Shown one piece after another: positions 1-43,589 of a stretch of DNA of 43,589 nt. The notes below the pieces were generated by a model, which worked only from the letters and a program-made list of their open reading frames with translations, did not search any database and was not told the DNA's origin. The stretch's first letter is position 1. The number at the start of each line of letters is the position of its first letter. This DNA is from a virus. The stretch covers positions 1-43,589 of IMG/VR virus record IMGVR_UViG_3300021379_000637; one strand, given 5' to 3'. The translations under genes were made by a program, and so were the position numbers.

Positions 1-569
1 TTCATTTGATGATAACTGTCGGTTTCTACGATACTAGGAAATATTTCTATTTCCCAATGTCTGTGATACCAAGGTTGTGTAATCAAGACTGACCAACCAG
101 GAGGTGTAACTATATCCCATGGATTAGCAAACTTTAATGCAGTATCGAAAGAACCTTCTTGTATAGGTAGGTTACCAATAGATTGAGGCTTGTGATAAGT
201 AATTGTTTCTTCAAAAGCGTGTTTGTTATACCAGTTAAAACCTACTTCATCATCATGATGTATTTTTAAATCTAACCAAAGAGGAATAATGTAACCACTA
301 AACATTATATCTTTAACTGTTGGGCATTTTTTCATTGAATGGTCTTTATAAGGAACAGAATGCCAGCTGTCATCATCACCTCTCATTTCAGACCACTCTC
401 TCTGTAAATGCTTATAATAAGCAGGTACAAATTCACTAGCAGGTCTAGGAGGTGCTAAATCTACATATTCAGGTTGAGAAGTAAGGAACAATATTTTATC
501 ATCGCCTACCTTATGCTTTTTAACTTCTAAAAGTCTGCTATATTCTTTTGTCTCCCACCATTTCTTCAT
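1..569 (-). CDS. DUF6065-like protein, 3' end missing at window edge
   Basis: The frame opens with ATG at 569, one base after the TAG of the methyltransferase gene, and stays open to base 1, so about 189 codons are visible and the C-terminus lies outside the window. The translation begins MKKWWETKEYSRLLEVKK. It shares spaced motifs with the gene at 15720-16475: SGYIIPxW, KFxNPW, TPPGxSV and IVETDSYH, in the same order. The two are therefore paralogues about 15 kb apart. I associate the family with DUF6065, a phage and bacterial family of unknown function, from the pattern of a TPPG turn followed by an IVETD strand. That assignment is from memory and moderate. The alternating strands suggest a jelly-roll or cupin-like fold, which is inference. 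It is the last gene of the oxygenase/methyltransferase module seen here. Confidence 0.72.
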   Translation of the reverse strand, partial: MKKWWETKEYSRLLEVKKHKVGDDKILFLTSQPEYVDLAPPRPASEFVPAYYKHLQREWSEMRGDDDSWHSVPYKDHSMKKCPTVKDIMFSGYIIPLWLDLKIHHDDEVGFNWYNKHAFEETITYHKPQSIGNLPIQEGSFDTALKFANPWDIVTPPGWSVLITQPWYHRHWEIEIFPSIVETDSYHQM

Positions 570-570
570 T

Positions 571-1257
571 CTACTCCAATAATAAGTCCGCAGATTGTAC
601 TGCCTTTAAAATATTGTCATTAGTTTCTTTGTAAGATATTAAATCGCCCTCTTCCCAGTGGATAATTTTAATTGTTTTACCATAACTATTTAATTTAGTA
701 ATTGAAGCGTCAATATCAGTATGTAAATCTGGAATCCATTTTAAAATAACTTTTGTACTTGAAGTTATAGTAGAGCTTGCACCATCGATAACATCAAGCT
801 CATTACCATTTGCATAAACAAGCATTAGGTCAAGTGTCAAATCTAAACTATCTACAGTAATTACTTCCACAGACTCACTTGTGTCTCCCATAGTCCTACC
901 AAGAGCACCACCAGATTTGTTATCTTCAAAATATACTAAATCACTCGTACCAGATGAAGAAGCACACATCTTATTAATGTTTGTGCTTTCAGGTACATTA
1001 GATTCTAACAAAGCAAATCTATCTGATTGTGGCTCTATTGATGTTACTGTAGCTCCTGCTTGTACTAATTGTTTTGATGATAAACCAAAGCCTGCACCAA
1101 CAACTAAAGCATTGTTAATGTCTGGTCCATTATGAAATAACCAAAATTCTAAAGGAGCATTTATATGACCTAATTCTTCTACTCTTGATTCGTATATGTC
1201 TGAGTTGTCATAATCTAATATGACACCACATCTAAAGTTTTGTCGTTCTATAGCCAA
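571..1257 (-). CDS. FkbM-like SAM-dependent methyltransferase
   Basis: 228 aa. A Rossmann motif I, VGAGFG, lies at residues 53-58 after a hydrophobic strand, followed by the acidic strand end SIEP at 73-76, which normally contacts the SAM ribose. A VDSL segment at 135-138 and the segment YANGNELDVIDGA at 148-160 sit where FkbM methyltransferases have LD...DVEGxExxVLxGA. The usual Asp-Val-Glu is replaced by Tyr-Ala-Asn, so activity is not certain. FkbM enzymes typically O-methylate sugars or small molecules. The only plausible start is TTG at 1257, which overlaps the previous gene by 10 bases and has GAGG about ten bases upstream; no in-frame ATG precedes the SAM motif. It is co-oriented with three 2OG oxygenases upstream and a DUF6065-like gene downstream, suggesting a shared modification role. 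Confidence 0.7.
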   Translation of the reverse strand: MAIERQNFRCGVILDYDNSDIYESRVEELGHINAPLEFWLFHNGPDINNALVVGAGFGLSSKQLVQAGATVTSIEPQSDRFALLESNVPESTNINKMCASSSGTSDLVYFEDNKSGGALGRTMGDTSESVEVITVDSLDLTLDLMLVYANGNELDVIDGASSTITSSTKVILKWIPDLHTDIDASITKLNSYGKTIKIIHWEEGDLISYKETNDNILKAVQSADLLLE

Positions 1258-1805
1258 TTCTTATCAACCTCTTGCTCTGTACGTCCAGATGGAAACTGAA
1301 ATCCATCGAATGTGTGATTACCTAAAACAAAGTAGTAGTTGTCTGGTTTTGCAAAGTTAAAGTTTAATCTTACACTGACACCATTAGTTGCTGTTACCAT
1401 GTGTTCAAAATCAGAACCTACATAAGCTACTGCCTCTCCTTGAGCTACAGTCAGCTTTTCTTCGTTATAAATCAATTCTAACTCATTATCTGAAAAATAA
1501 TTGTATAAGATTGTGTACTCAACAGGACCATTATCGTAGTGCATGTTCTTTTGTACACCAGGCTCATACCAATTAATTGTTGCAAATGTTGGTAATAAAT
1601 TATGTACAGCAAATGTATCCCTAGCTTTATCTGTAAGCATTTTATGTAAAGTATTCAATTCTTCACACATTTTAACCATGTGAGAGCCATCAGGACTTCT
1701 GTTCCAGTTTGAATTATCGTCATAAGGAGTTTCCATATCAAGCCAAGCTTGTAACTCTTCTAATTGATTACCTTTATATAGTTGAGTTATCTTTACTGCG
1801 TCCAT
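1248..1805 (-). CDS. 2OG-Fe(II) oxygenase-like protein (third of three)
   Basis: 185 aa. It has the 2-His-1-carboxylate facial triad pattern: H89 and D91 in the segment NMHYDNG, a distal H135 in DFEHMV, and R146 in VRLNFNF, eleven residues later, as the likely 2-oxoglutarate carboxylate ligand. The spacing and flanking beta strands fit a double-stranded beta-helix core of the prolyl-4-hydroxylase/PKHD type, but overall the sequence is divergent from its two neighbours. Members use Fe(II), O2 and 2-oxoglutarate to hydroxylate a substrate; the substrate here is unknown. ATG at 1805 shares its A with the preceding stop (TAATG), and AAGGA lies eight bases upstream, which supports this start and translational coupling. 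Confidence 0.72.
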   Translation of the reverse strand: MDAVKITQLYKGNQLEELQAWLDMETPYDDNSNWNRSPDGSHMVKMCEELNTLHKMLTDKARDTFAVHNLLPTFATINWYEPGVQKNMHYDNGPVEYTILYNYFSDNELELIYNEEKLTVAQGEAVAYVGSDFEHMVTATNGVSVRLNFNFAKPDNYYFVLGNHTFDGFQFPSGRTEQEVDKNWL

Positions 1806-2479
1806 TACATCATTCCTTGTTTATACATTGGTGGCATGTCATTGAACTCCATAGGGTGACCTAGCCAAGTTACTATTGCATACTTAGTTCCACTAATAAC
1901 AGGCATAGCTTGATGAGCATAAGCATAGTTACTAGGAAACAATACTAAAGATGGTTTTTCAGGTTTAATCATTTCTTCAAAGTGATGAAAGTATGTTCCA
2001 CCACCCTCATAATCTTTTGGATTTAAAAGTATTAATGCTGAAAGATATCTTGGTATATGTGGTGCATAATCTGAATGTCCTTTGTATTGCTGACCACCTC
2101 TATACTTTAAAAGTTGATAACCCTCATCAAATAAAATAGGAAACTCATATTTTTTTGTATATTCGTTTACATATACTTGTAATTTATTCTGTATCATGTC
2201 ACATACATTCTTTATGTCTTGAATATAATTATCAGTTCCATTTTTTATAGCTTCTCTATATTCCCTACCTTCATGAGGATACTGAGCAATTTGAGACAAT
2301 GACATTAAAAGGTTACTTCTTACTTCACCACCTTTATGTCCTTTACCTATTGTTGCATCTTCAAAACCAAAACCTGCTTCAGATTTATCTATTTCCTCAG
2401 CTGCTTTAATAATGTCTTCAGCTTGTGTTCCTTCAAAAAAGTCTTCATAGACTTCAACAACACCCATTGATAATTTCAT
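1805..2479 (-). CDS. 2OG-Fe(II) oxygenase, P4H-like (second of three)
   Basis: 224 aa. The iron triad is H135 and D137 in KGHSDYAP and H189 in YAYAHQAMP. K199 in SGTKYAIVTW takes the place of the usual Arg/Lys that anchors 2-oxoglutarate. The strand pattern LSALILLN, then YEGGGTYF, then PSLVLFPS is the typical DSBH core of phage and bacterial P4H-like enzymes. The start overlaps the previous stop by four bases (ATGA), and GGGAG lies five bases upstream of the ATG. Being next to two other oxygenases of different sequence suggests a group with related but separate substrates rather than a recent tandem duplication. The substrate is not evident. Confidence 0.85.
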   Translation of the reverse strand: MKLSMGVVEVYEDFFEGTQAEDIIKAAEEIDKSEAGFGFEDATIGKGHKGGEVRSNLLMSLSQIAQYPHEGREYREAIKNGTDNYIQDIKNVCDMIQNKLQVYVNEYTKKYEFPILFDEGYQLLKYRGGQQYKGHSDYAPHIPRYLSALILLNPKDYEGGGTYFHHFEEMIKPEKPSLVLFPSNYAYAHQAMPVISGTKYAIVTWLGHPMEFNDMPPMYKQGMM

Positions 2480-3201
2480 ACAATCTCCCTTTTTTTAACT
2501 TCTGCTAAGTCTCCACTTTCTTGTAAACTATCTACATCATAATGACTAGCACATGACACTAAAAAAGCTGATTTTCTACCATTCAACAATGGTGTTGTAG
2601 CATGAGAATAAACAAATGAACTAGGCATAATAACTACACTACCTGCTGGAGGTTTATATGGTTCGTGTTCAAAGTATCTAAAATCTAAAGCACCACCTCT
2701 AAAGTCATCATTTAAATAAGTCAAGCATGTAATTCTTCTGAAGTAAGGATTCATATAATGTTGATTTGTTTTAGGATTTCTAGTTGTGTGATTGTCACTA
2801 TGGTAATTCATATTCTTTGGGGGTTTATAAGTTATGTATTGCCAATTTTCCATCCAATTAATTTCCTTAGATACTTCTTCAAATAGTTCACAATATTCAG
2901 CAATTTTGTCTAATGCGTTTTTCTGTACTTGTTTAAAAAAAGTTTTAGCTTCAGCTGTTGTAAACTCTATTTCAGGATTAAATCTAATTGGTCCATTTTG
3001 ATTTTTGACAGTTACATAAGAATCATTTTGTTTTATCATTTCGTCAGTAATAGTTGGAACCCAATTGTCTACATCTTGATTCATTAAATCAATGATTCCC
3101 TCTGGTATTTCTAAGCAGTTTTCCCAAGCTACTACTCCAGTAACTACATTTTTAGAAGGAACTTTTCTCCATAAATTATTCTTCTTCGTCATAGCTTTCA
3201 T
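2476..3201 (-). CDS. 2OG-Fe(II) oxygenase, P4H-like (first of three)
   Basis: 241 aa. Facial triad: H134 and D136 in NYHSDNH, H200 in YSHATTP, and R209 in NGRKSAFLVS as the 2-oxoglutarate ligand. LTYLNDDFRGGALDF followed by PPAGSVVIMPS is the characteristic core of P4H-like dioxygenases. Two in-frame ATGs occur at 3201 and 3192, and neither has a clear ribosome binding site. The gene overlaps the upstream 156-aa gene by 26 bases if the first is used and by 17 with the second. It is the promoter-proximal member of the oxygenase trio. Such enzymes are common auxiliary genes in aquatic phages; the target may be a protein, lipid or nucleobase, and nothing here decides that. Confidence 0.85.
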   Translation of the reverse strand: MKAMTKKNNLWRKVPSKNVVTGVVAWENCLEIPEGIIDLMNQDVDNWVPTITDEMIKQNDSYVTVKNQNGPIRFNPEIEFTTAEAKTFFKQVQKNALDKIAEYCELFEEVSKEINWMENWQYITYKPPKNMNYHSDNHTTRNPKTNQHYMNPYFRRITCLTYLNDDFRGGALDFRYFEHEPYKPPAGSVVIMPSSFVYSHATTPLLNGRKSAFLVSCASHYDVDSLQESGDLAEVKKREIV

Positions 3202-3646
3202 ATACCGATATTTCGTGTGTTTCTATTTCTTCACCATCTGATTTAATTACAAAATCGTACCAACCTATATCTAATTTTACATGGTCAGTATGAAAAAATT
3301 TAGCTCCTAAATCATATTGCATAATCCAAGTGTCAATTTTAATTTGTTGTTCGGAAGGGTTGTCTAAATTTTTAGTCCAAACTTCACAGATAAACTGTGG
3401 TAGGTTATTTCTATCTACAAAGTCGTCAACATAACCTACTTGAAAGTACTCTTTACTACTTATGTTAATTGGAGCTACTATGTGTTTGAATTCAGGTATA
3501 TATATGAAATGAGCAACAGATTCGTCTTCAATATAATCTTTTATATTTTCAGATGGTCCAGTGTGTACTTCATTAGTTTTTTCAAACCACTGGTCTTTGT
3601 AGTCTTCTACTTTTTCCCCTTTTGGGATGTAGAACACGGTTCTCAT
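3176..3646 (-). CDS. hypothetical protein, 156 aa
   Basis: I do not recognise this protein. It is acidic, rich in Tyr, Phe and Trp, has no signal peptide or membrane segment, and ends in a YDEEE tail. The strand-rich middle (residues about 45-135) suggests a small beta domain. The ATG at 3646 has a strong GGGAGG six bases upstream. It lies between a 291-aa unknown and the first 2OG oxygenase and overlaps the latter, so it may be co-translated with the oxygenases and act as a partner, but it could equally be the last minor virion protein. Confidence 0.7.
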   Translation of the reverse strand: MRTVFYIPKGEKVEDYKDQWFEKTNEVHTGPSENIKDYIEDESVAHFIYIPEFKHIVAPINISSKEYFQVGYVDDFVDRNNLPQFICEVWTKNLDNPSEQQIKIDTWIMQYDLGAKFFHTDHVKLDIGWYDFVIKSDGEEIETHEISVYESYDEEE

Positions 3647-3666
3647 ACAACCTCCCTATATATTAT

Positions 3667-4542
3667 TTAAGCTAATAGCTTTAATGCATCAATTGAAGTT
3701 TTTAAATAGTCTATTGTCAACTCTAATGTAGAAGCTTTAGTAGCTTTATATGCGTCAACATCAGCTAAGAAAGCATCCTCATCAAAAGCGTCAACATCTT
3801 CACCAAGTTTATAAAGAGAGTTAGCTACTGCTTTTTCAAGCATTTGCTTTGCGTCGTCTTTTTCTACTTGTAATGCATCAGCATCTAGTGATAAGTCCAT
3901 ATCATTTTCTCCTACGGTATAAGATTTATTCCTTAAGTATAACAGTTGAATCCTGTTTATTGTTGTTTTATACCATTGAGAGTATGGCTCCCACTTTGTG
4001 TACCACACTTCATCTTCTGGTATATCAACATCTTTATAGTTTGATAAATCATAAAATATTCTTAATTTATCATCTTCTATTGGAACATCATTGTCTCCAT
4101 CAGCTTCTAAATCTTCTTCACCTACAAATGAAACAGCATTGGAAAGTATTGTTGTATATGTATCATCTTTATAGACATAAGGAGTTGTATTGTTTATATA
4201 AAAATTAGATTGAGGTGTAATATTTAAATCTATTTTCCATTGGTATCCTATTTCCCAACACCATGTACAAGTAGGTCCATCAGTTAAAGGTCCATAATTG
4301 CATAGTTCTTTATTATGATTGTAAGTTCCATCTTTTCTTTTTATATACCATGAAATAACTGTTTCATCACCAGTATCTATATCGACATAATCATTGTCAC
4401 CAAAAGATATTTTTGTTCTGTAATGAAAGTTAACATTGAAATCATCATGGTCTATTTTTTCAGGATTATCTCCAAACCAATATAGGTCGTAGTCTGATTG
4501 ATTGTTGTCAGCTCGACTGTAATAAATTCTTACAGTAGCCAT
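3667..4542 (-). CDS. hypothetical protein, 291 aa, aromatic-rich
   Basis: Not recognised. Residues 1-200 are rich in Tyr, Trp and Asp with short strands, including a CTWCWE segment containing two Cys three residues apart; only one more Cys precedes it, so zinc binding is unsupported. Residues about 215-291 are predicted helical (MDLSLDADALQVEKDDAKQ onward), resembling the helical tail found after phage fibre or adhesin domains. The start ATG follows the stop of the 221-aa adhesin-like gene within a TAACATG sequence. Position after two adhesin-like paralogues suggests a virion or fibre-associated protein; a fibre chaperone is another possibility. Function cannot be assigned from sequence. Confidence 0.7.
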   Translation of the reverse strand: MATVRIYYSRADNNQSDYDLYWFGDNPEKIDHDDFNVNFHYRTKISFGDNDYVDIDTGDETVISWYIKRKDGTYNHNKELCNYGPLTDGPTCTWCWEIGYQWKIDLNITPQSNFYINNTTPYVYKDDTYTTILSNAVSFVGEEDLEADGDNDVPIEDDKLRIFYDLSNYKDVDIPEDEVWYTKWEPYSQWYKTTINRIQLLYLRNKSYTVGENDMDLSLDADALQVEKDDAKQMLEKAVANSLYKLGEDVDAFDEDAFLADVDAYKATKASTLELTIDYLKTSIDALKLLA

Positions 4543-4543
4543 G

Positions 4544-5209
4544 TTAAACCTTGAATGTCTTGACTGTACCTGCGGCGTAACCTGTTACGTCTGTTACTAC
4601 GCCTGTTAGTGGAATATCTTGTGAAACTATAAATATAACTCCACCACCAGTAGTTGTCTCACCACTAGCTTCTATTGTTCCGTATCCTTGTATTTTTCTA
4701 GCACATACTACGACAACTCCTCCACCATAATTGACAGAGTCTCCTGCTCCGCCCATTAGTGGGTCTGGTGTGGTTTGTCCAGCGTGGACGACAACACCTT
4801 GTACTGCTAAGTCTGGATGATTAAAATATTCCGCTCCTTCATCTGGTGCAGTAGCAGTAGTACCATTACCATTGCCACCTAGTGAGTTATCTACAGCACC
4901 TTGACCTCCACCTTTCAAAGTACCAGTAGTACTAACGCCACCAACTCGACCAATTTTTGTATCACCTTGATTACTTGATGTTACTGCCATAGCTAATGAG
5001 TTTCTAACGAATACTCTATAGCCTGCTGTATCTAAAACTATTCCTGGGTTTATTGTTAAGTTGTTATAAAACATATCTCTAGTAAGAGTTGTATTTGATG
5101 AGATAGTTACATTCCCATCCATACCAGAACCATAAATGCTATCTGGGATAACATCAAAAGATTCAAAGTCTGAAGGTATTGCTCCGTCACCGTATTCTGT
5201 TATTGGCAT
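4544..5209 (-). CDS. adhesin-like virion protein, short paralogue
   Basis: 221 aa. It is homologous to the 443-aa gene immediately upstream: both carry IYGxGxDGNVT, SNxxLxRDMxYNNLTIN, LDTxGYRVFV and a TTGTLKGG segment, then Gly-rich strands ending in a GGGVIFI- or GGGTVVFV-type strand. The pattern is typical of Gly-rich beta-solenoid or beta-sandwich phage receptor-binding and adhesin modules. This copy lacks the Tyr/His-rich insert of its neighbour: its residues around SGETTTGGG join directly what the insert separates there. Start ATG at 5209 follows the upstream stop in a TAATATG sequence, with GGAG upstream. Probably a tail-fibre tip or accessory adhesin, inferred from context and composition. 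Confidence 0.72.
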   Translation of the reverse strand: MPITEYGDGAIPSDFESFDVIPDSIYGSGMDGNVTISSNTTLTRDMFYNNLTINPGIVLDTAGYRVFVRNSLAMAVTSSNQGDTKIGRVGGVSTTGTLKGGGQGAVDNSLGGNGNGTTATAPDEGAEYFNHPDLAVQGVVVHAGQTTPDPLMGGAGDSVNYGGGVVVVCARKIQGYGTIEASGETTTGGGVIFIVSQDIPLTGVVTDVTGYAAGTVKTFKV

Positions 5210-5210
5210 A

Positions 5211-6542
5211 TTAAGCTCCTGGGTCCGTATCGTCTGCGTCTATATTATATACTGTTACAACAGTTCCTGCTCCAGCTGTTCCTGTTCCTGAAGTTCCAGC
5301 TGCGGCAGCAAGTGTCAATCCTGAAGGTAATGGTTTAGTTCCTGTTACAAATACAACTGTTCCTCCACCTGCGTTATAACCATCGGAAGCAGTAGCACCA
5401 GAACCTCCTGCACCACCTGGGTGAGTAACAGTAGGGTTTGTACCATATGTAGTAGGGTTTGTACCATAGTTAGTTGGGTTAGAGCCATAGTTAGCACCAT
5501 AGTTTGAACCATAGTTAGCACCATAGTTTGTATTGTTAGAACCATAGTTGGTTGCGTTAGAACCATAGTTTGTATATGGATGCCAATGATTGTAATGATA
5601 ATGATAAGAACCTGTTGAGTAGCTATTTAAATATACTGGATGCCAGTGATAATGTGTATGAGGATTAGCACCACTGTAAGAATAGTTATTACCTGGATAT
5701 GAATAGTTATTACCTGGATAGCTATAGCCATAAGAGTACCCATAACTATACCCATAAGAATAATTGTTTCCAGGGTGAGTATTTGTATTTCCAGGATGTG
5801 TGTTTGTATTTCCAGGTGTAGTAGCATCTGGAGCTGGAGCACCTTGTGTACCTTGTGTAGCACCTGAAGCGTTATCACCGTCAGCTCTTACTGTTCCATC
5901 ACCAGTAACAGTCTTTGCTAAAACTATAACAACTCCACCACCAACTGCTCCTGTACCTGCTGTAGCTGCATTTCCTGGAGAACCTTTTCCTCCATCTGCT
6001 TGTACTGTTTGATAGTCAGCCCAGTTAGAGTCGCCACCATCAGCACCAGCTTGTGCGTTTGCTGTTATTGTGCCGTCAGCACCACCTGAACCTCCACCAA
6101 TAAATTTGTAAGTTCCTGTATCTACATCTATTGCATGTCCAGCTATAGCAACAGATAAGTTAAACATTTCGTTTTCACCTTCAAAAAATTCATTACCGTC
6201 ATGTGTAGATTGGTCTTGAGAACCTGACTTACCGCCTAAAGTATCTGTAGCAGCTACACCCTTAGCAAATCCACCTTTAAGAGTTCCTGTAGTTGTTTTA
6301 TTTGAAAATCTACCTATCTTTGAGGTTGAGTCTGTAAATGTTAATGTACCAGCAACAAAGACACGATAACCATTAGTATCTAATGTGACTCCAGAGTTTA
6401 TTGTTAAATTGTTGTAATACATGTCTCTTGATAAAGATGCATTTGAAGTTAAGGTGACATTTCCATCTTGTCCAAAACCATATATTTCATCACCACCAAG
6501 CCTGTCCAGAAAGACTGGCTCAGGTATCTTTATTTCGGACAT
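5211..6542 (-). CDS. adhesin-like virion protein with Tyr/His/Asn-rich insert
   Basis: 443 aa. Residues 1-220 match the 221-aa paralogue downstream, and residues about 380-443 match its C-terminus. Between them, residues about 243-375 form a low-complexity insert: PGNTNTHPG repeats, then YGYS and YPGNNYSY repeats, then a His/Trp-rich block (THYHWHP, YHYHYNHWHP), then NYGSN/NYGTNP repeats. The flanking parts are Gly-rich beta structure typical of phage adhesins. The insert resembles prion-like or adhesive Tyr-rich sequence and contains several HxH motifs that could bind metal. The start overlaps the previous stop as TAATG. Two minus-strand open frames inside the insert (5345-5566 and 5627-5878) are repeat shadows. 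Likely role: host-surface binding or particle adhesion. Confidence 0.75.
   Translation of the reverse strand: MSEIKIPEPVFLDRLGGDEIYGFGQDGNVTLTSNASLSRDMYYNNLTINSGVTLDTNGYRVFVAGTLTFTDSTSKIGRFSNKTTTGTLKGGFAKGVAATDTLGGKSGSQDQSTHDGNEFFEGENEMFNLSVAIAGHAIDVDTGTYKFIGGGSGGADGTITANAQAGADGGDSNWADYQTVQADGGKGSPGNAATAGTGAVGGGVVIVLAKTVTGDGTVRADGDNASGATQGTQGAPAPDATTPGNTNTHPGNTNTHPGNNYSYGYSYGYSYGYSYPGNNYSYPGNNYSYSGANPHTHYHWHPVYLNSYSTGSYHYHYNHWHPYTNYGSNATNYGSNNTNYGANYGSNYGANYGSNPTNYGTNPTTYGTNPTVTHPGGAGGSGATASDGYNAGGGTVVFVTGTKPLPSGLTLAAAAGTSGTGTAGAGTVVTVYNIDADDTDPGA
5418..5816 (-). repeat. tandem repeats encoding the Tyr/His/Asn-rich insert
   Basis: Imperfect short tandem repeats of codons for Asn-Tyr-Gly-Ser/Ala/Thr, Ser-Tyr-Gly-Tyr and Pro-Gly-Asn-Thr. 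On the plus strand the unit accatagtt recurs many times between about 5465 and 5570, and ttacctggata recurs near 5690-5720. Such units can expand or contract by slippage while keeping frame because the units are multiples of three. Confidence 0.8.
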
Positions 6543-6871
6543 TAGCTTACCTCTACGCCTGAAACATGTATATTAACAGATGATGCTGCTGAACATTTTG
6601 CAGCTACTGAAGCTGAAGCAGGTACAACCATAGCTAAGTCAATAACTGTAGTTGTATTTGCTTGAACAGTTGTATCACCAAATATAATATGTTGGTCACC
6701 AGTTGAATCCCCTGAAGGAATAACTTTGATTTCTACTGTTCTATCAGTTGCTGTATAGTTCGCTAACATTATTTGCTTGATAATGCACTTATTGGAATTA
6801 CTGAAAACTTGTGCTTCAGATGTACCAAGTGCAGTTACTTCTGCTAACTCTGCTGCTGTATATACTGCCAT
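6542..6871 (-). CDS. small beta-rich virion protein, 109 aa
   Basis: A compact, strand-rich protein: KCIIKQIMLANY, RTVEIKVIPS, DQHIIFG, TTTVIDLAMVV and SVNIHVSGVEVS alternate as edge-to-edge strands, as in small immunoglobulin-like or jelly-roll virion proteins found beside phage fibre genes. No catalytic motif, signal or membrane segment. ATG at 6871 has GGAGA five bases upstream. Position between a fibre-like 152-aa protein and the adhesin pair suggests a fibre accessory or decoration role. This is inference from context; I cannot name the family. Confidence 0.65.
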   Translation of the reverse strand: MAVYTAAELAEVTALGTSEAQVFSNSNKCIIKQIMLANYTATDRTVEIKVIPSGDSTGDQHIIFGDTTVQANTTTVIDLAMVVPASASVAAKCSAASSVNIHVSGVEVS

Positions 6872-6880
6872 GTATTCTCC

Positions 6881-7339
6881 TTATAGTCCCATCCACTGTA
6901 AAGCTTCGGTAGTGTGAAGTTGTTGTGCTTTCACTTTTACCATAGCTGTAGCGGAATTGTCGTATAACATTACTAAATCGTTGTCTTCGTCTACATCAAT
7001 TGATGTTCCGTCTGTAAGTCTTGTTGCGTCTATATTTAAATCTACTGTACCAGAACCTGCACCTCCAGATATGCCTGATAGTGCGTCTGTTGTTACACCC
7101 ACGATATCACCAATATCTAATGATAACCAAGAGCTTGCAGTCCTTACTTGAAGTCGGTCATCAGTACTGTTGTATATAAGCATACCTTCAGTAGCAGTTG
7201 TAATTGCGTCTCTTTCAGTATCTGTGTATGCAGGTATTAAAGGACCTCCATCAACGTGTCCAGGAATAAACTCTGATAAACCGTTTGAGTCTCCACCTGA
7301 TGTGGTTGTTACTCTAATAAGATGTTGTCTTGTTGCCAT
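6881..7339 (-). CDS. tail-fibre-like protein, 152 aa
   Basis: Residues about 42-75 contain ERDAITTATEGMLIYNSTDDRLQV followed by SSW (shown here in brief: ERDAITT, GMLIYNST, LQVRT, W). This is a motif seen at the ends of many phage fibres, where a short beta hairpin precedes a C-terminal tip. Residues 76-130 continue with DIVGVTTDALSG and TRLTDGTSIDVDED, like the interspersed beta repeats of the neighbouring giant fibre. It is probably a short separate fibre subunit or a piece of a once-longer fibre. Start overlaps the previous stop as TAATG. Confidence 0.7.
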   Translation of the reverse strand: MATRQHLIRVTTTSGGDSNGLSEFIPGHVDGGPLIPAYTDTERDAITTATEGMLIYNSTDDRLQVRTASSWLSLDIGDIVGVTTDALSGISGGAGSGTVDLNIDATRLTDGTSIDVDEDNDLVMLYDNSATAMVKVKAQQLHTTEALQWMGL

Positions 7340-7536
7340 TATTTAGTACCTTCTCCTTGACCTAAATAGTTCTCAGGGTCATATTTGCTATCTACAAACT
7401 CCCCCAAGGACTTTTCAATCATATTATAATCTAAACCTTCTTCTGATGTGTCTTTTAAAAATGGTAGTGTTCTAGCAATCCAAGCAGTAGCCCAACCTAA
7501 TGCAAATCCACATAATAATGCTATAAATATGTCCAT
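7339..7536 (-). CDS. small membrane protein, 65 aa
   Basis: Residues 2-24 form one hydrophobic segment (IFIALLCGFALGWATAWIA) followed by Arg, Thr and a soluble acidic tail of about 40 residues. It is short enough to be missed but is linked on both sides by TAATG overlaps, which supports its being a real gene. One transmembrane segment with a cytoplasmic-type tail could fit a holin-like, spanin-like or superinfection-related protein. No lysis gene pair is visible beside it, so no function is assigned. Confidence 0.62.
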   Translation of the reverse strand: MDIFIALLCGFALGWATAWIARTLPFLKDTSEEGLDYNMIEKSLGEFVDSKYDPENYLGQGEGTK

Positions 7537-10500
7537 TAGCGTGCTATCCCATAAAAATCAAAATCACCCTGGGCTATGTTTCCAGAGCTCATGTAAAATT
7601 TTATACCATCAACATAAGATGTGCTATCAAATTGACCTTGTCTTTCTACATACCAAGAAGCTGAATTTTCATACTTAACCCAAGTTTTGTATTCAAACCA
7701 AGTCACAACACCTGTAGCTGGTGCTTCACCTGTTCCTGAGCCTGTACCTGCTGGAATAACTTTTACTTCAAAAGCTACACCTTCTCTTGTTCCTGTACCT
7801 GTTGTACCAGAAGTTAATTCAAAGTAATCTGTTTGTTCTGATTGAGAATACCCACCAGCATCACTAGCGTCTATTCTATGATATCTACCTGCGTGTTCAT
7901 AAGTTCCAGACCTTAATGATGTACCACTATACAAAGCAGCATAAAGTCTTACATTGTCAGTACCAGGTCTTACCCATCTGCCTTTTACAATAAATTCTGA
8001 ATAATCAGCAGCGTTATAACCTGTTGTGGATTGTAGTAGTTCTATTATTGAAGTATTGTTAGCAGTTGCACTACCAAGTTTTACCATACTACCAGAAGCT
8101 GTTCCCCAACTTATGTTGCCAGAACCATCTGTTTTTAATACTTGGTCAGCACTACCTGCTGCACCTGCTATTTCTAATTTAGCTGAAACTATATCAAGTA
8201 CACCAGAAGAATCGATTGTAACTCTTTCAGTACCTGCTGTATCCATTCTGATAGTATCTTCATCAGCAGACTCTTCAACTGTAATTTTTGTGTCGTTATC
8301 AGCATCTCTAAATGCTGTAGCAGAGTTGGATGTAGCAACTATTTGTATTGGGTCACTAGAGCCATCAGCAAGAACTAAGTCTATGTCTGTAGCTGATGTA
8401 CCAACATTTGTAAATTCTATTGCATCTGAACTTGCATCTGCAAGTGTAAGTGGCATTTCATCATTAACACTGAAGCTAACTGCTGCTGCAATGTTTGATT
8501 TCTGTACTTTCTTTAGAGAGCCAGCACTTGTGTCGTATGTTATTAATAAGTCATCTTCTGCTGGAGATGTATCTTCTGTTAAGCCTGTAACTGCGGCAGA
8601 AGTAATACCTGTAGCGTCACCTTCAAAGGTTGCTGCTACAAAAGTCTCTGAGCCAACTGTCCACTTGTCTATGCTTTCGTCCCAGATAAGTGTCTTGTTA
8701 GCATCGTCACCTCTCTCAATTTCAATACCACCATTCTCTGAAGCAGAGCCAGTTGCATTGGAATTAAGAACGATTTGATTATCGGCTAAGTTAATTGTTT
8801 CTGTATTGACAGTAGTTGTAGTACCAGAAACTGTTAAGTCACCAGATACAGTTAAGTCATTGAAAGTTACATCAGATGTAGTTGATACAGCCTGACCGAT
8901 TGATATTTCACCAGCGTTATATGTAACACCAGTTCCACCAGAAAGCCTTGCGTCAACTCTAGCGTTAGTAAAGAATAATTGTCCAGTACCTTCTGTTATA
9001 TCGTCTGTATCAGGAACAACATTAACCCAAGCAGTTCCGTTATATTGTAAAAATTCTCCTGAAGCTAATGAAGTTAATGTAACATCTGTTAATTGTGCTA
9101 CTTGTGAACTAGCATCGCCAGGTTCCCATGTAGAACCAGACCATTTAAGAGCTTGACCACTTGTAGGTGCTGAAGTTGTTGTATCTACGTCACTTAAATC
9201 ATCTATTGATACTGTTCCAAAATCTATATCTACTTCATTATTGGAAGTATCATCAGTAATTGTTATCTTTGCAGAACCAGCGTTTAGTTTCTTGAACTGT
9301 AAGTCTTCTCCGACTTTAGCATCGAATATTCCGACACCAGCTGTTCCAATGTTAGAAGCTGTGTTAGTTTCACCAGAACCAGATAGTCCAGATACTGAAG
9401 ACAATACAAATGTACCAGCACTGTTATCCCAAGATACAACCTTTTGATTTTCAGTTGCACCTGGTGATGAAAAACCGATATCTGCTAAATCTTCTAAGTT
9501 AGCTAAAGCAATTCTTGCATCTGCTCTGGCGTTTGTGTAATAAAGATTTGATGAGCCTTCTGATAATCCATCTGTATCGCTAGGTATATCAGAAGTATAT
9601 GCAACAGTTCCTGAAGCATCTTTAAATGTAATTGTTCTATCTGCTGTAGGGTCAGTAACAGTTAATGTAGTTTCATAAGCGTCATCAGTAGAGCCTTCAA
9701 ATGTGAGTGTCTTTCCATCATTTAGGTATAGACCAGAGCTTGTTATTTGAACAATGTTATCTAACGAACCATTAGCAACTTTAAACTTAATTGCACCTTC
9801 TGCATTACCACCATTATCATCTATGTTTACAGCGTCTACTGTAATCCTTGCAAAATCAACTATTCCAGTAGAGTTTCCATCACTTTGGAAAGATAGGTCT
9901 ACAAAGTCACCTGTTGAAGCACTTGAAGGGTTAACTCTAAATACAACATCTTTATATGTAGATGAAAGCATTTTATCAGTGTTTAGTAAATTAAGTTTAG
10001 ATATTCCAGTTAATTGATTAGAAGTTGACCAAGCAGAGCCAGTGTATCTTAGTATTTCTCCAGAAGAACTTGCGTTATCTGTTACATCTGATAAGTCACC
10101 TAAACTTGCCGCAGCTATTCTTGCGTCAGCTCTAGCGTCTGTGTAATAAAGATTAGTGCTACCTTCTGTTAGGTCATCTGTATCTTTTGTTCCAAGTTGT
10201 GTATCAAATCTAGCATTTGTGTAATAAAGATTTGTAGAACCTTCGCTAATATCATCTGTATCGTGATTAGAAACATCACTTACTGTTCCTGTGACATTAC
10301 CTGTTAAGTTTCCTGTAAATGTAGAGTGGATACTTCCTGCATCAAATCTTTCTGAGCCAACAGTCCATTTACCATCAATTTCATTCCAAATCAAAGTCTT
10401 GTTAGTAGAACTGCCACGCTCTACTTCTATACCTGCATTTTCACTAGGCGTTCCTGTGACATTGTTATTTAAAACTATTATGTTGTCGTCAACTGTTAAT

Positions 10501-13500
10501 GTTTCAGTATTTAATGTTGTAGTAGTTCCACTAACAGTAAGGTCACCAGAAACTACTAAGTCGTTAAAAGTTACATCGCTTGTAGTTCCTACAGCCTGAC
10601 CAATGCTTATTTGACCAGAAGATAAAGTTACACCTGTACCTGCTGAAAAGTGTGCTCTAGTTTCAGAAGCACTAGGTCCCGTATATGTTATTGCACCATT
10701 AGTCGAACTGTATGATAATGAGCCATCACCACCATTGTCAATAACAGAAATCGCACTTCTAGCCCTTGCATTTGTAAAGTAAAGGTTAGAACTACCTTCT
10801 GATAAGTCATCAGTAGTACTGTCTGCTAGAGAAAGTCCTTGTACAGATATGACTCCATCGCCACCCATTCCTGAATGATGTTGACAGTAATAGTAAAGTG
10901 TATCAGCAGTAGCAGCATCAACAACAATTTGTGTGTAAGCACCAGATGAACCTGGAGTTCCGCTTGTTGTTACTCCAGTTGAGTAGTTACTACCAGAAGC
11001 ATGAGTACCATTTTTAGTTGTAGATAAAAGTAAAGGATGTCCAGAGTTAGAACTATCGGATTGGTCAAACCTATATGTAATACCTGGAATAAGCTGTATA
11101 TTTGCATTTAGCTCTGTATCTAAATAATATTTGTTACCAGAGCCAGGGTTAGAAACTGTAACTGCAAATTCAATGATTGCAGTATTGTCTTCAAAGTTTA
11201 TTGTTTTGTTTGTAAGAGTTTGTGAACCTGTAAGTGTTGCAACTGTGCTATCTATAGATACTGCACCAGATGAAACATTTATTCCTGTGCTACCTGTTAT
11301 TGCAGCTTGTGCTCTTGCGTCTGTATAGTATAAGTTTGATGAGCCTTCAGATACATCATCAGTATCTTGTGTCTTAATTCTGAGCATTCCATCATTACCC
11401 ATACCAGAGTGTGCTGTACAGTAGTAGTACAAGTTAGGTGTCATTCCATCTACAACTATTTGTGTATAAGCACCGCTTGAACCTTGTGACCCATTAGTTG
11501 TAACACCTGTTGTATAAGCACTACCGCTATTATGTGTTCCGTCTTTAGTTGATGATAAAGCAAATGGATGACCAGATGTTGAAGAGTCTGATGTATCAAA
11601 TCTATAAGTTACACCTGGAATTAATTGTACAGTACTTGCAAGTTGTCCATCTAAGTAATATTTGTTACTGCCAGAAGCATTAGATACTGTTACAGCATAT
11701 TCAATTATTGCTGTGTTGTCTTCAAAGTTAATTGTCTTGTTAGTTAATGTTTGTGAGCCAGTTAATGTAGCTACAGTTGAATCAATACTTATAGCACCAG
11801 TGCTATTGTCATAAGTAATTCCTGTACTACCAGATAATGATGTTCTTGCTCTTGCAGCAGTATGGTAAAGGTTTGTAGAGCCTTCATTCATACTATCTGT
11901 ATCAAACTCAGAGAAATCTATGCTTATTGTTCCAGAGCTATATGTTATTCCAGTACCACCTGTGTGGTAAGCTGCAACTCTTGCATCGGTGTAATATAAA
12001 TTGGTGGAGCCTTCACTTAAGCTATCAGTGTCGTGATTGCTGATGCTTGACACAGTTCCTGTGACATTTCCAGTCAAGGCTCCTTCAAAAGTCCCCGCTA
12101 CAAATGTCTCACTACCTACAGACCATTTATCTGTGCTTTCATTCCAAACTAATGTCTTATTACTATCATCGCCTCTTTCAATCTCAATACCTGCATTTTG
12201 TGAAGCATTACCTGTAGCATTTGAGTTAAGAAGTATTACATTGTCTGCTAATTCTATTGTCTCAGTATTAACAGTTGTTGTTGTTCCAGATACAGTTAAG
12301 TTACCATCAATAACTACATTTCCGTCTGCATCTATATTGTTAAATGTTACATTGTCAGTTGTACCTACAGACTGACCTATTGCAATCTCACCTGATGTAA
12401 TTGTTACACCAGTGCCACCAGATATGTGTGCTCTGACTTCTGAAGCAGATGGTCCAGTATATGTTATAACTCCTGTCGAGTTGTCATATGACAGTGAACC
12501 ATCTCCTCCAGAATCAGTAACAGAAACAGAAGCTCTGGCTCTTGCATCAGTGTAGTAAAGATTAGATGAACCCTCTGTGAGAGAGTCAGTATCGTGGTTA
12601 GATATAGAACTTACTGTACCAGTTACATCACCAGTTAAATCTGCTGTAACAGAGTTAAATGTTACATCACTTGTTGTTCCTACTTCTTGAGGTATTGTTA
12701 AAGTTAAAGTTCCAGCAGAATCGTCATAGGTAGCAGTAATACCAGTTCCACCAACAATAAGACCATTTACGATATCTTCTAATGCGTCTTCTACTTCTGG
12801 TAAATCTACAGTTAAAGTTAATTGGTCATTGTTGTCGTCATAGCTTATGTCTATACCGCTAGTTGATGAATCTACTAATAAAGCAGCAACTCTATCATCT
12901 ACTCTTTCAGAGGTAAAGTATAAATTAGAACTTCCTTCGGTTAAATCATCTGTTGTAGCGGCAGCAATTCTAGCGTCTGCTCTTGCATTAGTAAAATAAA
13001 GATTTGTAGAACCTTCTGTTAAGTTGTCAGTTGTTTTTGTACCTAACTGTGTATCAAACCTTGCATTTGTATAATAAAGATTTGAGCTACCCTCAGATAA
13101 ACTATCTGTATCGAAGTCACCTAAATCAACTGTAATAGTTGGTGTTGCAGTTTCTCCAGTATTGTTAGCAAGGTCTATACCTGTACCAGCAACAAGACTT
13201 GCAACATAAGCACCTTCAGTATCGGTACCTAAGTTAAGAGGCTCATTTATAAATGCTGAACCATTGTATCTAAGTATGTCACCTGTTTGTGTAGAAGTTA
13301 AGGTTACATCTGATAAATCATTTAAACCAGCAGATAAAGCTACTGTTGGAGTTTGTCCTTCACCTGAAGTAACACTAACACTTATACCAGTACCTGCGAC
13401 TAAGTTTTGTACATAATCACCAATGGTATCTGTAGAAAGGTTAACAGGGTCATTAATCCAATTGCTTCCGTTGTATCTTAAAAAGTCTCCGTTAGCTAAT

Positions 13501-14234
13501 CCTGAAAAAGAAACATCGTTCATTTCTTCTAATGTATCTTCTGTAGCTACTTGAGCATCAACATAAGCAGTAGTTGCTATTTTTGTACTGTTATCACTAG
13601 CACTTTGAGTTGTAGCTGTGACGCCATCTGCAAGTGTAGATGTAGCACTCAACGTACCAGTGAAAGAACCTGCTACGAATCCGTCAGAACCTACTGTCCA
13701 GTAATCATTTGATTCGTCCCATAATAAACTTTTATTTGCTGATGTTCCTCTTTCAATCTCTATACCACCATTTTCTGTTGGTGAACCAGTTACATTATTA
13801 TTTAAAACTATTGTGTTATCGTCGACTGTTAATGTTTCGGTGTTTAATATTGTTTGAGTACCATTAACGGTTAAGTCACCTGTTATTACTACATTGTTAC
13901 TTACTGTTAATCCACTAAATGTGACTGTGTCAGATGTACCTAAACCTAAAGAATCTCTAGCAGTAGAACCACTTTCTACAGTCCATGCTGAACCATTAGA
14001 AACAATAAAAGCACCATCTGCGTGAGATAGTCCTGCTATTGTTGCTAAGTCTTGGTCGTAACCTTGTACATTTACGCCAATTTCAATACCTAAAGCGGTT
14101 CTTGCTGCTGATGCCGTAGTAGCACCAGTACCACCATCATCTATTCCTATAAAATCTGCTGATTGAAATTCAGCAAAACCGATAGCGTTATTACTACCGT
14201 CATAATTAACTCTTACTGGCGTTTTCTCTGCCAT
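7536..14234 (-). CDS. giant repetitive tail fibre, 2232 aa, with two cupredoxin-like domains
   Basis: Residues 34-50 carry GGTGATTASAARTALG, a common phage fibre hinge motif. The shaft holds twelve copies of a DxLTEGSxNLYYTxAR type repeat (the last one divergent, EGTGQLFFTNAR). It also holds four copies of a longer module with DLTVSGTTTTxNTET, GIEIERG, NKTLIWDES and WTVGSE. Two cupredoxin-like domains lie at about 845-950 and 1022-1130, each with a His, then Cys-x2-His-x2-Met as in type 1 copper sites. Residues about 2045-2232 are a non-repetitive globular end with FYGIAR at the terminus, the likely receptor-binding tip. Start overlaps the preceding stop as TAATG. Fibres this long project far from the tail and are expected to be trimeric. 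Confidence 0.88.
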   Translation of the reverse strand: MAEKTPVRVNYDGSNNAIGFAEFQSADFIGIDDGGTGATTASAARTALGIEIGVNVQGYDQDLATIAGLSHADGAFIVSNGSAWTVESGSTARDSLGLGTSDTVTFSGLTVSNNVVITGDLTVNGTQTILNTETLTVDDNTIVLNNNVTGSPTENGGIEIERGTSANKSLLWDESNDYWTVGSDGFVAGSFTGTLSATSTLADGVTATTQSASDNSTKIATTAYVDAQVATEDTLEEMNDVSFSGLANGDFLRYNGSNWINDPVNLSTDTIGDYVQNLVAGTGISVSVTSGEGQTPTVALSAGLNDLSDVTLTSTQTGDILRYNGSAFINEPLNLGTDTEGAYVASLVAGTGIDLANNTGETATPTITVDLGDFDTDSLSEGSSNLYYTNARFDTQLGTKTTDNLTEGSTNLYFTNARADARIAAATTDDLTEGSSNLYFTSERVDDRVAALLVDSSTSGIDISYDDNNDQLTLTVDLPEVEDALEDIVNGLIVGGTGITATYDDSAGTLTLTIPQEVGTTSDVTFNSVTADLTGDVTGTVSSISNHDTDSLTEGSSNLYYTDARARASVSVTDSGGDGSLSYDNSTGVITYTGPSASEVRAHISGGTGVTITSGEIAIGQSVGTTDNVTFNNIDADGNVVIDGNLTVSGTTTTVNTETIELADNVILLNSNATGNASQNAGIEIERGDDSNKTLVWNESTDKWSVGSETFVAGTFEGALTGNVTGTVSSISNHDTDSLSEGSTNLYYTDARVAAYHTGGTGITYSSGTISIDFSEFDTDSMNEGSTNLYHTAARARTSLSGSTGITYDNSTGAISIDSTVATLTGSQTLTNKTINFEDNTAIIEYAVTVSNASGSNKYYLDGQLASTVQLIPGVTYRFDTSDSSTSGHPFALSSTKDGTHNSGSAYTTGVTTNGSQGSSGAYTQIVVDGMTPNLYYYCTAHSGMGNDGMLRIKTQDTDDVSEGSSNLYYTDARAQAAITGSTGINVSSGAVSIDSTVATLTGSQTLTNKTINFEDNTAIIEFAVTVSNPGSGNKYYLDTELNANIQLIPGITYRFDQSDSSNSGHPLLLSTTKNGTHASGSNYSTGVTTSGTPGSSGAYTQIVVDAATADTLYYYCQHHSGMGGDGVISVQGLSLADSTTDDLSEGSSNLYFTNARARSAISVIDNGGDGSLSYSSTNGAITYTGPSASETRAHFSAGTGVTLSSGQISIGQAVGTTSDVTFNDLVVSGDLTVSGTTTTLNTETLTVDDNIIVLNNNVTGTPSENAGIEVERGSSTNKTLIWNEIDGKWTVGSERFDAGSIHSTFTGNLTGNVTGTVSDVSNHDTDDISEGSTNLYYTNARFDTQLGTKDTDDLTEGSTNLYYTDARADARIAAASLGDLSDVTDNASSSGEILRYTGSAWSTSNQLTGISKLNLLNTDKMLSSTYKDVVFRVNPSSASTGDFVDLSFQSDGNSTGIVDFARITVDAVNIDDNGGNAEGAIKFKVANGSLDNIVQITSSGLYLNDGKTLTFEGSTDDAYETTLTVTDPTADRTITFKDASGTVAYTSDIPSDTDGLSEGSSNLYYTNARADARIALANLEDLADIGFSSPGATENQKVVSWDNSAGTFVLSSVSGLSGSGETNTASNIGTAGVGIFDAKVGEDLQFKKLNAGSAKITITDDTSNNEVDIDFGTVSIDDLSDVDTTTSAPTSGQALKWSGSTWEPGDASSQVAQLTDVTLTSLASGEFLQYNGTAWVNVVPDTDDITEGTGQLFFTNARVDARLSGGTGVTYNAGEISIGQAVSTTSDVTFNDLTVSGDLTVSGTTTTVNTETINLADNQIVLNSNATGSASENGGIEIERGDDANKTLIWDESIDKWTVGSETFVAATFEGDATGITSAAVTGLTEDTSPAEDDLLITYDTSAGSLKKVQKSNIAAAVSFSVNDEMPLTLADASSDAIEFTNVGTSATDIDLVLADGSSDPIQIVATSNSATAFRDADNDTKITVEESADEDTIRMDTAGTERVTIDSSGVLDIVSAKLEIAGAAGSADQVLKTDGSGNISWGTASGSMVKLGSATANNTSIIELLQSTTGYNAADYSEFIVKGRWVRPGTDNVRLYAALYSGTSLRSGTYEHAGRYHRIDASDAGGYSQSEQTDYFELTSGTTGTGTREGVAFEVKVIPAGTGSGTGEAPATGVVTWFEYKTWVKYENSASWYVERQGQFDSTSYVDGIKFYMSSGNIAQGDFDFYGIAR
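10845..11171 (-). other. cupredoxin-like domain 2 in the giant fibre
   Basis: Residues about 1022-1130. H1066 lies in SGHPLLL, and C1117, H1120 and M1123 in YYYCQHHSGMGG. The preceding ITYRFDQSD strand and the YTQIVVDA strand fit the Greek-key order of plastocyanin/amicyanin. The C-x2-H-x2-M loop length is that of amicyanin. Copper binding is inferred from ligand spacing, not shown. Confidence 0.68.
11385..11702 (-). other. cupredoxin-like domain 1 in the giant fibre
   Basis: Residues about 845-950. H889 lies in SGHPFAL, and C939, H942 and M945 in YYYCTAHSGMGN. Strands VTYRFDTSD and YTQIVVDG flank the ligands in cupredoxin order. It is clearly homologous to the second domain about 177 residues downstream, with the ligand set conserved in both copies. 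Confidence 0.68.
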
Positions 14235-15430
14235 TATTCAGCTACTTCCATGTCTATTATGTCTTCTGTACCTGTGCTATCTACATATGTAAGTTGTAAA
14301 GTCGAATTGTCGTTCTTTGCTGGCATTAGTATATCTACAACAGAACCAGAGCTTTGTAACAAAGGCAAACTTCTGGTACTAACACCTACATAACCTCCGC
14401 CTCCAGAAACTGCATCTGATGTAGCCACATTAAAAAACTTATTCCTTAAAGGCACTCCAGAATTTTCTCCTAGTTTTGTCAATACGGGTGCTTTACCTAC
14501 CATTGATAAAGTCTTAGGTACTTTACTATTTACTTTAACAGTCTTTGTTGAAGTGTCTGTTATTATATCTATCTGGTCACGGTCAGCTTTATATCTACTA
14601 TCTAATGTACTTTCATCATCAGAATCAATAGTCAAAGTATCACTTTCAGCATTTGCTTGTATAGTATTTTGATTTGTAGAAGCTATTTGAGTAAATGCAC
14701 TTTGGTTAACATCACCACTTGTACTTGCAGCAATTGTTATAGTGTCAGTAACAGAATCTGAAGTTATCGTAACATTAGAACCAGCAACTAGAGTAAGTGT
14801 ATCTGAACTACTATCAGCAATCATTGTGCTACCACCAGCAACAATATTCTTGAATGCTTGAGCAGCACCACCACCAGAAGCACTAATAGTTAATGTATCT
14901 GTGCCACCATTAGTAGAAAGTGTAATTCCTGAACCAGCTACTAAGTTAAGAGTATCTCCAGTAGTATCTGCTTGTATTGTATCTTCACCTGATACAACTA
15001 TATTTCCAAAAGCTTGTTGTTGATTAGGTAAGTCTGTCCAACTTAAATTTCCATATCCATCGGATTTAATTACTTGGTTAGCAGCACCACTATTACCATT
15101 TAACTTTAATTTTGAAGTTAATAAATCTAAGTAGCCATCTGTTGTGAATTTAGCGTGTATTGTGCCGTCTGTAGCAAAATATAATTCTTTTGATGCGATA
15201 GTACCAATTACTAACGAACCGTCAGTAACCATTGTTTGTGCGTCTAAATAAAGATTGTATCCAATTTCATCACCATTACTGTCCGTGGTGGTGTCATCAA
15301 TGTGAACTATTGCATTAGAAACTTGATAGCCATAAGGGTCACCATTTGAATCAAGACTAAATATATGGTCGTTGTAGTCGGTAGAACCAGCTATTCTCTG
15401 GGCAGCATCAAATGTTGTGTCAATAGCCAT
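14234..15430 (-). CDS. tail-fibre protein with beta repeats, 398 aa
   Basis: Residues 20-130 contain fibre shaft elements (DHIFSLDSNGDPYGY, ELYFATDGTIHAKFTTDG, SGAANQVIKSDGYGNLSW), the last a common fibre motif also found near the end of the giant fibre (DQVLKTDGSGNISW). Three imperfect repeats of about 45 residues follow at 140-185, 192-236 and 245-270, each containing AFxxI, DTxxDTLxLVAGSxxTxT and DTxTIxAS. The C-terminal 130 residues are non-repetitive. It probably forms a separate fibre or the proximal part of the giant fibre translated just after it; the ATG overlaps the upstream stop as TAATG. Confidence 0.8.
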   Translation of the reverse strand: MAIDTTFDAAQRIAGSTDYNDHIFSLDSNGDPYGYQVSNAIVHIDDTTTDSNGDEIGYNLYLDAQTMVTDGSLVIGTIASKELYFATDGTIHAKFTTDGYLDLLTSKLKLNGNSGAANQVIKSDGYGNLSWTDLPNQQQAFGNIVVSGEDTIQADTTGDTLNLVAGSGITLSTNGGTDTLTISASGGGAAQAFKNIVAGGSTMIADSSSDTLTLVAGSNVTITSDSVTDTITIAASTSGDVNQSAFTQIASTNQNTIQANAESDTLTIDSDDESTLDSRYKADRDQIDIITDTSTKTVKVNSKVPKTLSMVGKAPVLTKLGENSGVPLRNKFFNVATSDAVSGGGGYVGVSTRSLPLLQSSGSVVDILMPAKNDNSTLQLTYVDSTGTEDIIDMEVAE

Positions 15431-15696
15431 TATTCTTCAACTGGGAATTCGCTACCTAATGTTCCTCCATATAACTTAAATAGATAACGTAATCTATCTA
15501 GTTCTTCTTTCAATTGTTTTGTTGTATCTTTCCAATTATCAAAATCGGAATGACCTTCGTCTAATTTATCAACCATCATTTCAAAATGTAGTTGTTCTGC
15601 TTCAAACATTCTTTGCAAAATATATTGTCTTTTTGCATCGTGATTAAAAAAGAAATAATCAGTATCCCAGTCGTTTTTTGGTTGTTCTTCTGACAT
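15430..15696 (-). CDS. small helical protein, 88 aa
   Basis: Mostly helical and charged; residues about 18-75 give a likely coiled-coil hairpin (RQYILQRMFEAEQLHFEMM and TTKQLKEELDRLRYLFKLY). No known family recognised. GAGGAGA lies just upstream of the ATG at 15696 and is partly held in a small hairpin (15701-15714). Position between a DUF6065-like gene and fibre genes suggests a virion accessory or fibre-assembly protein. A fibre chaperone is possible but unproven. Confidence 0.65.
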   Translation of the reverse strand: MSEEQPKNDWDTDYFFFNHDAKRQYILQRMFEAEQLHFEMMVDKLDEGHSDFDNWKDTTKQLKEELDRLRYLFKLYGGTLGSEFPVEE

Positions 15697-15700
15697 ATTG

Positions 15701-15714
15701 TCTCCTCATGGAGA
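15701..15714 (-). promoter_or_regulatory. hairpin over ribosome binding site
   Basis: On the minus strand TCTCC-ATGA-GGAGA forms a five-pair stem with a four-base loop. The 3' arm is the ribosome binding site of the 88-aa gene, so initiation could depend on translation or ribosomes arriving from upstream. Short stem, hence modest confidence. Confidence 0.35.
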
Positions 15715-15719
15715 TTTTA

Positions 15720-16475
15720 CTATGTGTTTTTAAGAATTGAGGTAATTGAACGGTATGCGTTCTTAAATTTAGTAGTTAAATAAGCTTTTTCTTCTCCGTC
15801 AGCATATATCTGTTCTTCACTCATTTGTCCCATATCTAATATAAAATCGTCTCTTTTAAAAGGAATAACTTGAATAAATGGCGTTCCTCTTTCAATAATA
15901 ATATCTTTTTTTGTATGAAGAAGTGTAGGAAAATTTATGTGATGATAACTGTCTGTTTCAACAATACCTGATAAAACAGTAAACCTTTTTTCAAATTGAT
16001 AATAAGGTGCTAGAAACATAACTGAATATCCTGGTGGTGTATATACTCTCCAAGGATTTGTAAACTTTACACCTTCTTGAAAATCATTTTTACTTAACTT
16101 CCAATTGTATATTTGTTGATTTGAATGAAACTCTATACCATAAGGAAATTTCTTATTATCCCATTCAAGCAATCTTCCATCGTTTTGAAGTAATGTGTCT
16201 GCCCACATTGGAATAATGTAACCTGATGAAATTAAATCTACAATAGCAGGACATCTTTTGACTGTTCCGTTATAAAACTTTTTAGCAGTGTCACCTGTTT
16301 TACCAAAGTATGAAGGAGGACCTTCAGGATTTTTAGGTACTTCTATGTAATCGTGCATATCTTTAAACCATTGTGGAATAAAGTAGCTAGAAGGTTTTAC
16401 AGGTGCAACAGTTTCAAGACCTTTAACATCGGTCTTAAACTCAATTATTTTTTTGCCATCCTTTTTAAATATCAT
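15720..16475 (-). CDS. DUF6065-like protein, 251 aa
   Basis: Full-length paralogue of the truncated gene at 1-569. Shared motifs in order: SGYIIPMW at about 83-90, KFTNPW at 137-142, TPPGYSVMFLAP at 146-157, GIVETDSYHH at 170-179, then ERGTPFIQVIPFKRD near 196-210. From memory this pattern matches DUF6065, an uncharacterised family found in phages and bacteria. The strand order and the GTPFIQVIPF strand suggest a jelly-roll fold; the ETDSYHH segment holds possible metal ligands, but that is inference. No signal peptide. The ATG directly follows the previous TAA. It sits among tail-fibre genes, while its paralogue sits in the oxygenase module, hinting at a role in fibre modification or in a minor virion structure. 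Confidence 0.75.
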   Translation of the reverse strand: MIFKKDGKKIIEFKTDVKGLETVAPVKPSSYFIPQWFKDMHDYIEVPKNPEGPPSYFGKTGDTAKKFYNGTVKRCPAIVDLISSGYIIPMWADTLLQNDGRLLEWDNKKFPYGIEFHSNQQIYNWKLSKNDFQEGVKFTNPWRVYTPPGYSVMFLAPYYQFEKRFTVLSGIVETDSYHHINFPTLLHTKKDIIIERGTPFIQVIPFKRDDFILDMGQMSEEQIYADGEEKAYLTTKFKNAYRSITSILKNT

Positions 16476-16697
16476 TTAGAGCTCTGGGTATGAACCACCC
16501 TTATCTTCAAATTCTGTTCTTTTAGCCAAAATCATTGATTCTATATTCTGCATTTCTTCAGTTTCAGTATCATTGTCTGAATCTAATTTAGAATATATCA
16601 TTTCCAATTCTGTCATTTCACTTGTAAGTCTTTCTACTGCTTGTTCGTCAGTTTCTGACACTACAGGTGTATAGAACTTATATTCTGATAACGCCAT
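16476..16697 (-). CDS. small coiled-coil protein, 73 aa
   Basis: Acidic and largely helical: residues about 16-65 (DEQAVERLTSEMTELEMIY, then EEMQNIESMILAKRTEFED) read as two antiparallel helices or one coiled coil. No family recognised. It is sandwiched without spacing between the HxH fibre (whose stop directly precedes its start) and the DUF6065-like gene. A fibre-assembly or attachment role is a guess from position. Confidence 0.65.
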   Translation of the reverse strand: MALSEYKFYTPVVSETDEQAVERLTSEMTELEMIYSKLDSDNDTETEEMQNIESMILAKRTEFEDKGGSYPEL

Positions 16698-18479
16698 TTA
16701 ACCCTCCAAGGTTGCTATTCGGTCTTCTAATGTATCTATCTTAGCAGATAAATCTTTTACCGCTTGTACTAATACTGCTTCAAATTCACCATTCATAAGA
16801 CCTCTTGCACCATGTGCTTGTTTTTCAGCAGGTTCGTCTTCTAACCATGGGTCTACATAATACAGTCTATCTATTAACCAAGCTACATCATCAGTATCAA
16901 CACCATCATCTGTAAGTGCTTGCTCAACATCTTGAGCAGTAATTCTAAATGTTTTTCTTTTCATTGATGAAAAAGAGTTTCTATAATTTTCATCTGGATT
17001 AGAAGCAACCAATCTATCTACATATCCTTCATTAAAGTTTGCTGTTACAGGATTTAATCTATTAATAACATTAAGACCTGGTACAGAGTTAGCATTTACT
17101 GATAAGAACCTATCATCGTGCATCCATGCGTTAATAGTTTGATTACCACTATGACTGTGATTCAAGGCAGCATAAGTGTGAGTATGGTTTGAAATAGAAC
17201 TATGGTTATGAAAAGAGCTAGCATATGCGTGGTTGTGTGAACTAGCAGCATAAGAGTGATTATGGTCACTGGCAGCATAATTATGGTTATGGTTACTAGA
17301 AGCATAAGAGTGACCGTGTCCTATTGAAGAATATGCGTGGTTATGATTAGGAACATTGTGATTATGATTACCAAAATCAATATTGTTTTGAGTTACAAAA
17401 GAACTATGGTCATAAGAGTTTAATGAATGGTTTACTGACAAAAATCCAGAGTGACTTGTATGATTGTCATTTGTTAAAACATTATTAGGCAAATTGTTAG
17501 ATGTTAAAAATGCATTGTGGTCATAAATATTCATAGAGTGAGTAGCATCTAATTTTGCTTGCAAAGCAGTATTAGTTGCATAAGAACTTAAATCTGCATT
17601 TTCTAAAAAGTTTGCGTGAGAGTGGTTTAATGCTTGTACATATATTGGATGTGGGTTGCTAGCACTTGTATGGGAGTTAGTTAGATAACTACTGTCATGG
17701 TCATGGTTACCTCTTGAAGAAGTATTTGTTGTGTTACCATATACAACCGATATTGCATCATTTGTATTATCAATAGCAATACCTGTTCCTGCATTTATAC
17801 CAACAGTTCCTCCAGTTATGTCATGGTAACCCAATGTTCCATTTGAATCTTTACCTAAATATTGACCAGAACTTCCAGAATCACCATTTACAGTTAGAGT
17901 GCTTCCATCAACAGTCAAATCTCCAAGTATTGTAAAAGTTGTACTATTTGAATTTACACTCCATATATCGTCATCGCCATTACTGAGCTTGAATGTATCA
18001 AAGTTAAAATCTGTTTGTGTAATAAGAAAGAAACCCATTTTTTGATAATCACCTTGAATAGTAAGAGAAGGGTTATCTTCATCACCATCAGCCATAACAA
18101 CAAGTGGTTTAGTAGAAAATAAGTGATTACCAGCAGAACCTTCATCTCTTGAAAATAGAATTGCATCTCCTATTTTTATAGAAGTAGTTCCTGCACCAGA
18201 TGGTGTTCCTGTTGCTTTACCAAAAGATAATATTGGTCCATTAAACTCTGCACCACCACTACTGTCTATTTTAAATCCAGAAACTCCTGATGAATAGTTA
18301 GATTGTATATTAGAAGCGTTAATGTCTATTCCGCCAATAGTTCCTTCTTTTGCAAATAATGAACCTGCACTTGTTACATAAAAATTTGGAGGACCAGCAG
18401 ATATAGCGTCAGATAGTGTATCTCCCTCGCTACCATTGCCTAACCATATGTTACCTGTTGTATCTAAATGAAATCCCAT
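16698..18479 (-). CDS. tail fibre with nine-fold HxH needle region and chaperone-like C-terminus
   Basis: 593 aa. Residues 1-240 are beta shaft modules (FHLDTTGNIWLG, GTIGGIDINASN, SGVSGFKIDSSGG) that continue the pattern at the end of the preceding hub gene. Two isolated HxH motifs lie at 259/261 and 286/288. Nine more lie at 372, 379, 388, 397, 406, 415, 424, 432 and 441, spaced seven to nine residues apart in NHNHAYASS-like units. This resembles the T4 gp37 needle, where HxH histidines of three chains bind iron. Residues 510-593 (FRITAQDVEQAL, then GEFEAVLVQAVKDLSAK and a final coiled coil) resemble the C-terminus of S74 intramolecular chaperones, but the catalytic SDxxLK segment is absent. 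Start ATG follows the hub stop by one base, with AGGA four bases upstream. Confidence 0.85.
   Translation of the reverse strand: MGFHLDTTGNIWLGNGSEGDTLSDAISAGPPNFYVTSAGSLFAKEGTIGGIDINASNIQSNYSSGVSGFKIDSSGGAEFNGPILSFGKATGTPSGAGTTSIKIGDAILFSRDEGSAGNHLFSTKPLVVMADGDEDNPSLTIQGDYQKMGFFLITQTDFNFDTFKLSNGDDDIWSVNSNSTTFTILGDLTVDGSTLTVNGDSGSSGQYLGKDSNGTLGYHDITGGTVGINAGTGIAIDNTNDAISVVYGNTTNTSSRGNHDHDSSYLTNSHTSASNPHPIYVQALNHSHANFLENADLSSYATNTALQAKLDATHSMNIYDHNAFLTSNNLPNNVLTNDNHTSHSGFLSVNHSLNSYDHSSFVTQNNIDFGNHNHNVPNHNHAYSSIGHGHSYASSNHNHNYAASDHNHSYAASSHNHAYASSFHNHSSISNHTHTYAALNHSHSGNQTINAWMHDDRFLSVNANSVPGLNVINRLNPVTANFNEGYVDRLVASNPDENYRNSFSSMKRKTFRITAQDVEQALTDDGVDTDDVAWLIDRLYYVDPWLEDEPAEKQAHGARGLMNGEFEAVLVQAVKDLSAKIDTLEDRIATLEG
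17151..17366 (-). repeat. nonapeptide HxH coding repeat
   Basis: About nine units of roughly 27 bases encode xHNHAYASS-like peptides (residues 372-443 of the fibre). On the plus strand the units read as variants of gaatgattatggtcactagcag-like sequence. The regular three-multiple spacing preserves frame through unit gain or loss. Confidence 0.8.
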
Positions 18480-18480
18480 A

Positions 18481-21400
18481 TTATCCTATGTGTAATTCTC
18501 CTCCAGTAATTGTAACAGAAGTTGCTACGAGGTCACCGCTATTAGTTACAGAAAATGGTGCGTTACCTAGAGTATGATGTCCTAAATACATGTTTCCATT
18601 TTCGTCTACTACAAATACAGATGTATCTGTTGTACTGTCATATTTAGCAGTAGCACCAATTGTTAATGTACCACCAACTACATCACCTCTAAATGTTCCG
18701 TCATTAAATTCTACAGTACCGTCATTATTCAAACTAAACCCTGATGAACCAGAAGAATAATTACCTTTAATAGTTGTATTTCCAGCATCTAGTTCTAAGT
18801 TACCAGCTGTTAGTTTGTTACTAGCTATTGACCAACCACCAATGTTTCCTGTTGTAGCAGTTATGTTACCTCTTATTAAAGCATCATTTATTTCTATAAA
18901 ACCATCAGGATATGTAGCATTAGATTTTTGTATTGACCAACCTGAAGTACCAGATGAATAATTATCAGATTCAATTAAGTTTCCAATCTTAACATTTGAT
19001 ATAGCTGCATCAGCAATCTTTGCAGTTCCTACAGCTAAGTTTTGTATTTTTGCTTCAGTAATTGCAGCATCATCTATATGTTGGGTTTCAATTAAACTAG
19101 CAGTTCCTTGTTCTTCATCTGAAGCGTCTGATTCATTTCCAGCATTATCCACTGCTGTAAATCTGAAAAACATTGTTTGAGCACTATCTAAAGACTCGCC
19201 TTTAAGTGTTGCTACTGCTGGAATATTTAATCTTAAATAAGAAGCGTCACAAGGTATGTTACCTAATTTAGTTGATTCTCCTACTGTAAAGCCAGAAGTA
19301 GTAGAACCATAAACATTTAAGTGAGCTAAATCAGCAGGTAATGTAAAGTTAGTCACGCTGCTAACTGGATTTCCTGCGTCATCTGTAGCCCTACCTAAAT
19401 GATGTATTATTTGTACTGCACCTGCTATGGTTGCAATAGTTGTAGCTTGTGCTGGTTTATTAGGTTGAGCAGTGTCAACTGCTGTTGTTATTGTTTCATA
19501 AACATATCCTGAAGCTGCACCAGTAGTTACAGCTTGGACACCAACCTTGTAATCAGTGGCTTTTTGTAAACCTTCAACAGTAAATGTTTCATTACCCCAT
19601 TGTACAAAGTATTTGGTAGCGTCACCTAAATCAGGGTTTACAGGTTCTACTGATATTTCATAATGTAAACCATTTTCAATTACAGTACCACTTGTATTTC
19701 TAGGAGTTCTCCATTCTATAAATATAATAGATTGTTGAGTACCTACTGCATCTGTATAAAAACTTGATGTAGTTCTTATTCCTTCAGAATCAACATCATC
19801 AGGGTCTAGTACTTTTCCTGGCTTATATTCTGTTCTACCAGTAGTAGTACCAGATAATTGATTTGAAAATCTTAAATCATCACCTATCTGTTTACCTAAA
19901 TCTCCAACATCAAGTGAAGTATTACCTGATTCAAATATTACATAATCTGATAAATCTACATATCTAACTTGATATGGTGATGTACTTGTAACCTTTCTTA
20001 AGTAAACACCAAAGGTATCTTCTATTGGATATGTGATACCAATAATTCTTATCTTTTCAGGATTTATATATTGACCCTGCCATATTGCTTCATAAGGTTC
20101 ACTTCTACCATCAGCAATAGCCTTAGTAGGAGTATCAACAAAACCTACTTCAGGGTCGTAAACATAAATGTTATCTCCAACTTCAAAGTCACCTTTTATG
20201 TCATAGTATTCAAGTGATAATGACAGAGACTTTTTAGTCCTAGTAAATTCATCTAAATAAGCTTCTGCTCTTTTGGGAGCCATTAGTGCATTTGTATCAG
20301 ATTCATTAACATAAGCTACTCTTTCAAGTGGATTACCAAATAAATCGTAATAAGGGACATCTGTTAAGAATCTTTCTACTAAGTCTATGTTTTGACCATC
20401 AGAACCTACGTTCTTTAAATATTCGACACCAGATACCCAATCTTCAGCTTCAAACTGTGTAGTTAATGCATCAGGATTCAAACCTATAATTCCTGGGTCT
20501 TCACCTGAAGAGTCTCTAACAATAATTGCTTTAGGCTCTGCTGTACCATGACCTTCAAATAAATTTTCTCTAGGTCCTGCATCTATTGTTCCAGTAGTAT
20601 TTACTTTATATTCTGTGTCTAAAGAAGACATTACCTTTTTCAAAGCATTTAAAACTGATTCAACATTATGTAAACCTGTGTAGCTATTAGCAGTATTATC
20701 TACTGTTGGTGCTGATGTAGAAGGTGTAAAGTTAGCATTATATAAAGCTTCACCTTTAGTAACTTTTAATCCGTCTATATATCCTTTAAAATAATCTGCT
20801 TGTTGACTTCTACCTATTGAAAAGTTTAAAGATGCTTTTTCATCAGTACCACTTGTCTTAGCATCTCTAGTTACTCTTTTAACAGTCTTATCTGAAGTCC
20901 ATTGTGTTACTAATGTACCATTTTCCCAAGTAGTAAACTTATTACCTTTTCTAGTTATAGCTCTATGAACCCATTGTCCATTTGCTCTATCACCCAACTT
21001 AATACCATTTGCAATATCCCAAATAGTAGAATCAATTCCTGTTATACCATCTATTGTGCTTTCAGCTCTAGTGCTTGTCATAAATACTTGTAATTCACCA
21101 GAACCATTGTCTAACCCAAATATATAAGGAGGGACCGAACCATCATTCTGAGCTGCTATAGCTGGTCCATGTGTAGTTCTAGGTCTTACGCTTGTAAATG
21201 TTTGTGCACCTTTATACCATCTGTTATTTATTTGCCAAAATTGTGAAAATGCTTTTTGATAAAATGGGTCTTCTTCCCAATAGTTTTCATTTCCTGGGTC
21301 AGTATCGTAAATAGAAGCATCACCTGTGTAATACTGTGGAATTTCGTTTTCTCTTCCTTGTTCTAATAATGTTCTAATAGTATTAGTAACAGCACCAGTT

Positions 21401-22518
21401 GGTAAGGTTGTTTGAACAATATCTACCCATGCTGGTGCATTTGGTCTAGCCATAAAAAAGTCCTGATTTATTGCAGGTCCTTGATACCATTGTGAATTTG
21501 TTCTAGGGTCAAGTGGTGTAGCAGTAGGATTAACTGCACTGTTAGAACCAAGTAGCTCATCAATGTCTTCTCGTCTTTGTTTAATTAATGCTGGGTCCCA
21601 AAGTAATTTGTTTTCCCAAGTAACTTTATGACCATTGACAACAATGCCTTCATTGGGTTTGTGTATTAGTAATAGATTAGAAGCTATAGCAGCATCACCA
21701 TTTGGATAATCCATAGGTCTTGCTTTTGCACCTAAAAACATAAGTGCATAACCTGCATCGTTATAAGCAGATAAATTGCTTGAACTTGTTACAGATGTAC
21801 CATCAACTTGTTTATATTCGTAAACAAATAAAGTGTCTTCAAAAGCTTCCTTACCTATTGCAAAACATAAACCAACCATCATATCAAAATGTTGTTGAGC
21901 TAGTGTCGTGTCATAAGGAAATGCATCTTCATGTCCAGTAAATACTGAGATAACTTTATTTTTAAAACCTACTAAATCTTCTGCTAATAATGTAGAAGCA
22001 ATAGACTCCGAGAAACGTTGATTCGATGTCGAACTATCGTCTCCTATGTATTTAATTCTTATACCCTTAGTTATTACATTATTACTTGCATCTAAGTATT
22101 TACCACCGTCATCAGTAGTAGCAAATACATCACCTTTTTGTATTGGAAATACATAATCTACATTATTAATTTGAAAGGTAGTTGCATTAGAATCTGTTGC
22201 ATTTTCTTTTACAGAATAAAAGTCATAGAATAAAGCGTCGGAGCCTTTCCATTGTGCACCTTCATTTCTATATGTATGACCATATCCAACAACTAAATTA
22301 CCTCTGACACCATTATGAAAATCTGGGTCATAAGGAACTCTACCACCAACACTCTCTGCGTATATAGTAGAACCAGAAGGAACTGGGTCATTATCTAAGT
22401 AGTTACCTAAATTTGGGTATCCAGTGTCATAAACAAAAGGAACAAAACCAATTCTATTCTTTACTTTTGTTATTCCACCAGAGCTTATATTTGCATTTGC
22501 TAAATCAAACTGCGGCAT
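18481..22518 (-). CDS. tail hub/central fibre C-part with lysozyme-like and LamG insertions, 1345 aa
   Basis: Residues about 10-235 resemble a GH24-type lysozyme: GFVPFVYD at 24-31, LVVGYGHT at 75-82, SESIASTLLAEDL near 170-182 and LAQQHFDMMVGLCF near 206-219. The usual catalytic Glu is Ile23 and the Thr is Val76. Residues 236-445 are unassigned. Residues 445-600 are the second half of a LamG domain (GQWVHRAITRKGN, NGTLVTQW, FKGYIDGLKVTKGE) whose first half ends the previous gene. Residues 605-900 are hub-like (YTGLHNVESVLNALKKVM, VGDNIYVYD). Two fibronectin III-like domains lie at 905-1013 and 1018-1138. An IDDAAITEAKIQNLAVGTAKI linker and GGWSI beta modules end the protein, as in central tail fibres. 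ATG at 22518 overlaps the previous stop (TAATG) with GGGAGG upstream. Confidence 0.82.
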   Translation of the reverse strand: MPQFDLANANISSGGITKVKNRIGFVPFVYDTGYPNLGNYLDNDPVPSGSTIYAESVGGRVPYDPDFHNGVRGNLVVGYGHTYRNEGAQWKGSDALFYDFYSVKENATDSNATTFQINNVDYVFPIQKGDVFATTDDGGKYLDASNNVITKGIRIKYIGDDSSTSNQRFSESIASTLLAEDLVGFKNKVISVFTGHEDAFPYDTTLAQQHFDMMVGLCFAIGKEAFEDTLFVYEYKQVDGTSVTSSSNLSAYNDAGYALMFLGAKARPMDYPNGDAAIASNLLLIHKPNEGIVVNGHKVTWENKLLWDPALIKQRREDIDELLGSNSAVNPTATPLDPRTNSQWYQGPAINQDFFMARPNAPAWVDIVQTTLPTGAVTNTIRTLLEQGRENEIPQYYTGDASIYDTDPGNENYWEEDPFYQKAFSQFWQINNRWYKGAQTFTSVRPRTTHGPAIAAQNDGSVPPYIFGLDNGSGELQVFMTSTRAESTIDGITGIDSTIWDIANGIKLGDRANGQWVHRAITRKGNKFTTWENGTLVTQWTSDKTVKRVTRDAKTSGTDEKASLNFSIGRSQQADYFKGYIDGLKVTKGEALYNANFTPSTSAPTVDNTANSYTGLHNVESVLNALKKVMSSLDTEYKVNTTGTIDAGPRENLFEGHGTAEPKAIIVRDSSGEDPGIIGLNPDALTTQFEAEDWVSGVEYLKNVGSDGQNIDLVERFLTDVPYYDLFGNPLERVAYVNESDTNALMAPKRAEAYLDEFTRTKKSLSLSLEYYDIKGDFEVGDNIYVYDPEVGFVDTPTKAIADGRSEPYEAIWQGQYINPEKIRIIGITYPIEDTFGVYLRKVTSTSPYQVRYVDLSDYVIFESGNTSLDVGDLGKQIGDDLRFSNQLSGTTTGRTEYKPGKVLDPDDVDSEGIRTTSSFYTDAVGTQQSIIFIEWRTPRNTSGTVIENGLHYEISVEPVNPDLGDATKYFVQWGNETFTVEGLQKATDYKVGVQAVTTGAASGYVYETITTAVDTAQPNKPAQATTIATIAGAVQIIHHLGRATDDAGNPVSSVTNFTLPADLAHLNVYGSTTSGFTVGESTKLGNIPCDASYLRLNIPAVATLKGESLDSAQTMFFRFTAVDNAGNESDASDEEQGTASLIETQHIDDAAITEAKIQNLAVGTAKIADAAISNVKIGNLIESDNYSSGTSGWSIQKSNATYPDGFIEINDALIRGNITATTGNIGGWSIASNKLTAGNLELDAGNTTIKGNYSSGSSGFSLNNDGTVEFNDGTFRGDVVGGTLTIGATAKYDSTTDTSVFVVDENGNMYLGHHTLGNAPFSVTNSGDLVATSVTITGGELHIG

Positions 22519-23207
22519 TATGCCTCCCTATATTCCCACCATTCAACTGTAAAATCTTCAGATTCTAATTGGAAATGATAAGAATAGTCAACCTCCAAGT
22601 AATCTCTATCACCATCTAAATATAATGAACTACTGCCAAATTTAGATTGGTCTGTACTTATCTTTGCATTTCCATAAAATTCAACATCATGTTTTTTAGA
22701 TGTACCGTCAGTGGTTGTTTTATCACCATTAGTGCCTTCAAAATTTAAAAGTAAGTCTGTGCTTTCTTTACTAGGGTTGGTAATAGTTCCAGGTCTTATA
22801 GCTCTTAATCCAGCGTCTCTACCATCTCTTAATATTCCATAAGGAGTTCCGTCTTTATTATTAAGAACATACTCTAATGAAACATTTTCAAAACTTCTCA
22901 TATTAGAAATATCACCTTGGTCAGAAATAGGCATACCACGACTACCACCGTCACCTAAATATGTTCCTAGACCTGCACCTGTTATTTCTACAGATTCATC
23001 TCCCAATCCTAATGTTTTTATAACACCAACATATTCAGCTGAAGTCAACATAGCTGAATCATTTAACTCATCTTCAGTAACTCTTGAAGGAACAATGACT
23101 ATTTGGTCCCAAGCGTCAATACTGTTTAAAACTGAGTTAGGAAGTTTGTTGTAATCTAGTTGTACATTAAATGACCCTTGAGCCATTAATTTTTCTGTTA
23201 CTGACAT
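22518..23207 (-). CDS. tail hub N-part ending in half a LamG domain, 229 aa
   Basis: Residues 1-148 look like the N-terminal domain of a tail hub (gp27/Tal-like): FNVQLDYNKLPNSVL, WDQIVIVPSR, SLEYVLNNKDGTPYGILR. Residues 150-229 are the first half of a LamG/concanavalin-like domain: DLLLNFEGTNGDKTTTD, KFGSSSLYLDGDRDYLEV and EDFTVEWWEYRE. The chain stops just after EWWEYREA, where LamG domains normally continue. The matching second half is found 445 residues into the next gene. The product probably associates with the next protein to complete the fold. Its start overlaps the previous stop as TAATG. Confidence 0.78.
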   Translation of the reverse strand: MSVTEKLMAQGSFNVQLDYNKLPNSVLNSIDAWDQIVIVPSRVTEDELNDSAMLTSAEYVGVIKTLGLGDESVEITGAGLGTYLGDGGSRGMPISDQGDISNMRSFENVSLEYVLNNKDGTPYGILRDGRDAGLRAIRPGTITNPSKESTDLLLNFEGTNGDKTTTDGTSKKHDVEFYGNAKISTDQSKFGSSSLYLDGDRDYLEVDYSYHFQLESEDFTVEWWEYREA

Positions 23208-24556
23208 TAAGACTTCACCAACTTCTGATATTCATAAACATTATCAAAGTATTGGTCTCTTACTGAAGTGGCAGAGTCTGCTGAGTTAACAGATGAGTCT
23301 TCTTGTGCTAATTCATATCCAATAAAAGCTTTCATTTGAGAACCATTTTTATGCATCATTTCTCTTCCAACATCAAATAGTAAAGAAGAAGCAGCACTGT
23401 CTGGACTACCTAATATCCATTTATTTCCATCAGAAGGTGAAGATGTATTATCAATAATATAACCTGTACCTGTAGCAGCATCTGTTCCTGAATAAGTTGA
23501 TAATGATAAATTAAATCTACTTGCTGTAAACTGATTAGCTACTATTGATACATGGTGTGAGCCACGTCTTAATGTAAAATCTACTACTAACCTACCGTCT
23601 TTGCTATCAGCATTTAGGTAAGTAGTACATCTTACAGTTGCACATTCTGGGTGATTTTTTAGTATCTGCATAGTTCTCCAACCAAGCCAGTTTGTTGCAA
23701 GGTGGTCACTACCAGAAGGAGCTCCTCTAGTAAATGCCCATGTCTTACTTGATTGATAGTCAGAGACATCAAATATGTAAGTATTAAATAAAGCTTGAGT
23801 TGTTGAAGCACTAAATTCTACTTTTACTAATCCATTTTCTATAGTTAGACTTCCAGGTTTATTAGTAGAAAATAAACCACATCTTATTTCTTCACCAGTA
23901 TCTGTCAAAGTTTGTACGTTATTACTTGTAGAAGTAAATCCTTTATAATAAGTTCCTGTTTTTATTAAACAAGCTCCTTTATAAAAGTCTTCAGGCTCTA
24001 CATGGTATTGAGCATTAGCAGTTCTTAAATTATTATCAGTTTTAAGTCTTAAAGTTGTAGTTGCACCAGTAGCAGTACTTGTTTCATCTTTAGCTAATCT
24101 TGTACCATCTGTTGGTTCACTAGGATGATAATAATTATAATGGTCACCAGGTGCAGCATGAAACTGATTAGTAGTGCTAGTTACACTATGGTCATTATCT
24201 AATAATGCACCAGTAAATCTTGATTCAAATACTACTTCTCCAGACCTACCTAAGTATTCAAAATCAACACTATAACTCAGTCCACCACGTTGATACCTTT
24301 TAGTTTGAATATTAGAAGAATTAACTTTTACATATCCGTCATAAGTTGAGTCTCCGTCATACCTGAATGGGACTGTTAAACCATAAGAAGCTAAAGATAC
24401 TAATTCATCTCTAATATATTTGATATGTTCTAAGGTAATTTCTTCTCCACCCATTTTACCTTGGATGCTTAAAGTTCTACCACCATCTCCAGATTCAAAT
24501 GATAATGAACCAGGTGATGTGAAAGATAATCTACCTATATGTACTTTAAAAGCCAT
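23207..24556 (-). CDS. distal-tail-like minor tail protein, 449 aa
   Basis: Follows the tape measure, the usual place of the distal tail protein. The first 110 residues (VHIGRLSFTSPGSLSFE, LVSLASYGLTVPFRYDGDSTYDGYVKV, LSYSVDFEYLG) resemble the ring-forming N-terminal domain of such proteins, with a strand-rich pattern and a short-range packing of hydrophobic residues. Residues 110-449 are a further beta-rich region with no motif I recognise (RLVVDFTLRRGSHHVSIV). It probably forms the ring that connects the tail tube to the hub. The start overlaps the tape-measure stop as TAATG with GGAG upstream. A different minor tail protein is possible. Confidence 0.7.
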   Translation of the reverse strand: MAFKVHIGRLSFTSPGSLSFESGDGGRTLSIQGKMGGEEITLEHIKYIRDELVSLASYGLTVPFRYDGDSTYDGYVKVNSSNIQTKRYQRGGLSYSVDFEYLGRSGEVVFESRFTGALLDNDHSVTSTTNQFHAAPGDHYNYYHPSEPTDGTRLAKDETSTATGATTTLRLKTDNNLRTANAQYHVEPEDFYKGACLIKTGTYYKGFTSTSNNVQTLTDTGEEIRCGLFSTNKPGSLTIENGLVKVEFSASTTQALFNTYIFDVSDYQSSKTWAFTRGAPSGSDHLATNWLGWRTMQILKNHPECATVRCTTYLNADSKDGRLVVDFTLRRGSHHVSIVANQFTASRFNLSLSTYSGTDAATGTGYIIDNTSSPSDGNKWILGSPDSAASSLLFDVGREMMHKNGSQMKAFIGYELAQEDSSVNSADSATSVRDQYFDNVYEYQKLVKS

Positions 24557-27500
24557 TATCTCCTCGACAATCCAGTTCCTGAAACGCCTTCCTTTTCAAG
24601 ATTAACTAATGCTTTCTGTATTTGAACTGCTGCCTTTCTAGCCTGTATTGGGTCAGTAGGGACACCAGTTACATTTACATTGACATTTCCTACAGTTATA
24701 CTACCACCTCTTTCAGAACCTTGAGGTGTTACTCTTAATCCACCACCAGGAAGTGCTGTTACAAACTCTGGTCCGTATTCACCAACAAGTGCTCTTTGGA
24801 AAGGTTTAACTGCACCTCCATACTTTCTCTTCAATACATATCCATATTTTTTATCACCAAGATTATCAAGCATTCCTATAACTTTTGAATATAGGTCGTT
24901 AATGTAACTTTGGTTACCTCTACCTATTTGGTCTTGATAATTTAATCTATGGTCATCATTAGGTGATACCGTTCTACCAGTTGAAGGTTGAATAGGAATA
25001 CCTCTGTTAGCACCAGTTACTCCTAGTGGATATCCAGACATTCCTAAGTCTTCCAATACTTTTTCTACTCTTGATATATTTTGACCAGTTGCTCTGTTGT
25101 AAACATCTATTAAATCTTGACGAACTTTTAAGTCGTATTCTTTTTGATTAATTCCTAATCCCTTGTCTTTTTTGTAGTTGTAAGTAACTTTTTCACTGTC
25201 AGATAATCTTGATAAGTCACCCATACCAGTTAACTGCATACCAGTACCACCAAGTACAGTTGCACCATAGTTTTGAGATGCTCCTGAACCTTCTGCTTGT
25301 GGTATAGAGGAAGTATCTGAAATACCTAAATTTTCTAATTGTTGTTGTGAAAAGTTTATCTGACCTGCTGTGTCTAAGTTTGTTGCTACTCCAAGATATG
25401 ACTGAATTGCTCTTGTGTAATCAGCAAATGTAATTTCCTGTCCTTTATCAATTCTTGACAATGCCATTTGGCTAGCTGTATAGTCATCTAAGCTTTCAAA
25501 TACACTTCTATCTCCACCAGATGTTTTACCTGCATCTACTGCTGAATTTTTTAATGCAGTACCAGCTCTCATGTTGGTAAGAAGTGGTGCTAAAGCAGTA
25601 CCTTGAAATAATTGATTAAATTCTTCAGCTGTTGCTACTGCATTCCTTCTATTCATTGCATCATCTGCGGCAGATTCAAAAGACGTATCTCCAAGTAAAT
25701 CTAATGATTGTACATGAGCAAAAGCTGCGTTAGCTTCTGTAACAATTTCTCTGATTGCTTGTATAGCTCTATCAGCACCAGTCTCAGTTGCAGTTACAAA
25801 ATTGTCTGTTTTTTGTTTAATTAAATCTATAGTGCTTCCAACTCCACCATACCCTTGTACTATGGCATCAAATAATTCTGGTGAGCTTTTAGCAAATTCT
25901 GCAAACTTATCTCTAGCATCTGCATACTTCATTTCAGCAGTAAATACATTTTCAGTAGCAGCATCTAAGTTGTCATAAGCAGTTTGTAATTCATAACTTG
26001 AGTTAGCAGCTTCATCAAGAAGAGTTATATTTTCTTCTCTTAAAGAAATTAGTTCTTGGTCAACCTCTCTAGCTTCTTTTTCAGTCTCCTGTAATTTCTT
26101 TTCAGCTTCAGCTAGTTTTAATATTTCGACACGTTGTTCGTCAATAGTTTTATTAGTACCTTTTAGCTCAGCTAGTTTTTCTTCGGCTACTTCAACATCT
26201 AATGCATCAACAATGCCTGCTTCAGCTGCTAGTCTTAATTCTTCTAATTCTTTTTCAGCATCAGCAATTGCTTTACGCTCAGAAGCAGACTTCTTACCAC
26301 TCATATCTCGTTTCAATTGGTCTATAGATATTTTTTGTTGAAGAATGTTTAGTTCTTCAGTCATAGTGATATTGTTTTTACGTCCTTCTAATTCTGCTTT
26401 TTGTAAAGCTATTTGATTTTTAAGTATTCTTTCACTTAATGAAGCATTCTTTCTCCTAGTAGCCATAAGTGCTTGTTCAGACTTTTGTACGGCATAGTTT
26501 GCAGCAGTAACACCTCTTTGAGCACTTGTTACAGCAAACATAGTAGCTAAAGCTTTTTGTAGCCCACTAACTGCTTCTGGTATAGTCATTAATAAGACTT
26601 GACCTTCTTCTATGGCATCATTAATTACAGTTGTAAGTGCATCTCTTATAGTTCCGTCTTCATTAAAAATACCTAATGCTATACCTTGTGCTAATGGTTC
26701 ACCAAGTACTTCAGCAGTTAATTTAGAAGGAGAACCCTCTTTAATGTAATATCTAGTAGCATCAATTGCATTTTTCATAGTTCCAACAAATACTTGTTCA
26801 AGCTGATTACTATTTTGTTGTATTCCCATGATGATACCTTCAGCTGCATTTTCACCCATAATCAAACCAGACTGTTGCATTTTTTCAATTTCTTGTTCGC
26901 TTATACCTAAGTCTTCAGCTTTAAATGGAGCTACTCTAGTTAAAGAAGCTTCAAGTGTAAATGCAGCAACTGGGTCTTTAAGTAAATCAGCTAGTACTTC
27001 TTCGGCTGCTAAACCTTGTTCTGCTATATCTTTAGCAAGCATTGGTGCAATAGTAGAAAGTCTCTTGACATCGTTCTGGAAATTTTTAAGTCTTGTTTCT
27101 TTAATAACCATTTCCTCAATCATTCTGTCAACACTCTTACGTATAGTTTCAGGCATTCCTGAAAATACAGAAGCTAAATTGCCTGAAGCTTTTTGTAGTG
27201 ATTCATTTAATGATTTTTCAAATTTAGTCATTTGGAATTCGAGTAATCCCAACTGTTTAGCACTTTGTTGTGCCTGTGCTATTTGTTGTTGTTGGTAAAC
27301 TCTACTTGCATTTGAAACTTCTCTAATAGCTCTTGCCCTGTCTTTTTCAGGGTCAATGTCTTGCATTATGACACCATTTTGTTTTAGGAAGTCTGCTTGT
27401 TTTTTCAATCCTTCATTTTGCATTTGTATAAATGTAGAATTAGAATCCGCTAAATCATCTACTGCACCTACACCTTGACGTCTTGTAACTTCAGCTAATA

Positions 27501-30500
27501 ATATATATCCATTTAATGCGTCAATAGAAGCTTCTATATCTGCACCCTTTAAATCATCTTTTAATATAGAAAACAAAGGAGTCTTGACAATTTGCATGGT
27601 AGTTGCACCATATTGACCTGCAATCATCTTTTGTTGTTCAGTAAATACATTTACATATTCTTCACCGTTCTTAGTAATAATTTCATATTGCATTCCAATA
27701 TCTTTAACTTGGTCACGTAAAGTGTTTTTATCTAATAAACCAAATGAAGCTGAGTCTTGGAATATTCCAAAAGCATCACCCATATCTGCGACAATACCTT
27801 CAAAATCTTGACCAGCTTGTTGTGCAAATTGTGCAAGCATTTCTCCAGCTGCTAATTCTTGTTCTAATAGAGCAAGTCTTTCTCGTTCTTCTTTAGACAA
27901 TACATTCGCACCTCTTAAGTCATCAATCTCTTGTTGGGTTTCTTCAAAGTTTTGTACTGCTGTTAATAATGAATTAACTGTACTGTTTTCAAAATCTTGT
28001 ATCTGCCTACCAACCATCATGTAATATTCTTCTAAGTCGAAAGTAGTCCCTAATGCGTGATTAATAGCATCTAATCTAGCTGAAACGTCTATTCCTTTTT
28101 CAGTAGTTTCTAGTAATAAACTTTTACCTAGTTCAGCTGTAGATTTATCTATGTTAAATGCAGCCTCAGCTATACCTTTATCCATATCTATAAGCTGTTG
28201 AGTATAAGTATCTACTAATGCTTGGTCAGGTGTTGCTTTTTGTAATTCTTCATCTAAGGCTTCTTGTATTAAATCTCTTTGTAAACCGCTGAATACCATT
28301 TGGTCTTGTAAATCAATAACTGCTTTAATTTCGTCACCGATTTCTCTAATAGCAGCAGATGTCTTTTTAGCGTTTTCCCACATCTTCATTAAGTAACTAA
28401 ATACAGCTGTTGTAGCAACCATTATTGCCATACTGGATAGAAGTGACATAAAAGCAGCTTTCAGACCCATTATTGCATTACCTAAGCTTGTTGTGGCTAT
28501 TTTAAATGCTTGACTGCTTTGAGCAGATGACATCAATGCTTGTTGATTTGCCATAAGTGCTTTACGTTTCATAGTCAAAGCTTTTATTAAAGCTCTAGTT
28601 GTTCCTACAGTTTTTGCTTGTTCTGCATTAAATCCTGCTAGTCCTTTTATAGCAGGACCAATTTGTCTAGCAGTAGCACCAAAACTTGACCTTTGAAGTC
28701 CTTTTTCAGTTCCCGCTCCAACAACCTGTGTGTTAGGTAGGAATCTACCTGATGCTTGTTTAACTGCATTCTTTTCTAATTGTTTATTGACTTGTGCAAG
28801 TTTAGTTTGTGTTTCATTAAGTTCGCCTTGAATTTCGTTTTGGTTACCTTTTATCGAAGCAGTAACTTTTTCATCAACTTGTCCCATTTTTTGAACTTCT
28901 GTAACAACTTCTTTAAGTTCTTTATGATAAAGTTGTACACCATGAGCTGCATCATTAAAATCTTGACCCAAGTTATCCATTTCATCACCAAGCTTTTTAA
29001 TATTTAACTTAGTTTGGTCAACAGAGTTTCTTAAATCATCAACTTCCTTTTCAGCTTTTATAAATGCATCAGTACCTTGGTCAGTTCTTGAAGCAAGTTC
29101 TTTTTGTGCCGATGCTAGTTCCCTTTCTTGTTGCTCTAAAATATTTAGCTGTGTTGTTAACTTAGAACCCTGAAGTTTCAAGTGGTCCATATCTTCTGCA
29201 TCAATACCTTCAAACTCACTTACATCTGGTGCATCAGTTTGAGCTCTTGACGTTTTAGCTTTTAGTTCCTCTGCTCTTTTAGACATATTTCCAGTAGCAG
29301 CTTGATTTTGCTTTTGTTCTTCTGTAGTAATTTTAGATTGTAATTTTGCTTCTTGTTCAAGAAGAGCTTTCTTTTTCTTTTCAAGTTCTAATTGTTTAGC
29401 GTTCTCACCAGTATTTTTGGCTTCCTCACCATTTATAGCTTGAAGTATTCTTAGACGGTCTTGCTCTGCTGTTGTTAAATTACGAGATACACCATCTTCT
29501 TCTACTGTTATATCAGATACATCTCCAGTAGGTAATACTCCACCAAATTTATCTAACAGTTCTTTATTTGCTTTATGGTCAAAAGCGTCTATACCTTGTA
29601 GCTCAGCTACATTAAGAATATTTGCCATACCAGCAGTATTTCTACCTAAAGAAGCTTGTTGTGCTAAATAGTTTTCCCTATTAAAGTCAAAAGTTTTATC
29701 ACCAGAACCCATCAAATCTAATGACCTAGCAAAATCTTTTCTTTCTCCTTTACCTCTTAGTCCATCTCCTCTAAGCCTTAAAGCACCATCTATTCCAGTA
29801 CCTGTTATACCAGCTGTCATTGCTGCCATATTTAACTGAGACATTTTTTTGAAGGAAGTATATGCAAAGTTTGCTGATACTGCAAAAGCTGCCATACCCT
29901 TACCAATGGCTGCTAAATCATCTCGTGTTGTACCACCAACAATTGTTGTTAAAGTATCTAATAATTCATTTAATGGTTTTAATGTATTGTTACCTATTTC
30001 TATACCTAAAGCAGTAACATTATTTCTAAGTATTCCCATTTGAGAAACAACAGTTGCATATCTTTTTTCTGCCTCTGTTTGTAAAGCAGTATTTAAAGCA
30101 AATTCTTCATTAGCAGAACTCATTGCTTCTTTTACATCATCTGAAGCCATAGCCATAGAACGTAACGCTCTTAATGTTCTTTGCTGACCTAATCCTAATT
30201 CGTCTAATAACTGAACTGTGTTTGCACCAGCATTACCAACTTGTTGTAATCCATCTAAGAATGCAACAAAAGCTTGTGCTGGAGATGCCTCTGCTAAATT
30301 AGCAAAAGACTCTGATGACATATTTGCTACTTTTGCAAATATAGAAAGTTCCCTACCACCTTCCATTACGGCAGTAGCCATAATGTCTAATGACCTAGCA
30401 ACAGCAGTAGAACCAGCTTGTGTTTGCTGACCTACTTGTTTCAAAGCAGCTGCTAAAGCTAATGAGTCAGCGGCAGTGTTAGATGTTGGTGATTCTAATA

Positions 30501-31128
30501 CTTCTAATGCAGAAGCAATTTTCATTGCTGTATTTACAATCTCACCCTCAGTCGCAGCAAATTCGTTACCTAATCTAACTAATACAGAAGCTAAGTTGCT
30601 TAAATTCTTTTCTGGAAGTCTTGTTATAGCTGCTAAACGTGATAATGCAAAGGAAGCATCTTCTGCTGACATAGTTGTAGCAACTGTTAATTGAGAAATA
30701 GTTTTTGTAAAGTTTGTTATAGCACCAGCAGATATACCTAACTGACCACCAATTTCACCAATTCTTGCAAGTTCATTTGCAGCCATTGGAGTTGTACGAG
30801 ATAAGTCTATTAAGTTTTTAGATAAGGATTTAAAGTTAGCTTCTTGATTTTTAGCTGCTGACCCTGTAAATGATAATGTTTTTCTAACACCAGCAAATGA
30901 ATCTTCAAATTGTACTGCTGCTCTACTAGCAAAAGAAAAAGCTGAGAATGCACCTGCACCAACAGCTGCGAATGCAGGTAAGAAAGATGCCATGGAGCTA
31001 GCAACTGTTGCAGTCTTACGTTGAAGACCGTTTAACTCATTTGCTATACCTTTAGTTGCTTTAGAAAGTGATGCGTTGTTGGATTGAAACTCCAACATCA
31101 CCTTAATAGATGCGTCTTTTAAAGCCAT
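24556..31128 (-). CDS. tail tape measure protein, 2190 aa
   Basis: Size, position after the G/GT chaperone and composition identify it. Residues about 75-340 carry a TP901-type minor-tail core (FEDSFAGVRKTL, RTTPMAANELARIGEIGGQLG, TTMSAEDASFALSRLAAI). Long charged coiled coils follow. A hydrophobic segment at about 892-915 (MSLLSSMAIMVATTAVFSYL) may contact membrane during DNA delivery. A second coiled-coil region with many Glu/Lys lies at about 1530-1700. The C-terminus has VGEYGPEFVTALPGGGLRVTP, a motif common at tape-measure ends. By the usual rule of about 0.15 nm per residue the tail would be roughly 330 nm. ATG at 31128 lies three bases after the GT stop, with AGGA upstream. It scaffolds the tail-tube assembly and is ejected on infection. 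Confidence 0.93.
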   Translation of the reverse strand: MALKDASIKVMLEFQSNNASLSKATKGIANELNGLQRKTATVASSMASFLPAFAAVGAGAFSAFSFASRAAVQFEDSFAGVRKTLSFTGSAAKNQEANFKSLSKNLIDLSRTTPMAANELARIGEIGGQLGISAGAITNFTKTISQLTVATTMSAEDASFALSRLAAITRLPEKNLSNLASVLVRLGNEFAATEGEIVNTAMKIASALEVLESPTSNTAADSLALAAALKQVGQQTQAGSTAVARSLDIMATAVMEGGRELSIFAKVANMSSESFANLAEASPAQAFVAFLDGLQQVGNAGANTVQLLDELGLGQQRTLRALRSMAMASDDVKEAMSSANEEFALNTALQTEAEKRYATVVSQMGILRNNVTALGIEIGNNTLKPLNELLDTLTTIVGGTTRDDLAAIGKGMAAFAVSANFAYTSFKKMSQLNMAAMTAGITGTGIDGALRLRGDGLRGKGERKDFARSLDLMGSGDKTFDFNRENYLAQQASLGRNTAGMANILNVAELQGIDAFDHKANKELLDKFGGVLPTGDVSDITVEEDGVSRNLTTAEQDRLRILQAINGEEAKNTGENAKQLELEKKKKALLEQEAKLQSKITTEEQKQNQAATGNMSKRAEELKAKTSRAQTDAPDVSEFEGIDAEDMDHLKLQGSKLTTQLNILEQQERELASAQKELASRTDQGTDAFIKAEKEVDDLRNSVDQTKLNIKKLGDEMDNLGQDFNDAAHGVQLYHKELKEVVTEVQKMGQVDEKVTASIKGNQNEIQGELNETQTKLAQVNKQLEKNAVKQASGRFLPNTQVVGAGTEKGLQRSSFGATARQIGPAIKGLAGFNAEQAKTVGTTRALIKALTMKRKALMANQQALMSSAQSSQAFKIATTSLGNAIMGLKAAFMSLLSSMAIMVATTAVFSYLMKMWENAKKTSAAIREIGDEIKAVIDLQDQMVFSGLQRDLIQEALDEELQKATPDQALVDTYTQQLIDMDKGIAEAAFNIDKSTAELGKSLLLETTEKGIDVSARLDAINHALGTTFDLEEYYMMVGRQIQDFENSTVNSLLTAVQNFEETQQEIDDLRGANVLSKEERERLALLEQELAAGEMLAQFAQQAGQDFEGIVADMGDAFGIFQDSASFGLLDKNTLRDQVKDIGMQYEIITKNGEEYVNVFTEQQKMIAGQYGATTMQIVKTPLFSILKDDLKGADIEASIDALNGYILLAEVTRRQGVGAVDDLADSNSTFIQMQNEGLKKQADFLKQNGVIMQDIDPEKDRARAIREVSNASRVYQQQQIAQAQQSAKQLGLLEFQMTKFEKSLNESLQKASGNLASVFSGMPETIRKSVDRMIEEMVIKETRLKNFQNDVKRLSTIAPMLAKDIAEQGLAAEEVLADLLKDPVAAFTLEASLTRVAPFKAEDLGISEQEIEKMQQSGLIMGENAAEGIIMGIQQNSNQLEQVFVGTMKNAIDATRYYIKEGSPSKLTAEVLGEPLAQGIALGIFNEDGTIRDALTTVINDAIEEGQVLLMTIPEAVSGLQKALATMFAVTSAQRGVTAANYAVQKSEQALMATRRKNASLSERILKNQIALQKAELEGRKNNITMTEELNILQQKISIDQLKRDMSGKKSASERKAIADAEKELEELRLAAEAGIVDALDVEVAEEKLAELKGTNKTIDEQRVEILKLAEAEKKLQETEKEAREVDQELISLREENITLLDEAANSSYELQTAYDNLDAATENVFTAEMKYADARDKFAEFAKSSPELFDAIVQGYGGVGSTIDLIKQKTDNFVTATETGADRAIQAIREIVTEANAAFAHVQSLDLLGDTSFESAADDAMNRRNAVATAEEFNQLFQGTALAPLLTNMRAGTALKNSAVDAGKTSGGDRSVFESLDDYTASQMALSRIDKGQEITFADYTRAIQSYLGVATNLDTAGQINFSQQQLENLGISDTSSIPQAEGSGASQNYGATVLGGTGMQLTGMGDLSRLSDSEKVTYNYKKDKGLGINQKEYDLKVRQDLIDVYNRATGQNISRVEKVLEDLGMSGYPLGVTGANRGIPIQPSTGRTVSPNDDHRLNYQDQIGRGNQSYINDLYSKVIGMLDNLGDKKYGYVLKRKYGGAVKPFQRALVGEYGPEFVTALPGGGLRVTPQGSERGGSITVGNVNVNVTGVPTDPIQARKAAVQIQKALVNLEKEGVSGTGLSRR

Positions 31129-31131
31129 GTC

Positions 31132-31820
31132 CTATCTCGTTTTACCTTGTCCTTTGCTCTCCTTTACAAATTGGTCAAGTGATACTTGCTTTCTGGGTCT
31201 ATTGCGTCCTCTGAGTCTGTCGAGTTCTTTTTTGACCCAACCTTTAGGTGGTTCTGCTCCTACTTCAGATTTGTAAGTAGTTCCTTCTTGTGCTGCATTA
31301 AAAAATGGAGCATAAAAAACAGATTCATCTACAGGAAGATTCACAAGTAATAACATGAATCGTCTCCAGGTTATTATACCTGGGTCTTCTATAGAATAGT
31401 GTCTTTGAAAATCCGCCTCTACTTGAGACCATCGATAAATTATTTCAATAGTCTCGAAAGTTATTTTGGGGTATCGTCGTCACCTTCTTCAGGTTCAACA
31501 TCAACTTCTTCATCTGTGTCTTGAACTATTTGATACTCTTCTAATAAGTATTGCAACAAATCTTCTAACTGTTGCCATGTAGCACCTTCATCTAATATCT
31601 CTTCCATAGTGTCTTCACCAACAATTGATGCTAACCATTCTGGAACAGCAGCTGTAGGCATAGTTCCTGATTCATCCATCCAACGCATTTGTGCTAAAAC
31701 AGTTCTAGCAGGTAACGCAGGAGGAAATGTATAGATTTTTTCGTTTAATTTAACCTGAATAGGTTCCTGCTTTGCTTCCTTTTCTGCGGAATCAAAGTCT
31801 TTATATCTTTTGTCAGCCAC
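31132..31820 (-). CDS. tail assembly chaperone GT fusion made by -1 frameshift, about 229 aa
   Basis: The G frame runs to the slippery heptamer C-CCA-AAA at 31464-31470, just before its TAA. Slipping back one base continues as ITFETIEIIYRWSQVEADFQ and then RHYSIEDPGIITWRRFML, open to the TAG at 31132: 110 extra residues. The two frames differ by exactly -1. The DFQRHY...WRRF pattern is typical of the T part of such chaperones. A 10-pair hairpin starts eight bases after the heptamer. The T part recruits the tape measure while G binds tail-tube subunits; neither is expected in the mature tail. The ATG at 31356 inside the extension gives a 74-aa frame but is internal to this product rather than a separate gene. 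The frameshift is predicted from sequence only. Confidence 0.88.
31425..31455 (-). promoter_or_regulatory. frameshift-stimulating hairpin
   Basis: On the minus strand GAGACTATTG (31455-31446) pairs with CGATGGTCTC (31434-31425): ten pairs including two G-T wobbles, loop of eleven bases. It begins eight bases downstream of the slippery heptamer, the spacing expected for a stimulatory structure. Confidence 0.75.
31461..31820 (-). CDS. tail assembly chaperone G, 119 aa
   Basis: Unshifted product of the chaperone gene, ending in an acidic tail (EEVDVEPEEGDDDTPK). The conserved region includes VKLNEKIYTFPPALPARTVLAQM, the typical strand-helix start of this family. GTG at 31820 is preferred because GGAGG lies five bases upstream; the alternative TTG at 31832 overlaps that ribosome binding site and would add only MEVG. 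It binds the tail-tube protein and, with the GT form, loads it around the tape measure. It is placed, as usual, between tail tube and tape measure. Confidence 0.87.
   Translation of the reverse strand: MADKRYKDFDSAEKEAKQEPIQVKLNEKIYTFPPALPARTVLAQMRWMDESGTMPTAAVPEWLASIVGEDTMEEILDEGATWQQLEDLLQYLLEEYQIVQDTDEEVDVEPEEGDDDTPK
31464..31470 (-). promoter_or_regulatory. -1 ribosomal slippery site C-CCA-AAA
   Basis: The heptamer is in the required phase (X XXY YYZ) relative to the G frame: codons acC-CCA-AAA followed by the stop TAA at 31461-31463. It is the only such heptamer I saw in the overlap, and both frames around it are open exactly as needed. Confidence 0.87.
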
Positions 31821-31864
31821 GCCGACCTCCAATCGTAATCATTATTATTTAATTTTTAACTATC

Positions 31865-32512
31865 TTAGTTAATGTCGAATACATCAGAGTCATTTGTATT
31901 ATCAATGATTCTGAATAATTCTGTGTATTGTGACACGGATTTTGGTTTAAGTACTTTAAACTCAACTCCGATAACAACTTTTTGAGGTGCTTTTTGATGA
32001 GCCATTGAGAAAGCTCCAACGTTAATTGCACGTGGAATCTCAACATGTCTATCAGCACCAGCAGGTCCGTCAACAATTAACAATAATGATTTCTCATCAA
32101 AGTCATCTGTTGAAGGTGGTTTAATTGCATTATATCCTGAGACATAACCATTTGAACCGTCACCAGTTGTTATTGTTCCACCACCAAGAGCTACTTGAAT
32201 GTTAGCTTGTGAAGCTTGTGCAAGTTCACCAGTTAATCTAACTTCTTGAGCAGTCTTGAAGGTAGCAATTGGGTCAATTTCTTCTGCGACCATGATGTCT
32301 TCAAATGTTTTATCCATTTCAAGTGTCCATCCGTCTTCAGAATACCCAACGTCAACCCAGCTAGCAGCAGGGTCAGCCCATGCGTTAGCTCCGTCATCTG
32401 TTGGGAATGCTACATAATCGCCAGATGCATTACCATCATTAGCAATTGCTGCAACATAAAGTACACCAGTACCAACAATAACTTCAGATATTGTACCATT
32501 TGTGCTTGGCAT
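31865..32512 (-). CDS. major tail (tube) protein, 215 aa
   Basis: Placed before the chaperone genes, as the tail-tube gene usually is. Strand-rich sequence with TGVLYVAAI, DVGYSEDGWTLEMDKTFEDIMVAEE, a RLTGELAQAS segment and a C-terminal VVIGVEFKVL strand matches siphovirus tail-tube proteins with a DG(W/Y)T...VEE segment. It should polymerise into hexameric rings around the tape measure. ATG at 32512 has AGGAG six bases upstream. Its high expected expression fits the strong ribosome binding site. Confidence 0.85.
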   Translation of the reverse strand: MPSTNGTISEVIVGTGVLYVAAIANDGNASGDYVAFPTDDGANAWADPAASWVDVGYSEDGWTLEMDKTFEDIMVAEEIDPIATFKTAQEVRLTGELAQASQANIQVALGGGTITTGDGSNGYVSGYNAIKPPSTDDFDEKSLLLIVDGPAGADRHVEIPRAINVGAFSMAHQKAPQKVVIGVEFKVLKPKSVSQYTELFRIIDNTNDSDVFDIN

Positions 32513-32525
32513 AATTATCTCCTAA

Positions 32526-32837
32526 TTATTCTTCTTCTACTTCAGTATCTTGCAAGACACTGCCTTCAGAGGCAAAGTCTTCAATGTCAGAACCATCCAC
32601 ATAGTCATCTGAAGTATCATTGTCTTCCTCTTCAGCGACTTCCTCGTCTGAAATCAATAAAGGATAACTTTTACCACCAAGGGTCCAAGTTTTTTCCTTT
32701 AATCTATCCCAGTCTTTGGACTCAATTTCCACCCACTCGTTTTGACTGAACATAATGCCAGTCACCACGTCTTTGGCTTTGTTCTGTGAGAACAAAGGAT
32801 TAATCTTCACTTTGACTTTACTGTCTTTTCCAAACAT
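32526..32837 (-). CDS. small acidic protein, 103 aa
   Basis: Residues 1-62 include KVKVKINPLFSQNKAKDVVTG and QNEWVEIESKDWDRL, possibly a small beta domain; residues 63-103 are a highly acidic tail of Asp, Glu and Ser. No family recognised. It lies between tail terminator and tail tube, with GGAGA five bases from the ATG at 32837. A tail-completion or assembly role is inferred from position. The acidic tail recalls the tails of proteins that shield nucleic-acid-binding or assembly surfaces. Confidence 0.65.
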   Translation of the reverse strand: MFGKDSKVKVKINPLFSQNKAKDVVTGIMFSQNEWVEIESKDWDRLKEKTWTLGGKSYPLLISDEEVAEEEDNDTSDDYVDGSDIEDFASEGSVLQDTEVEEE

Positions 32838-32845
32838 AAGGTCTC

Positions 32846-33328
32846 CTATACCGCCCTGTACATCATACTCAATGCTATTGAGTACCTACCTAACCCAGTG
32901 GCAGTTTCTTCTACTCTGGTAGGCATCTGCATTATTTGAAACCCGTAGATTTTTGCTCTCAACGGAGTATCATCATCAGATGTTATATACCCATTACTAT
33001 AGTTGAAAGCTGACTGAATCACGGCATTTGCTAGCTCATATGCTTTACCATAATCAGGTGTACCAGTGTTACCAGCACCACCCCATTTTCCTGCAAAACA
33101 GTCCATTGGCATTAATGCTGCCTGCATATGAACTTCAGAAATAGGATTTACTAATTGACCACCTGCTCTATATAAAGTTAAAAAAGGTAAAGAAGCTTCT
33201 CTAGGTAATCTTGTAGCTATATTTTGTCCGACAATATCAGTTATTGCTGTTTGACCTAAAGCCCACTTTCTAAGAATAATTTCTGCGTCAGGCGGTACTT
33301 TCTGTCCTGTATCTAATGTATTAGGCAT
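32846..33328 (-). CDS. tail terminator / tail completion protein, 160 aa
   Basis: The helix-strand start DAEIILRKWALGQTAI, then IATRLPREASLPFLTLYRAGG and ALMPMDCFAG, and later KAYELANAVIQSAF matches the DUF3168-like/gpU-like fold used to cap the tail tube. It is in the expected place, before the tail-tube gene. ATG at 33328 lacks a recognisable Shine-Dalgarno sequence (upstream is AT-rich), unlike most genes here, which may lower its yield to match its low copy in the virion. It stops tube growth and joins tail to head. Confidence 0.78.
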   Translation of the reverse strand: MPNTLDTGQKVPPDAEIILRKWALGQTAITDIVGQNIATRLPREASLPFLTLYRAGGQLVNPISEVHMQAALMPMDCFAGKWGGAGNTGTPDYGKAYELANAVIQSAFNYSNGYITSDDDTPLRAKIYGFQIMQMPTRVEETATGLGRYSIALSMMYRAV

Positions 33329-33365
33329 GTTTTAATACTAACTTATTTGATTAAAGTTTATGTTA

Positions 33366-36300
33366 TTACCGCAATCTTGACTTAACGTAGAATATTATGT
33401 CGTATTTACTTCCTGCATTTATTGAAGCTAATTCTGCACCTAATGCTCTTACTGAACCCATATCTATAATACGACTTCCACCACCAAATCTATCACCTAA
33501 TGACTTACCAGACCTTTTGGTTAATTGTCCTGTTGCTCTTTTACCATAATCTGTAGTTGGGTCGAATACTGCTAATATTTCTTGAATTACTCTGTCATCA
33601 TCTTCTACTGCTAAAAAATAGTGCAATAAGTTAAACATATCATCATCTTTATAGCATGCTGTTGTTAACTTAGTTAAAGCGTTTGTTAATTTAGGAGTAC
33701 CTCTACCTGCACTATCACCAGTTAATGATTGAAAACCACCATCATTATTTACAACAGAAAAATTATCTGCACCACCACCATGTGACTTAACATAGCTTCT
33801 TATATCTTTGTAGTACCTTATCATAGCTTTTGATTCACTAGAACCTAATTTTTGGTCTAGTGCTTCTAAATAGTCACTAGCACTATGTATTTCTCTTGCG
33901 TTACCACCAGTACCAGACACTAAACCTTTAGAAATTCTTGATAAGTTTTTAAATGCTGATTTTGAAGTTTCATCACCATACTTATTAGATTTACTTTTAT
34001 TTATATTTGCACCTACACCAGGAATATCATTTAATCCAGCGTTACCTTTAATAGTATTTTGTTTTAAGTCTCTAAAGTTTTTAATTGTCCTTGATTGTTC
34101 ATCACGTACTTTTACAACTCTTTGCTCACCATTTACAGTTACAGTAGCTTCTCTAATTGACGGCTCATCTAAAGGCATTTGTACAACATTTTCTGACCTT
34201 GAACCTAAACTTGTTCTTCTGTATAAAGGATTACCATTAGCCTGTGTACCTACTAATTCAAATTTATAACCTAGTGATTGTTCTATAGCTCTCATCTCTA
34301 TTTTTCCACCAGATGTTATTTCGTCAAATATATCATCAGCTAAAGATTTATCACCTTTCATTAATGCTTCGTAATATTTTTTATGTTTAGCTTTCATCAT
34401 TACAGGTGCTAAAGGAAATTGTTTTCCTGTTCTATTACCAGAGCCTCTAATGACACCTTCTATTTGTTTATTAATATCATCTAATTTTTCTTTTACAACA
34501 GGATGACTAGCATTTAAATTACCTAAAACTTTTACTCTTGCTTGGTCAGCAGCATCAGCATATGCTTGTTCATACAACTTATCAGTTTCATATTCAAGGT
34601 CATTCAAAGCTCTACGCTTTGCTTCACCTTTTAAATTTGTATTAGCATCAATAGCAGCTTTCTTTTGTCTCATTTCTTTAACAATATTAATTTCGATACC
34701 TTTTTGAATTTTTGATAATTCTTCTATATAGTCAGGAAATAAAGCTTCTTCAGCTTCAGCAACAGCTTGTGAAATAATATCATCTTCACTCCAAACACCA
34801 CCCTTGACTCTAAAATTTTGTCTTCGTAATTGTGTAGGGTCAAGTTGCCTTCTGTTTCCAAACTCATTTCTACCTAAATCATTACTTAAATTTTGCGTTT
34901 GTCTTCTTCTAGCATCTGACTTAGCAAAAGCACCAGACACATAATATTCGTCTGATAAAGGCATATCTCCACTTAAAGGTTTTAGATTCGCTTTTAAGTC
35001 TTCCTCTAGTTTTTGAAATTCGTTTTTAAATTCAGGTGGATAATCTTTACGGTCTAATTTATAAGACAACCTATTGCCTGCTTCATCAGTAAAGTAAATT
35101 GTATTTTGTCCTTTTCTTAATGCATTATAATTTCCAGCTTGAATCAAATTTTCAGATACACTTATGTCATCAAATTTAACTTTATTACCATCGACAACTC
35201 TAGGATTTCTTGCTCTTCTTAAATCTTCTTTAAGAATATCTCTTACTCTGTTATCCACCATTAATGTATAACCACCTTTTTTAGATGTTGCTTGATTCTT
35301 GTCTTTGTTGTAGTTTGAAATAGCTTTTGTTTGTCTTGACCTTAAGGTGCCCATAACATCTGCTTTACGTTTAGAAAATTCTAATTTAGCATCAATGCCT
35401 AATTTGTTAGCTGCTTTTTGAGCTGCTTTGTGAACAAACATACTTCTTGCATAAACATATCTATCTGAACGATTTTTAAGAGTTCTATTTCTATCAGTAG
35501 CTGGTCCACCATATTCTATTTGTTCAATATCTCTAAGTCCTTTATGTTGATAAAGTTCTATACCATAAGCTAAGAAACCACCTTTAGGATTTTTCTTATG
35601 AAGGTTTTTTCCGTCAATAAGTCTTAAGCCTTTTATAATATCTGGTCTTGAAGCAATATAGTTATGCTCTTTAATATTGCTAGATGAACGAACAGTTCTG
35701 TAATTGTTTTGGTCTATTTGATTACTTATTTCGCTATATTCACCAGTAGAATCTTTTAAAGTACCTCCAGAAATAAATTCTTCACTTCTAATAAATTTTC
35801 CATCTTTGTCTACAATCTTTCTATATTGTGTTTTCTTTGAATCTTTTGCATACTTCATTTCATCTGGACCAATGTGAATATCAGAACCACCAAAAAATGT
35901 TTCAAATACTTGCATTTCACCATCATATAAATCTATACCTAAAGCCTTAGACAATACTTCGTTTACTTTAGCTTGCTGTGAATGTGTTTGGTCTTCTCCA
36001 AACATAGTACGTGAACCTGTACCTCTTTCAGAAGGTACATCATAACCAATAGTTACTGGTACATCCCTTAATACAGTTTGTCTACTTGAATTATTTTTTG
36101 CGTATATAGGCATATATGATGCTATATAGTCTTCATTAATTGGGACATTTTCTTGTCTAACTTCCTCCCTGTACTCTGTTACAGTTCCTAGTTGAGTTTT
36201 TTTAGGATTTAATTTTTCATGCTTTCTTAATGTATTCATTATGTCGTCACTTAAAGCATTGTATTTTCGCATAATATCATCTGGGTCACCACCTTCTTCC

Positions 36301-37052
36301 ATTGCTTTAATTAAGTATGTCATCTCAGGAGCACTTGCACCAGACTGTGCTAATTTTTGAAGGACATCTGTTCTTTTAGATAAATATGAATCTTTCTTTC
36401 CTCTTTCTCCATCTGCAAACCCAGCATCTTTACGAGTAGTTCTCATTCTTCCGCCCTTCATAATTGTTCTTGCTTGAGTTGCATAAGGGTCAGGAGCACC
36501 AGTAATTGCTTCAGCTAAAGCCATACCAGCCCAAGTAGGTCCAATACTTCCAGCTTGTTGCAATTCTCTCATTATGTTTCTTTGTGTTCTATTGACGTTA
36601 GTAAATTCCATTTCAGTAGTAGTGAAAAAGTTCATCATGTTACCTAACGCATTTCTTGAAAACTGACCACCTTTAACACGCATATACCTACCAAAAGGAC
36701 CACCGCCTTGAGGTAAAACTTTACCCTGAATTTTACCAAAAGCTCTACCACCTACAACCCAACCATAACGAGCTGCAATAGAACGTACTAAACTATCAGA
36801 AGTAACGAAAGCAGAAACAGTGTTAAGTGTTTGTAGAACACCATACATATTGTTAGATAGATTATTTAAGAAACCAGTTTTCATACCGAATGATTTCATC
36901 CAGTTGTAATATCTTAAACTTTTAAATAACCTAGCTTCTTGTTGTTTAGATATGAGTATGTCTTTTCTACCTTCAGAAACATAGGTAGTTTTAGATGTAA
37001 CAATTGTCTCACCAAACTCATTGGCTACTTTGGTTCTATTAAAGTCAGCCAT
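33366..37052 (-). CDS. very large protein of unknown function in the neck-gene region, 1228 aa
   Basis: Not recognised. It sits between head-closure and tail-terminator genes, where a gp10-like protein of 100-150 aa normally lies. N-terminal region: a basic, moderately hydrophobic stretch (MKSFGMKTGFLNNLSNNMYG, VGGRAFGKIQGKVL). The centre, about 290-1000, is rich in Lys, Arg, Asp and Asn, with helical segments and no repeats. Residues 700-850 have long charged helices (EAEEALFPDYIEELSK, KKAAIDANTNLKGEAK). The end (RALGAELASINAGSKYDIIFYVKSRLR in brief: SVRALGAEL, KYDIIFYVKS) is compact and may be the only gp10-like remnant. It has no signal peptide or transmembrane helix. Candidate roles are an internal virion protein, an ejected effector or an enlarged neck protein. 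Start overlaps the upstream stop as TAATG. Confidence 0.7.
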   Translation of the reverse strand: MADFNRTKVANEFGETIVTSKTTYVSEGRKDILISKQQEARLFKSLRYYNWMKSFGMKTGFLNNLSNNMYGVLQTLNTVSAFVTSDSLVRSIAARYGWVVGGRAFGKIQGKVLPQGGGPFGRYMRVKGGQFSRNALGNMMNFFTTTEMEFTNVNRTQRNIMRELQQAGSIGPTWAGMALAEAITGAPDPYATQARTIMKGGRMRTTRKDAGFADGERGKKDSYLSKRTDVLQKLAQSGASAPEMTYLIKAMEEGGDPDDIMRKYNALSDDIMNTLRKHEKLNPKKTQLGTVTEYREEVRQENVPINEDYIASYMPIYAKNNSSRQTVLRDVPVTIGYDVPSERGTGSRTMFGEDQTHSQQAKVNEVLSKALGIDLYDGEMQVFETFFGGSDIHIGPDEMKYAKDSKKTQYRKIVDKDGKFIRSEEFISGGTLKDSTGEYSEISNQIDQNNYRTVRSSSNIKEHNYIASRPDIIKGLRLIDGKNLHKKNPKGGFLAYGIELYQHKGLRDIEQIEYGGPATDRNRTLKNRSDRYVYARSMFVHKAAQKAANKLGIDAKLEFSKRKADVMGTLRSRQTKAISNYNKDKNQATSKKGGYTLMVDNRVRDILKEDLRRARNPRVVDGNKVKFDDISVSENLIQAGNYNALRKGQNTIYFTDEAGNRLSYKLDRKDYPPEFKNEFQKLEEDLKANLKPLSGDMPLSDEYYVSGAFAKSDARRRQTQNLSNDLGRNEFGNRRQLDPTQLRRQNFRVKGGVWSEDDIISQAVAEAEEALFPDYIEELSKIQKGIEINIVKEMRQKKAAIDANTNLKGEAKRRALNDLEYETDKLYEQAYADAADQARVKVLGNLNASHPVVKEKLDDINKQIEGVIRGSGNRTGKQFPLAPVMMKAKHKKYYEALMKGDKSLADDIFDEITSGGKIEMRAIEQSLGYKFELVGTQANGNPLYRRTSLGSRSENVVQMPLDEPSIREATVTVNGEQRVVKVRDEQSRTIKNFRDLKQNTIKGNAGLNDIPGVGANINKSKSNKYGDETSKSAFKNLSRISKGLVSGTGGNAREIHSASDYLEALDQKLGSSESKAMIRYYKDIRSYVKSHGGGADNFSVVNNDGGFQSLTGDSAGRGTPKLTNALTKLTTACYKDDDMFNLLHYFLAVEDDDRVIQEILAVFDPTTDYGKRATGQLTKRSGKSLGDRFGGGSRIIDMGSVRALGAELASINAGSKYDIIFYVKSRLR

Positions 37053-37399
37053 TATTCAAAGTAAATTAATTCAGCTTGTACTGAGAATAATCTTCCTACT
37101 CTGTTATGGGTTTTTCTGACACTGCTAACTTCGTAATATTTATCTTCACTATCATGATAAATTCTGTCAGATGATTTTAAATCTACAGAACCAGTAAAGT
37201 AAGCTGTCCAGTTTTGCACTACAGTATTTCTACCATCTCGGCTTTCAACTTCACTTAAAAAAACTAACCTGCAAGGTACATTTGTGCTTGAATTAGTCCA
37301 TACATCTGAATCTAAACCACGAGAATCAATATTAGAACCAGTAGTTCTTTGAATGCTAACTCTATGTATTAATAAACGTTCGGGATATGAGCCTGCCAT
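37052..37399 (-). CDS. head-closure / head-tail joining protein, 115 aa
   Basis: Short beta-barrel-like protein with RLLIHRVSIQRTTGS, PCRLVFLSEVESRDGR, KSSDRIYHD, YYEVSSVRKT and LFSVQAELIYF, a pattern typical of SPP1 gp16 or the phage H-T-join family. Placement just after the connector supports this. It docks under the connector and closes the head after packaging. No strong Shine-Dalgarno sequence before the ATG at 37399. Confidence 0.78.
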   Translation of the reverse strand: MAGSYPERLLIHRVSIQRTTGSNIDSRGLDSDVWTNSSTNVPCRLVFLSEVESRDGRNTVVQNWTAYFTGSVDLKSSDRIYHDSEDKYYEVSSVRKTHNRVGRLFSVQAELIYFE

Positions 37400-37420
37400 A
37401 CTATAAATCTAGCAGTTCGA

Positions 37421-38050
37421 TTACGAAGTTAAGTTATTTAGTCTTCTCTTAGACCTACGCTCTTTTCTTTGACAGTTCTTACAAAATAAAGAGAAACCAT
37501 CTTTCATAGACCTGTTTTTGTTAAAAGACTTAACTGATAAGGATTGTTTACACATAAAGCAAGTTTTTCTTTTGACTTCTTCTTTTTCATCAATAATCTG
37601 CTCCTGACAAGTTTTACAGTATCTGTTGTATCCATCTTGATACTTTTGACTTCTGTTATATGCACTAATAGGCTTTATAATTTCACACTTATAACATTTC
37701 TTTTCATCTTTGTCAGCAGATAGATACTCTTCTCTAGCTTTATCACATTGTTCTTTTATCCTGGAATCTTTCATCATCCATGTTCTAAATCTATCGTATC
37801 CTACTGGTAGTCCTTTGTATAGGTCACGGTTGGTTAGAGTAGATTCACCGTTTCTAATTCTTTCTACAACTATATCAACAATCTTTGGGTCTATTTCTGA
37901 TAATGGAACTATGCCTGCTTCTTTTCTTATTTGCCTTACACGCTCTACTGAAACACCCCAATCATCTGCAAAATCTTTTAACTTATAGTTAGGGTTGGCT
38001 TTGAATAGTTCCTTAGCCTCTTCTATTGATGGTGTCTGCTTATTAGGCAT
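37421..38050 (-). CDS. HTH plus double Cys4 zinc-finger protein, 209 aa
   Basis: Residues 24-43 (LKDFADDWGVSVERVRQIRK) look like a helix-turn-helix. Two Cys4 modules follow: C119-x2-C122 with C145-x2-C148 and C164-x2-C167 with C190-x2-C193, each with 22 residues between the pairs and a YQDGYNRYCKTC or MKDGFSLFCKNC end. This arrangement recalls the zinc-binding half of phage endonuclease VII-like proteins, but no nuclease residues follow; the protein ends in a basic tail (QRKERRSKRRL). It lies between connector and head-closure genes, an unusual place for a DNA-binding protein. Start and upstream stop overlap as TAATG. It may be a late regulator, a packaging-related protein or an inserted mobile gene. 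Confidence 0.75.
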   Translation of the reverse strand: MPNKQTPSIEEAKELFKANPNYKLKDFADDWGVSVERVRQIRKEAGIVPLSEIDPKIVDIVVERIRNGESTLTNRDLYKGLPVGYDRFRTWMMKDSRIKEQCDKAREEYLSADKDEKKCYKCEIIKPISAYNRSQKYQDGYNRYCKTCQEQIIDEKEEVKRKTCFMCKQSLSVKSFNKNRSMKDGFSLFCKNCQRKERRSKRRLNNLTS

Positions 38051-38706
38051 TATACAAAATAAGATTTCCTATAAGGTGAAAGTAAATTCATATCAGATTG
38101 TGTTAAAGGTGCTGTTGATAATGCTTCAACACCTATTCCATAATCAGCTGAATAGTCACCTATTCTTTCTGACATTGCCATATTAAAATTACCAGCAGTA
38201 GAGGAACCTTGTGCAGATATTTCTCCAGGTTCTTGTTGTGATGAAACTGACAATATATTTTCTAATAATCTAGCAGAAGCTCTTGCAGAAACCATTTTAA
38301 TTTGTATTGGTAAGTCAGTAGATAGACCTCCACCAAATGCTGTATATCCTGATACGTAAGTAACTACAATGTTTTGTTCTTTAGCGTAAGACCACCTTTT
38401 ACCTAATCTTCTTAACCTACCACTGTCATAAAAAACAAAATCAGCAGAATTACCTTCTGTTAATGTTGTCTCATCTTCTACTACAGAAGTAATAGAGCGT
38501 ACAGGTAAGTGTCTTAAGAATATCTCGTGAGTTTGGTCACCAGTAAATGTCTCGGTTTTAGTACCATGTGTCAGTTCATAACCAACATATTGGTCAATAG
38601 CGGCATCTACAAAAGGTATGAGATTGTTTGTTAAATGAGTCTCTAAGCTTGAATCAAAGTCTATTTGGGTATAAGACTCTACATCAGCTGCCGTTGAGAA
38701 AGCCAT
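38050..38706 (-). CDS. head-tail connector (gp6-like), 218 aa
   Basis: Helical N-terminus with VESYTQIDF, LIPFVDAAIDQYVGY, then IFLRHLPVRSITSVVEDE, a segment common to gp6-like connectors (P-V-x-S-I-x-x-V-x-x-D). VTYVSGY and LPIQIKMVSARASARLLENI form the next strand and helix of this family. It forms the ring beneath the portal. GGAGG lies five bases upstream of the ATG at 38706. The C-terminal 60 residues (EISAQGSSTAGN onward) are extended compared with the shortest relatives. Confidence 0.82.
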   Translation of the reverse strand: MAFSTAADVESYTQIDFDSSLETHLTNNLIPFVDAAIDQYVGYELTHGTKTETFTGDQTHEIFLRHLPVRSITSVVEDETTLTEGNSADFVFYDSGRLRRLGKRWSYAKEQNIVVTYVSGYTAFGGGLSTDLPIQIKMVSARASARLLENILSVSSQQEPGEISAQGSSTAGNFNMAMSERIGDYSADYGIGVEALSTAPLTQSDMNLLSPYRKSYFV

Positions 38707-38715
38707 TTAGACCTC

Positions 38716-39000
38716 CTACTTGTCTTCGACGTCTTTTTTAACTGCTTTATCTTCTACGTCTGATTTTTTAACTGCTTTTTCAGCTGGAGCCTTTTTAGCT
38801 GGAGCTTTTTTAGCGGCTTCTTTTTTCTTAGGAGCAGCTTTTTTCTTACCCCAACCTTGCTCTTTGAGCCATTCAGTAGGGTATTCTTTACCAGCTTTAG
38901 CAACTAAATCTGCTTGAGAAGTTGGCACATCAACTGGGTCACCTTCCCAAAGCTTTCCATCAGGTAGCTTATAAATGTTCTTTTCTGGAATTGTATACAT
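38716..39000 (-). CDS. small Lys/Ala-rich basic protein, 94 aa
   Basis: Residues 1-52 form a small domain (MYTIPEKNIYKLPDGKLW, DPVDVPTSQADLVAKAG). Residues 53-94 are a histone H1-like tail of KKAAPKKKEAAKKAPAKK type, ending with two KKxDVEDK-like repeats. The ATG at 39000 has AGGA nine bases upstream and lies 46 bases beyond the capsid terminator, so it depends on read-through or an unseen promoter. Possible roles: DNA binding inside the head, or a capsid accessory. Both are inferred from composition and position. Confidence 0.68.
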   Translation of the reverse strand: MYTIPEKNIYKLPDGKLWEGDPVDVPTSQADLVAKAGKEYPTEWLKEQGWGKKKAAPKKKEAAKKAPAKKAPAEKAVKKSDVEDKAVKKDVEDK

Positions 39001-39041
39001 AATGTTTAATCCTAACTTATAAAATAAAATTACTTGGTATT

Positions 39042-39067
39042 AGAAAAGGGCTTCCGAAGAAGCCCTT
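39042..39067 (-). terminator. intrinsic terminator after the capsid gene
   Basis: On the minus strand AAGGGCTTC-TTCG-GAAGCCCTT forms a perfect nine-pair stem with a UUCG tetraloop closed by C-G, followed by TTTCTA. It begins 27 bases after the capsid stop codon. The stem is far more GC-rich than its surroundings. The U-run is short, so partial read-through is likely, which could set the capsid-to-downstream ratio. Confidence 0.82.
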
Positions 39068-39093
39068 ATTCTACACTATCGTCTAAATCAAAC

Positions 39094-40341
39094 TTAGAAG
39101 TTTGTTATAGAACAGAAAGCTGTTGGTTTATAGACCACAAAGCCCATTCTCATGGTTAATCTGATAGCTAGTTGATTCTTCGCAAAGAAGTCACTGTGGC
39201 TGTCAGAAACTGCAAGGTCTACACCTTGTCTCATGACAATTTGAGCAGCATCGCCACCACCGAATTTACCAACTAATGCGGTACCTTCTGCGATTGCTGT
39301 GCTTGGAACTACTTTAAGACCCCAAAGTCTTGCAGCAACGTCTCCACCAAAGCCACCAGCGGCGACGATTAATGGGTTTTTGCTTGCATAACCAGCTGAG
39401 GATGTTCCTGCTTGGTCTGTTACTGCTGTAACGATTTGATACCAGTCACTTGGGTGCATAACTACTGCATCAGGCTCTACGAAAGAGTCTTTTCTGATTT
39501 CAGTAATTGCTTGATACACTTGTCCAAGTCTGTTCAATTCTCCAGAGTATGAAGAATAGTCAAATGTGTTAATACCAGATTTTTGTAATACACCAGTCAA
39601 GTTTGGAGCTGAACCATTACCGTTTAGTAATTGGTTGTCCATTCTTAATCTCATCATAGTTGTGAGACGTGAATTAACATATCCTTGGATACCAGAAACG
39701 TCAGCTAACAATTCGTCAGTTACAGGTAAGAAAGTAGCAATCTTTCTGATTGATTCTGTTCTCTCTGTAAATGCCAATGCACCTTCATTTGCATAGGAGA
39801 TATCTCCTGATTCTGCAATTTCACCTGCATTGTTTGTGAATGTTGTCTCTTCAAGATATACATATGCATTTTGGTCTGTGTTGATTTGGTCAAACAATCC
39901 AATGATTGCATTTGGGTCTCTTAAAGCTGTCTCTAATATTCCAGGTGCTCTTAATGACTCTGGTGGATAACCTGTGGTATTTAAAGTTGTTTTAAATTCT
40001 GCTTGAGAATCTACGCCTTTGACACCATTGCTTAAGTAGTTATTATAAGCATCAGTGTTTGTGAATTGCTCACCGATTGATTTTAAACCAGCTGGAGCTT
40101 CTTCCACTACAGGAAGTTCATTAACAACTTCGTTGTCAATTTCCATAGCTTTTTCATTAGCAGCTTTTGATTCTTCAATCTTAAGCTCATCTAATGAACT
40201 AGCAAGTTCTTCGTTAAGACCTTTGATTTTCTCTTTTTGGTCTGCGGAGTACTTGCCGTCTTCAGCTGGAGCATCAAATACAGATTTAAGCTCTTCACGA
40301 GATTTAGATATACCTTCTCTAAGCTCTTCTACTTTACTCAC
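39094..40341 (-). CDS. major capsid protein, HK97 family, 415 aa
   Basis: Residues 1-75 are a charged coiled-coil delta domain (EELREGISKSREELKSVF and KIKGLNEELASSLDELKIE) that acts as internal scaffold and is cut off by the protease. The HK97 body follows: ILETALRDPNAIIGLFDQ near 135, an E-loop-like YLEETTFTNNAGEIAESG near 162-179, FLPVTDELLADVSGI near 204, LLNGNGSAPNLTGV near 238, and AVVMHPSDWYQIV near 292. The Lys for HK97-type cross-linking is not obvious in the E-loop. The gene starts with GTG at 40341; AGGAG is ten bases upstream. It is followed by a strong terminator. It forms the icosahedral shell with portal and protease. Confidence 0.95.
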   Translation of the reverse strand: MSKVEELREGISKSREELKSVFDAPAEDGKYSADQKEKIKGLNEELASSLDELKIEESKAANEKAMEIDNEVVNELPVVEEAPAGLKSIGEQFTNTDAYNNYLSNGVKGVDSQAEFKTTLNTTGYPPESLRAPGILETALRDPNAIIGLFDQINTDQNAYVYLEETTFTNNAGEIAESGDISYANEGALAFTERTESIRKIATFLPVTDELLADVSGIQGYVNSRLTTMMRLRMDNQLLNGNGSAPNLTGVLQKSGINTFDYSSYSGELNRLGQVYQAITEIRKDSFVEPDAVVMHPSDWYQIVTAVTDQAGTSSAGYASKNPLIVAAGGFGGDVAARLWGLKVVPSTAIAEGTALVGKFGGGDAAQIVMRQGVDLAVSDSHSDFFAKNQLAIRLTMRMGFVVYKPTAFCSITNF

Positions 40342-40366
40342 TGTAAATTATCTCCTATTAGATTAC

Positions 40367-41578
40367 TTATACTTCGTCAGCTTGAGCTTCTACATCAATA
40401 GCATCTGCTATCAATCTTTGGCTCTCTATCCACACTTCGTCGTCAAGCTCATCATCTTCAACTGATTCTGTGTTATCTACTGGAACTTCTTCAGTAACTT
40501 CTTCTACTTCATCAGATTCTTCAGGATTCTCTGAATCTTCTTCTGGTTCGACAGCTACTTCTTGAGTGTCAACTGAATCTGTTGGTTCTTCTACAACATC
40601 TTCAATTTCTTCAGCTTGTTCGTCCTCTAAGTCGAGTTCTAAAGCACCTTCGGTTCCAACTTGGTCAATGAATTGGTCAATTTCTGTCCATGCATCTGAC
40701 AAGTCTTCTTGAACAGCCCTTAATGCTTCAGTGGCTTTGACTCCTAATTTCCTTCCATCTTTGGCACGTAACATCGCAATGGCGTTAGTTCGTGTCATCA
40801 AGTCATGTAACGCAGCAAGCACGTCCTTGACCTCATCTGAGAAAGTTTTAGAAACTTCCTCTGAATTCTCTATATCATCAGACTTCTTCATATCTTTGGC
40901 ACATTTACCAGTTTTGTTATAGTCACAATGTCCATAACCTTTTTCGTCTGATTCTTCAGATACTGCTGGAGAACAACAATTGTCTCCATCACAGCAACCT
41001 GATTTTTCTTCTTCAGTTTGTTCTTCTTCAGGTTCAGGCTCTTCATTCTCTAAAAATGTAGAATGACCAAGTACACCTTTTTCAGAAGCCATTTCCTCTA
41101 ATAGTTCTTTATTAGATTTAATAGCCATTGTGTATGTATCTTGATTAGCACCTACTAGAACAGGAGATACTTCGTAAACTGATAAGTCTTTTAAGTATCT
41201 TGCGTCAACATCCTTATCACCGCTCTTGAATTTACCTCTTTCTGAATCGTTAACTCTATAACCAAAAGACCATTGTTGTAGGTCTCCCATAGCTTTAACT
41301 AAGTTATAAGCTTCTTTTCCAGATTCTGTATCCATAAAAAATGAACCTTCAAATGTAGCTTTATCGCCATCTTGTTTGATTTCACCTTTACCAATTGGCA
41401 TATCCCATTTATGAGCCCATACCATTGGAACTGAACCTGACTTAAATCCTGATTTGATAGCTTCTGGAATGACTACATCGCCATCGCTATCTAATGTATT
41501 GAAGACTGAGAATACAGCGGAGACTTTTCCTTCACCGTCTGCTTTAAATTCTAAGTCGATATTTTTAATTTCACTCAC
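40367..41578 (-). CDS. prohead protease, HK97 type, with acidic C-terminal extension, 403 aa
   Basis: Residues 1-150 are the S78/U35-type protease: VFNTLDSDGDVVIPEA at 25-40, the catalytic His56 in VWAHKWDMPIG, Ser104 in QQWSFGYRV, and VYEVSPVLVGANQDT at 134-148. The C-terminal half is not protease. It has a Cys cluster (C195, C196, C201, C202, C218, C226), a helical segment at 240-305 (VLAALHDLMTRTNAIAM) and a Glu/Asp-rich stretch to 395 that may serve as a scaffold. GTG at 41578 is the start: AGGAG lies eight bases upstream, and MSEIKNIDLEFKADGEGK is a typical opening. A tiny overlapping frame AUG-CAC-UCG-UGA sits directly in the leader. The enzyme matures the capsid by cutting the delta domain. 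Confidence 0.9.
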   Translation of the reverse strand: MSEIKNIDLEFKADGEGKVSAVFSVFNTLDSDGDVVIPEAIKSGFKSGSVPMVWAHKWDMPIGKGEIKQDGDKATFEGSFFMDTESGKEAYNLVKAMGDLQQWSFGYRVNDSERGKFKSGDKDVDARYLKDLSVYEVSPVLVGANQDTYTMAIKSNKELLEEMASEKGVLGHSTFLENEEPEPEEEQTEEEKSGCCDGDNCCSPAVSEESDEKGYGHCDYNKTGKCAKDMKKSDDIENSEEVSKTFSDEVKDVLAALHDLMTRTNAIAMLRAKDGRKLGVKATEALRAVQEDLSDAWTEIDQFIDQVGTEGALELDLEDEQAEEIEDVVEEPTDSVDTQEVAVEPEEDSENPEESDEVEEVTEEVPVDNTESVEDDELDDEVWIESQRLIADAIDVEAQADEV

Positions 41579-41628
41579 GAGTGCATCTCCTATATAAACT
41601 GTTAACAGATTTATTTAGGTGCATATAT

Positions 41629-41653
41629 AAAAAACTATAACAAATAGTTATAA
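41629..41653 (-). terminator. possible weak terminator after the portal gene
   Basis: On the minus strand TATAAC-TATTT-GTTATA is followed by G and six Ts in the 87-base gap between portal and protease. The stem is almost all A-T, so it is weak and may be chance in AT-rich DNA. Confidence 0.28.
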
Positions 41654-41665
41654 AGTGCGTGGTAT

Positions 41666-43589
41666 TTACTTAGTGATATCTTTTATAACAGTCAATTTAG
41701 AGATTGGCATAGTGACTTTTCTATCAGTCTTTTTATGACTACCATCTTCCATAATAGCCCAAACTAACATGGTAGCTTCTTTGTCTTTACTATTAACGCT
41801 AGTAACTACACCATGAACTGTTGAAGGTGGGTCGGGGTCCTTATTTATTGACCAACTGACAGATTGACCTACACGAACAGATTGTGCTTTCATTTCATCA
41901 TTACCCTTTTTAGATGAGAGTGGGTGTGATGAAGGTAACAAATCTTGGTCATAAGGCTTTCTCTTAAATCGTCCTGTTCTCAATGCATGAAGGAACCCGT
42001 TTACTCTGGCTACTCCCCACTGGTCAGCAGATGTAACATTACCTCTAACTGAACCAGGGCTTGTACGATAAGCACCTACACCTCTACGAAATACAGCAAT
42101 CAAAGTTCTAAGATTTGCTCTGTGTTTCGGATTTTTAGAGTTGTGTTCTTCAACTTTATTAGTTAAAGTTTTTCTGATTCTATCGGAAACTGCCTTAGCA
42201 GCATTCTCGTCAGCCATTTTGCTAGCAAGCTCGTAAGCTTCTTTTCTTCTAGCTCTAACGACTTTCATTTGTTCAGATATAACTTTTTTCATAGCAGGAA
42301 CACCCATGTTCAAAACACCACCCCACTTAATTGCGGCAACAACACCAGCTAATCTGTTATTGTTTTGATGTCTTCCCATAAAGCGTTCTCTTCTACGTAC
42401 CCAGTTAAGTACTGATTCACTTCTATCACCAGATTGATATTTACTCCATCTGTTGAATGCATCATTACCTGTAAATGAGGTAGGAGGGTTACCACCATTT
42501 CCACCTCGTCTCCAGATTTCTGGGTAATTCTCTTTTAGGTTTTTCGCATAACCATAAGGAAACATTTTATATTTAGAATTAGAGATTCTTACAGCCATAT
42601 CATCTCCAGGGCTTGGAAAATTAGTTCTGTCTTTTTTAGGTTTTTCGTTTTTATTATTCTCAGGTTCCATCTCGAAAACTTGCTCCATAACTACTTCGGC
42701 TTCTTCTGTTGAGACTTTCAACTCTTCAACTATACCATCTATAAATGACTTCTTAGTTCTTTCAAATGATTCGTGACTTTCACAAGGCATGTAGTAAGTC
42801 ATACCTTCAACTTCATGAGCATGTGAACCTTCACAACCTAATTGTCTAGCTCTTTCTTCAGCAGCTTCTCTAGTTGTAAACATAAACATATTCCTAGAAG
42901 GTTTTGGAGCTACTGCTTGTCTTGTAGTCTCTGGTACGGCATCTACACTATCCATTTTTGCATCATATAATTCTCTTAAAAGTTTAGCTTCATAACTAGC
43001 TTCATCATCACTAGCAGCTTGAAGTTGTCCAGCTTCTGGATTGTTGTCTGAACCTTCTTCTTGTTGTTCTGTCATTGGTGCAGGTTCTGAACCGTCAGCA
43101 GGAACTTGTAACATATTTAATGGTCTTAAATAAACATTATGTTTTTCGTCGACATCAAGACCAACTACTTTTCTAGCTTCACCAATAGTTATCCAACCAC
43201 CACCTACACCTTTGTTAACTCTTTCATACAATTTGTCCATATCTGTTTGTAATGCTCTAACATTATGTAAGTCGTAATCACACATAAGTTCATTACCGCC
43301 AAAGTCTGGTAACAATAACTGATGTGTTAATTCATTAGCAACTGTTTTCCATAACGGTACAAGTTTTTGCTCTGTAAAAAATTCTCTAAGTTCAGAAGTA
43401 TTGTTATAAGTAGCTGAATCAAGACCAGCACCTAAACCAGCTAATATTGCAGGAACACCAAGAACAGCAGAAACTCTTTCTTCAGGTAATCTTCTTAATT
43501 CTTGTAACTTCATTTGGTCAGGTGAAAAAGAAACAACCTCTACTGACATTGAACCAGACAAAACCATTGGGGAGCCTCTATTAGCACCA
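41666..43589 (-). CDS. portal protein, 5' end missing, with large C-terminal extension
   Basis: The frame is open through base 43588, reading GANRGSP before the first in-window Met at 43567, so the true start lies outside. Residues 1-165 counted from that Met match the C-terminal part of HK97 portals: SVEVVSFSPDQMKLQELRRL, VSAVLGVPAILAGLG, YNNTSELREFFTEQKLVPLW. Beyond it lie a Cys/His mini-domain at 225-268 (LGCEGSHAHE, MPCESHESF), a basic helical region at 320-485, a conserved block at 491-545 (RRGVGAYRTSPGSVRGNVTS, then QWGVARVNGFLHAL) and a Tudor-like beta-barrel at 562-630 (VRVGQSVSWSINKD, HGVVTSVNS, DGSHKKTDR). Portals form the dodecameric packaging ring; the extension, about 460 residues, is unusual and its job unknown. 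Confidence 0.88.
   Translation of the reverse strand, partial: GANRGSPMVLSGSMSVEVVSFSPDQMKLQELRRLPEERVSAVLGVPAILAGLGAGLDSATYNNTSELREFFTEQKLVPLWKTVANELTHQLLLPDFGGNELMCDYDLHNVRALQTDMDKLYERVNKGVGGGWITIGEARKVVGLDVDEKHNVYLRPLNMLQVPADGSEPAPMTEQQEEGSDNNPEAGQLQAASDDEASYEAKLLRELYDAKMDSVDAVPETTRQAVAPKPSRNMFMFTTREAAEERARQLGCEGSHAHEVEGMTYYMPCESHESFERTKKSFIDGIVEELKVSTEEAEVVMEQVFEMEPENNKNEKPKKDRTNFPSPGDDMAVRISNSKYKMFPYGYAKNLKENYPEIWRRGGNGGNPPTSFTGNDAFNRWSKYQSGDRSESVLNWVRRRERFMGRHQNNNRLAGVVAAIKWGGVLNMGVPAMKKVISEQMKVVRARRKEAYELASKMADENAAKAVSDRIRKTLTNKVEEHNSKNPKHRANLRTLIAVFRRGVGAYRTSPGSVRGNVTSADQWGVARVNGFLHALRTGRFKRKPYDQDLLPSSHPLSSKKGNDEMKAQSVRVGQSVSWSINKDPDPPSTVHGVVTSVNSKDKEATMLVWAIMEDGSHKKTDRKVTMPISKLTVIKDITK

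Follow-up and report, generated by a model that had tools for sequence, protein, structure and literature searches.

The window, the whole 43,589-nucleotide stretch analyzed here (positions 1-43,589 of IMG/VR record IMGVR_UViG_3300021379_000637, from an uncultured virus), very probably encodes a phage tail hub of the gp27/VgrG type, the protein plugging the tail tip, which is made as two chains following two nested insertions. In this arrangement, a lysozyme-like cassette lies inside a LamG domain, which itself lies inside the hub, and the gene is broken where the cassette begins. The two genes concerned, g1 and g2, occupy the minus strand and overlap by 1 base (TAATG), with g1 ending in ..DFTVEWWEYREA and g2 beginning with MPQFDLANAN. 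These genes and sequences had been described in a reading made from the letters alone (the sequence-only reading), and the ORFs and their translations reproduced them. Their parts, with the basis for each, are as follows.

22518..23207, minus strand: g1, 229 aa, made up of the hub N part and the first LamG half (ORF; occurs as its own gene in 24 related contigs)
22773..23207, minus strand: g1 residues 1-145, hub N part (28 relatives have it joined straight to hub C within a single ORF; the model of an intact hub resembles gp27-type hubs)
22527..22772, minus strand: g1 residues 146-227, first LamG half up to EWWEYR (phrog_24074, 71 bits, positions 413-492; in 21 relatives it runs unbroken into the second half)
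22522..22530, minus strand: Shine-Dalgarno-like TAGGGAGGC, within the end of g1 and 3 nt before the ATG of g2 (duplex of -10.5 kcal/mol with the anti-Shine-Dalgarno sequence)
18481..22518, minus strand: g2, 1345 aa, cassette, second half of LamG, hub C part, fn3, and tail-tip region (ORF; Pfam fn3 and Phage_Tail_Tip above cut-off)
21178..22518, minus strand: g2 residues 1-447, GH24-type lysozyme-like cassette with I/T/V at the catalytic E/D/T positions (Pfam, structure model, and triad table)
20683..21177, minus strand: g2 residues 448-612, second LamG half (phrog_24074 positions 544-630; joined halves 414-630, 112 bits)
19723..20682, minus strand: g2 residues 613-932, hub C part (alignment to intact hubs; fold of an intact hub)

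The sequence-only reading had placed a second LamG half after the cassette, beyond g2 residue 445, followed by a resumption of the hub that would continue g1 from residue 148. Both elements are present in that order, and the borders had to be moved: the second half of LamG begins at g2 residue 448 (TTHGPAIAAQ), and the hub resumes at g2 residue 613 (YTGLHNVES) as the partner of g1 residue 145. Taken alone, g1 has no Pfam match, and the matches of its last 80 residues are to phage families that bear LamG; g2 by itself additionally gives weak matches to Laminin_G_3 and Phage_lysozyme. An annotation would list g1 as a short protein without a Pfam family, which masks part of the hub.

Identity of the hub

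The genes run in the order portal, protease, major capsid protein, head-tail adaptor, major tail protein, tape measure protein, a 449-aa gene, g1, and g2. The two genes that precede g1 are the following.

24556-31128: tape measure protein (TMP)
23207-24556: 449-aa gene at the position of the distal tail protein (Dit)

The same order, with the hub after the tape measure and distal tail proteins, is seen in relatives L084 and L068. The hub of an intact relative (L070, 456 aa) was modeled from an alignment that included the window's rows, and the model is of modest confidence (pLDDT 60.9, pTM 0.54). When it was compared with the PDB by Foldseek, the top matches were all hubs, with E values from 6e-10 to 1e-4: the tail proteins 3d37 (E 6e-10) and 3cdd, the P1 baseplate 9vzk, hubs of contractile systems, VgrG 4uhv, and gp27 2z6b. 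A profile search of the PDB gave no match for the hub and only weak lysozyme matches for the cassette. The earlier identification of a tail hub is thus borne out by the fold of an intact relative and by the gene order after the TMP and Dit-position genes, and the model supports the assignment of g1 and g2 to a siphophage-type baseplate hub of the gp27/VgrG kind (Tal). We infer a hub trimer at the tail tip and the stoichiometry of its chains.

Three architectures in uncultured relatives

Relatives were IMG/VR contigs found by degenerate peptide patterns and mapped with domain profiles, and the counts below include contigs that are near-copies of one another. In class 1 (28 loci), hub N runs straight into hub C within one ORF (..GTITEPSGTYTGKHYTES..), with neither LamG nor cassette. 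In class 2 (21 loci), a whole LamG occupies the same hub loop in the same ORF (..DFTIEWWEYRTSSSGNPTVMARNN..), again with no cassette; the 998-aa protein of L152, for example, has Laminin_G_3 at residues 199-346 (66.8 bits), followed by fn3 and Phage_Tail_Tip. Class 3 comprises the window and 24 other contigs, in which the cassette follows EWWEYR and the gene is split. Single-gene hubs lacking the cassette, which the sequence-only reading had proposed to look for among related phages, therefore exist both with and without LamG. Because each insertion step is seen separately in the one-ORF loci and the whole-LamG loci, the proposed nesting of cassette in LamG in hub is documented by living relatives, and class 2 is the intermediate that the nested model predicted.

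Searches of isolate phages with the hub, the cassette, and the joined hub gave no match, so this hub lineage has no recognizable cultured member in the isolate collection searched. The 60 pattern matches in GTDB genomes did not include a relative. The phages that carry the split hub are an uncultured, probably marine group.

A LamG domain probably shared by two chains

Next, we consider the LamG halves. The joined halves (g1 residues 146-227 plus g2 residues 448-612) scored 35.0 bits against Pfam Laminin_G_3 (cut-off, 27.6 bits), while the second half alone scored 27.8 bits and the first half gave no match. Against phrog_24074, the first half scored 71 bits, the second 40 bits, and the joined halves 112 bits in one envelope, with the two halves collinear along the one profile. 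The match is not due to chance, because with both profiles the joined halves outscore the separate ones. Membership in LamG by a full-domain profile is thus seen in the joined halves, and 21 relatives have the domain whole. The break site is constant, falling after EWWEYR in all 24 split relatives. The model that spans both halves, in which g1 and g2 of L055 are fused by reading through the single in-frame TGA of that contig, is of low overall confidence (pLDDT 64, pTM 0.40); it informs on the lysozyme fold but is too weak to establish a single sandwich. The halves of g1 and g2 would most likely co-fold into one beta-sandwich. Separately, a match to Erythrobacter phage L02 (H43) was rejected as a hub relative, its likeness being limited to LamG.

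The g1/g2 junction

Across the 24 relatives, g1 ends 2 to 5 residues past EWWEYR, the distance from its stop to the start of g2 ranges from -1 to +8 nt, and the start of g2 is found in all three frames (0, 1, and 2) relative to g1. The g2 start MPQF is invariant. The stop codons of g1 differ among relatives, and double stops (TGATAA, TGATAG) are common. The occurrence of all three relative frames shows that two chains are made, and the varying frame together with the differing and doubled stops means that no conserved frameshift or read-through links g1 and g2. Both chains are under purifying selection in every part (dN/dS 0.03-0.21). The insert is coding throughout (dN/dS 0.07-0.18), and since positions 18000-24000 also gave no Rfam match that would indicate a self-splicing intron, an intron was rejected.

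The sequence-only reading held that the cassette brings its own start codon and ribosome binding site. This is correct for the start codon. The strong Shine-Dalgarno sequence lies within the last codons of g1, at about -7 to -10.5 kcal/mol in the window and in some of its relatives. Most relatives have only a weak one before g2 or none, so it cannot be counted as a fixed feature of the cassette. Its absence from most relatives suggests translational coupling by closeness, and g1 and g2 are probably coupled through their proximity.

Other explanations of the junction were weighed against these data. A frameshift, hopping, or stop read-through could give a single g1-g2 polypeptide; the stop of g1 and the start of g2 overlap or are no more than 8 nt apart in every relative, and L055 has just the one TGA in frame between its genes. 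This explanation was nevertheless rejected on the frame table of the relatives, and the variable and often doubled stops, the invariant MPQF, and the lack of any Rfam element in the region make it very unlikely. That the split might be an error of assembly or sequencing, as one could suspect of a record from an uncultured virus, has a negligible chance of being right: the same join recurs in 24 contigs, and the split is kept down to about 45% hub identity, so the relatives already refute it. Alternatively, two chains may be made and each may fold alone, with the LamG halves being relics or separate small domains and the chains joined via the hub only. Contacts in the hub could by themselves keep the chains together, and the only model across both halves is the one with a pTM of 0.40. 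We regard separate folding as unlikely all the same, as selection on the two halves is about equal to that on the hub, the break point never moves, and the halves jointly span one LamG profile. Two chains that share one LamG domain is the reading followed below.

The lysozyme-like cassette

The cassette belongs to the GH24 phage lysozymes by profile and by fold. It scores 22.6 bits against Pfam Phage_lysozyme (cut-off, 22.3 bits), and 12 of 16 cassettes match this family. In the fused-chain model of L055, its matches are the SpmX muramidase (6h9d; TMt 0.80) and phage endolysins, with TMt values ranging from 0.71 to 0.80. GH24 enzymes use catalytic Glu, Asp, and Thr residues of the T4 lysozyme type. 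The corresponding residues in the window, as in its clade, are I/T/V, and the catalytic triad is absent; L054 has V/T/V and L045 has I/S/V. This loss was missed by the sequence-only reading. The E/D/T triad is intact in seven other split hubs (L056, L058, L060, L061, L063, L067, and L037), and in L072 it has been degraded independently to V/D/R. Given that the triad is replaced both in the window's clade and in L072, catalysis has probably been lost at least twice, while in the window's clade the region remains under purifying selection. The rest of the window, itself a fragment, showed no further lysozyme. A homing endonuclease was also looked for, and none of the 16 cassettes had a nuclease match; beyond Phage_lysozyme, they gave a few single weak matches. 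In the ancestor, the cassette probably served as a tail lysozyme, and in the window's clade, it is most likely a binding or structural module.

Order of the insertions

In the tree of hub N plus hub C, the split hubs form one side of a branch with 100/100 support, and the whole-LamG hubs form one side of another strongly supported branch. The best free tree places the split hubs beside 19 intact hubs without LamG, over a very short branch (0.014). A constrained tree with the split and whole-LamG hubs as one clade was not rejected (AU p 0.345), and in a tree of LamG only, the LamGs of these two groups are nearest each other (99/95) relative to 12 other phage LamGs. Under the best free tree, a single LamG entry therefore needs either a gain followed by a loss or recombination. 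The simplest history has one entry of LamG and one entry of the cassette into it, followed by loss of LamG in class 1 or by unresolved branching. Because the root of the hub tree is not fixed, we infer the direction of change and the order of the insertion events.

Comparison with known systems

Two-chain hubs are already known. RcGTA has a gp27-type hub of two chains whose genes flank a peptidase gene (PMC7296036), and roseophage R4C has a hub-megatron pair as in RcGTA (PMC10276861; cf. PMC10038345). Like the window, RcGTA (g13 hub, g14 peptidase, and g15 megatron) and R4C have a gp27-type hub that is broken after its first domain, at about 142 to 145 residues, with a cell wall enzyme encoded at the break and insertions of carbohydrate-binding type in the hub (PMC7296036, PMC10276861). 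Unlike in those systems, the break in the window crosses one LamG domain, and the hydrolase is no separate gene between the chains but a lysozyme fused to the second chain. Furthermore, the window's close relatives keep the hub in one gene, isolate phages gave no sequence match, and g1 contains no cysteine and thus lacks the four iron-sulfur cluster cysteines of the RcGTA first chain.

These likenesses bear on whether the two-chain hub is instead ancient, RcGTA-like in its order of hub, peptidase, and megatron, with the one-gene hubs derived by fusion and loss of the insert. The two-chain hubs of RcGTA (PMC7296036) and R4C (PMC10276861), the peptidase gene lying between the RcGTA chains, the break after a similar N-terminal attachment domain (residues 1-142 there and 1-145 here), and the unfixed root all speak for this. 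However, the break crosses LamG, and the same loop elsewhere holds a whole LamG within one gene; going back would take precise excision at both borders; L095-L097, the most distant of the relatives found, have intact, one-gene hubs; and the four-cysteine cluster is missing from g1. An ancient split is therefore decidedly improbable, and insertion into a one-gene hub is preferred.

In T4-like phages, homing endonucleases split genes into working pieces, and in Aeh1 nrdA (split by mobE), T4 gene 60, and phage 25 gene 43, an insertion likewise yields two polypeptides that reassemble (PMC2988022). The insert in the window differs in being a lysozyme-like domain fused to the second half rather than a free homing endonuclease and in sitting within an inserted accessory domain. 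T4 gp5-gp27 is similar in that a gp27-type hub carries a lysozyme fold; T4 carries its lysozyme in gp5, next to the hub, whereas here the lysozyme breaks a LamG inside the hub and, in the window's clade, has no catalytic residues. The cyanophage baseplate wedge initiators (gp7) and related proteins have LamGs of the same family (27-34% identity), each in one chain of another protein, while the hub LamGs form their own group. SpmX, the source of the best fold match to the cassette, is a bacterial protein and not a virion protein. The literature searched contained no split hub with LamG and no split-protein precedent in phages beyond RcGTA and the genes in pieces. What is new here is a break through a single domain that is itself an insert, the fusion of a lysozyme to one half, and the survival of the stages in relatives.

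Proposed mechanism

The relatives suggest the following course of events. A LamG domain (concanavalin-like, of a sugar-binding type) would have entered the loop after the first ~145 residues of the hub. Next, LamG would have been entered, straight after EWWEYR, by a lysozyme-like cassette that carried a start codon of its own; the first chain would thereby stop at this point, and the cassette would form the N terminus of the second. The chains would be translated from touching cistrons, probably coupled, and would most likely rejoin in the tail tip to complete one LamG beta-sandwich and one hub trimer, with the lysozyme hanging from the open side of LamG. It is a long shot that the split LamG also serves as a latch, whose halves would keep the hub closed until LamG and the dead lysozyme bound a surface glycan, which would draw the halves apart and open the tail tube; if so, the split would be kept because it works. 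The relatives provide living examples of each step by which a single gene turns into two chains, probably with one domain in common (no insert, a whole insert, and an insert in an insert with the gene broken). These make it testable how an essential tail hub tolerates cutting and when a virion lysozyme becomes a noncatalytic module.

A second break and other genes of the window

The sequence-only reading missed a second break of the hub gene, behind g2.

16698..18479, minus strand: g3, 593 aa, detached C-terminal portion of the ancestral hub/tip gene, which has become a third gene (match to L068; fusion to g2 in three relatives)

g3 starts 1 nt past g2 and matches residues 805-1240 of the intact hub L068 (25.9% over 602 aa, E 1.5e-31). 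In L056, L058, and L059, g2 and the part that follows form one ORF. From the likeness of g3 to the C-terminal part of intact hubs and from these fusions, it follows that an ancestral single gene is present in three pieces in the window.

Downstream of the hub is a DUF6065-like gene (15720-16475; phrog_7084, 240 bits), and in the intact relatives L068 and L084, the hub is likewise followed by a gene of comparable length (251-254 aa). Elsewhere in the window are a 2232-aa gene with no Pfam match (7536-14234), an HNH/endonuclease VII-like gene within the head-connector module (37421-38050), and two adjoining genes of the 2OG-Fe(II) oxygenase family (1805-3201).
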